From the NCBI RefSeq assembly GCF_014397245.1, contig NZ_JACLHY010000024.1, positions 1-64,000 on the forward strand: a stretch of 64,000 nt of DNA, given 5' to 3'. The position numbers and the translations under genes were made by a program. This DNA is from Arenibacter arenosicollis. GTDB lineage: Bacteria; Bacteroidota; Bacteroidia; Flavobacteriales; Flavobacteriaceae. Shown in pieces: positions 1 through 64,000 of this stretch; position 1 is the stretch's first letter; each line of letters opens with the position of its first letter. The notes below the pieces were generated by a model, which ran no database searches, was not told the origin of the DNA, and saw nothing but the letters and a program-made list of their open reading frames with translations.

Positions 1-370
1 TATGCTGTAGAGGTAACGGTAACGGACGACGGTACTCCTGCGGAGTCAACCACGGTCTCCTTTACCTGGAACGTAACGGATGTGCCTGTGAACCAGGCAC
101 CAGTGGTCACCAATCCAGGTGTACAGAACAGTCTTGTGGGTAATACGGTTTCCCTACAGGTTGTCGCCACCGATATGGAGGACGATGGTATGACCTATTC
201 GGCCATTACATTGCCGACGGGGCTATCCATAGATACGGCAACAGGTCTTATCAGTGGTACTATAGTCACGGGTGCAGCCGCGAACAGTCCTTATGCTGTA
301 GAGGTAACGGTAACGGACGACGGTACTCCTGCGGAGTCTACCACGGTCTCCTTTACTTGGAACGTAACGG
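1..370 (+). repeat. In-frame DNA repeat of the Ig-like unit
   Basis: Bases 1-79 recur at 292-370 with two mismatches, a period of 291 bp (97 codons). This is recent internal duplication within the repeat protein and not a CRISPR or mobile element. More copies probably lie upstream of the window. Confidence 0.9.
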
Positions 371-915
371 TGGGTCCTAGCAACGGAGCTCCGGTAGCTG
401 TTGCTACTGCTAATATAGATTCAGGTTCAGCACCTTTAACGGTGACCTTTACGGGCAGCAATTCTATGGACGATGTAGGTATAACGTCATATTTATGGGA
501 TTTTAAGGATGGTACACCTACGAGTTCTACGACCGATCCAGTTCACGTTTTTGAAGAACCTGGTATTTACAGAGTTGAACTAACGGTTTCCGATGGTTTC
601 TTAACAGATACAGAGTTTATAACAATAACCGTTACGCAACCTGAGTCAGAGGAAGAATTGAAGGCGATTATCGCGCCGAATCCTACTAAGGAGAGCGCTA
701 ACGTCTTCGTAATCAATGCTCCTGATGACCAATCGGTAAAGGTAATATACGTACATGATTCTACTGGAAGATATATAGGGGTTATCCTGAATCCAGTATT
801 AATGGACGATCACTACGTTGTTCCCATTTACTCATTGACAGATGGTGTTTATTATATCACGCTGGTAATGGACAATGATGTGTTGTTGCCTGTTAGGCTC
901 GTGGTAAGGAATTAA
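1..915 (+). CDS. C-terminal part of a large secreted Ig-like/PKD protein with a T9SS sorting tail (5' end outside window)
   Basis: The frame is open from base 1, so this is the 3' end of a larger gene. The visible part has the end of one putative-Ig (He_PIG-type) repeat, a complete second repeat of about 97 residues, a PKD-like domain (about residues 130-185 counted from base 82; key stretch YLWDFKDG), and an 80-residue C-terminal domain starting at APNPTKESA. That last domain resembles the type A sorting signal of the type IX secretion system and ends in VRLVVRN. The protein is probably exported across the outer membrane and attached to the surface or released; the repeats suggest adhesion or carbohydrate contact, but no catalytic domain is visible. 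A terminator hairpin follows directly. Confidence 0.85.
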   Translation, partial: YAVEVTVTDDGTPAESTTVSFTWNVTDVPVNQAPVVTNPGVQNSLVGNTVSLQVVATDMEDDGMTYSAITLPTGLSIDTATGLISGTIVTGAAANSPYAVEVTVTDDGTPAESTTVSFTWNVTVGPSNGAPVAVATANIDSGSAPLTVTFTGSNSMDDVGITSYLWDFKDGTPTSSTTDPVHVFEEPGIYRVELTVSDGFLTDTEFITITVTQPESEEELKAIIAPNPTKESANVFVINAPDDQSVKVIYVHDSTGRYIGVILNPVLMDDHYVVPIYSLTDGVYYITLVMDNDVLLPVRLVVRN

Positions 916-937
916 AAGAAAATCAAATAAATTATGA

Positions 938-976
938 AAAGGGAACGGACATTTTTATGTCTGTTCCCTTTTTTAT
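938..976 (+). terminator. Rho-independent terminator of the secreted repeat protein
   Basis: GGGAACGGACAT pairs with ATGTCTGTTCCC (one G-T pair) around a short T loop, followed by a run of T. It lies 23 bases after the stop codon. Confidence 0.85.
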
Positions 977-1312
977 ATGATGGGTGTTCAAAGCCTTTTT
1001 ATTCCAAAAAGATTAAAGCTTTATATCTATTTGAAAGATGCCAAATGTGATTGGCGAGAGATTTTTATTTGAACCTATAATTGGCACGTTAAATAACAAA
1101 CGATTGCTCCTATAAAATTAACAAAAGTGTGCATTCGCAATTGGTCCTAATTGAAACAAAATAGGTTAATTTGAAATTGAGTAAGTATTGGTCAGTAGTT
1201 AATATAGGGTACTATGGTTGAAAATATAAGCAAGTATTAAATGCGTTAATTAGATAATAAGGAAGAAGTAAAGTCTCATATGAGGGTTAAGGAAAATTAA
1301 AACTTAATCGTA
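977..1312. other. Intergenic, nothing recognised
   Basis: AT-rich spacer between the terminator and the convergent phosphatase gene. I see no ORF of note, RNA gene or clear repeat. Confidence 0.5.
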
Positions 1313-2053
1313 TTAATCAAAATTAATATTAGTGTTTTCAATTAGAGGTAATAGCTGTGTCAGCAATTTATCTGTGATCTTAATGTTCTTTAGCAATGTG
1401 AGTTGATGTAAATTGTGTACGTCGGATGCTACAAAGTCAATTAATCCTTCCTCCATTAATCTTATAGCTGTTTTTTGAACTTCTTTACCATAATAATCAC
1501 TTAAAGACAAAAGGTTCAACTGAAACAAAATGCCTTGTTTTTTGTATTTCTTATATTTTGAAAAATTATTATGAAGATAACCATAGCGTTCTGGGTGTGC
1601 CAATATTGGAAAATAGTGATGTTCTGCTATTTTCAATATGGCATCTTTAAAATTTATGGATGGCTGTAAATACGACATTTCTATTAATAAGTACTTCTTA
1701 TTTAAAGGCATTATTGCTTCATTTTCCAAGAGATGCTCAAAGTTGGCATCTATCATATGTTCTGCGGAAGCGTTTATATTAAACTTATCCATACCGGTTT
1801 TAGTCAAAGCTTCCTTTAAGGAGCAGAAAGCTTTTTCAATGGTTTCAGGTGTATTGGGATAATAGTTATGTATAACGTGTGGAGTGAAAATAAATTTGTT
1901 AACCCCAAAATCTGAAAATCCCTTTATCAATATCAAAGAATCGTCAACATTTTTGGCACCATCGTCAATTCCAGGAAGAATGTGATTATGGATATCTATA
2001 AAATTTTCAAGGGAGTCAACTAGGAATTTTTTCTTTTGAAAAAAATGTAACAT
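1313..2053 (-). CDS. CpsB/YwqE-type PHP-fold tyrosine phosphatase (copy 2)
   Basis: 246 residues with the PHP metal-binding motif DIHNHILPGIDDG (about residues 20-32), FTPH near residue 57, AHPERYG, and a late SDVHN motif. Together these are the usual metal ligands of the CpsB/CapC/YwqE family. These manganese-dependent phosphatases remove phosphate from tyrosine kinases that control capsule and exopolysaccharide assembly; that role is inferred here because no polysaccharide export gene lies in the window. It sits 129 bp downstream of a paralogue on the same strand, with the same length and the same N-terminal KKFLVD-type start. The two probably form a tandem duplication and are co-transcribed. 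Confidence 0.85.
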   Translation of the reverse strand: MLHFFQKKKFLVDSLENFIDIHNHILPGIDDGAKNVDDSLILIKGFSDFGVNKFIFTPHVIHNYYPNTPETIEKAFCSLKEALTKTGMDKFNINASAEHMIDANFEHLLENEAIMPLNKKYLLIEMSYLQPSINFKDAILKIAEHHYFPILAHPERYGYLHNNFSKYKKYKKQGILFQLNLLSLSDYYGKEVQKTAIRLMEEGLIDFVASDVHNLHQLTLLKNIKITDKLLTQLLPLIENTNINFD

Positions 2054-2182
2054 GAATGGTAATTTCCCGCAAAGGTAGGATTTAATTAATTAGTTTTTAT
2101 GAATATCCATCACTGCATTAGTGTTTTTGACTACAAATTTAAATGAATGCCCATATGTTTTGATTTGCGGTCAAGAGAAAAT

Positions 2183-2923
2183 TTAATAGAAGGTTTCCAC
2201 GTTCCTATTTAGAATGGGAATTAGCCTATTTAAGGTACTATTACTAAGTTTTATATTTTTGAGTAATTCCAATTGTTGTACATTGTGTATATCCGTACCA
2301 GCAAAGTCTATATAATTGTCCAACAGAAGCTTTTCTGCAATTTTGAACACTTGCTTTCCATAATAGTTACTGAGTGACAATAAATTTAATTGCAGAAAAA
2401 TTCCTTTGGATTTAAAGTCGTGGTATTTTCTGTAATCGGTATGGAGAAAGAAGTAGCGTTCTGGATGGGCCAATATAGGAAAGTACCCCCTAGCCGCAAT
2501 TTTGAATATAGCTTGGTCAAAGTTGATTGGTGTTTGTAGAAAAGGTATTTCTACCAACAAAAATTTATTGCGAATTGGCATAAACATTTTTTGGTCCAAT
2601 AAATTCTCAAAATTAGAATCGATCATATATTCTGAAGATGATTCCAATGCAATGTGCTTCATGCCTAAATTTAATAATTCGTTTTGAACCTTTTTATGTG
2701 CAGAATTTATAGATTCGGAGGTGTTTGGGTAGTAATTTTGACTTACATGTGGTGTAGTTATAATATGCGAAATTCCTATTTCATCAAAACCTTTTATTAT
2801 GTTTAAGGAGTCCGTAGTGTTTTCTGCCCCATCATCTATTCCCGGTAAAATATGGTTATGGATATCTACGAAGTGTCCTAGATAGTCAACCAGAAATTTT
2901 CTCTTATTCAATATTTGGAACAT
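2183..2923 (-). CDS. CpsB/YwqE-type PHP-fold tyrosine phosphatase (copy 1)
   Basis: 246 residues, colinear with the next gene downstream over its whole length. It carries DIHNHILPGIDDG at residues 20-32, TPHVSQNYYPNT near residue 57, AHPERYF and GTDIHN, so all expected PHP metal ligands are present. It is the promoter-proximal member of the tandem pair. Its partner kinase (Wzc/PtkA type) would normally be nearby in a capsule locus, but the upstream side is an unrelated divergent ATP-grasp gene, so the substrate is unknown. Confidence 0.85.
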   Translation of the reverse strand: MFQILNKRKFLVDYLGHFVDIHNHILPGIDDGAENTTDSLNIIKGFDEIGISHIITTPHVSQNYYPNTSESINSAHKKVQNELLNLGMKHIALESSSEYMIDSNFENLLDQKMFMPIRNKFLLVEIPFLQTPINFDQAIFKIAARGYFPILAHPERYFFLHTDYRKYHDFKSKGIFLQLNLLSLSNYYGKQVFKIAEKLLLDNYIDFAGTDIHNVQQLELLKNIKLSNSTLNRLIPILNRNVETFY

Positions 2924-3320
2924 TTGAAGAATTTGATATTTATGAAGTATATCAATAGGTTTAATAAAGTGGATGGTCAGATCTCACTATTTGGCTATAC
3001 AAGTCCGCTATTGGACTAGTTTTGTGTATAATATTCTACCTTATATTTTAATTAGATATTTAATTTTCACATATATTTGTTTCAAAATTATATACTATTG
3101 GGCACTAGCTTAGTAAATTGAAACCTACACTTAAATTCGGGCATACTTTGGTTGTGCTAAACGGTCCAAAATATTGGACGCCGAATTACATTAACGAAGA
3201 TTTATCAAAATTGTTTTGTTTTAGAGGGGAAATCGCTGGTAATCAGGCTGTTTTTTTACTATTAACTTGTATAAATTCGATTTATTTTCTAATTAACACT
3301 AAAAAAAATATCATAATAAA
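2924..3320. other. Divergent intergenic region, one candidate -7 element
   Basis: This 397-bp AT-rich spacer separates the phosphatase pair from the ATP-grasp gene. A TATATTTG sequence at 3072-3079 fits the Bacteroidota -7 consensus TAnnTTTG and would read toward the ATP-grasp gene. A 68-codon TTG-initiated frame (3118-3324) crosses the region but has no recognisable features. Confidence 0.4.
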
Positions 3321-4631
3321 TTGAAAAAAGAGAAATTAAAAAATCAAATAGAGATTAGTCGAAATTTCTTGATTGTCTCCCGTTGGGGAGAAACATTGGA
3401 TATGGCCGTAGCCATACTGGGCGAAGGCCATGCTGTTAAAATGTACATTGAGGATAAACCCTCCAGGGAAATTGGGTATGGATTTGTTCAAAAGGTAAAA
3501 GATTGGAGAAGTCAGGTCGATTGGGCCGATGTTCTGATATTTGACTACACAGGATATGGTAAAATATGTTCGGAATTAAGGGCACAAGGTAAATTAGTAG
3601 TGGGAGGTACGGAATATTCCGATCTTTTGGAGTTAGACCGAAGTTTTGGTCAGGCAGAATTGAAAAAGCAGGGAATTAAAATATTACCATCCAAAGAGTT
3701 TTTTAATTTTCAGGATGCAATAGATTATGTCAAGACCCATCCAAATGCCTATGTGATAAAACCATCAGGCGAAACCCAGGAATACAAACAATTGCTTTTT
3801 GTGGGAAGTGATGATGAAGGGCTGGATGTAATTCGGGTTTTAAAGGCTTATGAGAAATCTTGGGGAAATGATTTTGGTAATTTTCAACTGCAGCGGAAGG
3901 TAAAAGGAGTGGAGGTATCGGCTTCTGCCTATTTCAATGGCAAGGAGTTTATTTATCCCATAAATATTACATTCGAACACAAAAAACTATTTCCAAAGGA
4001 ATTGGGTGTATCTACAGGGGAAATGGGGTCCAGTATGTTTTGGACCAAAGATTCCCCTATTTTCGAGGCTACTTTGAAAAAGTTCGAAAGCAATTTGGCC
4101 AAGGGAGGTTTTATAGGTCAATTGGATATTAATTGTATAGTAAATGGCAACGGTATTTATCCCCTTGAATTTACCTCCAGATTTGGATATCCACAGATAT
4201 TTATACAACGGGCCGGAATTTTGGAACCCCTAGGAAACATGTTTTATAAATTAGCTGCCGGACAGAATTTTAAGATTAACGTTAGAAAAGGATTTCAGGT
4301 CGGCGCATATATGGTGGTACCCCCTTTTCCCTTTGAGGATAAAAAAACCTTTGAACTATTTTCAAAAGATTCTGTAATCGTATTTAAGAAGGATATGAAA
4401 GAAGGCGTGCATCCAATGCACCTTAAGAAAATTAATGACGAATGGTTAATTACAGGTAATACGGGTATTGCCCTTTTGGTTACTGGTACTGGATTAACTA
4501 TGAAGGATGCCCAAAAAATGATGCAGAATAGGATAAGCAATATTATTATAAATAACGTTTATTACAGAACGGATATTGGGGATAGATGGTCCGATGATTT
4601 TGACCGCCTTTGGTCATGGGGTCTGTTATAA
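3321..4631 (+). CDS. ATP-grasp ligase of the GAR-synthetase (PurD)-like group
   Basis: 436 residues. The N-terminus reads as a Rossmann-like strand (FLIVSRWGETLDMA), followed by ADVLIFDYTGYGK and an ATP-grasp body with VVGGTEYSDLLELDR, AYVIKPSGE (nucleotide-contact Lys) and GQLDINCIV...PLEFTSRFGYPQ (late acidic metal-binding segment). The architecture is like phosphoribosylamine-glycine ligase, but the N-terminal GREHAL motif of true PurD is missing, so the amine and acid substrates are unknown. An in-frame stop lies at 3300-3302 and the first ATG comes after the first beta strand, so the TTG at 3321 is the best start. A GNAT gene follows 33 bp downstream, which suggests a two-gene ligation/acetylation unit. 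Confidence 0.7.
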   Translation: MKKEKLKNQIEISRNFLIVSRWGETLDMAVAILGEGHAVKMYIEDKPSREIGYGFVQKVKDWRSQVDWADVLIFDYTGYGKICSELRAQGKLVVGGTEYSDLLELDRSFGQAELKKQGIKILPSKEFFNFQDAIDYVKTHPNAYVIKPSGETQEYKQLLFVGSDDEGLDVIRVLKAYEKSWGNDFGNFQLQRKVKGVEVSASAYFNGKEFIYPINITFEHKKLFPKELGVSTGEMGSSMFWTKDSPIFEATLKKFESNLAKGGFIGQLDINCIVNGNGIYPLEFTSRFGYPQIFIQRAGILEPLGNMFYKLAAGQNFKINVRKGFQVGAYMVVPPFPFEDKKTFELFSKDSVIVFKKDMKEGVHPMHLKKINDEWLITGNTGIALLVTGTGLTMKDAQKMMQNRISNIIINNVYYRTDIGDRWSDDFDRLWSWGLL

Positions 4632-4664
4632 GAGGGGGATATAAATGATGGCAAATCATTTTCT

Positions 4665-5114
4665 ATGGAGTTGATAAATATTGGATCCGATGGTCGGGAT
4701 TTTTTTAAAATTCTACCCAAAGATTGGCAGGATATAATTGTTCCCATATGGGAAGATTATAAAAGGGGTGCCCGTATCTATGTTTTTAAAAATGATGGGG
4801 AATTAGCGGCAGGAGGCATTGTCTTTAATGGGGCTCCTCCAAATATGACGGTTTTTGAAATTGAAGAGGGCCAAAAATACGTGGAATTGGGCTTTCAATA
4901 TATCGGCTTTTTATTCGTAGATCCCAAATACAGAAATCAAGCTTTGGGCTCCAAATGGCTTATGGCGTTAAAAGTAAAATTTCCAAATCAATCTTATTGG
5001 CTCACTATTGAGGAGGAGGGTCTACGATCTTTCTACGAGAAAAATGGATTTAAATGTGTTACTGAAAGCAAGGATCCCAACAATCCGGAATGGATACTTA
5101 TTTATAAACCATAA
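4665..5114 (+). CDS. GNAT-family N-acetyltransferase
   Basis: 149 residues with the GNAT core: strand pairs around YVFKNDGELAAGGIVF, then the acetyl-CoA loop FVDPKYRNQALGSKWL (R/Q-x-x-G-x-G/S variant), and a C-terminal YEKNGF motif typical of the last helix and strand. It probably transfers an acetyl group from acetyl-CoA to an amine; the acceptor is unknown. It lies 33 bp after the ATP-grasp gene on the same strand and is probably in the same transcript. The next gene is convergent. Confidence 0.75.
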   Translation: MELINIGSDGRDFFKILPKDWQDIIVPIWEDYKRGARIYVFKNDGELAAGGIVFNGAPPNMTVFEIEEGQKYVELGFQYIGFLFVDPKYRNQALGSKWLMALKVKFPNQSYWLTIEEEGLRSFYEKNGFKCVTESKDPNNPEWILIYKP

Positions 5115-5194
5115 TAGGCAATGTGTAAGTGCTGTTTGGAATACGAAATTATCTTCTCCCTCTAATCGTTTCTTACCAATGGAATCCAATACTA

Positions 5195-6460
5195 CTAACT
5201 GCTTTCGTGTTCTTCCATATCCTTCCGCAGATCTAATTTTCTAAAAGTAGGGGAGATGGCTCCCGTGAAAAACACTGTAATTAAGGTCATACATCCACCA
5301 AAAACTACTGCTGTAACCGTTCCCATCAATTTAGCTGTAAGTCCACTCTCGAAGGCGCCCAATTCATTCGAGGACCCTACGAACATGGAATTCACTGAAG
5401 CTACCCTGCCACGCATATGATCTGGTGTCCTTAGTTGTAAAATAGTTTGTCTTATGATCATGGAAATTCCATCGGTAACTCCACTGAAAAAGAGCGCGAT
5501 TACCGAAATCCAAAACCAGGTGGAAAGTCCGAATACAATTATGCAAAGCCCAAACCCAAAAATGGATCCCAGTAGTTTTAGACCAGCACGTTTATTCAAA
5601 GGAAAATAAGCGGAGGTAAACATAATAACCAATGCACCCACTGCCGGGGCAGCTCTTAGAATTCCAAACCCCTCTGGCCCAACTTTCAATATATCTTGGG
5701 CATAAATGGGCAAAAGTGCTACGGCTCCCCCAAAGAGCACAGCAACCATATCCAAGGTAATGGCTCCCAAAATAATCTTTGTTCCAAATACAAATTTTAC
5801 ACCCTCTTTTAAACTTTTCATGACGGGTTCGCCAATATTCGGATTTAAAATGGGTTTCTTTTCAATTTTGGTCAAAATTATAAGAGCCATTAAAGAAAAG
5901 GCAAAGATTAGACACATGGACCAATGTACCCCGATTAAATTTATGCTAAAACCCGCTAAAGCAGGCCCGAGAACAGCTGCCATTTGCCAAACAGAACTAC
6001 TCCAAGTAGCTGCATTGGGATATACTTTTTTTGGAACTATCAATGCAAATAACGAAAATATGGTCGGCCCTAAAAAAGCCCTAACAATACCACCAAGAAA
6101 TACCAAAAAATAGATGGAATACAAAACACTGTTCTTGGACCAATCACTTACTATTTGGGGCCAGGTAAGAAGAAACAACCCCAAGCTTATTATGGAAAAG
6201 CCTAAAATACATTTAACAAGTAAACCTTTTTTTTCTTTTTGATCAACAATGTGACCGGCGAACAAAGCCAAGGATACTGCTGGAATTACCTCCATAAGTC
6301 CTATTAGCCCTAGGGAAAGGGGATTTTTGGTCAAAGAATATACTTCCCATTCTATGACGACAAATTGCATGGACCAGGCAAAAACCATAGCAAAACGGAC
6401 AAGTAAAAAAACGTTGAACTCCTTATATCTAAGCGCAGCATATGGGTCTTTTCGTGCCAT
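5195..6460 (-). CDS. MFS transporter (EntS/MFS_3-like), 12 TM
   Basis: 421 residues with about 12 hydrophobic segments. The first TM loop has FAGHIVDQKEKKG, the usual MFS motif A position (G-x-x-x-D-x-x-x-K/R-K-G). TM6-7 are separated by a basic loop (KIEKKPILNP). The C-terminal half contains MRGRVASVNSMF, typical of the enterobactin-exporter-like MFS_3 group. Substrate cannot be read from sequence. The NRPS cluster begins about 1.4 kb away but two genes intervene, so a role in exporting its product is only possible. Confidence 0.75.
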   Translation of the reverse strand: MARKDPYAALRYKEFNVFLLVRFAMVFAWSMQFVVIEWEVYSLTKNPLSLGLIGLMEVIPAVSLALFAGHIVDQKEKKGLLVKCILGFSIISLGLFLLTWPQIVSDWSKNSVLYSIYFLVFLGGIVRAFLGPTIFSLFALIVPKKVYPNAATWSSSVWQMAAVLGPALAGFSINLIGVHWSMCLIFAFSLMALIILTKIEKKPILNPNIGEPVMKSLKEGVKFVFGTKIILGAITLDMVAVLFGGAVALLPIYAQDILKVGPEGFGILRAAPAVGALVIMFTSAYFPLNKRAGLKLLGSIFGFGLCIIVFGLSTWFWISVIALFFSGVTDGISMIIRQTILQLRTPDHMRGRVASVNSMFVGSSNELGAFESGLTAKLMGTVTAVVFGGCMTLITVFFTGAISPTFRKLDLRKDMEEHESS

Positions 6461-6561
6461 GAACTATTTGATATTAACCTTGACCATAAAAAATATTTTA
6501 GTGGTCGACATTAATTAATATTATTGCTCTCTATGCTTAAGAATGTAAAAGTAAAAAGGCA

Positions 6562-7140
6562 TTACAATTTCTTAACAAATTTCGTCAGGATAACAATTTG
6601 TTGTCCGTCTACCTTGCCTTCAATATATTCCGCATTTTCATGGTCTAAGGAAACACGCCTTACAGCAGTACCTCTTTTAGCTACCATGCTTGATCCCTTT
6701 ACTGGTAAGTCTTTGATAAGAACAACGCTATCGCCGGCTTCGATAACGGCACCGTTACTGTCCCGATGAATAATTTGATTTTCGGACGGAGCACCTTCTC
6801 CTGTTGCCTTGGCCCATTCCAATATATCTTCCTCCAAATACATCATATCCAATAAATCTTGAGGCCAACCTTCCTGTCTTCGTCTGCTCAACATGCGCCA
6901 AGCGATTACCTTCACTGGAGTATGCTCGCTCCACATGCTATCATTTAAACATCGCCAGTGATTGGGGTCTGTATTGTCCGGATTTTCTATTTGATCCCTA
7001 CAGATTTCACAAACTAATAGATTGTCTTCTAAATCGCGATTTCTAGGGGGTTGAACTTCCAATACGCTTAATTTTTCGGGACTTGCACATAACTCACATT
7101 GGTGATTACTCCTTTTTCCCAATTCTCGCTCAATATTCAT
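6562..7140 (-). CDS. phnA: PhnA/YjdM-like protein with N-terminal zinc ribbon
   Basis: 192 residues. The N-terminus has two CxxC pairs (Cys15/18 in HQCELC and Cys44/47 in VCEIC), a zinc-ribbon pattern, and the C-terminus has the PhnA domain (RDSNGAVIEAGDSVVLIKDL, VKGSSMVAKRGT, EYIEGKVDGQQIVILTKFVKK). The family was once linked to phosphonate use, but most members have no proven enzymatic role. It is longer than the E. coli protein because of a middle segment rich in Trp and acidic residues (about 60-115). It is transcribed alone or with the MFS gene 100 bp downstream. Confidence 0.8.
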   Translation of the reverse strand: MNIERELGKRSNHQCELCASPEKLSVLEVQPPRNRDLEDNLLVCEICRDQIENPDNTDPNHWRCLNDSMWSEHTPVKVIAWRMLSRRRQEGWPQDLLDMMYLEEDILEWAKATGEGAPSENQIIHRDSNGAVIEAGDSVVLIKDLPVKGSSMVAKRGTAVRRVSLDHENAEYIEGKVDGQQIVILTKFVKKL

Positions 7141-7310
7141 TATAATAGTTTTTATAAGGACAAATGTAAACGAATTGAATTAATGGTAACCATGGAAATG
7201 TTAAAAATGGGTTGGCAATTTAAAGGAAAAATCTGTTTTTGCTTCATACTATGATTAGGTATTGTTTATAAGTTATGGGCGATAAGGTTTATATTACCTT
7301 AATGGAGTTT

Positions 7311-7318
7311 TATTTTTG
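7311..7318 (+). promoter_or_regulatory. Candidate -7 element of the orphan gene
   Basis: TATTTTTG matches TAnnTTTG and lies 13 bases before the ATG at 7332. No good -33 TTTG partner was found at the expected distance, so this is tentative. Confidence 0.35.
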
Positions 7319-7331
7319 TTTCCTTTTTTAG

Positions 7332-7736
7332 ATGGAAGAATTAAAAGTAGGAGACAAATTATATAATGTAAGTCAAAACGGATTTGGCGATTTTTTCAGG
7401 TATTCTTTTTCTGAGGTGGTTCGACTTACCAAAACTTTGGCTGTTTTGGACAACGGGGAGAGATTAAGAAACAAACCTGTAAGGTCTCTTATCAATGGTG
7501 ATATTGGTTTTGCACTGGCCAGCAACAGGTGGGTGTATTGGCACATTGTTTCAGGTGAAATAGAGCAATTGGCCCATGAGGAGAACGAGAAGATCGTAAT
7601 AAATGATTGGTTTAAGGATCGTACTTTTAGTGCATCAGAGAAAAAAATGATTTTCAATTTATTTAAGGAAAAGGGTATTTTAAAAGGGTCTGATAAGAAC
7701 TTGGATCAGACCATAGAGCTATTTAAAAAGTTATAG
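7332..7736 (+). CDS. Small cytosolic protein of unknown function (full-length copy)
   Basis: 134 residues, no signal peptide or membrane segment. The first half reads as a small beta-rich fold (VGDKLYNV, YSFSEVVRLTKTLAVLDNGERLRNKPV), the middle contains NRWVYWHIVSGEIEQLAHEE, and the last 40 residues look helical. I do not recognise the family. Codons 24-97 (7401-7621) are almost identical in DNA to a second, 5'-truncated copy 20 kb away, while the C-terminal 38 residues differ strongly between the copies. The strong DNA identity suggests a recent copying event rather than old divergence. Confidence 0.75.
   Translation: MEELKVGDKLYNVSQNGFGDFFRYSFSEVVRLTKTLAVLDNGERLRNKPVRSLINGDIGFALASNRWVYWHIVSGEIEQLAHEENEKIVINDWFKDRTFSASEKKMIFNLFKEKGILKGSDKNLDQTIELFKKL
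7401..7621 (+). repeat. Left direct repeat (221 bp) bounding the NRPS island
   Basis: Identical to 27492-27712 except one base (C at 7519, G at 27610). Both copies are on the plus strand, 20,091 bp apart. They bracket the TonB receptor, NRPS genes, PPTase and hydrolase. Outside the tract the flanks diverge abruptly on both sides. Confidence 0.95.
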
Positions 7737-7869
7737 ACCTTATGTTGATGGATATGTATTATTTAAATTGATTTAAAATCATTTATACACACCAACTAGG
7801 TCTATTTACTTTTTAAAGTATTTTAGTAACCCAATTTTGAGCATTCTAACTACTGGCATCTAGTAATCT

Positions 7870-10101
7870 CTAAAAATTCACAGTTACCTTTCCTCTAAGA
7901 TAAAATGGACTCCCAGGTGTGAAGTGAATTTCTTCCACTGAAGATGGCTCATTTTGCAACCTACTTTCCGTTGCAAACTGTGTTTCATTCCATTCCGTGT
8001 CAAATAGATTCTCAACAATTAGACCTATAGTCCAATTTTTAATAGTGTAATTGACATTCATATCTGTAACCGTATATCCTTTGGCCACAATAGAGTTATC
8101 TTCGTTGGCCGGTCTATTTTTTATCAATCTATAATTGATACTACCTGAAAAATCACCAATATTCCTAAATGAAATGCCACCAGAAGAAGTTAAATCTGGA
8201 GATAAAGGTATATAATCTGCACCTTCGGGTTCTTCGGTACTCCTTGCATAAGTGTAATTGATATCACCGTTGAGGTATAACCAATCTGTAAATTGGTACC
8301 GCAGACCAAAATCTATACCGAAGCGTTTAGTTTTACCACTAGGCTCTACTATTCCCGCATCTCCAACATAAACAAATTCCTGCTCCAAAAAGAGTGTCCA
8401 AAGTGCTGCATTCAACATTAATTTGCCGATAGGTTTTATGATGGCCCCAATATCTGCAGAATAGGCGGCAGGAAGAATTTCTTTGCCATTATTTGCTGTT
8501 ACCACCCTAGTGTCATTGGAATGAAATCCTATCCCTGTTTTCCCAAACATTTGTAACCCTTGTGATACAGCATAAATAATATTTAGCTTGGGTCCCAAAA
8601 AAAGTTTATGCTCACTTTTGTTATTATAGGTTTCGGATAATAGGTTTTCATAATCGAATTTAAAATAATCCAATCTTAGGCCTGGATTAAAAGTCCATTT
8701 GTTTTTTTTATAGGTTAAGTTGAAAAAACTGTAGCCGTTCAATTCATCTATATTTCCGTATGCCAACCTTTGCAATAATTCTTGCCTATTCTTGGTTTTG
8801 GATAATTGAACTTCATTTACGTCATCATATCTGAAACCAATGCCCGTTTCATATTTTAATTGGGAGTCGTGATCGCCTACATGGATGGAATGCTCATATT
8901 TGGTTTCTGCACCAATGATTGTTCTTTCTTCCATTTGGTGTATTTGATCCCCGTTAATAGGGTCTTCCAAGAAAAAGGTGAAGTTGGAAAACAATTCAAA
9001 ATCATATTTTGATATATATGCTTTTGATAATACATTGGAATGCTCGTTAATCAGTTTTTTGTGGTTGGCTAGAAAGTTAGATCTGCTGGTATTGCCTCCT
9101 TCGGTATCGTCAATAGCTCCAAATCTCCCGATAACACCTTGGTCAATTGAACGCTGTGGTATTTGGCCAGAAGCATCCCATTTACTTTGAAAATGTGATA
9201 ATGTAAGACTTAATTCCTGATTCTCCCTATTGTTGAAATTATAGCGCGCCATCATATTAATGCGATTGAAATTTTGGGGGGAATCAAATGCACCATCTGA
9301 AAGCACCAGTTCGGAAGCCACATACCCATGGCTAAAATCATCTTCCACAATTTTAAACATACCCAGGGTTCGGATAGTATTGAACATTCCGGTCTCAAGT
9401 GATAATAGGTTGTCATCTATTCTTTTTTTTGTTTTAATGTCAACATATCCAGCGGTATTAAAATTTCCCTGGTCTGCGTAATATGCCCCTTTTCCAAAAT
9501 CAATATTATCAATAGTTTCTGGAATTATAAAATGCATATCGGCATAGCCCTGACCATGGGCATGGGAAACCATATTTACAGGAAGTCCATCTACATTAAT
9601 GCTAATATCTGTTCCGTGATCAATATCAAATCCCCTTAAGAATATTTGCTCCGCTTTGCCACCACCGGCGTGTTGGCCAATGATTAGTCCTGGTACTTTT
9701 CTCAATATCTCCTGTGATGATTTAACGGGGTTTGCTTTAACATCTACATTTACAAATTGACTTAACGCATTGACTTTGGAAACCAAAATTACTTGATCTA
9801 GTGATACAGCTGATTCTTTAAGTATTACATCAATGGTGCCATCCAATTGATTTTCACTTATTGTAATTTGATAGTTTTGATATCCAAGACTGTAGAAGAA
9901 GATGATGTCGCCAAGCGAAATATCGTCCAATTCGAAATATCCTGAAACATTTGAATAGGTATATCCCCCAGTAGTCTTGTTATAAACACCTACCCCGTCT
10001 AAAGGTACATTGTCCTCCGAGACTATAGAGCCGTTTAGTTCATGTGCTTTTACACCTATGAAGGGAATAAAGAACACAAAAAAGATTATATAATTTTTCA
10101 T
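7870..10101 (-). CDS. TonB-dependent outer-membrane receptor, probable metallophore receptor
   Basis: 743 residues. A signal peptide (residues 1-19, ending GVKA) is followed by a CarboxypepD_reg-like beta-sandwich (about 20-95; NGSIVSEDNVPLDGVGVYN), a plug domain (about 110-220; VPGLIIGQHAGGGKAEQIFLR) and a 22-strand-type barrel ending in VTVNF with the expected terminal Phe. It has no STN signalling domain, unlike the SusC proteins in this window. It is the last gene of the minus-strand operon carrier protein-NRPS 1-His-rich protein-receptor, so its natural ligand is probably the peptide product, with or without metal. Length fits siderophore/metal receptors and not SusC. Confidence 0.9.
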   Translation of the reverse strand: MKNYIIFFVFFIPFIGVKAHELNGSIVSEDNVPLDGVGVYNKTTGGYTYSNVSGYFELDDISLGDIIFFYSLGYQNYQITISENQLDGTIDVILKESAVSLDQVILVSKVNALSQFVNVDVKANPVKSSQEILRKVPGLIIGQHAGGGKAEQIFLRGFDIDHGTDISINVDGLPVNMVSHAHGQGYADMHFIIPETIDNIDFGKGAYYADQGNFNTAGYVDIKTKKRIDDNLLSLETGMFNTIRTLGMFKIVEDDFSHGYVASELVLSDGAFDSPQNFNRINMMARYNFNNRENQELSLTLSHFQSKWDASGQIPQRSIDQGVIGRFGAIDDTEGGNTSRSNFLANHKKLINEHSNVLSKAYISKYDFELFSNFTFFLEDPINGDQIHQMEERTIIGAETKYEHSIHVGDHDSQLKYETGIGFRYDDVNEVQLSKTKNRQELLQRLAYGNIDELNGYSFFNLTYKKNKWTFNPGLRLDYFKFDYENLLSETYNNKSEHKLFLGPKLNIIYAVSQGLQMFGKTGIGFHSNDTRVVTANNGKEILPAAYSADIGAIIKPIGKLMLNAALWTLFLEQEFVYVGDAGIVEPSGKTKRFGIDFGLRYQFTDWLYLNGDINYTYARSTEEPEGADYIPLSPDLTSSGGISFRNIGDFSGSINYRLIKNRPANEDNSIVAKGYTVTDMNVNYTIKNWTIGLIVENLFDTEWNETQFATESRLQNEPSSVEEIHFTPGSPFYLRGKVTVNF

Positions 10102-10276
10102 AGTTTTTTATTTAGTTTACATTAGATTCAAACCATATTTTCAATGGATGATTTTACCCTGTATTTATGGGTAGTTAATTCTAATAAAGACAATGCTCTA
10201 TAGGCTACCAAAAAAGCCTGTGAAATCAAATTCAATAAATTGGGAAAAGTATGAAGCCCTATTAGCATTGGCCAAT

Positions 10277-10732
10277 TTAATGCAAGGGAGGTTTAACCGA
10301 TTTTGGGAAGAAACCCTTTTGGGTATTTTTTTCGGCCATATTATAATAATTATCGGTTATAACAATATGTATGTCATATTTTAACGGCAAATTACAGAAC
10401 AGGTGCTTATCTAGTTCAGTAGTAAAAAAAAATGAATTGTCGGAGCGGTTATCCTCATTGGACGCTTCGAAAAAAGAACTCACCAAATCTAGGAGTACAT
10501 GATCGTGAAAAGTTTGTTCATAAAAGTGGTAGTGATTGCCGTGCAACTGTTGATGGTCAGACGGAGTTGCGTGTGGTATAACGAAATTTGGAAAATCAAG
10601 TCCATGTGAAATTTTATGAAAAACTGTAATAAATTGTTGGTGTAATGGATTCATTAAATAGCATATGCCCATTAAAATGGCCAAGAATTTAACAATAGAC
10701 GGCTTAAAGCCTTTTCTGAATCCATTTTGCAT
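10277..10732 (-). CDS. His-rich small membrane-anchored protein coupled to NRPS 1
   Basis: 151 residues. One hydrophobic segment (about residues 14-30) is followed by a soluble part rich in His (HATPSDHQQLHGNHYHFYEQTFHDH is the richest section, residues about 54-78), and further His near the C-terminus. The pattern suggests metal binding on the periplasmic side. The start codon lies one base after the NRPS 1 stop (TAA-T-ATG), so translation is probably coupled, and the receptor gene follows 175 bp downstream. I do not recognise a named family; similar small His-rich proteins accompany metal-related TonB receptors in Bacteroidota, which is the basis for the inference. Confidence 0.7.
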   Translation of the reverse strand: MQNGFRKGFKPSIVKFLAILMGICYLMNPLHQQFITVFHKISHGLDFPNFVIPHATPSDHQQLHGNHYHFYEQTFHDHVLLDLVSSFFEASNEDNRSDNSFFFTTELDKHLFCNLPLKYDIHIVITDNYYNMAEKNTQKGFFPKSVKPPLH

Positions 10733-10733
10733 A

Positions 10734-13700
10734 TTATTCTTCCATAAGTGTTATTAAGGTTTCTTCAATATATTTAGCGTATTCGGAAATGGTTGGTAAT
10801 TCAAATATTTTGTTCAAAGGAAAATTCATTTCAACTTCTTCATTTATGCGCGCCGTAACCCGAATTGCAGCCAATGAATGTCCTCCCAAGTCAATGAAAT
10901 TATCGTGCATCCCTATTTTATCCAATAGTAGCACTTCCCTCCAAATTTCCTCCAATAGAACCTCGATCTCGTTTTTTGGTTCAACGTAAGGTGTGTCCAT
11001 TTGGAGTTGAACAAGGTTAAGGCTTCGTAAAGCTTTCTTATCTACTTTTCCATTGCTGGTTAAGGGCAATGTTTCCATATATTTAAATGTGTTGGGCAAC
11101 ATATAGCTTGGAAGCTTTTTCAAGAGGTGCTGTGTTAATTCTTGATGGGGAATTTTCGTCTTTGCCGTATAATATCCCACAAGCTGTGGTCTTTTAATAT
11201 CATTGTAATTAGATTCTACATATCCAATTTCTTTCATAATGCGCTTAACTTCATTCTCATCGATATATTCATTTATTTCCTCCAAAGTTTCAGTTCTAGT
11301 CTTATGTCCCATGCGCACATCCCAACTATAGGGAAAGGAATAATTGCTATATCCCCGCTGTTTTTTATGAACATAGATGCCTAATTGATTGATCAAACAA
11401 TTGGTGGATCTACCCGTATCGGTTGGTCGCACCCATCCCACTTTTTCTTTGAGATAGCCAAGCATTTCCTCCAGACTAACATCGCTATACCTATAAAAGT
11501 CAACGAATTGGACTTTTTTAAACGTCTCCTCATCCTTAAACATGGATACATCCAAAAGTTGATTTACAGCATCGTTCTCTTGGTGGTACAATTTACGAGC
11601 CTCCAAAATGGTTCGGTCTATTGTAGTAGTATCGGCATCATCATTCCAGAAAAGCTCTTCTGTTAACCGTGTCTCAAAAAATTGACCCCTTGAAAGTCCT
11701 GTAATCACAAATGGAATTTTCTTGTCAAGTGCAACCTTGGTGCTCAGCGTATATATGGTCTTAAAGCATCCATTACAGACGTTATGGTGTCTATCCAGGC
11801 TGTCCACAAAAATTTTGTTCATATGGGTTGTACTACCATAAATATGGTCTACACCAAGTTTCTGAACAATTCTATCTACGTTTGCCTTGGCTTGATCTGA
11901 TATGTAGCCATTATCCAAGGTAAATGCCAATACTCTTAGGCCCATATTGATTAGTCTAGCCAAAACATAGGTACTGTCCTTCCCCCCACTAAGGAGCGAT
12001 AAACAATCATAGCTTGCAATTGATCCTTTCCGCGAAAAAAGCAATTGTTGCAAATCCTTTTCTGTTTTAAAATATTTATCTGTTTTTTCTTTATAATTTT
12101 TAAACGCATTACAAAGATGACAAACTCCGTCATCGTCAAAATCAGATTTAGGATAGTTACTGGGCAGTCCACATTCCGCACAGTTTAGTATTTCATTTTC
12201 CGGTAACCGTTCTTGTCCATCAATAAGGACTACCGAAGCATTATCAATTTCTTTATGTTTCAATAAATTGGCCTCAATGTCGGCCAACTCTATTCTGAAT
12301 CCGTTTAATTTAATCTGTTCGTCATTACGACCTAGAAATTCCATTTCACCATCACGATTTATTCTGGCGAGATCTCCAGTTCGGTACATTTTCTTTCCAG
12401 GCCTGATAGTATCATCTATGAATTTTTGTTTTGTAAGTTCTTCCAAATTGGCATATCCTTCTGCCAGGCTGGCTCCGCTCAAGAAAAGTTCGCCTACGAC
12501 TCCTTTGGGAACTAAATTTTTGTGGTTATCAAGTATATAGGCATTCATGTTGGCTATTACCTTACCAATGGGCACAGATACCTGCTGATGCTTTTTTAAT
12601 TTGAATTTACTTACAATACAGCCTACGGTGGCTTCTGTTGGCCCGTATTCATTAAAAATATTGACATCCCTCCCTAAATAGTGATAAATATTTTTAGCTA
12701 CGTTGACCTTAAAGTCCTCTCCTCCAACAATCATGGTCTTTATTAGTGAATCTTGTATGTTGCTTCCGTGCATAAGGTTAACATGAGCAGGGGTAAGTTT
12801 AATTGAATTAACTTTATTTTCGGACAGTACCTGAATTAAAGATATGTCGGGCCCTAACATTCCTTCTCGGTAAACTACAACCTTACCTCCATTCATTAAA
12901 GGCAAAAAAGTGGAGGATATTGTTAGATCAAAACCTATAGAAGTGAACAAAGGGAAAACGGAATTTTCATCTATTTCATAGTAGGTAGAGGCCCATTGTA
13001 AATAGTTGTTTAAGGCCTTGTGAGAAACCATAACCCCCTTGGGCATGCCGGTAGATCCTGAAGTGTATATGTAATAGGCTATACAGGACTTTTTTAATTG
13101 ATGCCCAGTAGATATTTTAGGTTCAGAACTTATCCTTACCCTTTCCTCTCTTAAGTCCAATATTTTTGTTTCTCCAGTGATATTTTTCTTTAAGTCTGTT
13201 TCGGTTATTACCAATGAGCAATCAGAGTTTGAGATAAGAAATCCTATTCTACCTGCAGGCTGATCGGAAGCTATTGGAATAAATGTAGCTCCAATTTTCA
13301 TTAAGGCCAAGGCACTAATAATGTAATCAGGACTTCTATATAGGTGTAGGCCTACTTTTTCATTTTCCTTAATACCGTTTTTGATAAGAAAGTTCGCCAA
13401 CTGATTTGCTCTATTGTTAAGGTCCAAATAGCTTATCAAATCTTCACCATTCTCCAAAGCTATTCTTTTGGGATAATTGAGAACCGTTTTTTCGAAATGC
13501 TTCAAAAAGGTTCCCTTAAAATGGCTTGTTTCAGCGGTATTCGAAACCCCTATTAGTTCTTTTATTTCTTTTCTGGTAACCAAGGCTGGGCGTATTATAG
13601 GTTGATCCAAATCCGTTAGGAGAGCATCCAGTAGATTTAAGAAATGTTGCGGCACAAATTCAATTTCGCTTTCATCGAAGATATCCAGATTCAGGTCAAA

Positions 13701-14885
13701 TATTATTTCCAAATTGTCCTTGGAATCAAAGTCTATAATATGACATCGTAACTGGTGTGATGGGTCGCAATGATTAGGGTGTATCCATACCGACTTAGTA
13801 GGGAGACCATTAAAACTCGGAAAAGTTGTATTAATGTAATTTAGAACAGTGTTAAAACTTCGACTAAGCTCTGCCGAAGAAGAGCCGATTTGAGCGTTTC
13901 GCAGATATTCGTTTGTCTCGGCCTTCATTTTCCCAATTACTGAGGCAAAGCTATCGTCGTCATTGAGCTCCAAGCATAGGGGGAATAGTTCAACAAATAG
14001 TCCGGGTATTATTTTAAAATCCCGTGAGACGCGATTGTTTATGGGAGAACCGATTGACAATTTTGATTGGCCACTAATGCGATATAGAAAAATAAAAAGA
14101 AGGGTGGAAAAAAGAGTATATAGACCCATATCTGTTGTCAATGAACCAATCTTTGGATTTCGTGTCAATTCTTTAAGCTTATGTGTCCGTGTTGCGCCCA
14201 GAGCTAGGTTCACTCTTTTTGTACGGGTGGTTTCAACTTTTTGCCTTGACCCGTAGAGTTGTGGGGTAGTAGGGATATCCTTAACCTTATTTTTCCAATA
14301 ATTGGTAGTTTTTATATGTTCAGGAGAGATTCTTTTTTTTGCTTCGAATGCTATGAAATCACTATACGGAGGGGGAGTAGGGATGGCTGAGAGATTTTTA
14401 TCCAACACTCCTTGGTATAAATTTGCCATTGAAGAAAAAAGAAGTGCAGTTGTAGTGGCGTCAGTAATTAGGTGATGTAGATTAAGGTACCAGATGTATT
14501 TGTCCTTTTCTACTTTTAAAAGTGCCGTGTCAAATAAAGGTTTGGTAAAATCAAAAGGGAATTCACTTTTTTTCTGTAGCCAGTCTTGTACCGAGGGCAA
14601 GGCCACATTCCGGGTAAAATCGAATTTTTCCAAACTGAAGGCAAATTCTGATAATATATTTTGAGTAACGGTTGTATTTTTCTCATTAAAAACAGTACGT
14701 AATATCTCCGTTCGATCAATTAGTGCTTGAATTGCTAATTCAAAAGCTTTATCTGAAATATTCCCACAGATTTCAAAAGCGTAGGGTACATTATATAAAG
14801 GAACATTAGGATTTAATTTTTGCCCAATCCAAATGAGTTGCTGGCTTTTAGTGAGTGGTAGGCTTTTTGTGGTTTTAATTGGCAT
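10734..14885 (-). CDS. NRPS 1: C-A-T module with a PP-loop ATP-pyrophosphatase domain nested in the A domain
   Basis: 1383 residues. Condensation domain about 8-430 (HHLITDA at 137-143; the usual final Gly is Ala). Adenylation core about 460-890: YTSGSTGMPKG 607-617, NEYGPTE 745-751, YRTGDLAR 834-841, GRNDEQIKLNGFR 852-864. Then a foreign domain at about 898-1232 with CxxC 902/905, CxxC 922/925, SGGKDS 966-971, CNGC 1037-1040 and Cys1163, like WbpG-type sugar amidotransferases and TtuA/TtcA thiolation enzymes. The A domain resumes with LPSYMLP 1258-1264 and NGKVDKKAL 1278-1286, so the insert lies between motifs A8 and A9. The carrier domain follows (LGGHSL 1333-1338, Ser1337). There is no thioesterase. 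The hand-aligned specificity code is D-L-S-A-I-G-E-V-G-K, close to Asn codes. The upstream gene is the free carrier protein; the downstream gene is translationally coupled. Confidence 0.92.
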   Translation of the reverse strand: MPIKTTKSLPLTKSQQLIWIGQKLNPNVPLYNVPYAFEICGNISDKAFELAIQALIDRTEILRTVFNEKNTTVTQNILSEFAFSLEKFDFTRNVALPSVQDWLQKKSEFPFDFTKPLFDTALLKVEKDKYIWYLNLHHLITDATTTALLFSSMANLYQGVLDKNLSAIPTPPPYSDFIAFEAKKRISPEHIKTTNYWKNKVKDIPTTPQLYGSRQKVETTRTKRVNLALGATRTHKLKELTRNPKIGSLTTDMGLYTLFSTLLFIFLYRISGQSKLSIGSPINNRVSRDFKIIPGLFVELFPLCLELNDDDSFASVIGKMKAETNEYLRNAQIGSSSAELSRSFNTVLNYINTTFPSFNGLPTKSVWIHPNHCDPSHQLRCHIIDFDSKDNLEIIFDLNLDIFDESEIEFVPQHFLNLLDALLTDLDQPIIRPALVTRKEIKELIGVSNTAETSHFKGTFLKHFEKTVLNYPKRIALENGEDLISYLDLNNRANQLANFLIKNGIKENEKVGLHLYRSPDYIISALALMKIGATFIPIASDQPAGRIGFLISNSDCSLVITETDLKKNITGETKILDLREERVRISSEPKISTGHQLKKSCIAYYIYTSGSTGMPKGVMVSHKALNNYLQWASTYYEIDENSVFPLFTSIGFDLTISSTFLPLMNGGKVVVYREGMLGPDISLIQVLSENKVNSIKLTPAHVNLMHGSNIQDSLIKTMIVGGEDFKVNVAKNIYHYLGRDVNIFNEYGPTEATVGCIVSKFKLKKHQQVSVPIGKVIANMNAYILDNHKNLVPKGVVGELFLSGASLAEGYANLEELTKQKFIDDTIRPGKKMYRTGDLARINRDGEMEFLGRNDEQIKLNGFRIELADIEANLLKHKEIDNASVVLIDGQERLPENEILNCAECGLPSNYPKSDFDDDGVCHLCNAFKNYKEKTDKYFKTEKDLQQLLFSRKGSIASYDCLSLLSGGKDSTYVLARLINMGLRVLAFTLDNGYISDQAKANVDRIVQKLGVDHIYGSTTHMNKIFVDSLDRHHNVCNGCFKTIYTLSTKVALDKKIPFVITGLSRGQFFETRLTEELFWNDDADTTTIDRTILEARKLYHQENDAVNQLLDVSMFKDEETFKKVQFVDFYRYSDVSLEEMLGYLKEKVGWVRPTDTGRSTNCLINQLGIYVHKKQRGYSNYSFPYSWDVRMGHKTRTETLEEINEYIDENEVKRIMKEIGYVESNYNDIKRPQLVGYYTAKTKIPHQELTQHLLKKLPSYMLPNTFKYMETLPLTSNGKVDKKALRSLNLVQLQMDTPYVEPKNEIEVLLEEIWREVLLLDKIGMHDNFIDLGGHSLAAIRVTARINEEVEMNFPLNKIFELPTISEYAKYIEETLITLMEE

Positions 14886-14901
14886 GATCTATCCTTTTTA
14901 A

Positions 14902-15138
14902 TTAGACCCGGTGACGGGACATGTAAGCAACAATTCTATCAACAGTGCTAAAGTTTTCTATGGTTAAATCTTGAAAGGGAACTTTTATTTGGCTTCTATC
15001 TTCAATAAAACCTATAAGTCGCATAATACCTAAAGAATCAAGTATCCCCAAATCGAACAACATATCGTCTCCATTAATGGTTTCGAGCCTTTTATTGGAT
15101 ATTTCATTTTTTATGAATTCAATTATTGATTCTTTCAT
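14902..15138 (-). CDS. Stand-alone acyl/peptidyl carrier protein
   Basis: 78 residues from the ATG at 15138 (a longer frame would begin with TTG at 15144). The phosphopantetheine site is GILDSLGIM with the attachment Ser in DSLG, in a small helical fold ending in STVDRIVAYM. It lies 16 bp upstream of NRPS 1 and is the first gene of the minus-strand operon. It might carry a starter acyl group, a residue loaded by an A domain in trans, or an intermediate for the PP-loop enzyme; the sequence does not decide. The Sfp-type PPTase of the divergent operon would activate it. Confidence 0.85.
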   Translation of the reverse strand: MKESIIEFIKNEISNKRLETINGDDMLFDLGILDSLGIMRLIGFIEDRSQIKVPFQDLTIENFSTVDRIVAYMSRHRV

Positions 15139-15632
15139 TATCAATGTAAATTTAGGTGATGTATATAATAGGCATTACTGCCAGCATTTTCGAAGAATTA
15201 AAAGTTAAAGTATAGGTTTTACTATATAGTAATTTCAATGTGTTGGTTGCATTGCCTTAAAATGGAGTTCGGCATATACATTTATATTTGCCTAACTACT
15301 AAACGCTTCCTTTTTTAGGATTACGAATTAACGGTTTATTAGATGTCAGTTAAGGGGAGTAATTCATTTTCCGAATTTCAGGGAACAAGTTGTTTTATAC
15401 TGTGTTCATTGGTTTAAATAGTTGAATACTCCTATTAATGTAAAGTTAATTTATTTCTAAGCGCATTACCAAATAATCTAAAGGTATGTTGTCTGATTAT
15501 TTGATAAATTCATCGAAAAATTACATCTCACTTAAAAAGTTATAACAAATAATGTCATATTTATAAGTAATTTGTTAATTTACTGTGTTTTATGATATAG
15601 TATTTCCTGATTAAATAACTGCTCTACCGATT
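15139..15632. promoter_or_regulatory. Divergent control region of the NRPS island
   Basis: This 494-bp AT-rich spacer must hold the promoters of both NRPS operons. It contains a perfect 14-bp palindrome, TTACTATATAGTAA (15219-15232), about 80 bp upstream of the carrier-protein start, a plausible repressor site. A TATATTTG at 15283-15290 fits the -7 consensus in the plus direction but is 340 bp before HupE. I found no classical Fur box by eye. Confidence 0.45.
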
Positions 15633-16907
15633 ATGAAAAATATTAACTTTCCTTTAGCTTTAATTTTCTTTTTTATTTTAACAGTAAGTGGTTTTGCCCA
15701 TCAACCCAACCATAGTTTTATCTATTTGAGGGTATATGAAAACCAAAATGTAGAGGGTAGATTTGAAATAGATGTCAAAGATTTGAACAAATATTTTGGT
15801 TTGCAACTTAAGGAAAACCCGAAAGCGGAAGATGTTCAGCCTTATTTGAATCAAATGAAGGATTATTTACTTGAAAACACGAGATTTTCATCTGGAAATG
15901 ATGAATATAAAATCGTTTTTACAGATGAAATAAGTATAATGTCTGTAGTTAAAACCTCTTTTGCACGTTTTCATTTTTACCTGGAGAATTCGCTGGAACT
16001 TCCTGAGGAGATAGAGGTTACCTATACGGTTCTTTTTGATGAAGACCCCGATCATATAAATATGTTGGCCTTCGAATACAACTGGAAGGCCGGTTTAATT
16101 AATAATGAATCAATTATCGCCCTGGATTTTACCCCGAAAGAGAGTACAAAAATTCTGTCCCTTACTGATTCTTCCATTTGGAAGGGGTTTGTGGCCATGG
16201 TTAAACAAGGGGTATGGCATATTTGGATAGGTTTGGATCATATTCTATTCTTGCTGGCATTGATCCTTCCATCAGTTGTCCGTAGAAAAAAGAAATTAAT
16301 TGAGGTTGAACCGGGGATAACCGAATCTAAATATTACATATGGGGATGGGAGCCAGTTCAGAAATTTAAACCGGCTTTCATATATATTATCAAGGTCATA
16401 ACATTTTTCACCATTGCACATACCATAACTTTAACATTGGCTTCATTGGAAATCGTTAGTTTGCCTTCCCGAGTCGTGGAATCCATTATAGCTTTATCTA
16501 TAGGCCTTGCCGCTTATCACAATATCACCCCAATATTTAAAGGTAGGGATTGGATAATTGCTTTTGTTTTTGGTCTGTTTCACGGTTTTGGATTTGCAAG
16601 TGTTCTTGGCGATCTTGGAATAAAAGGCGAGTTCCTCACTTTAACCTTGTTTGGTTTTAATTTAGGAGTTGAAATTGGACAAGTCGCAATCATTGCCCTC
16701 ATATTTCCAATTCTATTTTTTATACGAAAAATAAAGTTTTATCCTCGTTTTCTTGTTTATTTATCTGTATTGCTGATTGTTATTTCATTATACTGGTTTG
16801 TGGAGCGCGCCTTTGATTACGATATGGTGTTGGATGAGAAAATCAGAAGATTTGGGGGGGACGTACTAAGGGCTCTTGGGCTCAGGGAAGACTATTATAA
16901 ATCTTAA
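15633..16907 (+). CDS. HupE/UreJ-like membrane protein with a periplasmic N-terminal domain
   Basis: 424 residues. Signal peptide (1-22, ending GFAHQ), a soluble N-terminal domain of about 180 residues, then at least six TM segments carrying the family signature residues: VWHIWIGLDHILFLLAL, FTIAHTITL, and LFHGFGFASVLGDLG. HupE/UreJ proteins are linked to nickel or other metal uptake; this long form with an extra periplasmic domain has no fixed substrate. It is the first gene of the plus-strand operon, 27 bp before NRPS 2, which ties metal handling to the peptide. Confidence 0.85.
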   Translation: MKNINFPLALIFFFILTVSGFAHQPNHSFIYLRVYENQNVEGRFEIDVKDLNKYFGLQLKENPKAEDVQPYLNQMKDYLLENTRFSSGNDEYKIVFTDEISIMSVVKTSFARFHFYLENSLELPEEIEVTYTVLFDEDPDHINMLAFEYNWKAGLINNESIIALDFTPKESTKILSLTDSSIWKGFVAMVKQGVWHIWIGLDHILFLLALILPSVVRRKKKLIEVEPGITESKYYIWGWEPVQKFKPAFIYIIKVITFFTIAHTITLTLASLEIVSLPSRVVESIIALSIGLAAYHNITPIFKGRDWIIAFVFGLFHGFGFASVLGDLGIKGEFLTLTLFGFNLGVEIGQVAIIALIFPILFFIRKIKFYPRFLVYLSVLLIVISLYWFVERAFDYDMVLDEKIRRFGGDVLRALGLREDYYKS

Positions 16908-16934
16908 TGTCGTAAATTTAACGGAAAAGGTACT

Positions 16935-19900
16935 ATGTCAATTTTAAGAAGATGGAAGAATAAGGAGAAAGGGAAATTGGCCAATGACATTATAGGCAAG
17001 GTGCCCTATGGAGCAACCATTCCGCTTACTGGAGGACAACAAAGACTTTTTTTTCTCGAATCTTTATATCCCAAAAATCCGGTTTATAATTCTTCTGAAA
17101 TTTATACTTTCAGAGGCCGACTTGTCATAGAAAATCTAAAAAAAAGTCTACAGACCATATTTGACCTGAACGAGGTTTTTAGGTGTTCTTTTCATTTTAA
17201 GGATGGGGTTCCATTTCAAAATGTCGAGGATTCGGTTAAAGTGAATTTGGTACAATATGATATAAGCGATCTTTTGGCCTCAGAAAAAGATTTGCGAATA
17301 GAGGAAATTATGTCTTCCGATGCGCTAAATCCTTTTGATTTGAATAATCCACCGCTAATAAGAACAACCCTTATTAAGAGACATTCCAACGAGCATATTT
17401 TGTTTATTACCATGCACCATATTATCGTTGATAAATGGTCTATGGGACTGTTGCGGGAACAATTGGCCAAATATTATAGGTCTTTACCCTCAAATTCTGA
17501 AATTTTCGAAATTCAGTCCAGAATTCAATTTCCAGACTTTGCATATTGGCAACAGAGTAGGGATAGTGACAAGAATCAATTAGAATATTGGAAAAATAAA
17601 CTTTCAGGAAAAATTCCCAAGCTTGAGCTGCCAATAGATTATCCTCATCCGGCCCATCCTACCTTTAAAGGTGATTCCAACGTACAGCTTTTATCAAAAT
17701 CCTTGTCCAACAAAATTTTAGAACTATCAAAAGAAGCGGAATGTACACCTTTTATATTATTGTTATCCGTTTACTATGTTTTATTGTTTCGATATAGTCG
17801 CCAAAATGATATAGTTATTGGCTCTCCGATTTCTATTCGCAATTCAAAAACGCTTGAAAATGTAATCGGTTTTTTCGATGAAACCATTGTATTAAGAACG
17901 GATTTTTCACTACCAATATCATTTCTTGATTTAGTAAAGCTCGTACGCCAAACCGTACTTGAGGCGTTTAGTAATAAAGATATTTCTTTTGATGTCTTGG
18001 TCAGAGAAGTGAAACCAGAGAGGGTAGCCGGAATCAATCCATTTTTACGGACAATGTTTATTTATCATGATGTTCTTCCTATGCCATTTTTTGGTGAAGA
18101 TTTAGAACTCTCATATGATTTCTATAATACCGGTGTCTCGAAATTTGATTTAACACTTTATGTAGCAAACGAAAATGGACAGCTGTTAACAGAGTTTGAA
18201 TATTCAACGGATTTGTTTGATGAAACTACCATTGAACAATTACAGGATCACTTTAGGTTAGTATTAATTGGAGTTACAGACAATCCGAAGTTTGATATTT
18301 CCGCTATTCCTATGATGACAGAAAGGGAGAAAGAAATTCTTTTACCAGAGAAAGCGACTTGCCCTGGGCCCTTTGACTCATATAAATCTATTCACGAAAT
18401 TATACGTCATTCAGCATCTGATAAGAAGGATGCCATTGCATTGGTCTATGGGCCGGAACATTTAACATACGGCGAACTTGATGATTTATCAGATACTATA
18501 GCTCAACATATACTGGCATATAGCAATAATGATAGACAGATCATAGGATTGTGTATGGAACGATCAACCACCTTGATCGCTGGTTTGTTAGGTATTTTAA
18601 AAGCTGGGTGTGCTTACTTGCCTTTAGATCCAGATTACCCTTTGGGCCGTATTTCATTTATGCTGGAGGATTCCAAAGTCCCAATAGTTCTTACCCAGGC
18701 GAATTTATCGTCTAAATTTAATTCTTTTAAAGGAACCCAACTTTTAATAAATGAGATAATCAATTCCAATGAATCCCATTCAATTGCATTTCCAGATGTG
18801 AAAAGTTTCGATTTGGCATACGTGATTTATACATCTGGAAGTACAGGTAAGCCAAAAGGTGTTCCCATTACACACTCTAATATAATAAATTCTACAGAAG
18901 GCCGGCTTTCGTTTTATCCCGAAAACCCTACAGCATTTTTATTAATGTCATCCGTGGCTTTTGATAGTTCCAAGGCGGGAATTTTTTGGACACTATGCAC
19001 CGGGGGCACTTTGGTAATATCCGAGAAGAGATTGGAACAGGATGTGGCCAAAATGAATGATATTATTAATGATAAAAAAATCAGCCATACGCTGATGCTG
19101 CCTTCTCTTTACAAAGTTCTTTTAGAATATAGTGACTTGTCTAAGCTAGAGTCTCTTACTACCGTTATGGTCGCAGGAGAGGCCTGTTCTGCAGCATTGT
19201 GCACCACACATTTCAGTAAGTTGCCGAATGTAGGCCTTTACAATGAATACGGCCCGACCGAAGCATCTGTTTGGTGTATGGCTTATAGGATAACAAATGA
19301 AAATTTAGGTTACATAACCCCAATCGGGAGTGCGGTCGCAAATGCCGAAATATACCTTCTTGATTCCAATCTAAATTTGGTTCCTTTTGGAGCGGTCGGT
19401 GAAATTTATGTAGGCGGACCTGGTCTGGCCAATACTTATTTGAACAGACCTGACTTAACGGATTTGGCTTACATTAATAATCCATTTTCGGAGGTAGTTG
19501 GAGATAAATTGTACAAAACCGGGGATTTGGGTAGGTACCGTAATGACGGTGAAATGCTATTCTTGGGAAGGGCGGACCAACAGGTTAAAATTCGTGGATT
19601 CCGGGTGGAGTTAAATGAAATTGAGGAGGTTATTCGCAAGAATCCAACGGTTGATAAGGCCTTAGTTGTGGTATCCGAATCTAATAAATCTGATGCCGCT
19701 AGCGGAGCTGATAATGCAGGTTATTTAATTGCTTATGTGGAATGCCAAGAAAATCTTGACATAGAGCAGCTCAAAAAAGAATTGGCAATAAGTTTACCGA
19801 ATTATATGGTCCCTTCTGTAATCATCCCTATTGACAATTTTCCTCTTTTGCCAAACGGGAAAATTGATAGAAAAAGCTTGCCGAAACCTGAAAAAAATAA

Positions 19901-21581
19901 TGTAACGACGTTATCATCTAAATTTCAAGGCCCTAGAAATGAATTGGAAATTGCATTAACCGAAATTTGGCAAGAGGTATTGAATATGACACCAATCGGT
20001 GTATACGATAATTTTTTTGAAATAGGTGGTGATTCTATATTGAGTATTCAAATTGTTGCCAAGGCGAGAAGTAAAAATATAATGTTAAAGGCCAATCAAA
20101 TATTTGAGAACCAAACAATAGCAGATCTTGCGCTCTTTTCAAATATTGGAACACTTGATATAATTGAAGAGCAAAGTGTTGAAGGTAACGTTAGTTTGAC
20201 GCCTATTCAACATTGGTTTTTTAATACGCACCAAAATGCCCCACATTATTGGAATCAAATGGTCCGATTGTTGAATGTGGGGAAACTAGATTGGAGTATC
20301 ATTCAATTGGCAATTGAAGAATTGGTTTATTACCATGATGCTCTTCGACTCAAGTTTGTAAAGACGGAATATTGGAAAGCCATAGTAAATTCCAAAGATG
20401 AAATAAAAGTCTTTCGTTTAGAGGATGTTAGCTTCATTAGCGATACCGGTGAACAGGATATAAAAATTCAAGAACTATTAGTAGCTGTTCAAGAGTCGGC
20501 CAAATTGTCCGATGGTCAACTTTTTAAATGTATATATTTCAATTGTGGAGAAACACAGGAGAATCAAGTGTTTCTAATAGCCCATCACTTGGTAATAGAC
20601 GTAGTTTCATGGAATATTCTATTTAATGATCTTAATGTTGCCATCAACCAGATTCAAGACAATAAACCATTATTATTTACGGGTAAGACAGCATCGATTG
20701 AAAAATGGGGAGAATATCTAAAAGAACTTTCCAAATCCAAACACCTCAAGGAAGAACTTTCATTTTGGAAGTCTCAGAAGAACGATATTCAAATGTTTCC
20801 TTCAGATTTTGTTTGTGAAAAGAATTATTATAAAGAGAGTACAATAGAAATAAACCAAGCTTCGCTTGGATCGGAGGATACTCTTAAGCTTCAGAAAGAT
20901 GCAAATTGGGTTTATAACACGAAGATTGAGGAGTTGTTGGTAACTGCACTTCTTTCCGTCCTTCATGAATGGAGCCACTTAGATCGGATTTGTCTTGGAA
21001 TGGAAAAACACGGTCGGAGTGCAGAAATTTTGGATTTGGACGTATCGGGCACCATTGGTTGGTTTACCTCGTATTTCCCAGTTGCGTTGAATGTAATAAA
21101 GCAGAGGGATATAGGCGATCAAATCAAATCTGTAAAAGAACAACTTAGAAAGGTTCCGAATAATGGTGTAGGGTATGGAATACTCAAATATCTTAACCAA
21201 GAACAAATAAATATAGAAGAACTTGATCAACAACCCCAGGTGATATTTAATTATCTGGGTAATCGAATGGTTAACGAAAACACGTCGAATATAGGGTATG
21301 ACTTATTGTGGGAGGGCAGTCGTGATTCCAGAAGTGAACGAAGTTATGGATTGGAGATTAACGCATATATCCTAAATGGGCAATTGTATTCTAACTGGAG
21401 TTACAGTACTGACTTATATAAGACAACTACCATTGAAAAATTGGTTTCTGAATATAATGCCGTTTTGCATCAAATAATTTTGCACTGCAAAAACAAGGAG
21501 GTTCGAGAATATACGCCCTCAGATTTTCCTGAAGCCGATATTAGTCAAGACGATTTGGACAACCTTCTAGAGAATTTATAA
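16935..21581 (+). CDS. NRPS 2: C-A-T-E module
   Basis: 1548 residues. Condensation domain about 28-465 (HHIIVDK 161-167; Lys replaces the usual Gly). Adenylation domain about 485-980: YTSGSTGKPKG 632-642, NEYGPTE 770-776, YKTGDLGR 860-867, NGKIDRKSL 974-982. Carrier domain GGDSIL 1031-1036 (Ser1034). The final domain has epimerisation motifs: HHLVIDVVSW 1217-1226, GWFTSYFPV 1375-1383, GVGYGILKYL 1411-1420, PQVIFNYLGN 1434-1443. So a D-residue is expected. The hand-read code is about D-S-A-L-M-A-E-V-W-K, which I cannot assign. The C-terminus ends in an acidic SQDDLDNLLENL tail, like short docking tails that link an E domain to a C domain on the next protein; NRPS 3 starts 6 bp later with a C domain. 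Confidence 0.92.
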   Translation: MSILRRWKNKEKGKLANDIIGKVPYGATIPLTGGQQRLFFLESLYPKNPVYNSSEIYTFRGRLVIENLKKSLQTIFDLNEVFRCSFHFKDGVPFQNVEDSVKVNLVQYDISDLLASEKDLRIEEIMSSDALNPFDLNNPPLIRTTLIKRHSNEHILFITMHHIIVDKWSMGLLREQLAKYYRSLPSNSEIFEIQSRIQFPDFAYWQQSRDSDKNQLEYWKNKLSGKIPKLELPIDYPHPAHPTFKGDSNVQLLSKSLSNKILELSKEAECTPFILLLSVYYVLLFRYSRQNDIVIGSPISIRNSKTLENVIGFFDETIVLRTDFSLPISFLDLVKLVRQTVLEAFSNKDISFDVLVREVKPERVAGINPFLRTMFIYHDVLPMPFFGEDLELSYDFYNTGVSKFDLTLYVANENGQLLTEFEYSTDLFDETTIEQLQDHFRLVLIGVTDNPKFDISAIPMMTEREKEILLPEKATCPGPFDSYKSIHEIIRHSASDKKDAIALVYGPEHLTYGELDDLSDTIAQHILAYSNNDRQIIGLCMERSTTLIAGLLGILKAGCAYLPLDPDYPLGRISFMLEDSKVPIVLTQANLSSKFNSFKGTQLLINEIINSNESHSIAFPDVKSFDLAYVIYTSGSTGKPKGVPITHSNIINSTEGRLSFYPENPTAFLLMSSVAFDSSKAGIFWTLCTGGTLVISEKRLEQDVAKMNDIINDKKISHTLMLPSLYKVLLEYSDLSKLESLTTVMVAGEACSAALCTTHFSKLPNVGLYNEYGPTEASVWCMAYRITNENLGYITPIGSAVANAEIYLLDSNLNLVPFGAVGEIYVGGPGLANTYLNRPDLTDLAYINNPFSEVVGDKLYKTGDLGRYRNDGEMLFLGRADQQVKIRGFRVELNEIEEVIRKNPTVDKALVVVSESNKSDAASGADNAGYLIAYVECQENLDIEQLKKELAISLPNYMVPSVIIPIDNFPLLPNGKIDRKSLPKPEKNNVTTLSSKFQGPRNELEIALTEIWQEVLNMTPIGVYDNFFEIGGDSILSIQIVAKARSKNIMLKANQIFENQTIADLALFSNIGTLDIIEEQSVEGNVSLTPIQHWFFNTHQNAPHYWNQMVRLLNVGKLDWSIIQLAIEELVYYHDALRLKFVKTEYWKAIVNSKDEIKVFRLEDVSFISDTGEQDIKIQELLVAVQESAKLSDGQLFKCIYFNCGETQENQVFLIAHHLVIDVVSWNILFNDLNVAINQIQDNKPLLFTGKTASIEKWGEYLKELSKSKHLKEELSFWKSQKNDIQMFPSDFVCEKNYYKESTIEINQASLGSEDTLKLQKDANWVYNTKIEELLVTALLSVLHEWSHLDRICLGMEKHGRSAEILDLDVSGTIGWFTSYFPVALNVIKQRDIGDQIKSVKEQLRKVPNNGVGYGILKYLNQEQINIEELDQQPQVIFNYLGNRMVNENTSNIGYDLLWEGSRDSRSERSYGLEINAYILNGQLYSNWSYSTDLYKTTTIEKLVSEYNAVLHQIILHCKNKEVREYTPSDFPEADISQDDLDNLLENL

Positions 21582-21587
21582 CCAGTT

Positions 21588-23993
21588 ATGGACACCGGAA
21601 AAAGATCAAATATTGAAGCTATATTACCCCTAACGGAATTGCAGCAAGGTATGCTCATCCATCATTTATCCAATCCATTGCAAGATGAAGGATTTTTACA
21701 TGTAGGTTTTAGATTGAAAGGGTCATTGAATACCCATTTTTTTAAGAAGGCATGGGGGCTTGCCATTGAAAGACATCAGGTTCTAAGGTCATCGGTACAT
21801 TGGGAAAATATCCGTGCTCCAGTACAGTTAATACGTGGGGTAAGTGAAACAAATTGGACAACTTTGGATTGGACGGACATTAATTTAGCTGAACAATCAA
21901 TTAGGCTTGAAGCGTTGAAATCGACCCAAAAAGGATTGGGTATGGATTTTAAGCAAAATCCTCTGCTTAATTTTCATCTTATCAAAATGGGCCAAGTTGA
22001 GTTTTTTTTTCTTTGGCCATGCCATCACCTTCTATTAGATGGTTGGTCTAGTAGTAACATTGTCAAAGACGTATGCACATTTTACGAAGCATTATGTAAA
22101 GGCACCAGCACGGAATTGAAAACACTCCCATCGTTAAAAACCTATTATGCTTGGCTTAAAAATAAAGAGCAAAAGGGAGCAGCTTCATTTTGGTCCAATT
22201 ATTTTGAAGGTTATTCCAAATCCCACCTTTTTAAGAGGGCCAATGTTTCAACCAGGGCGAATGGGAGCATTATGGAGTGTATATCTTTATCAGAAACTGA
22301 ATCAAAAAACATCACAGAGAAGGCAAGGGCCAATTTAATAAGTGTCAATACATTGATTCAAGGAGCATGGAGTTTACTTTTAAGTGCTTATTTCAATGCG
22401 GGAAATGTTGTATTTGGAACGTCGGTGTCCGGTCGTTCAAATGATTTCCCCAATATGGACCTACTTACTGGAATGTTTATGAATATCCTACCGGTAAGTA
22501 GTATAATTGATAAGCAGTGTTCCTTAAAGGTATGGTTGCAATCGTTTCAAAAACGGCAGGTAGCATGCCTGCAATATGAGGAAACCACGGCCACCGAAAT
22601 TTGGTCCGAATTGAGTGAAAATAAGGGTGGTACCATGTTCGACAGCCTGTTGGTTTTTGAAAATTTCCCATGGAAAGACCTCAAATGCGGTGATGTGGAA
22701 ATTAGTGACTATGGGAGTGGTATTACATCCAATTATCCGATATCCTTAATTATTGTGCCCCAAGCGCAAATGAAATTTAAATTTGTATTCAACAACGATC
22801 AATTAGATGAAAGAACTAAAAATTGGATTATAGATAATTGGGAACGTGTTCTGAAACTCATATTATCCGATGAGGTAACGCAGGTTCATGAAGTTTTAGA
22901 TGGTGTTGGAATTTATCATTATGATGGTTCTGAGCAAAAAGGAATTAAAATTCCTAAAATTGAAGCTTTGTCGGCTAATTACGTTGCCCCTAGAAATGAG
23001 ATTGAAGACCAGCTGGTTGATATTTGGGAAAAGCTTTTAGGAGTAGACAAAGTTGGCGTAAAGGACAATTATTTTGAACTTGGAGGTAAATCCATAATGG
23101 CAATTCAGATGTTTGCTTTGATCGAGAGTAAATTAGGAGCAAGATTACCCCTTACAACCCTACTTTTTAGCCCCACAATAGAACAAATAGCGGTGTTGCT
23201 TACTAAAAATAACAAATCGGAATTGCGGAATTGGAATTTTATTGTTCCGCTTAGGAGAACCGGAGGTGCAAAACCTCTTTTTTGTGTACACGGGGGTGAA
23301 GGGCATGTATTATTTTATAAATTGCTCCCTAAATATTTGAAGGAAGATAGACCTATTTATCTGTTGCAGCCAAAAGGAATAGACGGGGAAGGAACTATGC
23401 ATGCGAGCATAGAAGCAATGAGCAAGGATTATCTTTCCGAAATTTTAGAGATTCAGGGAGATGGTCCTTACAATATTATGTTTTTTTGCTATAGTGCCCT
23501 TGCTATTGAAATGGCTTTGCTTCTCCAAGGCTTGGGCAAACAAGTAAACCTTATAATTGTGGATAGTACGGCACAGTCTCCAGCCAAAGTAAGCCAACGA
23601 AGTTTTAGGCTAAGAGTTAAAAATTATTTATTGAAAATGCGGCATGCTCCTATAATGACTTTGAAAAGTTCAATAGTATACAGATATAGACAATTATTGG
23701 AGCCTATCTATATCACTTTGACCCAGGATAAGTCAACTATTGCCCTTACTAAAATTCGGAAACATTTGGATTATGTTCATGGACAGTATGTATGGAAAAA
23801 AATAGCTAGTCCAATTACCCTTGTTTTAACCGAAAAAGAACCCACAGAAAACAGGGAAGAAAAAATACGATTATGGGAATACTGGACCAATTCAAAAGTG
23901 GAAGTATATTACAATACCGGGAACCATTTAAATCTTTTTGAAGAACCTCATGTGCGCTTATTGGCTAAAACAGTTGATGAAGCTTGTGTTTGA
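21588..23993 (+). CDS. NRPS 3: C-T-TE termination protein without an A domain
   Basis: 801 residues. Condensation domain about 8-435 with intact HHLLLDG (146-152). The usual adenylation domain is absent: 30 residues later a carrier domain follows (YFELGGKSI, Ser502), then a type I thioesterase about 555-801. The thioesterase has FCVHGGEG (565-572), a nucleophile region reading CYSALA (634-639, Ser636) where G-x-S-x-G is expected, Asp659 and His780 (GNHLNLF). The catalytic residues are thus present but the elbow glycines are lost. The carrier must be loaded by an A domain elsewhere, or serve only as a transfer station. Six bases separate it from NRPS 2; the docking tail of NRPS 2 fits its N-terminus. 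Confidence 0.9.
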   Translation: MDTGKRSNIEAILPLTELQQGMLIHHLSNPLQDEGFLHVGFRLKGSLNTHFFKKAWGLAIERHQVLRSSVHWENIRAPVQLIRGVSETNWTTLDWTDINLAEQSIRLEALKSTQKGLGMDFKQNPLLNFHLIKMGQVEFFFLWPCHHLLLDGWSSSNIVKDVCTFYEALCKGTSTELKTLPSLKTYYAWLKNKEQKGAASFWSNYFEGYSKSHLFKRANVSTRANGSIMECISLSETESKNITEKARANLISVNTLIQGAWSLLLSAYFNAGNVVFGTSVSGRSNDFPNMDLLTGMFMNILPVSSIIDKQCSLKVWLQSFQKRQVACLQYEETTATEIWSELSENKGGTMFDSLLVFENFPWKDLKCGDVEISDYGSGITSNYPISLIIVPQAQMKFKFVFNNDQLDERTKNWIIDNWERVLKLILSDEVTQVHEVLDGVGIYHYDGSEQKGIKIPKIEALSANYVAPRNEIEDQLVDIWEKLLGVDKVGVKDNYFELGGKSIMAIQMFALIESKLGARLPLTTLLFSPTIEQIAVLLTKNNKSELRNWNFIVPLRRTGGAKPLFCVHGGEGHVLFYKLLPKYLKEDRPIYLLQPKGIDGEGTMHASIEAMSKDYLSEILEIQGDGPYNIMFFCYSALAIEMALLLQGLGKQVNLIIVDSTAQSPAKVSQRSFRLRVKNYLLKMRHAPIMTLKSSIVYRYRQLLEPIYITLTQDKSTIALTKIRKHLDYVHGQYVWKKIASPITLVLTEKEPTENREEKIRLWEYWTNSKVEVYYNTGNHLNLFEEPHVRLLAKTVDEACV

Positions 23994-24028
23994 ATACATA
24001 AGTAACATTGTAAACAATAACTAATAGA

Positions 24029-24766
24029 ATGGGTGCTGCGCTAACTAATTATTACGATTTAGAACCAGAAACCCTACACCTATGGCATGTTGATGTAGGG
24101 ACCGATTTAGATAGTCGTTATTTTAACCTTCTAAGCGAAGATGAAAAAATTAGGGCGGGGAAATATAGGTTTACCCAAGATCAACATATGTTTATTAAAG
24201 CCCGGGCGGTTTTGAGAATATTATCTGGACATTATTTACAAAAAGATCCCATCCATATTCGGTTTAAGTATGGAGCGTATGGCAGACCATACTTTCAGGA
24301 TGAAAATAGTTTGCTTTTCAACGTTTCCCATTCAGAAGGCAAGGCTATTATAGGATTTGGCAAGTTTACTGAAATGGGGACGGATATTGAAAAGATCAAG
24401 AGCGATTTTAATGTACTCGATATAGCGGGTAAGTTTTTTTCCCAAAGTGAAATCAAATCGCTAACAGAAATTCCTAAGGAAGAACAGAATAGGGCGTTTT
24501 TTCGCTGTTGGACTCGAAAGGAATCGTTTATTAAAGCAAAGGGTGATGGTCTTTCCTTACCCTTGGATTCCTTTTCTGTTACGCTTGATGACGATATTAA
24601 GGCTAGACTTATTGAAACAAAATGGAACCCCTGTGAAAAGGAAAATTGGAAAATATTTTCTTACGTACAAAATGATAATTACATAGTCGCAGTTTCGGTT
24701 CAGGGAAACGTTCAAAAAATTAAATATAGGAATTGGGATGAGGTTTATAAACGCTATAATCTTTAG
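24029..24766 (+). CDS. Sfp-type 4'-phosphopantetheinyl transferase
   Basis: 245 residues with the family motifs FNVSHSEG (97-104), GTDIEKI (117-123; Asp119 and Glu121 bind Mg) and WTRKESFIKAKGDGL (161-175). It moves phosphopantetheine from CoA to the carrier-domain Ser of the NRPS proteins and the free carrier protein. It is the last gene of the plus-strand NRPS operon, 35 bp after NRPS 3, and converges on the hydrolase gene 14 bp further on. Confidence 0.93.
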   Translation: MGAALTNYYDLEPETLHLWHVDVGTDLDSRYFNLLSEDEKIRAGKYRFTQDQHMFIKARAVLRILSGHYLQKDPIHIRFKYGAYGRPYFQDENSLLFNVSHSEGKAIIGFGKFTEMGTDIEKIKSDFNVLDIAGKFFSQSEIKSLTEIPKEEQNRAFFRCWTRKESFIKAKGDGLSLPLDSFSVTLDDDIKARLIETKWNPCEKENWKIFSYVQNDNYIVAVSVQGNVQKIKYRNWDEVYKRYNL

Positions 24767-24780
24767 TTAAGAATGTCTTG

Positions 24781-27177
24781 TTATTCGTCCAAAGCTTGCA
24801 TGAAACCGATATTATCTATTATAATTAGTCCGTTTTCAGTGCGGTCAAATAAGAAATGGATACTTGTAATATGTGTAGGGTCAAAACTGGGATTTTTCTC
24901 AAGCATTTCCTTTACTGGAAAAGCGAACAGTTGAAAAACTTTCTCCGACTGAAACTTTCCTTCCAAGTGGTCTATTTTACTGAGACTTGTTTGAATTTCT
25001 CTTTGTAAACCGGCAAAATCGCTTAGATGGAAACTAACTTGCGTTCCTATACTATCCTTTATATTGATCGAAAAATCGATAGGCGTTTTTGTATTTGTTT
25101 TTTTGTTATGGTAAGTATGTTTCCAGTCTTTGTCATTAATTAAAGTATTAACATCGGAGTTGTCAGAATTGGACTTTTTTTTCAATATTTTAACATAGTC
25201 GCCCCCTGATTCCGCTATTGAGAAGACTAGTACTGAGGAGGAGTCAACGCGGATTATTTTTGGTGGAATTTGAATGGAGTATTGTGGAATTGGGCAGCCG
25301 ACAGGATGCTGCTCCTCCATATCCCCGAATTCAACTAGTGCGGTTTGTTCGCCAGCCTTGCCTTTTGATGAAATGTTTAAACAAGTGTGTTCCCAACCAA
25401 TGAATACCCCTCTACTTCCTTTAAGTTCATTTTTTAGCTCAATTTCCCTTTCTTGCCAGATTGTCAAATTTTCCGAAGAAATGGCGTTTTTGCTTAAAGC
25501 TGAGGAAGTACGGTCTGCATCTTCATCAAAGGTACAGATAAAGCTTGTCCTTGAATCTTCAAATTGATTCAAATAAATAGTATTCGGCAACCAATTCCTA
25601 CCTTTTCGATAATCGGCAAATAGTGGCAAAAATGTTTTGTTATCTTTAAGTGTGGTTTCTAGGAAGGCACTTATGTAAACTTTTGTAATATTCCGTTGTT
25701 CTTCGGCGGGAATTAAATCGGCTAAATTTAAAAAACCTTTATAAAAAGGGGAAAATGCATCATTTTCTCCCCATGTTGTATTGAACTGCCCATGATTGGC
25801 TCCCTTAATGTAAAGTCCCGATTTGAAATAATAAGCACTATCTGAAAAAGTGATTCGCTCAAATTGCTTTGCCCCCAAAAATGAAGGTACTTCTCCATCC
25901 AGGGATCCATGGATCGTTAGGTAGTTGATGTCCTGAAGAGCGGATTTCTTACCTCCTGGTTTATAGTTCCCGTCCACTGGGGCTATGCCAACCAGCGATT
26001 TTATAGTGTAGTTGTGATCAAGTTTTAAGTTTTCGTCATCTGGGTGCTGCTTAAGGTGGTTCATCAATGCGGCGTGCACCACCGATTCGCCGCCCTTGGA
26101 ATGACCAATTAGCGCAATATTTGTTGTATCTACCTTTTTGAAAAATAGGTGATTTTCCTTTGCGTTCCAAGTGTGCCAAATTTTTAGATGTTCCAATAAT
26201 AGTAATGCTCTGGCGTTGTTATCATTTTTAATTCTTCCCCTATAATCAGACCATGAATAATTAAGAAAGTTTTGGGCTACCGAAACTAGGATGAATCCGC
26301 GAGAGGCGAGTAGGTTTCCTAAATAAGCATAACCATTTTCGGAAAAATCTTTCATATCGTGATCGCCATGAACTATCAAAACTAATGGAAAAGGTCCACT
26401 TCCTTCAGGGTACCAGACATGGGCATTTAAGGGTAGGGCAGAGGTGTTGAACCCCCAATATTTTTCTCTGAACCAACCACCAAAACCGGTCCATTTCTCT
26501 ATAAAATTAGTGCCATCTATAGTAGGTGTAATTATATCTGTCTCCAATCCAAACGCGGGTCTGTGTTTGTCCTTTCCACTGCCATAGCTCAAATGTTTAA
26601 CTCTATGATGGCCATTCTCAGCTGGAGATGAGGTGTTAATATGGATTACATTTTCCGCCGAGGAGGCGGCTGCGTTGACTATAGGATCCATTTCCAAACC
26701 TCGAATGGAATATAGTACCAAAGTTGCCATACATATGGAAAGCCCGAAAGTAACGATTGTAAGAACAATTATTTGTTTTATAAAATGTAATGATCGCAAC
26801 CCTGGTTTCCATAAATTGGAAAGCCCTGCTCCCAAAAGGGATAGTACGACCACCATGAAAATGGTAGACCTTAATTCGAAATAAAAGACTTTCAAAAAAA
26901 TTGGGATGGTAATCAGAATTGCGGAAAGGTATGTTTTTGAAAAGATGTAGATTAGATGGGTCAATCTGAGCAAAACAAAAGTGAAGATTAAAATGGCCGT
27001 GATACGTGCCAGATAGTTCAAAAGAATCCAGGGGTCATTGTAGGCGAAAACGGCACTTATTGAGGAATGTAACACGAGTAGGGCGGTAGATACATATAAT
27101 GCATAAGTGGCCCCGTGAATTTCAAGTTTTGTTGGCCTTAAGCTTTTTACGAATGATTGTAATTGTTTGAAAATCAT
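24781..27177 (-). CDS. Membrane-anchored alpha/beta hydrolase
   Basis: 798 residues. About five TM segments in residues 22-160, then a soluble alpha/beta-hydrolase domain: LVLIVHGDHD (oxyanion strand, 265-274), nucleophile GHSKGG (358-363, Ser360), GSLDGE (Asp427) and ANHGQF (His462), a complete triad. The C-terminal 300 residues are beta-rich and of unknown role. Similar catalytic domains occur in acetylhydrolases and plastic/lipid esterases, so an ester or acyl bond is the probable target, facing the periplasm. It converges on the PPTase gene but lies inside the direct repeats, so it may act on the peptide product; that is inference. Confidence 0.75.
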   Translation of the reverse strand: MIFKQLQSFVKSLRPTKLEIHGATYALYVSTALLVLHSSISAVFAYNDPWILLNYLARITAILIFTFVLLRLTHLIYIFSKTYLSAILITIPIFLKVFYFELRSTIFMVVVLSLLGAGLSNLWKPGLRSLHFIKQIIVLTIVTFGLSICMATLVLYSIRGLEMDPIVNAAASSAENVIHINTSSPAENGHHRVKHLSYGSGKDKHRPAFGLETDIITPTIDGTNFIEKWTGFGGWFREKYWGFNTSALPLNAHVWYPEGSGPFPLVLIVHGDHDMKDFSENGYAYLGNLLASRGFILVSVAQNFLNYSWSDYRGRIKNDNNARALLLLEHLKIWHTWNAKENHLFFKKVDTTNIALIGHSKGGESVVHAALMNHLKQHPDDENLKLDHNYTIKSLVGIAPVDGNYKPGGKKSALQDINYLTIHGSLDGEVPSFLGAKQFERITFSDSAYYFKSGLYIKGANHGQFNTTWGENDAFSPFYKGFLNLADLIPAEEQRNITKVYISAFLETTLKDNKTFLPLFADYRKGRNWLPNTIYLNQFEDSRTSFICTFDEDADRTSSALSKNAISSENLTIWQEREIELKNELKGSRGVFIGWEHTCLNISSKGKAGEQTALVEFGDMEEQHPVGCPIPQYSIQIPPKIIRVDSSSVLVFSIAESGGDYVKILKKKSNSDNSDVNTLINDKDWKHTYHNKKTNTKTPIDFSINIKDSIGTQVSFHLSDFAGLQREIQTSLSKIDHLEGKFQSEKVFQLFAFPVKEMLEKNPSFDPTHITSIHFLFDRTENGLIIIDNIGFMQALDE

Positions 27178-27482
27178 GTACTGTTTTAATCTAAATGTTT
27201 TGCCTATTATAACAGAAATCCAGTTGGTAAAGGCACAAAATTTACCTCAAATTAAGATATCAAAAATTAGTCATCAAGGTTGCAAAACTTAGAGTTTAGC
27301 TAAGGAAGATACTACATTTTGCCCATTAATGGTGCTCCAAATAATGAAGGGAAAAAGTTTTTATTTCGGAATCAGAGGAAATTAAAGCTAGTCATTGTTA
27401 TACTGGACTCTTTGCTAACTTAACCTTTAAAATTTTTTGGGTTTGGAAGGCACTTCGCTCCTTATAGTGGTTAAGTTATTGA
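27178..27482. other. Spacer upstream of the hydrolase, right edge of the island
   Basis: No coding potential recognised. AACTTAACC (27417-27425) and GGTTAAGTT (27469-27477) form a 9-bp inverted repeat around 43 bases, ending 15 bp before the right direct repeat starts. The hydrolase promoter should lie here, but no clear -7 element was found. Confidence 0.4.
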
Positions 27483-27836
27483 ACCTACTTATATTCTTTT
27501 TCTGAGGTGGTTCGACTTACCAAAACTTTGGCTGTTTTGGACAACGGGGAGAGATTAAGAAACAAACCTGTAAGGTCTCTTATCAATGGTGATATTGGTT
27601 TTGCACTGGGCAGCAACAGGTGGGTGTATTGGCACATTGTTTCAGGTGAAATAGAGCAATTGGCCCATGAGGAGAACGAGAAGATCGTAATAAATGATTG
27701 GTTTAAGGATCGAAACTTTAACATGGGGGATAAAATAATGATTTATCAATATTTTAAGGACCACGGGAGACTCGAGGGCGAAACCTTAGAGCAAATCGAA
27801 CCTGGGATTTCACTTTGGGACAAATCTCTTGAATGA
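27483..27836 (+). pseudogene. 5'-truncated paralogue of the orphan small protein
   Basis: The frame homologous to the gene at 7332 begins right after a TGA at 27480-27482 and lacks the first 22-23 codons of the other copy. Residues YSFSEVV to WFKDR match almost perfectly, then the C-terminus diverges (RNFNMGDKIMIYQYFKDHGR). A GTG at 27507 could start a 109-residue product, but loss of the N-terminal beta strand makes a broken or chimeric copy more likely. The intact C-terminal frame suggests truncation was recent or that a shorter product is still made. Confidence 0.65.
27492..27712 (+). repeat. Right direct repeat (221 bp) bounding the NRPS island
   Basis: Partner of 7401-7621, 220 of 221 bases identical, same orientation. 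Confidence 0.95.
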
Positions 27837-27926
27837 ATTATGCGTTAATTGGGATACTATTTATGTATGTTATGCAAATTACCGTTACACCTGAATATTC
27901 ATATGTCAGAAGTAAAGTAGATACTA

Positions 27927-28187
27927 TTATTCCATTGATTTAAAATGGGCATTTTCATAATCATGAATATGAATCCAATGATGATCGCTATTATTGGCAA
28001 TATGTTGCTCTACCCTGTAAAGGCTAGTTCCTTCCAATGTAGTATACATATCTATTAAAACCCGGCACATAAAAGTTTCTTCATCAACCGTTATTCCGAC
28101 ATTTTCACTATCCCTCTCATTTATTTTAATAATATCTCCTTGTTGAACCTTTTCTTCCAAAAACTTAATTTTCAAAATATCTTTCAT
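27927..28187 (-). CDS. Small hypothetical cytosolic protein
   Basis: 86 residues from the ATG at 28187, chosen over a longer frame whose extra 19 N-terminal residues are AT-rich spacer translation. It has a beta-rich start (KIKFLEEKVQQGDIIKINERDSENVGITVDEE) and a His-containing end (HHWIHIHDYENAHF). No family recognised. It stands alone between the truncated paralogue and the sulfatase block. Confidence 0.55.
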   Translation of the reverse strand: MKDILKIKFLEEKVQQGDIIKINERDSENVGITVDEETFMCRVLIDMYTTLEGTSLYRVEQHIANNSDHHWIHIHDYENAHFKSME

Positions 28188-28595
28188 AATAATCTTTTTT
28201 ATAAAATTAATGTAAATTATAAGTTGATTTTCATCCCAATACAATTAAAATTAACCCAGTCGCATAGGATAATTGGAATACAGATTTATGTGATAATTTG
28301 AGTTTCATACATTAATAGTTGTGGATTTCCTCTAACATCACAAAGTATTGAGAGTTAAACAATATTGTTGTCCATTTTTTTACCTATTTAAGAATAGTTC
28401 CGGTACGATCTATATATGGCTTAACTTAATTATTTTGAGCAAAGGTTTAATATGGCTTATGGACATATATACACAAGATTTCTTTTGAATAAAGAATGGA
28501 CGTAAATGACGAAACCAATATTCTTTGTGATAATTAATTTATTTTTAGCAACCTTTAGCCAATGCCTATATTTTTAAAACAATTAATAAAACCAA
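28188..28595. promoter_or_regulatory. Leader and promoter region of sulfatase block 1
   Basis: A 408-bp AT-rich spacer. The last 50 bases before the sulfatase ATG resemble the leader of the sulfatase at 50108: both have AACCTTTA, a TATATTTT tract, AATTAAT and end AAACCAAATGAGA. This suggests a shared promoter or leader element. Nothing else recognised. Confidence 0.45.
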
Positions 28596-30389
28596 ATGAG
28601 AATTATTAAAAAACCAGTAAAAATCATTTTCGGATTACCTTTTTTATTACTTCATCTAGTTGCTTTTTCTCAGACCCCTACGAAAGCTAAACCCAACGTC
28701 ATCATTGTAATTACTGACGACCAAGGGATGGGCGATTTGGGATGTTATGGTAATCCCTATATTAAAACTCCCAACATCGATGCTTTTTATAAAGAGTCGG
28801 TCCGACTTAATAATTTTCATGTTTCCACCACATGTGCTCCTACTCGAGGTGCTATTATGACCGGGAGACACACGAATAGGATAAATGTATTCCACACTAT
28901 AACAGGTAGGTCCTTGCTCTTTGAGGATGAGGTTATTTTACCTCAGATATTGGCTCAAAACGGATATACAAATGGGATGTTCGGAAAATGGCATTTGGGA
29001 GATAATTATCCATACCGCCCCGAAGATAGGGGGTTTCATGAGGTTGTCCGCCATGGTGGGGGAGGAATCACCCAAGGCCCGGATTATTGGGGTAACGATT
29101 ATTTTGATGATACGTATTGGCATAATAGTGAACCTAAGAAATACAACGGTTACTGTACCGACGTCTTCTTTTCCGAAGCCATGGACTTTATAGAGGAAAA
29201 CAAGGACGATCCTTTTTTCTGTTATATCGCCACCAATGCACCCCATGGCCCTTTGAACCTTCCCAAGGAATATTTGGATATGTATAAAGGTATTAAAGGC
29301 CTAGAGGAGCCCCAGCAACGTTTTTACGGGATGATCACTAACATTGATGATAATTTTAAGTTGTTGCAAAAGAAATTGGACGAATTGAAGATAGCGGACA
29401 ATACCATCCTTATTTTTATGACAGACAATGGTACCGCTGGAGGAAATAAGGTTTTTGATGCGGGATTAAGGGGTCAGAAAGGAAGTGAGTATGAAGGTGG
29501 ACATAGGGTTCCCCTTTTTATTCGTTGGCCCGATGGACAACTTACAGGAGGAAAAGACATTAATAAATTGGCCGCAGCATATGATTTGCTACCGACCTTT
29601 GTGGATCTCTTGGGGCTAGATTTTAATCCGGTAAAACCCTTGGATGGTAAAAGCTTGAAACCTTTGCTTTATGACCAGGCTCAGGATTGGCCTAATCGGG
29701 TGCTATATATAGATACCCAGAGACTTCAAAATTTGGTTAAATACAGGAAATACTCGGTTATGGATGACAATTGGCGGTTTGTAAACGGGACTGAACTTTA
29801 TAGCATGAACAGTGATCGAAGTCAGACTAAAAATGTTATTGCACAACATCCAGAGGTGGTAGAAAAACTGGCCGAAGGTTATGAAAAATGGTGGCAGTCA
29901 TTTATGGATGAAGGAGTCAACGAACGATATGCTTATATTAAAGTAGGTTCACCTAAGGAAAACCCCAGCCGTATTTCCGCCCATGATATGTTAACAGGTA
30001 AATTTGGGGATATGTGGCATCAATATGGAGCTGTAAGTGCTACCCAGGCTACCGGAAGATGGAAAGTTGAATTCGTAGAAGATGGGGAATATAAAATTAG
30101 CCTCTGCCGATTTCCAAGGGAAAGCGGATTGGCAATTAACGCAACTTTCCCGGCACAGGAAAAAATTGTGGAGTTGGACAGGACTATGCCTGCAAGTGTA
30201 AAAAATGATTTTGAAAAGGCATACTTATATGTTGCGGACGTAAATGAAACTGCTAAAATTGAAAAGGGACAAAAGGAAGTGTCCTTTACCGCCAAAATTT
30301 CGGCAGGAAGATATGATATGGAAGCACAGCTCATAGATAAGGATGACAGGGTGCACCCTGCTTACTATGTCTATATCGAAAAACTATAA
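28596..30389 (+). CDS. S1 sulfatase 1, periplasmic, with C-terminal extension
   Basis: 597 residues with a signal peptide (1-25, ending AFSQ). The sulfatase core begins PNVIIVITDDQG (metal-binding Asp pair) and has the formylglycine site CAPTRGAIMTGR (Cys80), GKWHLG, and FMTDNG. Cys80 must be converted to formylglycine by a maturation enzyme that is not in this window. About 120 extra residues follow the usual C-terminus (from about 475), probably a beta-sandwich that contacts glycan or helps folding. It leads a run of four sulfatases. The expected substrate is a sulfate ester on an algal polysaccharide; position and sugar cannot be told from sequence. Confidence 0.92.
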   Translation: MRIIKKPVKIIFGLPFLLLHLVAFSQTPTKAKPNVIIVITDDQGMGDLGCYGNPYIKTPNIDAFYKESVRLNNFHVSTTCAPTRGAIMTGRHTNRINVFHTITGRSLLFEDEVILPQILAQNGYTNGMFGKWHLGDNYPYRPEDRGFHEVVRHGGGGITQGPDYWGNDYFDDTYWHNSEPKKYNGYCTDVFFSEAMDFIEENKDDPFFCYIATNAPHGPLNLPKEYLDMYKGIKGLEEPQQRFYGMITNIDDNFKLLQKKLDELKIADNTILIFMTDNGTAGGNKVFDAGLRGQKGSEYEGGHRVPLFIRWPDGQLTGGKDINKLAAAYDLLPTFVDLLGLDFNPVKPLDGKSLKPLLYDQAQDWPNRVLYIDTQRLQNLVKYRKYSVMDDNWRFVNGTELYSMNSDRSQTKNVIAQHPEVVEKLAEGYEKWWQSFMDEGVNERYAYIKVGSPKENPSRISAHDMLTGKFGDMWHQYGAVSATQATGRWKVEFVEDGEYKISLCRFPRESGLAINATFPAQEKIVELDRTMPASVKNDFEKAYLYVADVNETAKIEKGQKEVSFTAKISAGRYDMEAQLIDKDDRVHPAYYVYIEKL

Positions 30390-30458
30390 AAGAAAAACTT
30401 GCCTTAGATCTTATATTGTCAGTGGTTTAATAAAAAAAATGGTAAATCGGTCTTGAAT

Positions 30459-31922
30459 ATGATTAAAAATATTACGTTTAATTACTGTTGGTTACTAATA
30501 GCGGTTTCTTTGGTAAGTTGTTTAGAAAGTCCAAATAAAGCGGCACCTGATACGACTGAAGTTGAACATCCCAATATTATCTTGTTGATGGCCGATGATC
30601 AAGGCTGGGGAGATACTGGATACAACGGTCACCCACATCTAAAGACCCCTAATTTGGATGCCATGGCCGCCAACGGAGCAGTTTTCGAACGTTTCTATGC
30701 CGCTTCGGCCGTATGTTCCCCAACCCGTGGAAGTGTAATGACCGGCAGACATCCGCTGCGCTATGGAATTTGTACGGCCAATTGTGGACATATAAAGGAA
30801 CAGGAGATAACCTTAGGTGAAATGGTAAAGGCCGAAGGGTATGTTACTGGCCATTTTGGGAAATGGCATTTGGGCACCCTCACACGTGATACCTTGGATG
30901 CCAATAGGGGAGGTAAAAAAGAAAATGACCAACATTATGCCCCACCTTTGAAGCATGGTTTTGATGTAAGTTTTGTAACGGAGTCCAAAGTTCCCACTTG
31001 GAATCCCATGGTTACACCTCCAAAATCTTCGGGAGATGTAAATGGTTCTCTGGTTGAAGGACAGCCATTTGGGACTTATTACTGGAATGGTCCAGGAAAG
31101 ATAGAAACCGAAAATTTGGAAGGGGACGATTCACGTGTCATTATGGATAGGGCAATTCCGTTTATTGAAAATGCCATAAAAAGTGATAAACCATTTATGA
31201 GTATTATTTGGTTTCATACTCCCCATTTACCGGTTTTGGCAGGGGAGGATGACCGAATGGCCTATGCCGAGCTTTCCGAAGATCAACAGCATTATTATGG
31301 CGTTATCACCGCCTTGGACAAGCAGGTGGGACGATTACGCGATAAACTGAAGGAATTGGGCATAGCTGAAAATACCATACTTTTCTACACCAGTGATAAT
31401 GGCCCAGAAGGAAAATCGGTCACCGGTAGAACACAAGGACTTACCAAGGGATTAAAGGGTAGAAAAAGGAGCCTTTATGAAGGAGGTATTAGGGTCCCCG
31501 GCATTATGGAATGGCAGGGAAAAATTAAACCTGGTACAAAGGTGCAAATACCTTGTTTTACTTCGGATTATTTTCCTACTATAGCCAATATTTTAGGGAC
31601 CGACCTAAAAAACAACCTTCGCCCTTATGATGGTATGGACCTGCTTCCCTTTGTAATTGGTAGTGTAAAAGAGAGATTAAAACCTTTGGCGTTTGAGTTT
31701 CAAGGTCAAGGGGCATTGATAGATAATGAATTCAAAATCTATAGTAAGGACAAAGGGGAAAATTTTGAATTGTACAATATTTTGGACGATGCATCCGAAA
31801 GTTATAATTTGGCGATTGAAAGACCGGAAAAACTAAAAGAAATGGTAGTCGAATGGCGAAAATGGAAAACTTCAGTGGAGAACAGTGCAGAAGGTAACGA
31901 TTATGGAAATATCCCTTTATAA
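30459..31922 (+). CDS. S1 sulfatase 2, lipoprotein
   Basis: 487 residues from the ATG at 30459 (a TTG six bases earlier is less likely). Lipobox LVSC gives a lipidated Cys21. The core has NIILLMADDQGWGD, the formylglycine site CSPTRGSVMTGR (Cys86), GKWHLG, TPHLPVLAG and YTSDNGPEG. Second gene of the four-sulfatase run, 69 bp after the first, so probably co-transcribed and acting on the outer leaflet or periplasmic face. Confidence 0.92.
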   Translation: MIKNITFNYCWLLIAVSLVSCLESPNKAAPDTTEVEHPNIILLMADDQGWGDTGYNGHPHLKTPNLDAMAANGAVFERFYAASAVCSPTRGSVMTGRHPLRYGICTANCGHIKEQEITLGEMVKAEGYVTGHFGKWHLGTLTRDTLDANRGGKKENDQHYAPPLKHGFDVSFVTESKVPTWNPMVTPPKSSGDVNGSLVEGQPFGTYYWNGPGKIETENLEGDDSRVIMDRAIPFIENAIKSDKPFMSIIWFHTPHLPVLAGEDDRMAYAELSEDQQHYYGVITALDKQVGRLRDKLKELGIAENTILFYTSDNGPEGKSVTGRTQGLTKGLKGRKRSLYEGGIRVPGIMEWQGKIKPGTKVQIPCFTSDYFPTIANILGTDLKNNLRPYDGMDLLPFVIGSVKERLKPLAFEFQGQGALIDNEFKIYSKDKGENFELYNILDDASESYNLAIERPEKLKEMVVEWRKWKTSVENSAEGNDYGNIPL

Positions 31923-31969
31923 ATAATTGACCGATCACGGATTAAGAATAAAAATTGAAAATAACTATT

Positions 31970-33505
31970 ATGAGAATGACCAAAAGTTTAATAGCACTGT
32001 TGCTAATATTAACAGCTGCGTGTAAACCAGCTCCGAAAGACAAGGAAGCACAGGGACAAAATCCAGAAAAACCAAATATTGTTTTCCTTTTCGCTGACGA
32101 CCAGACCTTTGAAAGTATTAGGGCCCTAGGCTTTGATGAAGTCCATACCCCTAATTTGGATCGCTTGGTTAATGAGGGTACTTCTTTTACCCATGCCTAC
32201 AATATGGGAGGTTGGAACGGTGCCATCTGCGTGGCATCTCGAGCTATGATTATATCCGGTTCCTATATTTGGAATGCCCAAGATAAAAGTGAATTATGGT
32301 CCAAGGGAGACTCAACCGCATTGAACCAGACTTGGAGCAGATTAATGGAAAAGCAGGGTTATGACACCTATATGACCGGAAAATGGCATGTGCAGGCACC
32401 TGCGGGCACTATCTTTAATGATGCCCAACATATTCGTCCCGGTATGCCAAAAGATCATGCCAATAAATTGGGCGCATCCATAAAGAAGTGGAAAGAGGAA
32501 TCGGGCGATATGAAGGATTGGAACAACTATATGCCGTTGGGCTATGGTCGGCCTACGGGCCCGGATGATACCGAATGGTCACCTACGGACACTTTGCAAG
32601 GTGGCTTTTGGGAGGGTGGAAAACATTGGAGCGAAGTGGTGCGTGACGATGCCCTGTCTTTCATAGAAACGGCCAAGCAAAAAGACGATCCGTTCTTTAT
32701 GTACCTAGCCTTTAACGCCACCCATGATCCAAGACAGGCTCCCCAAAGGTTTTTGGATATGTATCCACTGGAAAGTATTAAAGTACCTGAAAATTTCTTG
32801 CCAGAATACCCATGGAAAGATGATATGGGCAACCAACCAAGCCTTAGGGACGAGGCACTGGCCCCATATCCAAGAACGGAATATGCCGTTAAAGTACACC
32901 GTCAGGAATATTATGCCCTTTTAAGCCATATGGACGAGCAGATCGGTATAATATTGGACTCTTTGGAGGCCACCGGCAAAATGGACAATACCTATATCTT
33001 TTTTGGAGCGGATCACGGACTTTCCGTTGGTCACCACGGACTGATAGGAAAACAAAGTATGTTCGACCACAGCATTCGTATTCCAATGATGGTAATGGGA
33101 CCAGGTATTCCCAAGGGCAAACGTTTATCCCAAGATGTGTATTTGCAGGATATTATGGCTACGAGCTTGGAGTTGGCAAACATAGAAAAGCCGAATTATG
33201 TTCAGTTCAACAGTTTTATGGATATAATTAAAGGAGAAACCCAGGAAAGTCATTACAATGGCATTTATGGGGCCTATATCGATGTTCAGCGCATGATACG
33301 CAAAGACGGATTTAAACTTTTGGTGTATCCAAAAATAGAAAAGGTGCTTTTGTTCGATTTGGAAAAAGATCCGAATGAAATGAGTGACCTGGCTGATAAT
33401 CCAGAATATAAGGAAAAGGTAAAAACACTTTTTACCGACCTATTGGAACTTCAGAAAACTATGGGCGACAAACTAGATCTACAGGATATCTATAAGAAAA
33501 TATAA
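31970..33505 (+). CDS. S1 sulfatase 3, lipoprotein, with a C-x-A-x-R active site
   Basis: 511 residues from the ATG at 31970; a TTG at 31955 is less likely because it adds residues before the signal peptide. Lipobox LTAAC (Cys18). Core motifs are PNIVFLFADDQ, GKWHV, NATHDPRQAPQ and GADHGLSVGHHG. The formylglycine site reads CVASR (Cys87) where C-x-P-x-R is usual. C-x-A-x-R is known in some active sulfatases, so the enzyme may be functional. The gap to gene 2 is 47 bp and to gene 4 is 20 bp. Confidence 0.9.
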   Translation: MRMTKSLIALLLILTAACKPAPKDKEAQGQNPEKPNIVFLFADDQTFESIRALGFDEVHTPNLDRLVNEGTSFTHAYNMGGWNGAICVASRAMIISGSYIWNAQDKSELWSKGDSTALNQTWSRLMEKQGYDTYMTGKWHVQAPAGTIFNDAQHIRPGMPKDHANKLGASIKKWKEESGDMKDWNNYMPLGYGRPTGPDDTEWSPTDTLQGGFWEGGKHWSEVVRDDALSFIETAKQKDDPFFMYLAFNATHDPRQAPQRFLDMYPLESIKVPENFLPEYPWKDDMGNQPSLRDEALAPYPRTEYAVKVHRQEYYALLSHMDEQIGIILDSLEATGKMDNTYIFFGADHGLSVGHHGLIGKQSMFDHSIRIPMMVMGPGIPKGKRLSQDVYLQDIMATSLELANIEKPNYVQFNSFMDIIKGETQESHYNGIYGAYIDVQRMIRKDGFKLLVYPKIEKVLLFDLEKDPNEMSDLADNPEYKEKVKTLFTDLLELQKTMGDKLDLQDIYKKI

Positions 33506-33525
33506 AAAGATATTAAATAAATATC

Positions 33526-34986
33526 ATGTACAAAGTTTGTTTGTTATTTATATCCCTGCTTTTACTAAGTTGCGGTGGCACGGTCAATACTAAAGTCGAA
33601 GGTGAACGTTCTCCAAATATATTGTTTATTCTAGTCGATGATTTGGGAAAGGAATGGATCAGCAGCTATGGTGCCGAAGATATCATTACTCCAAATATAG
33701 ACGCACTGGCCAAATCTGGAATGCAGTTCAACAACGTGTATTCCATGCCGCAATGTACCCCTACAAGGATTGCCCTCTTAACGGGGCAGTATCCTTTTAG
33801 GAACGGTTGGGTAAATCATTGGGATGTTCCCAGGTGGGGTGGTGGAGCCCATTTTGATGAGACAGTGAATCCTTCATTGGTCAAGGAACTTCAAAGAGCT
33901 GGTTATGCCACCTGTATTGCAGGAAAATGGCAAATTGATGATTTTCGGGTAGAACCCGATGCCCTTGCCAAAAGTGGATTCGATGAATTTTGTATGTGGA
34001 CCGGTTATGAGGGCGGTATTGAAGCTAGTGCCGAGAGATACCAAGATCCCTATATTTATACCAAGGAGGGGAGCAAGACCTATACCGGTAGTTTTGGGCC
34101 AGACATATTTCGTGACTTTATAATAGATTTTACAACGGACAAAAAAGAGGTTCCATTTTTTGTTTACTATCCAATGGTATTGACACATACCCCATTTGTG
34201 AATACACCAGATGAATCCGCGGAGGATAACCTAGGGAAGCATAAGGCTATGGTGCGTTATACCGATAAGATTGTAGGGGAGTTATTGGGAGCATTGAAAC
34301 AAAATGGATTATTGGACAATACCATCGTAGTTTTTACTACGGACAATGGTACTACTAAAGCAATTACTGGATCATATAGGGGCCAAAGTATAGTTGGTGG
34401 CAAAGCCAGTACTACCGAACCAGGAATTGCAGCACCTTTTATAGTAAGTTGGCCAGGGCATGTAAAATCCAATAAGGAATCCAATGCTCTGATCGATTTT
34501 ACGGACATTTTGCCCACCTTCTTGGATATAGCGGGGGTTGCTGAAAAAAGTGAATGGACTTCTGCCAACGCCGATCATTATATAGATGGGAAATCCTTTA
34601 AAAAAGTTCTTTATAGTAACTCGGATAAATCGGATAGGGAATGGATATTAGGAATGGGTGGTGGTAACAATGCCCGTCTAACGGAGAATGGTGTGGAAAA
34701 TCAATATATTTACAGGGATAGGGTGATAAGAAACGAACAATATAAATTATATATAGGGTCTAATAAAGAACCTGAAAAATTCTTCGACCTTAAGAACGAT
34801 CCCTACGAACGGCATAATATTTTGGATAGTCTAAACACTTCAGAGGAAAGAGAGAATTTTGATAGGCTCCTAAAAGTTGTTAATTCGTTCCCACAAAAGG
34901 ACAATGACCCGAAATACGTACCGAATCCAGCCCAACCATGGGATGTTGAAATAACGGCAAAAAGTCAGGAATGGAAAATTGAATAA
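33526..34986 (+). CDS. S1 sulfatase 4, lipoprotein
   Basis: 486 residues with lipobox LLSC (Cys16). The core has NILFILVDDLGKEW, formylglycine site CTPTRIALLTGQ (Cys77), GKWQID, YYPMVLTHTPF and FTTDNGTTK. GKWQ replaces the usual GKWH, so one sulfate-pocket His is changed. Last gene of block 1; an imperfect terminator hairpin follows, then the convergent molybdenum hydroxylase genes. Confidence 0.9.
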   Translation: MYKVCLLFISLLLLSCGGTVNTKVEGERSPNILFILVDDLGKEWISSYGAEDIITPNIDALAKSGMQFNNVYSMPQCTPTRIALLTGQYPFRNGWVNHWDVPRWGGGAHFDETVNPSLVKELQRAGYATCIAGKWQIDDFRVEPDALAKSGFDEFCMWTGYEGGIEASAERYQDPYIYTKEGSKTYTGSFGPDIFRDFIIDFTTDKKEVPFFVYYPMVLTHTPFVNTPDESAEDNLGKHKAMVRYTDKIVGELLGALKQNGLLDNTIVVFTTDNGTTKAITGSYRGQSIVGGKASTTEPGIAAPFIVSWPGHVKSNKESNALIDFTDILPTFLDIAGVAEKSEWTSANADHYIDGKSFKKVLYSNSDKSDREWILGMGGGNNARLTENGVENQYIYRDRVIRNEQYKLYIGSNKEPEKFFDLKNDPYERHNILDSLNTSEERENFDRLLKVVNSFPQKDNDPKYVPNPAQPWDVEITAKSQEWKIE

Positions 34987-35017
34987 TTAATAGGTCCTTT
35001 TTTCAATTCATTTAAAT

Positions 35018-35056
35018 AATTCCCCGATGGTTAGACCTCGGGAATATTCTTTTTGT
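35018..35056. terminator. Bulged terminator hairpin between convergent genes
   Basis: ATTCCCCGA pairs with TCGGGAAT (one bulged base) around TGGTTAGACC; a T-rich stretch follows on the plus strand. It probably ends sulfatase block 1. Confidence 0.55.
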
Positions 35057-35108
35057 ATAGTACCAATCGATAGAGGGAAATAGGGAGTTCCGTCGAGTTC
35101 AATTTTCC

Positions 35109-37307
35109 TTATCCCACCACCTGTTTTTCGGTCATAAAGGGTTGATGATAATGTCGCTGTCCAGTAGCTTTATAAAGCGCATTGGCCAAGGCTCCAATAG
35201 CAGGAGGCAGACCTGGTTCTCCCAATCCGGTTGGATCTATTTCATTTTCAACGAAGAAAACTTCAATTTCCTTAGGGGCTTGTGAATGTCGGATCAACTG
35301 ATATTTGTCAAAATTCATTTGGTTGGGTGCACCATTTTCAAAGGTTAGCTGGCTATACATGGAATGACCAACACCATCGATTACACCACCTTGAATCATA
35401 TTCTCTGCGGCATCCCTATTGACTACAATTCCACAATCAACGGCACACCAGACCTTTTCGACAATTGGTTGCCCTTTTTCCATAATTATGTCGAACACTT
35501 CAGCAACATAGGTCGAATGACAAAAATAGGCAGCTACCCCACGATGAACATTGGGTTTTGTTGTTCCCCAATTCGCTTTTTCCTTAACCAGTTTCAATAC
35601 TCCGGCATACCTCTCTGCTTCGTATTCATGTTTCTCGCCAACAGGGTCTTTTATGGCGCGATCAAACAATTCCAAACGGAAATCAATCGGGTCTTTTCCC
35701 GCTGCTTCTGCAACCTCGTCAAGAAATGCTTGCTCGGCACCTGCTGTGAAATTAGATCTTGGTGCACGCCATGCACCTGTGGTAACATTGGTTGGCGCTT
35801 TAATTTTTTCAGCTAAATAATTTTCAACGGCTCCGGCAGGAAATCGATTTGGAAAAACAGGACCTTCGGGCAATCCGGCTCCTTTTACGCTGAAAGAAAT
35901 CAGATTATTATTTTCATCTAGACCAGCCTTATAAACCGAACGATAGGTAGGGCGATAGGTTCCTTGGGTCATATCATCCTCTCGGGAATAGATAAGTTTG
36001 ACGGGACCTCCAATTTTTTTTGAAATGGCGGCCGCTTCAACACCAAAATGTACATAGAGTCTTCTGCCAAAACCTCCTCCAATTCGGGTCATATTTACGG
36101 TTACTTTTTCCAGTGGTAGGTTTAATAATTTGGCAACCGACCCTTCCAATGCCTCAGGAGTTTGGGTGGGACCAATAAGTTCTGCCGAATCCTCTGTGAC
36201 ATTGGCAAAGAAGTTCATAGGTTCCAAGGTATTATGGGCTATGAAAGGGGCACTATATGTTCTTTCGATGATTTTGGCCGCTTTTTTAAAGGCAGCCTCT
36301 GGATTGCCATCCCTTCTACTTTCCTGTACCTCCCCGGACACCAACGCTTTTTCCAGTCTTTTCACGTGTAATTCGGAACTCTCTAATTCCCCGGTAGTTT
36401 CCCAGTTAGCTTTTAGTGCCTTTTTGGCTTGCATTAATTGCCAAGTAGATTCGCCAACGATGGCAATTAATTGTTTAAAACCTTTTTCGTCGAACCCACC
36501 GGGTTCTTCAACAGTAGTATCAACAATAAATGCATCCTTCACTCCGGGCATACTTTTTATCTCCGCTTCGTTAAAATCCTTTACTGTCATTCCAAAAGCG
36601 GGAGGATGCTGAATCATGGCCAGTTGCATGCCATCCCTATGGAAATCCAGACCAAATAAGGGTTTACCGGTAACTATTTTTTCGCCGTCTACATTCTTGA
36701 CACTTGTGCCTATTAATTTGAAATCCTTAACACCCTTTAGTTCAATTTCTTTAGGTACTTCGATGCCTACTGCCTTTGAGGCTACCTCTCCATAAGTAAT
36801 TGATCGTTCGCCATTAATTTCCTTGATGACTCCTTCACTGGCTGTCACATCCGTCACTTTTAAACCCCATTCCTTCGCGGCCGCTTCCATTAGCATTCTT
36901 CTGCCTGTTGCACCGGCCATCCGTAAAGCATTCCAGCTTAAACGAATGGATAGACTTCCACCAGCGAATTGGTTCTGGTACCAACCAGTATTTAGGGGCG
37001 CCTGTTCCACTACAACGTTTTCCCAAGGTACATCCAGCTCCTCAGCCACAATCATGGGCATTGAGGTACGAACGTTTTGTCCAATTTCCGGATTGGGCGA
37101 GTATATGGTAACCATACCCGTATCCCCGATTTTGATATAGCCGTTGATTTCGAACCATTCTTTTGGCACTGCTACTCCCGCTTCTGGTTCAGGTGTATTT
37201 GACTTACATCCGTTAAGCCAGCTAAACCCGATTAGCATACCACCACCAGCAGCGGCTGAAACCTTTATAAATGAACGACGATTATAATGTGTAACTATCT
37301 TTGTCAT
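35109..37307 (-). CDS. Molybdopterin-binding large subunit of an isoquinoline/aldehyde oxidoreductase
   Basis: 732 residues with a twin-Arg start (RRSFIKVSAAAGGG), so probably exported by Tat. The body has xanthine-oxidase-family molybdenum-domain features: RIGGGFGRRLYV, GAWRAPRSNFTAGAEQAFLDE, and near the C-terminus GLGEPGLPP with the expected catalytic Glu. The IorB type carries no FAD domain and passes electrons through the small subunit to a membrane acceptor. It lies 32 bp downstream of its iron-sulfur partner. Hydroxylation of an aromatic or aldehyde is probable; the substrate is unknown. The pair converges on the sulfatase run but is on the opposite strand, so a joint role is not shown. 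Confidence 0.88.
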   Translation of the reverse strand: MTKIVTHYNRRSFIKVSAAAGGGMLIGFSWLNGCKSNTPEPEAGVAVPKEWFEINGYIKIGDTGMVTIYSPNPEIGQNVRTSMPMIVAEELDVPWENVVVEQAPLNTGWYQNQFAGGSLSIRLSWNALRMAGATGRRMLMEAAAKEWGLKVTDVTASEGVIKEINGERSITYGEVASKAVGIEVPKEIELKGVKDFKLIGTSVKNVDGEKIVTGKPLFGLDFHRDGMQLAMIQHPPAFGMTVKDFNEAEIKSMPGVKDAFIVDTTVEEPGGFDEKGFKQLIAIVGESTWQLMQAKKALKANWETTGELESSELHVKRLEKALVSGEVQESRRDGNPEAAFKKAAKIIERTYSAPFIAHNTLEPMNFFANVTEDSAELIGPTQTPEALEGSVAKLLNLPLEKVTVNMTRIGGGFGRRLYVHFGVEAAAISKKIGGPVKLIYSREDDMTQGTYRPTYRSVYKAGLDENNNLISFSVKGAGLPEGPVFPNRFPAGAVENYLAEKIKAPTNVTTGAWRAPRSNFTAGAEQAFLDEVAEAAGKDPIDFRLELFDRAIKDPVGEKHEYEAERYAGVLKLVKEKANWGTTKPNVHRGVAAYFCHSTYVAEVFDIIMEKGQPIVEKVWCAVDCGIVVNRDAAENMIQGGVIDGVGHSMYSQLTFENGAPNQMNFDKYQLIRHSQAPKEIEVFFVENEIDPTGLGEPGLPPAIGALANALYKATGQRHYHQPFMTEKQVVG

Positions 37308-37339
37308 GATGTTTCTTTTTTTGATGTACCTATCAATGT

Positions 37340-37804
37340 TTAAACGGTTTTGGAATTTGCAGCGGTTTTAATAGCCTTTTTGATTCGTATGTAAGTACCA
37401 CAGCGACAAATATTGCCGTTCATAGCTCCTTCGATTTCTTCATCGGTCGGATTGGGATTCTTTTTGAGAAATGCACTCGCGTTCATAATCTGGCCAGCCT
37501 GACAATATCCACACTGATACACATCTTCCTCCAACCATGCTTTTTGCACGGGATGATCTCCGTTTTCAGATAGTCCTTCGATGGTCGTAATCTCTTGATT
37601 ACCAACAGCCGACACAGGCAATTGGCAGGAACGTACGGCATTATCGCCAAGGTGTATGGTACAGGCACCGCATTGCGAAATACCACAACCGTATTTTGTG
37701 CCCACCAATTTTAGATGGTCCCTTAAGACCCAAAGAATGGGGGTAGTGGGATCTACATCCAATTGCTGAGTTTTTCCGTTGATTTTTAGATTGAAGTTTG
37801 CCAT
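37340..37804 (-). CDS. (2Fe-2S) small subunit of the molybdenum hydroxylase
   Basis: 154 residues with both iron-sulfur motifs of the family: [15 protein letters not shown] (plant-type cluster) and [10 protein letters not shown] with NICRCGTY (helical domain cluster). It is the IorA-type electron-transfer partner of the large subunit downstream. No signal peptide is visible; co-export with the Tat-dependent partner is the usual route. Confidence 0.9.
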
Positions 37805-38262
37805 GATTCTAGTGTAAGTAAATGAACTGGTATAAGTTACAAAATTAATTGAATGTTAAATAGGGGCATCTCAAATTATTTATCAAGAATGTATCCATGA
37901 ATGTGTTAAATTTCCATGGAAGACCTTAAACCAATCTTTTGGTTTCGCGGCCAAAATATAAGTTTCCTTTAAAAATCAGCATTTATTAATACTTTGAGCC
38001 GATAAAAATGTATAATCGGCTCAATTATTAATTATATATGAGCTAATTATTATGTTCTAACATTATAAGTACCATTCATAGGGGAGAGATCAAGAAATAT
38101 ATTTGGATTGATATATGACTTATTTTAAAGAGGCAAAACATTTATTTTGTCGATAAAATGACACAGTTAGTCTAAAAAAATAAACCCTAAAGGTAATTTT
38201 AGTTGTTCTTAAAGGTTTTAGTTTTAAATATTTTTTTAAACCAACCAATATTTAACCAACCA
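37805..38262. other. Divergent spacer with a TGAGCC inverted repeat
   Basis: TGAGCCGAT (37995-38003) and ATCGGCTCA (38015-38023) form a hairpin or operator; a third half-site ATGAGC follows after an AT-rich stretch (38039-38044). The same arrangement recurs at 59909-59955. No T-run follows the stem, so an operator is as likely as a terminator. The spacer must also carry the promoters of the hydroxylase pair and the beta-barrel gene. Confidence 0.55.
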
Positions 38263-39024
38263 ATGCACAAACTAAAATTTTCTTTCATTTTCGTTTTTTT
38301 AATAGGCTATCAGGTATTTTCCCAAAATGAAACAGCCTTGGGCAAGAATATGGTAAAGTTCAACTTGGCGGGCGTAACTTCCAGGAATTATCAAATTGGA
38401 GCGGAACGGGTTTTGTTCAAACCTATTTCCGTGGCCGTATGGTATAGTACCGTTCCCATGGGCAAAGGCCCTTCTATCTATTCAACCAAATACGTATTAG
38501 GCATTGATGCACTGGCCGATTTGGTTGAAGAATCCGAAGTGGAATATAATGCGTTTACTGCAGAAATCAGGGTTTATTTGGGCAAGGGGAATGCAAAAGG
38601 GTTTTATTTCGCGCCATTTTATCAAACTTCAAAATACAATCTTAAGGATTTCCCTTTTAAATATGAATCCGATAGTGGTACAACCGACCAACTGCAGGAT
38701 GGAAAGGGAGCTATTTATAGGGATAACTATGGTCTTATGTTAGGCGTGCAATTCAACATAGGCAAACACTTTGTTATAGATGTCTTTCTTGGTCCGCAGC
38801 TCGCATCGGCAACGGGTCATTTAACAGCATTGGCGCCAAACCTAATATCAAATGATGAGCAAAATTCTTTGGCGTCTAATCTTGAGGAAGTTTTTCGGGG
38901 AGAAACGGATTTGGTCTCCGAAATAGGTATGATAGTGACAAGTAGAACAGGAGCACATGTGGAAATGTATCCTGATAGTTGGATTGATTTTAGGGGTGGA
39001 CTGAACCTTGGTTTTAGGTTTTAA
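38263..39024 (+). CDS. Outer-membrane beta-barrel protein, function unknown
   Basis: 253 residues from the ATG at 38263; the longer frame has 20 extra N-terminal residues that break up the signal peptide. Signal peptide ends QVFSQ (residues 1-20). The rest alternates polar and aromatic residues as in small outer-membrane barrels (KNMVKFNLAGVTSRNYQIGAERV, NYGLMLGVQFNIGKHFVIDVFLG) and ends LNLGFRF with terminal Phe. It probably forms an operon with the lipoprotein 52 bp downstream. Confidence 0.75.
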   Translation: MHKLKFSFIFVFLIGYQVFSQNETALGKNMVKFNLAGVTSRNYQIGAERVLFKPISVAVWYSTVPMGKGPSIYSTKYVLGIDALADLVEESEVEYNAFTAEIRVYLGKGNAKGFYFAPFYQTSKYNLKDFPFKYESDSGTTDQLQDGKGAIYRDNYGLMLGVQFNIGKHFVIDVFLGPQLASATGHLTALAPNLISNDEQNSLASNLEEVFRGETDLVSEIGMIVTSRTGAHVEMYPDSWIDFRGGLNLGFRF

Positions 39025-39076
39025 AGTATGTCCTAAGCATAAATGGTACAACCTTTAATTACAAAATATTAAACAT

Positions 39077-39631
39077 ATGACAATGAAAACAAGAGTTAAA
39101 AATAATTTTAAGCATGTACTCTATATAGCGCTCATCTTTATTCTTTCAGCTTGCTCAAAGGAAGATATGCATAGTGGAGCTTATGCCACCAGATACAAAG
39201 TAAAAGTTACTATGACCGGAGATTTACATGCATTCCAACAAACATTGGAAGTAAGAGGTACTGACTTTCAAGGAAATTATGGGGCAGGCCTGAATTCCTC
39301 CCCAGTTGCAATTTCTGAAGCACAAGATCCTGAAAGTGAATTTGGTTTTAGCAATACGCATTTGGAGGGATATTATAATGAAGATTTAGGTAGTCAAGAG
39401 AAATTTTTGCTATTTGGAGATCATAAACACACCTTTTACGTTTCATATAGCAATATTCCAAAGCAAGATATCGGTTCGTACTCAATGACCATTAATATTG
39501 TGGTCTATAAAAGTGATGATGATATTGTGCTTACTTCTACATACCCAGAGATAGAGAACGTTACCAAAACCTTTACTACACAAAGTGAAAACACCAAATT
39601 AGAATGGTTCTACAGTTATGAGGATGAATGA
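39077..39631 (+). CDS. Hypothetical lipoprotein
   Basis: 184 residues with a lipobox near FILSAC. The mature part reads as a single beta-sandwich (RYKVKVTMTGDLHAFQQTLEV, HTFYVSYSNIP, YSMTINIVVYKSDDD). No family recognised. It follows the beta-barrel gene by 52 bp. A 60-codon frame overlaps its stop codon but is not convincing. Confidence 0.65.
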   Translation: MTMKTRVKNNFKHVLYIALIFILSACSKEDMHSGAYATRYKVKVTMTGDLHAFQQTLEVRGTDFQGNYGAGLNSSPVAISEAQDPESEFGFSNTHLEGYYNEDLGSQEKFLLFGDHKHTFYVSYSNIPKQDIGSYSMTINIVVYKSDDDIVLTSTYPEIENVTKTFTTQSENTKLEWFYSYEDE

Positions 39632-39881
39632 AATTCGCTCATACAGCCACAACGTTTAATGAATACAGTGAAGTGGCTGATCGTAAATTTTCAGTAAATG
39701 TATCTAGAGACCAACATACAAGAATTTTTGCCTCTGTACTTAAAGTAATGAAAGAACAAAAAAGCAATTTTTGGGTAAATTTTTGGCACCTTCCTAATGG
39801 TTTTTCTTAAAAAATTGAGGAACGATAAGGCACAAAATTCCACGGGATTTAGCATAGATTGAAACTCAATATTCTAGATTA

Positions 39882-40481
39882 TTACCTCAAATGTTTTTTT
39901 GTATGGGTGCTAAAAATAAGCATCAATATCATCTCATATTTCTTGCCCAATTTTTCTCTAAGGATTCCAAAGGCTTTGGTAATTTGCCCCTCAACTGTCT
40001 TCTTGGAAACGTTAAGGTATTCCGATATTTCGATATTGGTTAGGCCTTCTTTTTTACTCATTAGAAAAATCTGCTTGCATTTGGGAGGTAATTCCTGAAT
40101 AGCATCGAAAAGTATGTTTAATATTTTTTGCTCTTGAATTTCATCCTTTTCTTCAATGGCTAATTCCAAAGCTGCTATATATTTTTTCTCCAAAGCCATT
40201 ACGGCCTTGCCTTTACGGTACTGGTCAATAAATTTATTATGTACGGATTTGTACAAATAATTTTCCAAGGAAAAGTCATGTTTCAGTTTGTTTCGCTTTT
40301 CCCAGATCTGAACAAAGACATTTTGTACAATATCTTCGGCCATAAGATCATCCCTAATAAGACTGTTGGCATAAACACATAGTCGATTGTGATAGTGTTC
40401 CACCAAATATCCATAGGCACCTTCATTGCCTTTTTTTAAACCTTCGATTAGAGCGGATTGGTTCTCAAAATTCCACCTCAT
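39882..40481 (-). CDS. FecI-like ECF sigma factor (locus 1)
   Basis: 199 residues from the ATG at 40481 (MRWNFENQ); a longer frame adds 40 residues translated from promoter sequence. Region 2 includes YANSLIRDDLMAEDIVQNVFVQIWEKR, and region 4 includes LTNIEISEYLNVSKKTVEGQITKAF. It is divergent from fecR with 110 bp between. The FecI class is activated when the STN domain of a loaded SusC signals through FecR, and it then directs transcription of the transport genes. A paralogue lies at 60182 and a decayed third copy at 53316. Confidence 0.92.
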   Translation of the reverse strand: MRWNFENQSALIEGLKKGNEGAYGYLVEHYHNRLCVYANSLIRDDLMAEDIVQNVFVQIWEKRNKLKHDFSLENYLYKSVHNKFIDQYRKGKAVMALEKKYIAALELAIEEKDEIQEQKILNILFDAIQELPPKCKQIFLMSKKEGLTNIEISEYLNVSKKTVEGQITKAFGILREKLGKKYEMILMLIFSTHTKKHLR

Positions 40482-40543
40482 TTTACGATTTGGATTTTTT
40501 TTATTTATAATTCTGGTAAATATGAAAAAAAAATGTGAAAAAA

Positions 40544-40571
40544 GTAAGGGTTTCTTAAAATGGCTTCGTAT
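40544..40571 (+). promoter_or_regulatory. Putative FecI-type promoter of fecR (locus 1)
   Basis: GTAAGGG (40544-40550), 16 bases, then CGTAT (40567-40571). The same GGG-N16-CGTAT arrangement, with TAAAATGG between, precedes the second fecR at 60836-60863. It lies 20 bp before the ATG. Confidence 0.6.
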
Positions 40572-40591
40572 AAATGTGAATTGTATAACGA

Positions 40592-41758
40592 ATGAAACCA
40601 AAAAAGGTACATAGATTAATAGTAAAATATATTACGTCTTCAATTTCAGGTGCGGAGTTGGATCAATTGGAAATTGAACTGAAAAAGCCTTCAAACGATC
40701 AAATTTTTAACGATTATACAAGATTAAATTATAGAATTGACCGTAAAATGAAAAGCTACGATACCGAGAAATCAAAACAACTTTTACTGGATAAAATTAA
40801 GAAGGACAAGGGGAATCTTGAAAAGCTCAAATATAGAAATGTCCTCAAGTATGCTGCCATTATTATTTTTTCCATGACTTTGGGGTACTTTGTCAATGAC
40901 AAACTTTCCAATGAGGCCACTACTGAAGAATTCGCACCTAAAGAGAATTTTATTACCCTGGAACGTGAAGATGGAAATATCCAAGTTATTTCAGAAGATG
41001 GCACTTCGGAAGTAATTGACTCGGAAGGCAATGTAGTTGGCTCCCAAGTGGGAAATCAACTTGTATATGCCAATGGCAGCATTTCCATTTCGGAAGAACC
41101 TGTCTACAATACACTTCATGTGCCTTACGGGAAACATTTTAAATTGAAATTATCAGATGGCTCCTTAGCTTACTTGAACGCGGGTTCTTCCATTAAGTAT
41201 CCAGTAGAGTTTATAAAAGGTAAAGATCGTACTGTATTCTTAACAGGGGAGGCATTTTTGGAAGTGGCGGAAGATAAAGAACATCCATTTATTGTAAAGG
41301 CAGCTAATTTGGATATTAGGGTTTTCGGAACAAAGTTCAATGTATCGGCGTATCCGGAGGATATAGTTAAAGACGTTGTGTTGGTAGAGGGATCTGTTGG
41401 GTTGTATTCAGGAACCGATATGAGCATAGGCAATGAAGGAACAGTTCTTACACCTGGCCTCAAGGGCAGCTATGACAATACAAAGGGAAATATTACTACC
41501 GAACCAGTTGTTACCAGTATATACACTTCGTGGGTTCAGGGTGTATTGGTATTTAGAAATATGACGTTCGAAAATATTCTTAAAAAATTGGAACGGCATT
41601 ACAATGTCAAGATCGTCAATAAAAATTCGAAACTGGCTTCGGCTAAATTCAACGCCAGTTTTGATGATATGCCTATCGATAAAATTTTGGAATACTTTAA
41701 AGGGGAATACAATATTGATTACTCGGTAATTAATGACAACGAAATAATTGTAAACTAA
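40592..41758 (+). CDS. FecR-like anti-sigma factor (locus 1)
   Basis: 388 residues. A cytosolic N-terminal part (about 1-82) is followed by one TM segment (YAAIIIFSMTLGYFV), then the periplasmic FecR domain (DIRVFGTKFNVSAYPED, about 250-270) and a C-terminal STN-like domain (about 315-388; MTFENILKKLERHYNVKIVN). It holds its sigma factor until the SusC receptor signals. The order fecI (divergent), fecR, susC, susD is the common layout of regulated polysaccharide loci. Confidence 0.92.
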   Translation: MKPKKVHRLIVKYITSSISGAELDQLEIELKKPSNDQIFNDYTRLNYRIDRKMKSYDTEKSKQLLLDKIKKDKGNLEKLKYRNVLKYAAIIIFSMTLGYFVNDKLSNEATTEEFAPKENFITLEREDGNIQVISEDGTSEVIDSEGNVVGSQVGNQLVYANGSISISEEPVYNTLHVPYGKHFKLKLSDGSLAYLNAGSSIKYPVEFIKGKDRTVFLTGEAFLEVAEDKEHPFIVKAANLDIRVFGTKFNVSAYPEDIVKDVVLVEGSVGLYSGTDMSIGNEGTVLTPGLKGSYDNTKGNITTEPVVTSIYTSWVQGVLVFRNMTFENILKKLERHYNVKIVNKNSKLASAKFNASFDDMPIDKILEYFKGEYNIDYSVINDNEIIVN

Positions 41759-41846
41759 ATAACTAAAACTCAAATAAAAACTGCCAATGAAAAACTAAAA
41801 ACAATAAAAAACTCACTTTGTTTCTCCCCAAGAAGGGAATAAAAAA

Positions 41847-41874
41847 ATCGGAAAATGTCTCACCATTTCCCGAT
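41847..41874 (+). promoter_or_regulatory. Conserved hairpin in the susC leader (locus 1)
   Basis: ATCGGAAAATG pairs with CATTTCCCGAT (one G-T) around TCTCAC, 53 bases before susC. A hairpin with the same loop pattern stands in the other susC leader. There is no T-run, so it is not a simple terminator. Confidence 0.6.
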
Positions 41875-41926
41875 CAGTAGAAGTGATTAACCACAATGTA
41901 TAACCACAATCAAACATTATAAAAGT

Positions 41927-44900
41927 ATGAAAAAAATTCTTGACCAAAAGAGAAGGTCGTACCCATTGCTTAAACTCAGTTTAAAGATGAAGATCAGTAT
42001 GTTATTCATGTTTTTGGTACTGTTTACCATGCAGGCCAATTCATCCTATGCACAGCGTACAAAGATAACATTGGACCTTAACAACGTAACGGTAGAAAGG
42101 CTTATTGATGAAATTGAAAGTCAAACCGATTTTCATTTTGTATACCAAATAAAGGAAGTTGATCTAAATCGTTTAGTAAGTGTAAAAGCCAATAAGGAGC
42201 TTGTTACCAGTATTCTGAAAAGGATATTTGGGAATACAAGAACCACGCACAATGTTGTGGATAAGCAAATATTTCTAAAAGAACGTGGTGTTTCAGGGAG
42301 TACTGACAATTCAAAGTTCTTGTCCAGTTTCTATAAATTTCAATCCACGGTTTCTGGACAAATTGTAGATGACAATGGCGCCCCTTTATCCGGTGCAAAC
42401 ATCGTTGAAAAAGGAACAACCAACGGTGTTACAGCCGATTTTGACGGAAATTTCACTATAGAAGTTACTGGTGAAAATGCCGTTTTGGTTGTATCCTATA
42501 TCGGGTTTGCCACCAAGGAGGTACAGGTAAACGGACAGACCAGTCTTAGTGTAGTTTTAGTGGAAAGTGCGGCTGGCTTGGACGAGGTAGTATTAATAGG
42601 TTACGGTGAAGTTCGCAGAAAGGATTTGACTGGTTCCGTGAGTAAAGTTGGTGGGGCGGATTTGGAAAACCTTCCGGTAGCTAGGATAGACCAATCTTTG
42701 CAGGGAAGGGCTTCCGGTGTTCAAGTTTCACAAATTAGCGGTGAGCCCGGTACGGCTACGACTATAAGGATACGTGGCGGTAATTCTATCCAAGGAAACA
42801 ATGAACCACTTTGGGTAATAGATGGAATTATCGTAGGAACCGATTATAATTTGAGCAACCTGAATACAAACGATATTCAATCCATAGATATTCTGAAAGA
42901 TGCCGTTGCCGTTTCTATATATGGTACTAGAGGTGCCAATGGAGTTATATTGGTCACAACAAAAAGTGGAGCCGGTGCCACGCCTGGAAAACCGAATGTG
43001 TCGATTAATGCATACACCGGGCTTCAGTCCATGGTTACCCAGGTAGATTTCCTTGATGGTCCCCAACATGCGGCCTATGCCAATGAGGATGCCACATTTA
43101 GAAATGCTGCTTTGCCTTTTCCCGATCTTTCCAGTGTTCCCAATGTAGATTGGATTGATCAGGTAACGCATACGGCCCCGGTTCAAAATATAGATGTTTC
43201 GGTATCAGGTGTTTCCGAGAGTAGAAATGTCAATTATTATGTATCCGGAAATTATTTTGAACAGGATGGTCTTGTTAGGGCTACAGGAATCAATAAATAT
43301 ATTTTCAGGACCAATTTGGATATTAAACTTTCTGAAATGTTCAAAGTAGGTTTCAGGGTGAATATTTCCAAACTGAAAAAGGAAAATAACAAATTTAGCT
43401 TAGATGATCTTTTTCTATTCACTACTCCTACAAGAGCAATTTATGACGAAAATGGGAATTATACCGCTTTAGATCCAATTACGGACGGAATAGCATCAAA
43501 TTATGAAGCCGATATCCAACTAAAACAGAACCATAATTTGGAAACCAATATATTGGGTAATCTGTATATGGAGTTCAGACCCATTTTAAATTTGGTATTC
43601 AAATCGACTTTTAGCCCCGAATTGAACAACTTTAAAAGGAATATTTTTAATCCCGGTGCACTACCTAACAATTTAATTGTACAAAATGGAGGGAATGCCG
43701 AGGTGCGCAATTCAGTGAGAACGGGATATATCAATGAGAACACCTTAACGTATAATAGGACCATTGGTCAAGACGATTATTTAACTGTTTTGGCAGGGTT
43801 TACCATCCAAAAAACGGAACTTGAGGAAAGCGTGGCCCGGGCTTATCAAATATCAAACGATGTTACTGGATATAATAATCTTGGTTTTGGATCTAATCCT
43901 ACACGTAACGAAGTAGTTTCGGGTTATGATTCTTTTCAACTGGCTTCATGGCTAGGGAGGGTAAATTATTCCTTGAAGGATAAATACCTTTTCACTATAG
44001 TGGGGAGGGTAGATGGTTCCTCTCGTTTTGCCCCTGGCAACAAGTATGCATTTTTTCCTTCTGGAGCTTTTGCCTGGAAGTTAAGTGAGGAGGAATTTAT
44101 TCAAAATCTCAATGTTTTCAGTGAACTTAAGTTTCGTACCAGTTATGGGAGATCGGGAAGCCAGGCAATACCTTCTTATAGGACATTGGCTATTTTAAAT
44201 GGAGCCAATACCACATTTAATGGGATAGAACAACCAGGTGTTGTTTTGGGGAGACCTGAAAATCCAGAATTAAAATGGGAGACTACCAAGCAGTTGGATA
44301 TAGGTCTAGAGATGGGATTTTTTAATAATAGACTATCCGTTGAGTTTGATTATTACAAAAAAAACACAGAAGATCTCTTGCTCGATGCCCGATTGCCTAG
44401 GCAAACGGGCTTTGTAAGCAAATTGCAAAATATTGGCAAGGTGGAAAATAAAGGTGTGGAGTTTATGGTCAATAGTGTAAACGTTACAAATGACAGTTTT
44501 AAGTGGACTTCATCTCTGTCTCTATCTAGTAATAATAACAAGGTTGTAGACTTGGGGGGTGTCGATTTCATTAATCTTGCTACGCCTGCACAACAGGGAG
44601 GAACCGGAGCACGTCTTATAGTTGGCGAAAGTGCTCCTGTATTTACAGGGGTTCGTTATTTGGGAACATGGAAGTCGCAAGAAGAGATCGATGCTGCTGG
44701 ATTGGGAGGTAGTCAAGATGTAGGTGGTCCCCACTTTGATGATACCAATGGTGATGGAGAGGTTAATGAAGAAGACTTTGTGGTATTAGGCAGTCCTCAA
44801 CCCGATTTCTATTTTGGTCTTGGCAATACATTGTCATATAAAAACCTTGACTTGGATTTTTTCTTTCAGGGTACCTATGGCAATGAAGTTTTTAATAGTC

Positions 44901-45307
44901 TTACCCAAACCGCATTTTTTGGCCGTTCGGAAACAACAAAATATGCCGAAACACTCAACAGGTGGACACCTGACAATCCAACATCGGATATTCCTAGAGC
45001 AGGTGCTGTAGCAGCACTTTCGGAAATATACAACAACTCGGCCATGATCGAAGATGGTTCACATATTCGTCTTAAAAGCTTGAGATTGGGCTATAATATC
45101 CCTGTGGATAAATTAGGTTTGAAAGAGTTTAAAGCAATCAATGTATATGTTACTGGCACCAATCTTTTTATTATTTCTGATTTTAGATTAAAAGATCCAG
45201 AAACCAGCCAGTTTGATAGGGATCAGGAAAATCTTTCCATGGGATTCTCAAGAGGACAATATCCTACCTCCAGAACAATTTCCGCAGGGGTCAAAGTTAA
45301 TTTCTAA
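41927..45307 (+). CDS. susC: SusC-like TonB-dependent receptor with STN signalling domain (locus 1)
   Basis: 1126 residues. Signal peptide (about 22-43, ending SYAQ), STN domain (about 47-115), CarboxypepD_reg domain (about 140-220; VSGQIVDDNGAPLSGANI), plug (about 235-345; RIRGGNSIQGNNEPLWVIDG) and a long barrel ending AGVKVNF. It imports oligosaccharides with the SusD lipoprotein encoded 47 bp downstream. The STN domain fits signalling to the FecR/FecI pair upstream. The glycan is unknown, but the flanking sulfatases point to a sulfated one. Confidence 0.95.
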   Translation: MKKILDQKRRSYPLLKLSLKMKISMLFMFLVLFTMQANSSYAQRTKITLDLNNVTVERLIDEIESQTDFHFVYQIKEVDLNRLVSVKANKELVTSILKRIFGNTRTTHNVVDKQIFLKERGVSGSTDNSKFLSSFYKFQSTVSGQIVDDNGAPLSGANIVEKGTTNGVTADFDGNFTIEVTGENAVLVVSYIGFATKEVQVNGQTSLSVVLVESAAGLDEVVLIGYGEVRRKDLTGSVSKVGGADLENLPVARIDQSLQGRASGVQVSQISGEPGTATTIRIRGGNSIQGNNEPLWVIDGIIVGTDYNLSNLNTNDIQSIDILKDAVAVSIYGTRGANGVILVTTKSGAGATPGKPNVSINAYTGLQSMVTQVDFLDGPQHAAYANEDATFRNAALPFPDLSSVPNVDWIDQVTHTAPVQNIDVSVSGVSESRNVNYYVSGNYFEQDGLVRATGINKYIFRTNLDIKLSEMFKVGFRVNISKLKKENNKFSLDDLFLFTTPTRAIYDENGNYTALDPITDGIASNYEADIQLKQNHNLETNILGNLYMEFRPILNLVFKSTFSPELNNFKRNIFNPGALPNNLIVQNGGNAEVRNSVRTGYINENTLTYNRTIGQDDYLTVLAGFTIQKTELEESVARAYQISNDVTGYNNLGFGSNPTRNEVVSGYDSFQLASWLGRVNYSLKDKYLFTIVGRVDGSSRFAPGNKYAFFPSGAFAWKLSEEEFIQNLNVFSELKFRTSYGRSGSQAIPSYRTLAILNGANTTFNGIEQPGVVLGRPENPELKWETTKQLDIGLEMGFFNNRLSVEFDYYKKNTEDLLLDARLPRQTGFVSKLQNIGKVENKGVEFMVNSVNVTNDSFKWTSSLSLSSNNNKVVDLGGVDFINLATPAQQGGTGARLIVGESAPVFTGVRYLGTWKSQEEIDAAGLGGSQDVGGPHFDDTNGDGEVNEEDFVVLGSPQPDFYFGLGNTLSYKNLDLDFFFQGTYGNEVFNSLTQTAFFGRSETTKYAETLNRWTPDNPTSDIPRAGAVAALSEIYNNSAMIEDGSHIRLKSLRLGYNIPVDKLGLKEFKAINVYVTGTNLFIISDFRLKDPETSQFDRDQENLSMGFSRGQYPTSRTISAGVKVNF

Positions 45308-45354
45308 AACAACAAGCTATGCATTATTTAGAAACAACATATAAGATTAAGAAA

Positions 45355-46875
45355 ATGAAACAATATATTAATATTTTACTACTAATAACCGTCATTACTT
45401 TGCTTTTTGGCTGTGATAAATTTTTGGAGGAGGAACCTAGGGATCTTGCCTCGCCTTCCAATTTTTTTAATACACCTACGGAATTTGATTTGGCCATAGT
45501 GGGATTGTACAATATTTACAAAGGCAATTCCCTGCATGGAAAAATTGGGTTGGACAGATATTATGAGAACGGGGCCGATATTATTGGACCAAATAGAATT
45601 TTTGGTCAGGTAGAACCTACTCAGGCTTACACCTTGAGTGAAAGCAATATTGGTGCAATCGATCAAGGTGCAGGCGCACCTTTAACTTGGCAAAATTTAT
45701 ATGCCATTATTCTTAATGCAAATACAATTTTAGAACAATTGGATATAAATCAAACATTGACGCAGGACGAAAGGAGCCTTTTTGAAGGCCAAACTTTGTT
45801 CCTAAGGTCCTATGCCTATTACCATTTAACTAATCTTTGGGGTAACGTGCCATATTACAGGGACAATCTCCCCATAAGTGAAATACAGGTGTTACCAAGA
45901 ACGGACAAAACCTTGATTAGGGACGAAATACTTGTTGACCTTCGAAGGGCGCAAGACTTAATGCCTAATTCGCTATCTGAAACAGACCAGGGAAAAGCCA
46001 CCAAATGGGCTGCTGCCACAGTTATGGTAAAAATATTACTTACTCAGAAAAAATGGGAACAGGCACGGGACAAAGCATTGGACATAATCAATAGCTCCCC
46101 TCACGATTTATTGGATGATTACGCTGCGGTATTCGATCCCAATAACGAATACAATGATGAAAATATTTGGGAAATAGATTTTGTCAGAGATGTAAGAAGT
46201 AATGATTGGGTGGATCATTTTACCCCACGGATAAGGGACGAACCTAAGGACCCTACTCAGCAAAATGCCTTAAGTGCGGCTTTGGGAGAAAGAAGTGAAG
46301 GTTTTACCGGTTATGGCCTATCGATACCGTTACCGGGTTATGTCAATGATTTTCCATTGGACGACCTTAGAAGGTCACAAAATATTGTTACCGAATATCT
46401 TGGGTTTGAACTTAATTTTCCATATATGCCCAAAATGTGGAATCTAGACCAGGTAAATTCGCCTAGGGGTAACCATGGGGACAATAAGATTATATTTAGG
46501 TTAGCTGACGTGTACCTTATGGTAGCGGAAGCGGAAAATGAACTTAACGGTCCTGCAAGCGCCTACCAGTATATTAATAAGGTTCGGGAAAGGGCCTATG
46601 AGCCAGATCAGCCATTGGCAGGTCTTACCCAGGAAACTTTCCGTCAGGCTATTTATGACGAAAGACGATGGGAGCTCGGGGGCGAAGGACATAGGCGAAT
46701 GGACTTGATTAGATGGGGTATACTTTTGGACGTGGTGAAAACTACGGAGTATCGTATTTATAACCCTGCAGCTAATATACAGCCACATCATATATTGCTT
46801 CCTATCCCCCCAGAAGAGTTTTCTTTGAATCCAGCTCTATTGGAATCGGACCCAACGAACAACGGATATAGATAA
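45355..46875 (+). CDS. susD: SusD-like glycan-binding lipoprotein
   Basis: 506 residues from the ATG at 45355; the upstream ATG at 45319 adds 12 residues that do not fit a signal peptide. Lipobox LLFGC gives lipidated Cys20, followed by DKFLEEEPRDLASPSNFF. TPR-like helices and the conserved C-terminal RRWELGGEGHRRMDLIRWG and HHILLPIPPEEFSLNP are present. It caps the SusC barrel and captures glycan at the surface. A terminator hairpin follows, separating it from sulfatase block 2. Confidence 0.95.
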   Translation: MKQYINILLLITVITLLFGCDKFLEEEPRDLASPSNFFNTPTEFDLAIVGLYNIYKGNSLHGKIGLDRYYENGADIIGPNRIFGQVEPTQAYTLSESNIGAIDQGAGAPLTWQNLYAIILNANTILEQLDINQTLTQDERSLFEGQTLFLRSYAYYHLTNLWGNVPYYRDNLPISEIQVLPRTDKTLIRDEILVDLRRAQDLMPNSLSETDQGKATKWAAATVMVKILLTQKKWEQARDKALDIINSSPHDLLDDYAAVFDPNNEYNDENIWEIDFVRDVRSNDWVDHFTPRIRDEPKDPTQQNALSAALGERSEGFTGYGLSIPLPGYVNDFPLDDLRRSQNIVTEYLGFELNFPYMPKMWNLDQVNSPRGNHGDNKIIFRLADVYLMVAEAENELNGPASAYQYINKVRERAYEPDQPLAGLTQETFRQAIYDERRWELGGEGHRRMDLIRWGILLDVVKTTEYRIYNPAANIQPHHILLPIPPEEFSLNPALLESDPTNNGYR

Positions 46876-46883
46876 AAATTTTT

Positions 46884-46919
46884 TTATAAGCTGGTTCGGG
46901 AAACCGAGCCAGCTTATAA
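46884..46919. terminator. Strong hairpin after susD
   Basis: A 16-bp stem, TTATAAGCTGGTTCGG against CCGAGCCAGCTTATAA (one G-T), with a GAAA loop. An A/T tract precedes it and only a short T stretch follows, so read-through into sulfatase 5 is possible. Confidence 0.7.
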
Positions 46920-46976
46920 TTATTGAATCTAAAAAAATCGGATAATTACAACTATTTCAGTTTTTATACATACAGT

Positions 46977-48452
46977 ATGAAGCAAAATTCTACGGTTCCA
47001 AGGCTGCTTATTTTGACATTTTGTACGATTCTTATTTCTTGTCAGGAAGAAACGAAATCCAAGGTAAACGAGATAGATTTAGTAAAGCCCAATGTCATTT
47101 TTATTAATGTTGACGATTTGGGATGGAAAGATATTGGTTTCATGGGAGATGAATTTTTTGAAACCCCTAATATAGATCAACTTGCTTCGGAAAGTATGGT
47201 TTTCACAAGAAGCTATTCGGCCGCCGCCAATTGTGCACCTAGTAGGGCGTCTTTAATGACAGGCTTAAATACTCCCAGGCATGGGGTTTATACCGTTAGT
47301 CCATCGGCCCGAGGGAACAAAGAATCCCGAAAATTAATTCCCATTAAAAATACCGATTCCCTGTTATTGAAAGATGTAACTATGGCAGAGCTCTTTAAAA
47401 TGGCAGGATATACCACGGGCGTTTTTGGTAAATGGCATTTAGGAATAAACCCTGTTGAACAAGGGTTTGATGTTAACAAGGGTGGAGACCTTAGGGGCAA
47501 TCCTGGACTAGATGGCTATTTCAGCCCTTATAATAATTTACCCCATTTGGAAGACGGACCCGAGGGAGAGAACCTTACGGACCGACTCACCCGGGAGGGG
47601 ATACAATTTATTAAAGGTAATAAGGATCGACCCTTTTTTCTATATCTTCCTTTTTATGCGGTACACACTCCTTTGCAAGCAAAACAAGGGCTTGTATTAA
47701 AATATGACAACAAATTCAACTCTAGAAAAATATCGCCAGTCTATGCAGCCATGGTGGAAACCGTAGATCAAAATGTAGGAAAGATAATGAAAAGTTTAAC
47801 TGACCTCGGTTTGGAAGAAAATACTATTCTAATATTTACATCGGATAACGGTGGAATAAGAAGCATTTCAACTCAAGATCCATTAAGGGCAGGTAAAGGG
47901 TCTTACTATGAGGGAGGAATTAGGGTGCCTTGTCTAATAAAATGGCCAGGAACTACTATTGCCGAAAAAAAGATAGAAGAGCCCATCACCAATCTAGATT
48001 TTTTTCCGACTTTCATGGAGATTTTAAAGGTAGACCTTCCCGATTATAAGTCAGATGGGAACAGTTTGATACCTGTACTAAAGGGAGGGGCAATAGGGGA
48101 GAGACCTTTATTTTGGCATTTCCCCATATATTTGGAAGCCTATGACTCTATGTTGGATGATGGCCGTGATCCATTGTTTAGAACTCGCCCAGGATCGGTA
48201 GTAATGCTAGGGGATTGGAAACTACATTACTATTATGAAGATCAGGGAATGGAATTGTACAATCTAAGGGAGGATATTGGTGAACGCAATAATTTAACAG
48301 CCACCAAACCAGCTAAAACATCTGAGCTGTTGAACCTTCTAAAAGACTGGGTAGAAGAGACGGGGGCGCCAATACCCAAAGTATTAAATCCGGATTATGT
48401 TTCCGAAAGAAATTATATCAATCATAAAAAGCTAAATAATGATTATTACTAA
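46977..48452 (+). CDS. S1 sulfatase 5, lipoprotein
   Basis: 491 residues from the ATG at 46977; an upstream TTG frame adds 18 residues lacking signal character. Lipobox LISC (Cys22). Core motifs are PNVIFINVDDLGWKD, formylglycine site CAPSRASLMTG (Cys86), GKWHLG, AVHTPLQAK and FTSDNGGI. Its end overlaps the next sulfatase by 14 bp, so the two are translationally linked. Confidence 0.92.
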   Translation: MKQNSTVPRLLILTFCTILISCQEETKSKVNEIDLVKPNVIFINVDDLGWKDIGFMGDEFFETPNIDQLASESMVFTRSYSAAANCAPSRASLMTGLNTPRHGVYTVSPSARGNKESRKLIPIKNTDSLLLKDVTMAELFKMAGYTTGVFGKWHLGINPVEQGFDVNKGGDLRGNPGLDGYFSPYNNLPHLEDGPEGENLTDRLTREGIQFIKGNKDRPFFLYLPFYAVHTPLQAKQGLVLKYDNKFNSRKISPVYAAMVETVDQNVGKIMKSLTDLGLEENTILIFTSDNGGIRSISTQDPLRAGKGSYYEGGIRVPCLIKWPGTTIAEKKIEEPITNLDFFPTFMEILKVDLPDYKSDGNSLIPVLKGGAIGERPLFWHFPIYLEAYDSMLDDGRDPLFRTRPGSVVMLGDWKLHYYYEDQGMELYNLREDIGERNNLTATKPAKTSELLNLLKDWVEETGAPIPKVLNPDYVSERNYINHKKLNNDYY

Positions 48453-49917
48453 ACTAAAATCCAATTTTTTTGTTACGCTTGGTATTGTAATGTTGTTCAT
48501 GGCATGCAAGGAAGAAGTAAAAACCAAAGATTTCCAAAATACTGAAGAAAAGAAGCCCAATATAATTTATATTTTGGCCGATGATCTTGGTTATGGAGAC
48601 CTTAGTGTATACGGGCAGGAAAAGTTTTCTACTCCCAATATTGATCGTTTGGCATCACAGGGTATGATGTTTACCCAACATTATTCTGGAAGTACGGTAT
48701 GTGCTCCTTCACGATCGGCCTTAATGACCGGGATGCATACAGGGCATACAGTGGTAAGAGGAAACAAGGAAATACAACCAGAAGGACAATATCCTATACC
48801 AGATAATACTTATACCCTAGCGGAGGCCTTAAAAAAAGCTGGTTACACTACAGGGGCTTTCGGGAAATGGGGACTAGGTTTTCCAGGTTCAGAAGGAGAT
48901 CCGGTAAATCAGGGATTTGATACTTTTTTTGGATACAATTGCCAGCGTTTAGGGCATAACTATTATCCTTTTCGTCTATGGTCCAATAGGGACTCAATTG
49001 TTCTAACAGAAAATTCTGGTAAAGGCGATGCCATATATGCCCCAGAACTTATACATACCCAAACCCTAAAATTTTTGGAGGATAACAAGGAGAAACCATT
49101 TTTTCTATATGTGCCCTCAATTATTCCGCATGCGGAACTGGCAGCTCCCGAAGGCTATATGGAAAAACATAGAGGGAAATATCCACCTGAAAAAACTTAT
49201 AATGGTACTGATGATGGACCTGAATTTAACCTAGGTCCTTATAGATCTCAAAAGGATTCCCATGCCGCTTTCGCAGCAATGGTTGATTTACTGGACGCTC
49301 AGGTGGGGGAAATTATGGATAAGGTTGAGGAATTGGGTCTAGCTAGTAAGACCATAATCGTATTTGCATCCGATAATGGGCCACATGAAGAAGGTGGGGC
49401 AGATCCAGAATATTTTAATAGCAACGGACCCTTAAAAGGAGTTAAACGGGATCTTTATGAAGGTGGTATTAGGGTGCCAATGATCGTTAGCTGGCCTGGA
49501 AAGATAACACCCAAAAGCAAAACGGACCACGTATCAGCATTTTGGGATATATTCCCCACCTTATCTGAAATTGTTGGAGTACCTGTTCCAGAAAATTTGG
49601 ACGGGATTTCATTTCTTCCAACACTTATACAGAGCGGAAATCAATTGGAACATGATTATCTATATTGGGAATTTCATGAAAAAGGAGGTCGTCAGGCGCT
49701 AAGAAAAGGAGATTGGAAGGCAGTTAAATACGACGTTTTAAAAAATCCTGATTCCCCTATGGAACTTTACAATTTATCGGAGGATATAGGGGAAGAAAAC
49801 AATTTGGCCGAATCCTACCCAGAGGTAGTGAAGGAAATGCAATCAATTTTTGAGACTGCACGCACGGATTCGGATGTTTTTACATTTTCTTCCGAAACCT
49901 ATCTCTCCAAGCAATAA
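48439..49917 (+). CDS. S1 sulfatase 6, lipoprotein
   Basis: 492 residues with lipobox FMAC (Cys23). Core motifs are PNIIYILADDLGYGDLS, formylglycine site CAPSRSALMTG (Cys88), GKWGLG (Gly replaces the usual His), and FASDNGPHEEGG. The pattern resembles the arylsulfatase A-like S1 group. It overlaps sulfatase 5 and is followed by a terminator. Confidence 0.92.
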   Translation: MIITKLKSNFFVTLGIVMLFMACKEEVKTKDFQNTEEKKPNIIYILADDLGYGDLSVYGQEKFSTPNIDRLASQGMMFTQHYSGSTVCAPSRSALMTGMHTGHTVVRGNKEIQPEGQYPIPDNTYTLAEALKKAGYTTGAFGKWGLGFPGSEGDPVNQGFDTFFGYNCQRLGHNYYPFRLWSNRDSIVLTENSGKGDAIYAPELIHTQTLKFLEDNKEKPFFLYVPSIIPHAELAAPEGYMEKHRGKYPPEKTYNGTDDGPEFNLGPYRSQKDSHAAFAAMVDLLDAQVGEIMDKVEELGLASKTIIVFASDNGPHEEGGADPEYFNSNGPLKGVKRDLYEGGIRVPMIVSWPGKITPKSKTDHVSAFWDIFPTLSEIVGVPVPENLDGISFLPTLIQSGNQLEHDYLYWEFHEKGGRQALRKGDWKAVKYDVLKNPDSPMELYNLSEDIGEENNLAESYPEVVKEMQSIFETARTDSDVFTFSSETYLSKQ

Positions 49918-49942
49918 GGTTAGTTGAGTTTGTTTAGTTGGT

Positions 49943-49976
49943 AAAGGAACAATGGGAAACTGTTGTTCCTTTTTTA
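49943..49976 (+). terminator. Terminator, copy A of a dispersed hairpin
   Basis: AAAGGAACAA pairs with TTGTTCCTTT, then a T-run. Near-identical hairpins stand at 51563-51600 and 59672-59709. Confidence 0.85.
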
Positions 49977-50039
49977 TTTGTGCTAGTTTTCAAGAAGTAT
50001 TTATAACTCTAATAAGTACTTTAACTAATCATCATTTCT

Positions 50040-50107
50040 TGTGGAAATTTATATATTTTTTATAACCTTTATCCAAAGACTATATTTTAAATAATTAATT
50101 AAACCAA
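50040..50107 (+). promoter_or_regulatory. Leader of sulfatase 7, like the leader of sulfatase 1
   Basis: It contains AACCTTTATCCAAAG, TATATTTTAAA, AATTAATTAAACCAA directly before ATGAGA. The corresponding sequence precedes the gene at 28596. This suggests co-regulation or a shared origin of the two 5' ends. Confidence 0.5.
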
Positions 50108-51505
50108 ATGAGAGTATTTAAGAAACCAACAGGCATTAATTTAGGACTGCTTTTTTTATTTTTTTCCCCAGCAGTTTTTCCCCAGGTATCGGTTAAGGGC
50201 AAACCTAACGTCATTGTAATTATGACAGATGACCAAGGTTCCATAGATCTTAATTCTTACGGGGCAACTGACCTATATACGCCTAATATGGATAGGTTGG
50301 CAAAAGAGGGGGTAAGGTTTACACAGTTCTATGCAGGAGCTCCCGTTTGTTCCCCGTCCCGTGCAGCACTTATGACGGGAAAGACCAATTTACGTGCAGG
50401 ATTGGCAGGAAATGTCCCAATACCTGAACGCGCCGAAAAGAGCGGGGAACACGGACTTCCAACCGATCAGATTACCATGGCGGAGATGCTTAAACCCAAT
50501 GGCTATTATACCGCCTTGATCGGTAAATGGCATTTGGGTCATCGAGAGCAGAATTTGCCCAACGGGCAGGGGTTCGATTATTTTTTTGGGCATCAGCGCG
50601 GTTGCATTGATAATTATTCACATACCTTTTATTGGGATGGTCCAAATAAGCACGATCTGTATAGAAATTCAGAGGAAGTTTATTATGATGGGGAACATTT
50701 TACGGATTTAATGGCCGAAGAGGTAAAGCAGGTGATCAATCACAGAAGGAACGAGCCATTTTTTATTTATTGGGCGTTCAATGCTCCACATTATCCCTAT
50801 CAAGGAACTACCAAGTGGTTGGACTATTACAAGGACCTTCCAACACCCAGAAAGGAATATGCCGCTTTTGTATCCAATACGGATGAAAAAATAGGAAAAG
50901 TTCTTGACTATTTGGACGAGACGGGACTAGCGGAGAACACCATAGTTATTTTTCAATCGGACCATGGACATTCTTTGGAAGAACGTGCTTTTTGGGGTGG
51001 TGGAAATGCAGGTCCGTATCGAGGTAGTAAATTCAGTTTATTCGAAGGTGGAATCCGTGTACCGGCCATTATTCGTTATCCTAGGGTAATTCCTGCCAAT
51101 CAGGTTCGTGATCAAGTTGTTATGGAGATGGATTGGTTTAGTACTATTGGGGAATTGACCAATTCAGAAGTGGCCGATAATCTAGATGGAAAAAGCCTTA
51201 TGCCCGTTATTTTGGATGACACAAAGGAATCCCCTCATGAGGTGGTATATTGGCAGTTGGGCAATTATGATGATACCAATGCACAATGGGCAGTCCGAAA
51301 GGGTCCATGGAAGCTTATTGGCAATGTAAATGAACCCTCTGGACAAGGAGAAAAGAAGGATTTGGAGAAATTGTTCCTGGTCAATTTGGATAATGATATC
51401 GGCGAAAAAAACAATTTGGCGAAATCCAATCCAAAAAAAATGAACGAACTTTTACAGTTGCACAATTCTTGGTTAAAAACGGTTCGTACAGAAATGAAGC
51501 AGTAA
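50108..51505 (+). CDS. S1 sulfatase 7, periplasmic
   Basis: 465 residues with a signal peptide (about 1-26, ending VFPQ). Core motifs are PNVIVIMTDDQGS, formylglycine site CSPSRAALMTG (Cys81), GKWHLGH, FNAPHYPYQG and FQSDHGHS (His replaces Asn in the usual DNG). The N-terminus and leader resemble those of sulfatase 1 though the lengths differ by 132 residues. It has its own promoter region after the terminator of sulfatase 6. Confidence 0.92.
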   Translation: MRVFKKPTGINLGLLFLFFSPAVFPQVSVKGKPNVIVIMTDDQGSIDLNSYGATDLYTPNMDRLAKEGVRFTQFYAGAPVCSPSRAALMTGKTNLRAGLAGNVPIPERAEKSGEHGLPTDQITMAEMLKPNGYYTALIGKWHLGHREQNLPNGQGFDYFFGHQRGCIDNYSHTFYWDGPNKHDLYRNSEEVYYDGEHFTDLMAEEVKQVINHRRNEPFFIYWAFNAPHYPYQGTTKWLDYYKDLPTPRKEYAAFVSNTDEKIGKVLDYLDETGLAENTIVIFQSDHGHSLEERAFWGGGNAGPYRGSKFSLFEGGIRVPAIIRYPRVIPANQVRDQVVMEMDWFSTIGELTNSEVADNLDGKSLMPVILDDTKESPHEVVYWQLGNYDDTNAQWAVRKGPWKLIGNVNEPSGQGEKKDLEKLFLVNLDNDIGEKNNLAKSNPKKMNELLQLHNSWLKTVRTEMKQ

Positions 51506-51562
51506 CTAATTTTAATATTTGGTTTTAGCTAATAATTCAATAATTTGAGTTCAATAAGTTGC

Positions 51563-51600
51563 AAAAGGAACAATGGAGAAACTATTGTTCCTTTTTTTGT
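51563..51600 (+). terminator. Terminator, copy B of the dispersed hairpin
   Basis: AAAGGAACAAT pairs with ATTGTTCCTTT, then seven T. It ends the sulfatase 7 transcript. Confidence 0.85.
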
Positions 51601-51887
51601 TCTAGCACGTTGGAGTCTGATTCTGAAATGTCAACCACAGGCTAACCACACCTTATCCACACAAAAGTTATAAAGTGATAACACATTATCTAATTGTAAA
51701 TCAATAAATTAATTAAAATTAAATACATGGGAATTAGGGGGAAGATAACAATATTAACTACAGCCTACCCACAAGCTAACCACAGAGCATAACCATAGCG
51801 AAATTACAATGTTAAACATGTTGCTTTTTTATGATGATTGGCGGCAAAGGAAAGCTAATCATATAATCCTTTGTTTGAACTCTGGTT
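51601..51887. other. Spacer with clustered AACCACA-type repeats
   Basis: Short repeats at about 51632-51661 (AACCACA, AACCACA, TTATCCACA) and 51765-51797 (CCCACA, AACCACA, AACCATA). TTATCCACA at 51653-51661 matches a DnaA box, but only once. The repeats resemble the AACCACA tracts in the susC leader at 41890-41908, so this may be a decayed receptor leader. No ORF. Confidence 0.4.
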
Positions 51888-52244
51888 TTAGCTAAGTTCT
51901 TTATTACCAATAATATTCTGCCTATTCAGTAACTTATCCGAAACCTTGTAAGTGGCTGAATATTGAAGGTTAGGTTGTTGTTTTTTGAATTCAGAAAAGG
52001 CCTTTTTATACCATTTGGGATCAGTCGCTTTTTTCCTATAGTCTTCATTTAGTTTTACATCTAAGGATTCCCCTTCCAGACGAGGTGTAATACCATGGAT
52101 TCCAATTCCTAACTTCTCTATTCGCTCTAGGATTATCTCAAAATCTGATTCGGAAAAATAGAGTGTTGAATCAGTGTCAATTTCGTTATTAAGGTTTTTT
52201 AAGTTTAGAAAGATATTTTTTTCAAGAAATTCTGTTTTTTCCAT
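51888..52244 (-). CDS. Hypothetical cytosolic protein
   Basis: 118 residues, no signal or membrane segment. Mixed alpha/beta with a charged middle (FSESDFEIILERIEKLGIGIHGITPRLEGE) and a helical KKATDPKWYKKAFSEFKKQ segment. No family recognised. It is divergent from miaE with 120 bp between. Confidence 0.6.
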   Translation of the reverse strand: MEKTEFLEKNIFLNLKNLNNEIDTDSTLYFSESDFEIILERIEKLGIGIHGITPRLEGESLDVKLNEDYRKKATDPKWYKKAFSEFKKQQPNLQYSATYKVSDKLLNRQNIIGNKELS

Positions 52245-52364
52245 ATCATATATTGTTAACTATTGAATATCATCATGGATGATAAACCACTTATCTAGCG
52301 AAGTTAGTAATACTTTATTGATTTCTTTTACTGCTAATTCCTACTTTTACAAAAACATTAGGCC

Positions 52365-52946
52365 ATGCTGCATTTAAAATTAGCAACAGACCCACGTTGG
52401 GTTAATATTGTTGAAAAAAACATAGAAGAAATTCTAACAGACCATGCTTGGTGTGAACAAAAGGCCGCTACTAATGCGATTACTATTATTACACTTAATT
52501 CTGAATACCCCGATCTGGTTACCGATTTACTCCTTTTGGCGCAAGAAGAGTTAGAACATTTTCAAATGGTACATGATATCATTAAAAAGCGCGGTTACAC
52601 CTTGGGCAGAGAGCGCAAAGACAGCTATGTCAACGAGCTTTATAAGTTTATGAACAAAGGTGGTAGTAGACTTGAATCGATGGTGGATAGACTCTTATTT
52701 TCCGCTATGATTGAAGCGAGAAGCTGTGAACGTTTTAAACTACTTTCAAAAGAAATAAAGGACCCGGAACTTTCTAAATTCTACCACGATCTAATGATTA
52801 GTGAAGCAGGCCATTATACCACTTTTATTGGCTTTGCTCGCAAATACGGTCAAAATATAAATGTAGACAAACGCTGGCAAGAGCTTGTTGAATTTGAAGC
52901 TGAAGTGATAAAAAACTACGGAAAAAATGAAACAATACACGGATAA
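52365..52946 (+). CDS. miaE: tRNA-(ms2io6A)-hydroxylase, di-iron
   Basis: 193 residues, ferritin-like four-helix fold. The di-iron ligands fit Glu31, the pair E62-x-x-H65 (in EELEH), Glu117 (MIEAR) and the pair E147-x-x-H150 (SEAGH), the MiaE pattern. It hydroxylates the isopentenyl group of the modified adenosine at tRNA position 37. This is a housekeeping gene and gives a core-genome anchor between the sulfatase region and the stress cluster. Confidence 0.9.
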   Translation: MLHLKLATDPRWVNIVEKNIEEILTDHAWCEQKAATNAITIITLNSEYPDLVTDLLLLAQEELEHFQMVHDIIKKRGYTLGRERKDSYVNELYKFMNKGGSRLESMVDRLLFSAMIEARSCERFKLLSKEIKDPELSKFYHDLMISEAGHYTTFIGFARKYGQNINVDKRWQELVEFEAEVIKNYGKNETIHG

Positions 52947-53315
52947 AAATTATGTTGCGCTGCGAAATTTACAACTTCATTTTGTTTGACCTACTATTGC
53001 GTGGCATACGTCACAGGTAATCGCCAGCTGGGGAATTCCCAAGACTTATACAAAATAAGAAAATTGCTATTTGTAGGGTGTAATCGAGCCAAGGAACACC
53101 TGACAGTTCTTATACAAGCCTATATTTAGGGCATCTATTCGGTTCCAATATCACTACTAAGCAGAAATAGGAGATGGTTTACTATTTACAAATGCAGAAA
53201 TATGATATACCTATGTTCATTGGGTGAAAATTGAGGTACAAAAAGTCCAGGAAAGTACACGGAAATTAACCAAACTCAGTAAATAGATAATTGTGGTAAA
53301 AAGTCATTAACCCCA
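52947..53315. other. Spacer with a duplicated non-coding segment
   Basis: 53195-53272 resembles 59722-59803 in order and orientation (shared ATTGAGGTACAAAAAGTC and GGAAAGTACACGGAAATTA). Bases 52947-53190 show no recognisable gene. Confidence 0.6.
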
Positions 53316-53560
53316 TCCTTTAATTTCACTACCGAAGAAAATAAACATTATCATATTTCTTACCGAGCTTTTCTCTCACTTTCAGGATTCCAAATGCCTT
53401 TGAGATTTGAGCTTCAACTGTTTTTATAGTAACGTTTGGTTGTTCCGATATTTCAACGTTGGTATGGCCTTCTTATCTACTTAAAATAAAGAGCTGTTGG
53501 CATTTTGGGGGTAGTTCAGTAATCATTAAAAGATTTTTTAATAGTTCAGTTCCTAAAAAC
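53316..53560 (-). pseudogene. Decayed C-terminal half of a FecI-like ECF sigma gene
   Basis: Read on the minus strand it gives ELLKNLLMITELPPKCQQ, then LFILSR, an in-frame TAA, EGHTNVEISEQ, TVEAQISKAFGILK, REKLGKKY, then a frameshift into MIMFIFFGSEIKG. Each piece matches the C-terminal half of the ECF sigma factors at 60182 and 39882. Region 2 is absent. A stop, a frameshift and the lost N-terminus make this a clear pseudogene. It marks the left edge of the Hsp20-HtrA cluster. Confidence 0.88.
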
Positions 53561-53698
53561 GGTCCTTATAAAAGACTCCTTTTTTTCACCATCCAAAATA
53601 TTCGGAATTGGGAGACTAATTCATATTGACCTAATTAGAACTAAAATATCACAAAATGTAAAACTTGTGATGCTATCCTGCGATCAATCTATTCTAAC

Positions 53699-54121
53699 TT
53701 ACTCCCGAGCAATTAGATTTTCTTCGTACTCGAATGTTTCAGGTATAGGTTGAATCTGTGCCTTAATTCGTATATACTCCTGCCAACGATACGATTCAAG
53801 AACATCGACCATGTCTGAAGTCTCCAGACTTGATAGGCGTTTTAGTAAATCATACTTCGCTTTGGGCGATAAATTGGAATCCTGCTCTACGGCCCGCTTT
53901 TTTACCAAATACTTAGCCACTGTTGATTGGAACTCCAAGGCTTGGTCGACACCCATTACGAGGCGTGGCTGATATTGGGCTGTAATTTCCTTGGCCTCAA
54001 GACGGATGTTTCGGTCTATTTTCAAGGCGTACAAGGTTTGTCCCCTTAAGTTGGAAAAGACACATATGATCATTGCCAATACTAAGTACTTGAATTGGGA
54101 AATTGAAACGTTTTTTATCAT
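53699..54121 (-). CDS. Hypothetical secreted or periplasmic protein
   Basis: 140 residues. One hydrophobic N-terminal segment (about 11-27, ending LRGQ) reads as a signal peptide; the rest is helical and charged (AKEITAQYQPRLVMGVDQALEFQ, SPKAKYDLLKRLSSLETSDM). No family recognised. It is the last gene of a minus-strand run that includes a small membrane protein, a lipoprotein and two Hsp20 genes, so a role in envelope stress is possible. Confidence 0.6.
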   Translation of the reverse strand: MIKNVSISQFKYLVLAMIICVFSNLRGQTLYALKIDRNIRLEAKEITAQYQPRLVMGVDQALEFQSTVAKYLVKKRAVEQDSNLSPKAKYDLLKRLSSLETSDMVDVLESYRWQEYIRIKAQIQPIPETFEYEENLIARE

Positions 54122-54203
54122 AATTATATATTTTTATTTTTTACGGATTTTAGTCAGTTTGCTACGAATTCGTTTTATAGTTTAGGATACGGGCGAGTAC
54201 CTA

Positions 54204-54347
54204 CTAATAATTACCAAAAAAGAACCGCCAAAAAAATATGGATGCCATGTATAATAAGGAAAAGACCAGCAGCCAAATAATACCAAACAAGCCAGCGAAT
54301 ACGGCGACCAGTCTTTTCTTGAAAAATCGATTTATTTTGAACCCCAT
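54204..54347 (-). CDS. Small membrane protein (47 residues)
   Basis: A short frame from the ATG at 54347: basic start (MGFKINRFFKKR) and one long hydrophobic helix (LVAVFAGLFGIIWLLVFSLL), then aromatic residues (FFWRFFFGNY). The next upstream in-frame codon triplets hold a stop, so the start is fixed. It fills the gap between the lipoprotein and the secreted protein on the same strand. Charge then hydrophobic order fits a single-pass membrane protein. Confidence 0.55.
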   Translation of the reverse strand: MGFKINRFFKKRLVAVFAGLFGIIWLLVFSLLYMASIFFWRFFFGNY

Positions 54348-54383
54348 GGCATTTCATTTTGGAATTTTTTATATAACGACCAA

Positions 54384-54884
54384 CTAATCTTGACTTACCG
54401 TATCTTTTTCTGCCTCGATAAGCGGTTGGTACCTATCCAAAAATTGTTTTTGCATGGCCACCATACGTTCGTGCATCTTTTCTATATCCATAAAGTCTTT
54501 TCCGAAATCGTTCTCAAAAAAATCATTATTGAAGAACCGTTTGGTAAAAAGTGAGTCCTCGGCAAACAAATCGCCTATTCCTTCCTTGTCAAAGTCGAAT
54601 TGGGAGAAGTTTCTGTAAAACTTGGATTGCAACGATTTCAGGGTACTATCGCGATCAAGGGTCGCCAGATTCTCTAGATCACTACCCGAAGACCAGGTGT
54701 AGATCGAATCGTAACGTATCATGTTCCCAGCTTCATCGAATTCCTTGTTTACCTTCCAACTGCCCTTGGGTGCTTGGGCCATTTCGTCGCTCTTACCGAT
54801 ATCTACTTCCTTATCTTTATTATCATTACTGTTACAGCCAGTACTTAATAGCACCGATAATATGAGAATTGCATATTTTTTCAT
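54384..54884 (-). CDS. Hypothetical lipoprotein
   Basis: 166 residues from the ATG at 54884 (MKKYAILILSVLL); the longer frame adds 20 residues before the signal. Lipobox LSTGC. The mature part is acidic and helical with WKVNKEFDEAGNMIRYDSIYTWSSG and many Phe-Asp residues. No family recognised. It is downstream of the first Hsp20 gene on the same strand. Confidence 0.65.
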   Translation of the reverse strand: MKKYAILILSVLLSTGCNSNDNKDKEVDIGKSDEMAQAPKGSWKVNKEFDEAGNMIRYDSIYTWSSGSDLENLATLDRDSTLKSLQSKFYRNFSQFDFDKEGIGDLFAEDSLFTKRFFNNDFFENDFGKDFMDIEKMHERMVAMQKQFLDRYQPLIEAEKDTVSQD

Positions 54885-54972
54885 AACATTTGTTTTAGAT
54901 TCAACTATGTAAACATTTAGGGTTGAACAAATTTTAATTCGCACTTTGTCATTGCGTATTATAGTTTATGAT

Positions 54973-55410
54973 TCATTTGACTTCGATAATTCTGTTTTTC
55001 TTTTCAGGTCTATTAGCCTTACCCACTCTAATATCCAATCTGCCGTTCTTCATTTTGGCCTGTATTTTTTCAGGATCGGCATTGGAGGGCAAACCGAAGG
55101 CTCTGTAGAACGAATTGCTTACAAACTCCGTGCGTACCCAGTTTTTATGCTTTTCCTCGTGGCTCTGTTCTTTTTGGGCACTTACGATAATATAATCGTC
55201 CTGTATTTCTATGTTGACATCGTTCTTGTCCAATCCAGGCAGTGCGAGCGAGAGTTCAAATACCTTCTCTTCATCACTGATATTGGTGGAGGGAATTGTT
55301 ACCAGTTCCTCGTTATCAGTATTTTTGTTCGGTAACAGCTTCCCGAAAAAGTTGTCTATAAAGGGTGGGATTTTAATATCCTTTCCTATTTCTTTTCCAA
55401 ATACTTTCAT
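54973..55410 (-). CDS. Hsp20/alpha-crystallin small heat-shock protein (distal)
   Basis: 145 residues from the ATG at 55410; the TTG at 55416 is less likely. The alpha-crystallin domain (about 48-145) has LSLALPGLDKNDVNIEIQDDYIIVSA and AFGLPSNADPEKIQAKMKNGRLDIRV. This ATP-independent chaperone binds unfolding proteins. The C-terminal I-x-I motif is weak (RIIEVK). It lies downstream of the other Hsp20 gene, past a terminator, so it may be made at a lower level or from its own promoter. Confidence 0.9.
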   Translation of the reverse strand: MKVFGKEIGKDIKIPPFIDNFFGKLLPNKNTDNEELVTIPSTNISDEEKVFELSLALPGLDKNDVNIEIQDDYIIVSAQKEQSHEEKHKNWVRTEFVSNSFYRAFGLPSNADPEKIQAKMKNGRLDIRVGKANRPEKKNRIIEVK

Positions 55411-55466
55411 TTTCAATATAATTTAAAGTTCCTATTCGATAAAGACGTATACACGATTGAATTTAT

Positions 55467-55492
55467 AAAAAGGCCGGCAGTACCGGCCTTTT
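55467..55492 (-). terminator. Terminator between the two Hsp20 genes
   Basis: AAAAGGCCGG against CCGGCCTTTT around CAGTA, followed on the minus strand by TTTTTATAAA. A strong, symmetric stem. Confidence 0.85.
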
Positions 55493-55504
55493 AAAACTCA
55501 ATCC

Positions 55505-55984
55505 TTATGAAATCTTGATAGTTCTGGCGGGTTTTTGGATCGCCTCTTCTTTTTTGGGAAGGTGAATGCTCAGTACCCCATCGGTATACTCCGCATTGAT
55601 ATCATCCTCGTTCACCGTTTCCGGTAGCGAGAACGAACGCTTGAAAGAAGAATAGCCAAACTCCCTGCGGGTAAAATTGTCTTCTTTCTGTTCGTTGCTT
55701 TCTTCCATCTGTGTGCTAATGGAAAGCACCTGATTATCCAAGTCGATCTGGAAATCGGATTTTTTCAACCCTGGTACCGCCATATCTACAAAATAGGCAT
55801 CCTTGGTCTCCCTGATATTTACTTTGGGCAGGGTCATGCCCGTATTAAAGTTTGAAGTAAAAACCGAAGGTATCTCCCTATTGAACACTTCATCTATCCA
55901 AGAGGACCAGGTTGGGTAGTTAAGGCCATTCGAATTTGTGTTTGCCATACTCCCGTTTTTTCTTGTTGTTACTAGATTGCTCAT
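55505..55984 (-). CDS. Hsp20/alpha-crystallin small heat-shock protein (proximal)
   Basis: 159 residues from the ATG at 55984 (MSNLVTTRKNG); the longer frame adds residues from the leader. The alpha-crystallin domain (about 55-150) has VDMAVPGLKKSDFQIDLDNQVLSIS, RSFSLPETVNEDDINAEYTDGVLSIHLPKKEE, and the C-terminal tail ends in RTIKIS, the I-x-I/V oligomer contact. A sigma-54-like promoter lies 55-70 bp upstream. It is divergent from the sigma-like gene at 56425. Confidence 0.92.
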   Translation of the reverse strand: MSNLVTTRKNGSMANTNSNGLNYPTWSSWIDEVFNREIPSVFTSNFNTGMTLPKVNIRETKDAYFVDMAVPGLKKSDFQIDLDNQVLSISTQMEESNEQKEDNFTRREFGYSSFKRSFSLPETVNEDDINAEYTDGVLSIHLPKKEEAIQKPARTIKIS

Positions 55985-56038
55985 AACTACAAAAATTTTT
56001 AGGTTAAACATTAATTCAAATAATCTGTAAAAAAATGG

Positions 56039-56053
56039 ACAAATAAAATGCCA
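56039..56053 (-). promoter_or_regulatory. Sigma-54-like promoter of the proximal Hsp20 gene
   Basis: On the minus strand: TGGCAT, 5 bases, TTGT, close to TGGCAC-N5-TTGC. The wider site TTGGCA(C/T)-N5-TTGTCC is shared with 57574-57591. It lies about 55 bp before the start codon. Confidence 0.5.
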
Positions 56054-56137
56054 AAATTGGAGACACTGTTCTATGGAGAATTTTTTAAAAATCCTTTAAG
56101 AAATTTAGAAAAAAATTATTAAAAAAGTTTTAAAATA

Positions 56138-56154
56138 AATGTCGATTTGACATT
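56138..56154. promoter_or_regulatory. AATGTC/GACATT inverted repeat
   Basis: AATGTC-GATTT-GACATT, a possible operator in the divergent spacer. The related ATTGACAT-TTT-ATGTCAAT stands before degP. Each is followed within about 20 bp by CAATTTTTCAGA (56175-56186 here). Confidence 0.45.
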
Positions 56155-56301
56155 GTGGGATTGAGTAATAATGACAATTTTTCAGAATCAACTACCTGTA
56201 TGTCATGTTCTTATAAATATTATTATAAAGAAGTAATACCCAAAATAATATGGGATTACTAAATATGAAAATTTCAAATTAAGTTATTTTTTCATGGAAT
56301 T

Positions 56302-56316
56302 TGGCATGGCATTTGA
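56302..56316 (+). promoter_or_regulatory. Weaker sigma-54-like site toward the sigma-like gene
   Basis: TGGCAT, 5 bases, TTGA, about 110 bp before the ATG at 56425. Two mismatches from the core consensus; the rest of this 440-bp divergent spacer is AT-rich with no other gene. Confidence 0.3.
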
Positions 56317-56424
56317 AAATTTCATAATACATATTAAATGATATCATTGTACGGTACTATAATGAATCGTTTGTTCTTTAATAACTCATGTAAAACGGAT
56401 TTAAATTACAAAATTTAGTTAGCC

Positions 56425-57183
56425 ATGAAAAAAAGCGAAAAAGAAAACACAGCGTATAACCCACGAGGTCTTCATGGACTTGCGGCCCTCTCCTTCCAGG
56501 GGTTGATTCGCCTAAAGGAAGATAATGATCAAATAGAGTTCAACAAGGCAGTACAACAGTTATTGCCCGATGTAAACAGCTATATCGCCCGTCGACTAAG
56601 CGCCGCAGTCAGAAACGGTCATCTACCCTCTGGGAAATATAAGGTCGAAGATTTTACCGACGAACTCTATCTCAAGGCGTATGACCAAATCAAGGAAGTG
56701 GAGGATGAAAGAGATTTGCTCCCTTGGTTGTTCAAAAAAGCCGATGAGCTTTTACAGAATATCATTGTCGATGAGGAGTTTAACGAAACCTTTTTTGAGA
56801 ATATCGACAACTACTCCCAGAGTGAATGGAAACAGATGCAAGCTGATTTTAGCACCGATGGCGATGGCGACCTGATACTGCTCGAAGAGTTCGATGATCC
56901 CTCTTACCCCGATTATGAATATACATTAAAAGATGTTTTCGTAGAAGAAAGCCCTGAAAATGAATGGTTGGAAAAACTGAATTCCGAACTTGGCGATGGG
57001 CAGATTCACGCCTATATCGATATGGTATTGCACCACTTGCCCACTCCCATGCGCTCGATTTATGACTTAGTTGTAAACCAACGTTTCGAGCCCTATGAAA
57101 TCGCTAAGATCAAGCAAATCTCGGTCTATCAGGTCGAACAATATTTGAAACAAGCGAGAAGAAGCATTCGGGTAAGTTTGTAA
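56425..57183 (+). CDS. Divergent sigma-70-family factor
   Basis: 252 residues. A region 2-like part has VEDFTDELYLKAYDQIKEVEDERDLLPWLFKKADELL (about 75-110), and a C-terminal region 4-like helix-turn-helix has LPTPMRSIYDLVVNQRFEPYEIAKIKQISVYQVEQYLKQARRSIRV. The acidic linker between them (about 115-185) is longer than in normal ECF factors. The position, divergent from Hsp20 and before degP, suggests it controls this stress cluster. It is not FecI-like and has no anti-sigma gene beside it. Confidence 0.7.
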   Translation: MKKSEKENTAYNPRGLHGLAALSFQGLIRLKEDNDQIEFNKAVQQLLPDVNSYIARRLSAAVRNGHLPSGKYKVEDFTDELYLKAYDQIKEVEDERDLLPWLFKKADELLQNIIVDEEFNETFFENIDNYSQSEWKQMQADFSTDGDGDLILLEEFDDPSYPDYEYTLKDVFVEESPENEWLEKLNSELGDGQIHAYIDMVLHHLPTPMRSIYDLVVNQRFEPYEIAKIKQISVYQVEQYLKQARRSIRVSL

Positions 57184-57574
57184 AAAAGATTTACCGTTGA
57201 ACCTAAAATTAAGGCGGAATGGAACAGGACGGATTAGCATATGAAGTATCGTGGGAAGAAGAAATTCCAGGGAACAATGGAAAAAAAATAATGGATTAAA
57301 TCCAATCAATCCATATTTAGAAATATAGAATTTTTTAATCCATTTTCAGATTAAAAAAGCAAGTTGCGGCTGCCCATCTCTTTCATCAGTATTTTGGGTT
57401 GTAGCAGCACAGGTATGGGTACTTCTGTCGACCTTATCGTAAACTATATTTATATGGGGCATACCTGGCAAAAGGTTCGCCTTTTTTGAGTTTTCGTGGC
57501 TAGTACAAAGAGTTGGATTACCGAGCTTATACTTTTAAACTTTTAGAAAAAATTAGCATTTTCATCGCTTTTTT
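57184..57574. other. Spacer with one micro-ORF
   Basis: A 26-codon frame (57219-57299; MEQDGLAYEVSWEEEI start) follows an AAGGCGG sequence directly before its ATG, unusual here, and could be a small product of the sigma-like operon; support is weak. The rest has no recognisable gene. Confidence 0.3.
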
Positions 57575-57589
57575 TGGCACAAGATTTGT
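57575..57589 (+). promoter_or_regulatory. Sigma-54-like promoter of the small membrane protein/degP unit
   Basis: TGGCAC, 5 bases, TTGT; one mismatch from the core TGGCAC-N5-TTGC. It lies 43 bp before the ATG at 57632. Best of the three sites in this cluster. Confidence 0.55.
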
Positions 57590-57631
57590 CCGTAAACGTT
57601 TAGTTATTAAGTTCTTAAAAGTTTTTTTGAT

Positions 57632-57790
57632 ATGGAAAAATTAGCGTATGGTCTATCTTTTTTGACCGTCCTTTATATCATATTTTTATATCTCACGGCA
57701 AAAACGCTACTAAAGGACACCTTGTACAAAGATTCTTTTTCTGCTACCAAGAAGAAATCCAAGGATAAAAATAGACCAAATAAATTCTAA
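57632..57790 (+). CDS. Small membrane protein (52 residues)
   Basis: One helix (YGLSFLTVLYIIFLYLTAKTLL) and a basic tail (ATKKKSKDKNRPNKF), so a single-pass protein with a cytosolic Lys-rich end. It is preceded by a sigma-54-like site and followed 112 bp later by the HtrA protease gene. The match of hydrophobic segment, basic tail and promoter supports a real gene. Function unknown; it may help hold or regulate the protease. Confidence 0.55.
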   Translation: MEKLAYGLSFLTVLYIIFLYLTAKTLLKDTLYKDSFSATKKKSKDKNRPNKF

Positions 57791-57800
57791 TAATAATAGC

Positions 57801-57819
57801 ATTGACATTTTATGTCAAT
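57801..57819. promoter_or_regulatory. Inverted repeat before degP
   Basis: ATTGACAT-TTT-ATGTCAAT, a perfect 8-bp inverted repeat without a T-run, so more likely an operator than a terminator. CAATTTTTCAGA follows at 57829-57840. Confidence 0.5.
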
Positions 57820-57902
57820 AGGCAATATCAATTTTTCAGATTTCCTCTGAGGAGACCTTATATTAATGAATTAATTTGAAGTTTAACATAAAATTAGTTA
57901 CT

Positions 57903-59435
57903 ATGAAAAACAACATAAAAACACAAAAGGGATGGAAGATGTATCTTGTTTCAGCACTTATCGCGCTAGTGGTAAGTTTCGGAGTAATAAAAGGAAACCA
58001 ATGGTTGCAGAATGAACCTGTGACCATTCAAAAGGTGAGCGGTGTAAATGGTCAACATGTTCTTTATACAGCCGATGACGAGGGCAATATAAAACCATTG
58101 GATTTCACCAATACCACTGAGAAAGTCCTGGATGCCGTCGTACATATTAAATCGATGCGTACAATGGGCAATGAAAACATGGGCCGGTTCGAATATCGCC
58201 GGTTGCCCGACCCTTTCAGGGAGTTTTTCGGAGATAGATTTAACGATTCACCTCAAATGCCGGATGGCAGGTTGCAACCACGGCCCATGTACGGTTCGGG
58301 TTCGGGTGTGATTATCAACGAAAAAGGATATATCATCACGAACAATCACGTAATTGACAATGCCGATGAGGTAGAGGTAACCTTGTACGATAATAAGACC
58401 TACAAGGCAACAGTTATGGGTACAGATCCATCTACAGATTTGGCATTGCTCCAGATCAAAGCCGACAATTTGAAAACAATGGCCATGGTCAATTCCGATG
58501 ATGTAAAGGTCGGGGAATGGGTATTGGCCGTTGGGAATCCTATGGGTCTCAATTCCACCGTTACTGCAGGGATTGTAAGTGCAAAGGCACGTAACATCAA
58601 TATCAATAAGGAGAAATTCGCCGTAGAGAGCTTTATTCAGACAGATGCGGCTATCAACCCTGGAAATAGTGGTGGTGCATTGGTCAATTTGGAAGGAAAT
58701 CTTGTAGGGATCAATACGGCCATCGCTAGTCAAACCGGAAGTTATAGCGGTTATGGCTTCGCAGTACCCAGTAACATTGTAACCAAAGTAGTCGAGGATA
58801 TTCTGAAATATGGAAGCGTACAGCGCGGAATGTTAGGCGTGACCATTCGTACAATGGACGGTACGCTCGCCAAGGAAAAAGAGGTGGATTTTTCAAAAGG
58901 TGTTTGGGTCGAGAATGTCGGAGAGAACAGTGCTGCTGAGAAGGCCGGTATCGAGAAGGGTGACATCATCACTAAAGTCAACGATGTTTTGGTGAATACA
59001 TCACCAAGGTTGCAGGAGATCATTGCCAGTAAAAGACCGGGGGATGAAGTAACGGTTACGGTAAAACGTGATGGAAAAGAGAAGACCTTCCGCGTTATTC
59101 TTGAAAATTCCAAGGGTACTACCGATATCATAAAGAAAGAAAAGAAAGAGGTTTTAAACTTGCTAGGAGCCGATTTTGAGACACTGGAAGTGGATATTGC
59201 GGAGAAGCTGGATATCGACGGTGGCGTAAAGGTTGTGCGTCTATATCCCGGTAAAATCAGAAAAGAGACCCAAATGCGTGAAGGCTTTATCATAACCCAT
59301 ATAGACGGTAAAAAAGTCAAGGATATAGAAGATGTTGCGGATATTCTTGAAGACAAAGATGGTGGCGTTATGTTAGAGGGCACTTATGAGGACAGACCTG
59401 GCAAATATTATTATGCTTTCGGAATGGATTCTTGA
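57903..59435 (+). CDS. degP: DegP/HtrA-type periplasmic serine protease
   Basis: 510 residues from the ATG at 57903; the longer frame adds nine residues before the signal anchor. N-terminal hydrophobic segment (about 12-29), trypsin-like domain with His149 (TNNHVID), Asp179 (DPSTDLALL) and Ser256 (NPGNSGGAL), then two PDZ domains (about 300-395, with KGVWVENVGENSAAEKAGIEKGDII, and about 420-505). It degrades or refolds damaged envelope proteins. It is next to two Hsp20 genes and a sigma-like gene, which supports a protein-quality-control cluster. A terminator follows. Confidence 0.93.
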   Translation: MKNNIKTQKGWKMYLVSALIALVVSFGVIKGNQWLQNEPVTIQKVSGVNGQHVLYTADDEGNIKPLDFTNTTEKVLDAVVHIKSMRTMGNENMGRFEYRRLPDPFREFFGDRFNDSPQMPDGRLQPRPMYGSGSGVIINEKGYIITNNHVIDNADEVEVTLYDNKTYKATVMGTDPSTDLALLQIKADNLKTMAMVNSDDVKVGEWVLAVGNPMGLNSTVTAGIVSAKARNININKEKFAVESFIQTDAAINPGNSGGALVNLEGNLVGINTAIASQTGSYSGYGFAVPSNIVTKVVEDILKYGSVQRGMLGVTIRTMDGTLAKEKEVDFSKGVWVENVGENSAAEKAGIEKGDIITKVNDVLVNTSPRLQEIIASKRPGDEVTVTVKRDGKEKTFRVILENSKGTTDIIKKEKKEVLNLLGADFETLEVDIAEKLDIDGGVKVVRLYPGKIRKETQMREGFIITHIDGKKVKDIEDVADILEDKDGGVMLEGTYEDRPGKYYYAFGMDS

Positions 59436-59439
59436 TCAA

Positions 59440-59463
59440 AGAGGGGCGAAAGCCCTTTTTTTG
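59440..59463 (+). terminator. Terminator of degP
   Basis: GGGC-GAAA-GCCC stem with flanking A-T/G-T pairs and seven T after it. Confidence 0.85.
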
Positions 59464-59969
59464 GATTATAACCAATATCTGAAAATCTGACGTTATTAGG
59501 AATTAATAAATCGCCTATACAAAACTGACATTCTAAATACACACTTAATGATTATTTAAGGAAGGTTGGCAATAATCAATCTTGGCCAGATAAAACCTGA
59601 TGGATACATAGCATTAAAGGCTGGATTAATTGCAAGATTATTTCCTCTCAAAAAAATAAGCTAGTTAAGTTGAAAGGGGAACAATGGGAAACTGTTGTTC
59701 CTTTTTTTTGTTATTCCCCGATACAGAAATATGAAAAGCCTATGTTTATTGGGTTGGTCGTAAATTGAGGTACAAAAAGTCGCGGAAAGTACACGGAAAT
59801 TAGCATTGGGTTAAAAAAGTGCATTTGCACCAGGGCGTACTTAAAGCCCTCCTGTAATTTCCCCACTAATATATAATTTTCCTTTGAAAGCAATAGAAAA
59901 TAATGCAATGAGCCGATTACTAGATCTAATCGGCTCATTTTTTAATAATATATGAGCCATTTAAAATAA
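59464..59969. other. Spacer with dispersed repeats
   Basis: It holds copy C of the dispersed terminator (59672-59709), the non-coding segment shared with 53195-53272 (59722-59803), and the TGAGCC repeat (TGAGCCGATTA 59909-59919, TAATCGGCTCA 59927-59937, third half-site ATGAGCC 59952-59958), also found at 37995-38044. A 75-codon minus-strand frame here is probably not a gene. Confidence 0.6.
59672..59709 (+). terminator. Terminator-like hairpin, copy C of the dispersed element
   Basis: GGGGAACAATGG...TTGTTCC with a run of eight T. Unlike copies A and B it follows no gene directly (degP already has its own terminator), so it may be a relic of a lost sulfatase-type gene or an independent repeat. 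Confidence 0.7.
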
Positions 59970-60134
59970 AAATTAAAGCATGTCCAGTCATTTTGGCAAA
60001 AAAAATATAGGTCTATCGCCAAAAGTTCCAAAGCTACGGCCACCAGAGATTTGCAGGATATGGTTGAAAAACAATGCTTACATCCTGTAGGTGCTGGACG
60101 GGGTGTACATTATGATTTGAATTTAATATTTTGA
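59970..60134 (+). pseudogene. C-terminal remnant of a Fic-family protein
   Basis: An open frame ending at the TGA 60132-60134 reads KYRSIAKSSKATATRDLQD, then MVEKQCLHPVGAGRG and VHYDLNL. The TATRDLQDxVEK pattern followed by a Gly-rich wing is the winged-helix tail of DUF4172/Fic AMP-transferase-like proteins. The catalytic Fic motif HPFxDGNGR and the rest of the gene are absent, so only the 3' end remains. It lies between the TGAGCC repeat and the ECF gene. Confidence 0.55.
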
Positions 60135-60181
60135 AAAGAGGTTTACTTGCCGATGTATAAGTAAAAAATTGTGATAGTTGG

Positions 60182-60781
60182 TTATTTTGCCAATCCTTTA
60201 ATTTCGCTGCCGAAGACAAGAAACATTATCATCTCATATTTCTTTCCTAACTTTTCCCTTAAGATGGCAAAGGCTTTAGTTATTTGATTCTCAACAGTCT
60301 TACGCGATATTTCCAAGTATTCAGCGATTTCAATGTTGTCCAATCCTTCTTTTTTGCTCAAAAGAAAAATTTGTTGGCATTTTGGGGGTAGTTCATTTAT
60401 AGCGCCCATCACGATTGCCATTATTTTCTCCATGCCTTCCGATTCTGGTTCCATTTCAAATTGCAAAAGGGTGTCCATGTATAATTTTTCCAGGGCGATT
60501 AAAGATTTAGTACTTCTATATTGATCTATGAACTCATTGTGGACAGCACGGTACATAAATCCCTTTAAAGAAAGATTGTTTCTCAACGTTTCCCTTTTTT
60601 CCCAAGTTTTTATAAATACATTTTGGACAATATCCTGTGACTTTACCGAATCGTTCACCAAACTATTGGCATAAACACATAACCTGTGATTATAGGTTTC
60701 TACTAAAAAGGAAAAGGCCTTTTCATTGCCTTTTTCTAGTTGATCAATCAGAATCGAATTGATACTAAAATCCCACATCAT
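60182..60781 (-). CDS. FecI-like ECF sigma factor (locus 2)
   Basis: 199 residues. Region 2: YANSLVNDSVKSQDIVQNVFIKTWEKR; region 4: LDNIEIAEYLEISRKTVENQITKAF. It starts with two ATG codons; either could be used. It is divergent from fecR with 103 bp between and belongs with the SusC at 62179. Its 3' half is the intact form of the pseudogene at 53316. Confidence 0.92.
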   Translation of the reverse strand: MMWDFSINSILIDQLEKGNEKAFSFLVETYNHRLCVYANSLVNDSVKSQDIVQNVFIKTWEKRETLRNNLSLKGFMYRAVHNEFIDQYRSTKSLIALEKLYMDTLLQFEMEPESEGMEKIMAIVMGAINELPPKCQQIFLLSKKEGLDNIEIAEYLEISRKTVENQITKAFAILREKLGKKYEMIMFLVFGSEIKGLAK

Positions 60782-60835
60782 TTTTCGGCATTTTATAAAG
60801 ATTTATTCAAATATGTGAATTTTTTTTGTAAAAAA

Positions 60836-60863
60836 GTAGGGGAATGATAAAATGGTTCCGTAT
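60836..60863 (+). promoter_or_regulatory. Putative FecI-type promoter of fecR (locus 2)
   Basis: GTAGGGG (60836-60842), 16 bases, CGTAT (60859-60863), with TAAAATGG in the spacer as at locus 1. It ends 21 bp before the ATG. Confidence 0.6.
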
Positions 60864-60884
60864 TGATTATAGATTTAGCAAGGT

Positions 60885-62036
60885 ATGAAGTCAAATCGTA
60901 GTGATAGCCTAATAGTGAAATATCTGAATCATTCTATTAATAATGATGAATTGGATGAATTGATCTCTTGGTTGGAACAGCCTGGGAATAGGGATGTTTT
61001 TAAAGAATATTCAAAAATTAATTATTCAATAGATTACAAATTGAGCATTTATAATACGGAAGAAGTAAAAAATAGTTTACTGGATAAAATCCAAAAGGAT
61101 AAAAGACGATATAATCGTAAACGCGTTTTTAGGTTTGCTAAATACGCTGCTATATTGGTAATAGCAGTAGGAGTTATATTGATATACCAAAAAGAAAATT
61201 CAATTCCTGCTAGTGCTTTGCCTTCCCAGAATGATCAAACAATTACATTGGAATTGGAGAATGGCCGATCTGTAATATTAAAGGAAGAAGTTACTCAAGA
61301 TATTGTTTCAGATAAAGGCGAAATAATAGGGAAACAAAATGAACAGGGTATACAATATGAAGATACTGAACTTTCCGAATTGGTGTACAATACATTAAAA
61401 GTTCCTTATGGTAGAAAGTTTCAAGTGACCTTATCTGACGGAACTAAAGTGTTTTTAAACGCTGGTTCGAGTATTAAGTTCCCAGTCAAATTTATTCCAG
61501 ATATGGACAGGACTGTTTTTCTATCTGGTGAGGCTTTTTTTGATGTGACAAAGAATAGGGACCCATTTATTGTGAATGCCGATAATATTGAGGTGAGGGT
61601 ATTGGGAACCCAGTTTAATGTATCGGCCTATCCAGAAGACCCGTCCATGAATACAGTATTGGTGGAAGGATCAGTTCACGTTCTAGGTAGTGGTCCTGAA
61701 AATGGAACTTCAGTTCTTCTAAAACCTGAACACGAAGCCATTTGGAACAAGGTTGAAAAGCAAATGGTGGTTCAAAAAGCCGATGTTTCATCCACAATGG
61801 CTTGGATGAACGGTCAATTGGTATTTCGGGAAATCGCTTTTAAGGATATTATTAAAAAATTGGAAAGAAGCTACAACTGTACTATCATAAATAATAATGA
61901 GATGCTGAATAATGAAGTTTTCACGGCAACTTTTAATATGGAGATTGAAAATATAAAACAGGTAATGAGCTATATCTCCAAAAACACCCCTTATAACTAT
62001 ACCATAAGCAAAAACAGAGTCATCACTATAAACTAA
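60885..62036 (+). CDS. FecR-like anti-sigma factor (locus 2)
   Basis: 383 residues: cytosolic N-terminal part, TM segment (YAAILVIAVGVILIYQ, about 87-102), FecR domain (VRVLGTQFNVSAYPED) and C-terminal STN-like domain (FKDIIKKLERSYNCTIIN). It is a full-length paralogue of the locus 1 protein. It should hold the divergent FecI and receive the signal from the SusC encoded downstream. Confidence 0.92.
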   Translation: MKSNRSDSLIVKYLNHSINNDELDELISWLEQPGNRDVFKEYSKINYSIDYKLSIYNTEEVKNSLLDKIQKDKRRYNRKRVFRFAKYAAILVIAVGVILIYQKENSIPASALPSQNDQTITLELENGRSVILKEEVTQDIVSDKGEIIGKQNEQGIQYEDTELSELVYNTLKVPYGRKFQVTLSDGTKVFLNAGSSIKFPVKFIPDMDRTVFLSGEAFFDVTKNRDPFIVNADNIEVRVLGTQFNVSAYPEDPSMNTVLVEGSVHVLGSGPENGTSVLLKPEHEAIWNKVEKQMVVQKADVSSTMAWMNGQLVFREIAFKDIIKKLERSYNCTIINNNEMLNNEVFTATFNMEIENIKQVMSYISKNTPYNYTISKNRVITIN

Positions 62037-62096
62037 AAACAATCGCCTATGAAGTAACCAATAATACTAAAATGAATATTGATTTATCACATAAAA

Positions 62097-62120
62097 CGGG
62101 GAATGTCCGACCATCCCCCG
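62097..62120 (+). promoter_or_regulatory. Conserved hairpin in the susC leader (locus 2)
   Basis: CGGGGAATG pairs with CATCCCCCG around TCCGAC, 59 bases before susC; the counterpart of 41847-41874. Confidence 0.6.
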
Positions 62121-62178
62121 AATTGAGATAATGTGATTTAACGTCTACAATTGTTAAACCGATTAACCAAACAAAAAT

Positions 62179-64000
62179 ATGAAAAATATCCGTTTTAAGG
62201 GATGGCCCATGGCTATTCCTTTCAAAATGACCCTCAAAATGAAACTGACGACCATATTACTTATAGTTTCACTTTTTAAAATTCAAGCAAATTCCTATTC
62301 CCAAAATACCAAGATTTCACTTAATCACGATCAAATAAGTATTGGTGATGTATTCAAGGAAATAGAGCATAAAAGTGAATTTAGATTCTTATACAAGAAC
62401 AGAGAAGTTGATATTAATTCCAAGGTTTCCATCCATGTCTCTAAGGGAAATATTTATGATATTCTGAATAGAATTTTCAAAGATTTACCTGTTAAATATG
62501 AAGTGCTGGACAATAGACAAATCGTGCTTACTAAGCAATTTCAGGAAATAATTAAATCCGATGAGAGCGTTCCCATTGGAAACCTTATACAGCAGACAAC
62601 TGTAAAGGGAAACATAGTAGATAGCAACGGAACTCCTCTCCCAGGTGCCAATGTGGTGGAAAAAGGAACGACTAATGGTGTTACTGCAGATTTTGATGGC
62701 AATTTCGCCATTGATTTAGCAGAAAAGAATGCTGTATTAGTTGTATCCTATATTGGCTTTGCAACCAAGGAGGTGGAGGTAAATGGACAGACCAATCTAA
62801 GTATAATTTTGGAGGAAAGCTCAGCAGGACTTGATGAGGTAGTGGTAGTAGGTTTTGGAACCCAAAAGAAATTGAACCTAACAGGAGCAGTTTCAAGTAT
62901 TGACAGTGAGGATTTGGAGAATAGACCTATTACTAGTGCTAGTCAGGCACTTCAGGGAATGCAGGGTGTTTATATAAATCAAGTTGGAGGTCAACCAGGA
63001 AACGATGCTGCAACAATAAGAGTTAGAGGTGTTGGCACATTAAACGACAATAATCCATTGATTTTGGTAAATGGTATAGAATTCTCCATCAATGATTTAA
63101 ATCCAAATGATATAGAAAGTATAACCGTTTTAAAAGATGCGGCTTCTGCTGCGATATATGGTTCACGGGCTGCCAATGGAGTGGTATTGGTTACTACAAA
63201 AAAAGGGTCCCAAAAATCGGAAATATCCTATAGTACTTCAGTAGGCATCCAGGAGGTTATTTCGCTGCCAAGAGTTATAAAAGATCCTATTAAATGGATG
63301 GAATTGTATTCCCAAGCTCAATTAAATTTTGGCACCAGTGAAAGCGCATTGGTTTTCCCTCAAAGCTTAATAGATGAATATAGGACTGGTATGCAGACAG
63401 ACCCATACACATATCCCAATAATGATTGGTATGATATAATGTTTGATCCAGCATTTATACAAGAACATAATTTGAGATTTACTGGCGGGAGTGATAAAAC
63501 TTCCTTTTCTCTTTCGTTGGGTCTACTTGATCAAAATGGGGTACTAAGGAGTACAGATTCGGAAAGGTATACAGCTAATTTGAACATTAATTCGATTATG
63601 AACAAAAATGTTACAATTGGGGGTACTTTCAATTTTTCATATAAAAATATGAACGAACCTGTAGTCGGGATATCAGAAGCAATGCAAATGATTTTTAAGG
63701 CGCAATCCTACCACCCAACCAAATTGGAGGATGGAAATTATGGAATGAATTTCTTTGATATTCCAGGCCATAGAAGATTTAGAAATCCATTAGCATTAAC
63801 GGACGAAGGTGATAGCGATATAAGGGGTCTAAAATTGTTTCTAAATACGTTTGCAGAAATTAAACTGCCTCTTGATATAGTTTATAAAATTAATATGGGT
63901 TTCACTAGTGACGCACAGAGAAGAAAAATTTTTACCCCACAAATCGTATTGTACGATGCAAAAACAAAACAGCCTACGCAAATTCAGGCTGGAGGAAATC
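62179..64000 (+). CDS. susC: SusC-like TonB-dependent receptor with STN domain (locus 2, 3' end outside window)
   Basis: The frame is open from the ATG at 62179 to the window end (607 codons). Signal peptide (about 20-42, ending NSYSQ), STN domain (about 45-115; ISIGDVFKEIEHKSEFRFLYK), CarboxypepD_reg domain (about 150-230; VKGNIVDSNGTPLPGANVVE), plug (about 240-345; ATIRVRGVGTLNDNNPLILVNG) and the first half of the barrel. The DNA of the CarboxypepD_reg part is very like that of the first SusC. The missing 3' end and a SusD gene are expected just beyond the window. Confidence 0.93.
   Translation, partial: MKNIRFKGWPMAIPFKMTLKMKLTTILLIVSLFKIQANSYSQNTKISLNHDQISIGDVFKEIEHKSEFRFLYKNREVDINSKVSIHVSKGNIYDILNRIFKDLPVKYEVLDNRQIVLTKQFQEIIKSDESVPIGNLIQQTTVKGNIVDSNGTPLPGANVVEKGTTNGVTADFDGNFAIDLAEKNAVLVVSYIGFATKEVEVNGQTNLSIILEESSAGLDEVVVVGFGTQKKLNLTGAVSSIDSEDLENRPITSASQALQGMQGVYINQVGGQPGNDAATIRVRGVGTLNDNNPLILVNGIEFSINDLNPNDIESITVLKDAASAAIYGSRAANGVVLVTTKKGSQKSEISYSTSVGIQEVISLPRVIKDPIKWMELYSQAQLNFGTSESALVFPQSLIDEYRTGMQTDPYTYPNNDWYDIMFDPAFIQEHNLRFTGGSDKTSFSLSLGLLDQNGVLRSTDSERYTANLNINSIMNKNVTIGGTFNFSYKNMNEPVVGISEAMQMIFKAQSYHPTKLEDGNYGMNFFDIPGHRRFRNPLALTDEGDSDIRGLKLFLNTFAEIKLPLDIVYKINMGFTSDAQRRKIFTPQIVLYDAKTKQPTQIQAGGN

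What the first reader, a model, noticed from the sequence alone, without database searches (positions are those of the whole stretch)
11190..12194. NRPS adenylation domain interrupted by a PP-loop ATP-pyrophosphatase with three cysteine pairs
Seen: between motifs A8 and A9 of NRPS 1 lies about 335 residues with CxxC 902/905 and 922/925, SGGKDS 966-971, CxxC 1037/1040 and Cys1163. Known: the A8-A9 site is where methyltransferases interrupt A domains; N-terminal zinc ribbon, SGGKDS and a later CxxC plus third Cys describe TtuA/TtcA-type thiolation enzymes, and WbpG-type amidotransferases share the zinc ribbon and PP-loop. Inference: the A domain activates a residue and the insert converts a carbonyl of it to a thio- or amidino group on the carrier. 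I know of no characterised PP-loop interruption of this kind. This is the strongest candidate for a new system in the window.
Basis: partly seen in the sequence, partly recalled or inferred. Interest (0 to 1): 0.9.

Follow-up and report, generated by a model that had tools for sequence, protein, structure and literature searches.

The report
Asparagine-modifying enzyme inside peptide synthetase
A marine bacterium's peptide-building enzyme carries a second enzyme inside its asparagine-loading part, most likely to turn the bound asparagine into a nitrile, an arrangement already known from the antibiotics cystobactamid and albicidin.

Summary
NRPS1 (10734-14885, minus, 1383 aa) has its adenylation domain interrupted after A8 by about 330 residues with a four-cysteine ribbon, SGGKDS, CxxC 1037/1040 and Cys1163. 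In 20 of 20 close relatives found, the nesting is the same and these residues are invariant; the insert is the most conserved part of the protein (mean identity 76%; C 41%, A core 52%).

CysH turns carrier-bound Asn into beta-cyanoalanine or isomerises it. The code here, DL[S/T]KIGEVGK, is the published asparagine/cyanoalanine code with T, one letter off in the window. Best reading: an AMDH-type domain acting on carrier-bound Asn, most likely dehydrating it.

Added here: the neighbouring NRPS2 has a histidine code in 12 of 12 complete cases; HupE/UreJ and usually a TonB receptor lie beside it, suggesting a metallophore.

The parts
10734..14885 (-). NRPS1: C - A(interrupted) - T, 1383 aa
13554..14864 (-). 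Condensation domain of NRPS1 (aa 8-444), HHxxxD 137-142
12327..13496 (-). Adenylation core of NRPS1 (aa 464-853); code DLSKIGEVG + K1280, asparagine type
   Evidence: published codes PMC12283262 (passages); code positions of GrsA recalled
11202..12185 (-). Insert, AMDH-type PP-loop domain (aa 901-1228)
12111..12182 (-). Four-cysteine ribbon, C902/C905/C922/C925 (zinc in 8wex)
   Evidence: PMC10607449 (first of four parts)
11973..11990 (-). PP-loop SGGKDS (aa 966-971)
11766..11777 (-). CxxC C1037/C1040, possible cluster ligands
11397..11399 (-). Cys1163, third possible cluster ligand, in the TNCLIN motif
11001..11201 (-). Rest of the A subdomain (aa 1229-1295) with A10 NGKVD (11040-11054); AMP-binding_C just under its cut-off
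10767..10955 (-). Carrier domain of NRPS1 (aa 1311-1373)
14902..15144 (-). Free-standing carrier protein (80 aa), 77% identical to that of L002
   Evidence: relatives
10277..10732 (-). 151-aa histidine-rich protein; export is my inference from its N-terminus
   Evidence: (no family)
7870..10101 (-). TonB-dependent receptor
15633..16907 (+). HupE/UreJ_2 protein, divergent, conserved partner
16935..21581 (+). NRPS2: C - A - T - second condensation-type domain, read as E from TIGR01720; code DSALMAEVW, histidine type
   Evidence: PMC12283262
21588..23993 (+). NRPS3: C - T - TE, no A domain found
24029..24766 (+). 4'-phosphopantetheinyl transferase

Best explanation
The insert is an AMDH-type (aminomutase / amide dehydratase) domain. 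Seen in the sequence: an A domain with an asparagine-type code, and a PP-loop domain inside it, next to the carrier. Inferred: the A domain loads L-Asn on the carrier with one ATP; the insert binds a second ATP at SGGKDS and activates the side-chain amide oxygen by adenylation, as the superfamily does; loss of AMP gives the nitrile, beta-cyanoalanine, on the carrier. In some settings the same domain could give isoasparagine instead. The C domain joins this residue to an acyl starter brought by the small carrier protein; NRPS2 adds histidine and epimerises it, and NRPS3 releases the product. The cysteine ribbon is probably a zinc site as in 8wex; C1037/C1040/C1163 may hold an iron-sulfur cluster. 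The neighbouring TonB receptor and HupE/UreJ protein suggest that the product is taken up again, probably with a metal.
For: Precedent: AlbIV and CysH have a PP-loop insert (342 aa; 38 kDa) with an Asn-activating A domain; CysH-bound Asn becomes 18 Da lighter only with the domain, and its deletion abolishes the cyanoalanine and isoasparagine products; the authors' BLAST homologues were all inserted in A domains predicted for Asn. Code DL[S/T]KIGEVG in 21 of 21, DLTKVGEVG in Roseovarius, K1280 at A10 in the window; DLTKIGEVGK is given for Asn and beta-cyanoalanine. Insert most conserved part. Fold: 8wex first, TtuA next. A detached homologue in Streptomyces stands beside asnB and an A-T protein. 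Tree: 34 nested rows, the detached one and one long-branch free protein on one branch, SH-aLRT 97.
Against: No direct sequence comparison with CysH could be made, and AlbIV was not fetched. No product is known. Dehydration and aminomutation cannot be told apart by sequence, and PP-loop homology does not exclude thiolation. The cysteine set, whose CxxC is absent in LpNASAT, resembles that of CtaC and TtuA. The A-T protein beside the detached Streptomyces homologue has the code DARHASLMT, not the DLTK type. The tree is a quick search with long branches flagged. The window's own code has S where the published code has T.
Confidence: 0.7

Rival explanations
1. Aminomutase instead of dehydratase: the domain isomerises carrier-bound Asn to isoasparagine (the other activity of the CysH AMDH domain), so that the peptide continues through the beta-carbonyl.
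For: CysH does this, mainly after hydroxylation by CysJ but also, less, without it.
Against: In CysH hydroxylation favours it; no hydroxylase family came up among the 34 window genes scanned with Pfam; an enzyme elsewhere in the genome was not looked for.
Confidence: 0.15
2. Thioamide synthesis: sulfur from an iron-sulfur cluster held by C1037/C1040/C1163 replaces the amide oxygen of Asn, as CtaC does for closthioamide.
For: CxxC...C spacing: PP-loop Asp to CxxC 67 here and 77 in CtaC, CxxC to third Cys 123 and 127; TtuA and LarE among the fold hits; 8cnz (LarE) aligned at its CxxC.
Against: Same cysteines in amidotransferase-family proteins, one with all three beside HisH/HisF (L067/L095) and one with the CxxC aligned (L066/L094); the fold match is better to 8wex; the characterised AMDH domain on the same substrate is not reported to thiolate; no sulfur-donor family among the 34 genes scanned. 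The CtaC cluster also lacks a sulfur donor, so this last point is weak.
Confidence: 0.08
3. Amidine synthesis: ammonia displaces the activated amide oxygen of Asn, as WbpG/WbuX enzymes do on N-acetyl sugars.
For: Best named family is TIGR03573; ribbon and fold shared with 8wex.
Against: Score below the family cut-off (128.3 against 203.2); a tblastn with one HisH and one HisF query at E 1e-3 found none in the window or in L002-L021 (HisH about 12 kb away in the two Roseobacter plasmids, among sugar genes). The loci hold 10 kb of flank at most.
Confidence: 0.05
4. The insert is catalytically dead and only structural.
For: None beyond the lack of a known product.
Against: PP-loop and the key cysteines invariant in 21 of 21, and the insert more conserved than the domains around it.
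Confidence: 0.02

Closest known systems
AMDH domain of CysH (cystobactamid) and the homologous domain of AlbIV (albicidin)
   Same: PP-loop (SGGKD) domain of about 340 aa with an Asn-activating A domain; specificity code published for Asn/beta-cyanoalanine (one letter different in the window).
   Different: CysH and AlbIV are stand-alone modules that work in trans on a line with an inactive A domain; here the module has its own C domain and lies with NRPS2, NRPS3, HupE and TonB genes. Sequence identity not measured.
N-acetyl sugar amidotransferase (WbpG/WbuX, TIGR03573; solved LpNASAT 8wex)
   Same: Four-cysteine ribbon, PP-loop, overall fold; amide chemistry on the oxygen.
   Different: Below the family cut-off, no HisH/HisF found near, nested in an NRPS; the second CxxC is absent in 8wex and in L022-L024, present in L066, L067, L069, L070, L073, L075, L083.
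CtaC (closthioamide thioamide synthetase) and TtuA/TtcA
   Same: PP-loop plus CxxC and a third Cys at similar spacing; CtaC also works on carrier-bound substrates.
   Different: Free-standing; insert sulfur; the fold match to TtuA (TM about 0.4) is weaker than to 8wex (0.60).
Methyltransferase-interrupted A domains (e.g. 5wmm)
   Same: Insertion between A8 and A9 (PMC11355689, passages).
   Different: Unrelated insert: 5wmm is among the hits of the A-domain model, not among the 50 hits listed for the insert.
QueC (preQ0 synthesis, amide to nitrile as second step: recalled)
   Same: PP-loop enzyme that makes a nitrile; weak match PF06508, 26.2 bits.
   Different: Match covers 73 residues only; other substrate, not nested.

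Membership tests
AMDH-type interrupted A domain | Inserted in an A domain with asparagine code | tested here: met
   code; window has S for T at one position
AMDH-type interrupted A domain | PP-loop SGGKD in an insert of about 340 aa | tested here: met
   342 aa in AlbIV, about 330 aa here
AMDH-type interrupted A domain | Sequence homology to CysH and the seven core motifs | not testable with these tools
   CysH sequence not in reach; motifs are in a supplement (no look-ups allowed); AlbIV not fetched
AMDH-type interrupted A domain | Dehydrates or isomerises carrier-bound Asn | not testable with these tools
   needs protein mass spectrometry
N-acetyl sugar amidotransferase TIGR03573 | Score above curated cut-off | tested here: not met
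   128.3 against 203.2 bits
N-acetyl sugar amidotransferase TIGR03573 | CxxC...CxxC ribbon and PP-loop | tested here: met
N-acetyl sugar amidotransferase TIGR03573 | HisH/HisF partner in the cluster (seen for some members, L094, L095) | tested here: not met
   none in the window or in L002-L021
CtaC/TtuA [4Fe-4S] thiolation enzymes | CxxC plus third Cys near the PP-loop | tested here: inconclusive
   present and invariant, spacing similar; no coordinates returned, so proximity and cluster not tested
CtaC/TtuA [4Fe-4S] thiolation enzymes | Inserts sulfur | not testable with these tools
   needs enzymology
Methyltransferase-interrupted A domain | Insert is a methyltransferase | tested here: not met

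The most novel reading that the evidence does not exclude
The AMDH domain is a [4Fe-4S] PP-loop enzyme: the CxxC...Cys set invariant in the nested proteins holds a cluster that takes part in amide activation, which would explain the brown colour of CysH, for which its authors report looking for the CxxCxxxC motif. In these marine bacteria it makes a nitrile-bearing beta-cyanoalanyl-histidine metallophore that is taken up through the TonB receptor and HupE protein, a system conserved across phyla.
Probability: 0.2. Interest if true: 0.65.

Novelty: new member of a known kind. Interest (0 to 1): 0.42.

Why it matters
It places a conserved gene cluster (12 of 149 sampled genera of the family; relatives in a Pyrinomonadaceae and a Saprospiraceae bin and in two Roseobacter plasmids) in the small class of lines that rewrite asparagine on the carrier. 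The published AMDH mechanism is open and its metal unknown; the invariant CxxC...Cys set gives a concrete, mutable hypothesis. The Asn*-His core beside HupE/UreJ predicts a product that can be looked for by mass, with a metal-related role that can be tested.

Tried and rejected
Thioamide by analogy with CtaC: first favoured on the cysteine set, set back when proteins above the TIGR03573 cut-off turned out to hold the same cysteines: all three aligned in L067, L069, L070 and L075 (their genes lie in L095, L096, L097, L099), the CxxC aligned in L066 (L094). Three other members lack them (L022-L024). Amidine by analogy with WbpG: no HisH/HisF found.

Script slip: one search printed G as the last code letter, off by one; the lysine is K1280, and the '(K)' printed is a label, not a computed residue. 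An earlier count said 13 nested frames; the right number is 12. Own-genome search for the prolyl-carrier dehydrogenase of relatives gave six matches at 30-35% identity, so the window's genome probably lacks the pyrrole starter genes. A dyad upstream of hupE is a lead only (see Noticed in passing).

Papers. Search listings. None of the 20 papers listed of 23 holds both 'interrupted adenylation domain' and 'PP-loop'; the precedents came through the code search and then 'cyanoalanine'. No search was made for this cluster, for flavobacterial metallophores or for HupE, so I make no claim that they are unpublished. Seen as passages: PMC2922099, PMC11253843, PMC11355689, PMC12283262, PMC8949500, PMC7966384 (plus half of its section 7); only reference-list passages: PMC10212144, PMC8837603, PMC4598715; two of three parts: PMC6772006; first of four parts: PMC10607449. 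PMC8341866 (survey of interrupted A domains) is not held and was not read; it may list such inserts. PMC11085572 was not read (one search failed).

Full report
Observation. NRPS1 is one reading frame, 10734-14885 minus, 1383 aa. Domain scans give C (8-444), AMP-binding (464-811) and carrier (1311-1373) and, inside, TIGR03573 at 901-1220 with 128.3 bits, below its cut-off of 203.2; QueC PF06508 at 26.2 bits over 73 residues.

Conservation. A scan of genome contigs with the insert, which reaches close relatives only, returned 20 loci; 20 of 20 have the same nesting in one frame. The sites of the ribbon, PP-loop, CxxC, Cys1163 and Cys961 are invariant in 21 of 21. Mean identity to the window is 76% for the insert, 41% for C, 52% for the A core, 71% for the carrier. 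By record title and the lineages printed, 18 loci are Flavobacteriaceae or less closely named Bacteroidota; the others are a Pyrinomonadaceae bin (L019) and a Saprospiraceae bin (L020). Among 149 genomes of the family 12, own included, have the nested form; among 395 of the phylum 58 have a match at 1e-8, of which 2 (own and G345) score above 500 bits and the others at most 83. Plasmids gave 15 records: two Roseobacters with the nested form (51-53% identity), one Streptomyces with a detached form (40%), and 12 weaker ones, 10 of them annotated as N-acetyl sugar amidotransferase (nesting).

What it is. The published precedents are AlbIV and CysH. I read passages of PMC12283262, PMC8949500 and PMC7966384, and the second half of the linker section of the last. 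[quoted passage not shown] PMC7966384 reports dehydration of CysH-bound Asn, its loss on deletion of the domain, isomerisation to isoasparagine, a brown protein without a CxxCxxxC motif, and BLAST homologues all inserted in A domains predicted for Asn. The nested family here has DL[S/T]KIGEVG in 21 of 21 (S in the window) and K at A10 in the window. I therefore file it as AMDH-type by architecture, substrate code and fold, with direct homology to CysH untested.

Fold. AlphaFold2 on the 21 inserts: mean pLDDT 85.2, pTM 0.87. Foldseek ranks 8wex (LpNASAT) first, E 5.6e-11, TM 0.60 with rmsd 8.2, then TtuA (TM about 0.4), with YcfA and LarE among the 50 listed. The 934-residue A-insert-T model has pLDDT 79.0 and pTM 0.53; its strands 431-439 and 785-792 (NRPS1 880-888 and 1234-1241) lie either side of the insert, and the 50 hits listed are NRPS A domains or modules, 5wmm among them. 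No coordinates were returned, so whether the three cysteines meet near the PP-loop was not tested.

Cysteines. CxxC and the third Cys are absent in L022-L024, and 8wex has no CxxC in its alignment with L095. All three are present in the nested family, in the detached Streptomyces protein L059, and in free-standing L067, L069, L070, L075 and L083; L073 and L061 show them in two separate aligned pieces; L066 shows the CxxC, its alignment ending before the third. Of six genes of this group rescanned, five score above the TIGR03573 cut-off (305-353 bits; L094-L097, L099) and L098 does not (118 bits); L094 and L095 hold HisH and HisF. So the set is not specific to sulfur transfer. Spacing is 67 and 121-123 in the window and in five of five nested rows printed, 77 and 127 in CtaC.

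Tree. 65 rows (34 nested, 22 free, 8 free with CxxC, 1 detached); rows over 600 aa that were neither nested nor detached, and L058 and L093 (near-copies), were left out. The 34 nested rows, L059 and the long-branch L061 stand together at SH-aLRT 97; the label nested needs two changes, one not ruled out; quick search, long branches flagged, root drawn at the midpoint.

Surroundings. In L002-L021 (at most 10 kb of flank): carrier protein 19 of 20, HupE 18 of 20 plus an 88-residue piece at the contig edge of L010 (L016, the other, is a 5-kb contig), TonB receptor 18 of 20, His-rich protein 17 of 20. HupE also adjoins the Roseobacter NRPS and lies in the G345, G006 and G129 stretches (L101, L103, L104), but not in the 19-kb stretch L102. 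A stand-alone ligase is in 10 of 20, a prolyl-carrier-type dehydrogenase and an ornithine cyclodeaminase in 6 of 20, which points to a pyrrole-2-carboxyl starter in those; the window shows only the carrier protein. NRPS2 has DSAL[M/I]AEVW in 12 of 12 complete A domains aligned, window included; a thirteenth, L019, is incomplete and reads DSVL. DSALIAEVWK is a published His code. Reading by eye, the second module of the Roseovarius protein has DSALVAEVW. The A-T protein beside the detached Streptomyces domain reads DARHASLMT, five of nine letters shared with DPRHVSLLAK, which PMC12283262 derives from Asn-activating domains; this is weak support at best. A metallophore is an inference from TonB, HupE, the His-rich protein and His, nothing more.

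Verdict. A real, well-conserved member of a known kind. What is added here is its cluster, its spread, and a testable idea about the metal of AMDH domains.

Noticed in passing
window 15547-15562: Dyad AAATAATGTCATATTT 86 bases before hupE; sites with at most 1 mismatch to AAATATnnnnATATTT in 6 of 19 loci, 60 shuffles mean 0.55, most 3. The pattern was chosen on the same sequences. Possible operator.
   Followed up: partly
L059 13062-17112: Streptomyces plasmid: AMDH-like domain detached from the A domain and fused to a condensation- or epimerisation-like domain, beside an A-T protein, asnB and an amino acid racemase.
   Followed up: partly
L061 4653-5855: Free-standing Streptomyces protein with PP-loop, CxxC and a STNCMMN motif like the nested family, no ribbon aligned, near genes annotated as acyl carrier protein and ketosynthase.
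   Followed up: no
L094-L099: Amidotransferase-family proteins with the CxxC...Cys set, two with HisH/HisF near, one beside a carbamoyltransferase, one beside an amidase: the family may hold two kinds with different metal needs.
   Followed up: partly
window 28596-51505: Six sulfatase genes by Pfam (28596, 30453, 31955, 33526, 46923, 50108), with FecR, TonB-plug and SusD genes at 40592-46875: probably use of a sulfated polysaccharide.
   Followed up: no
window 35109-37804: Molybdopterin-binding large subunit and 2Fe-2S small subunit of an aldehyde oxidase-like enzyme, minus strand.
   Followed up: no
window 1313-2923: Two CpsB/CapC-like genes of equal length (246 aa) in tandem.
   Followed up: no
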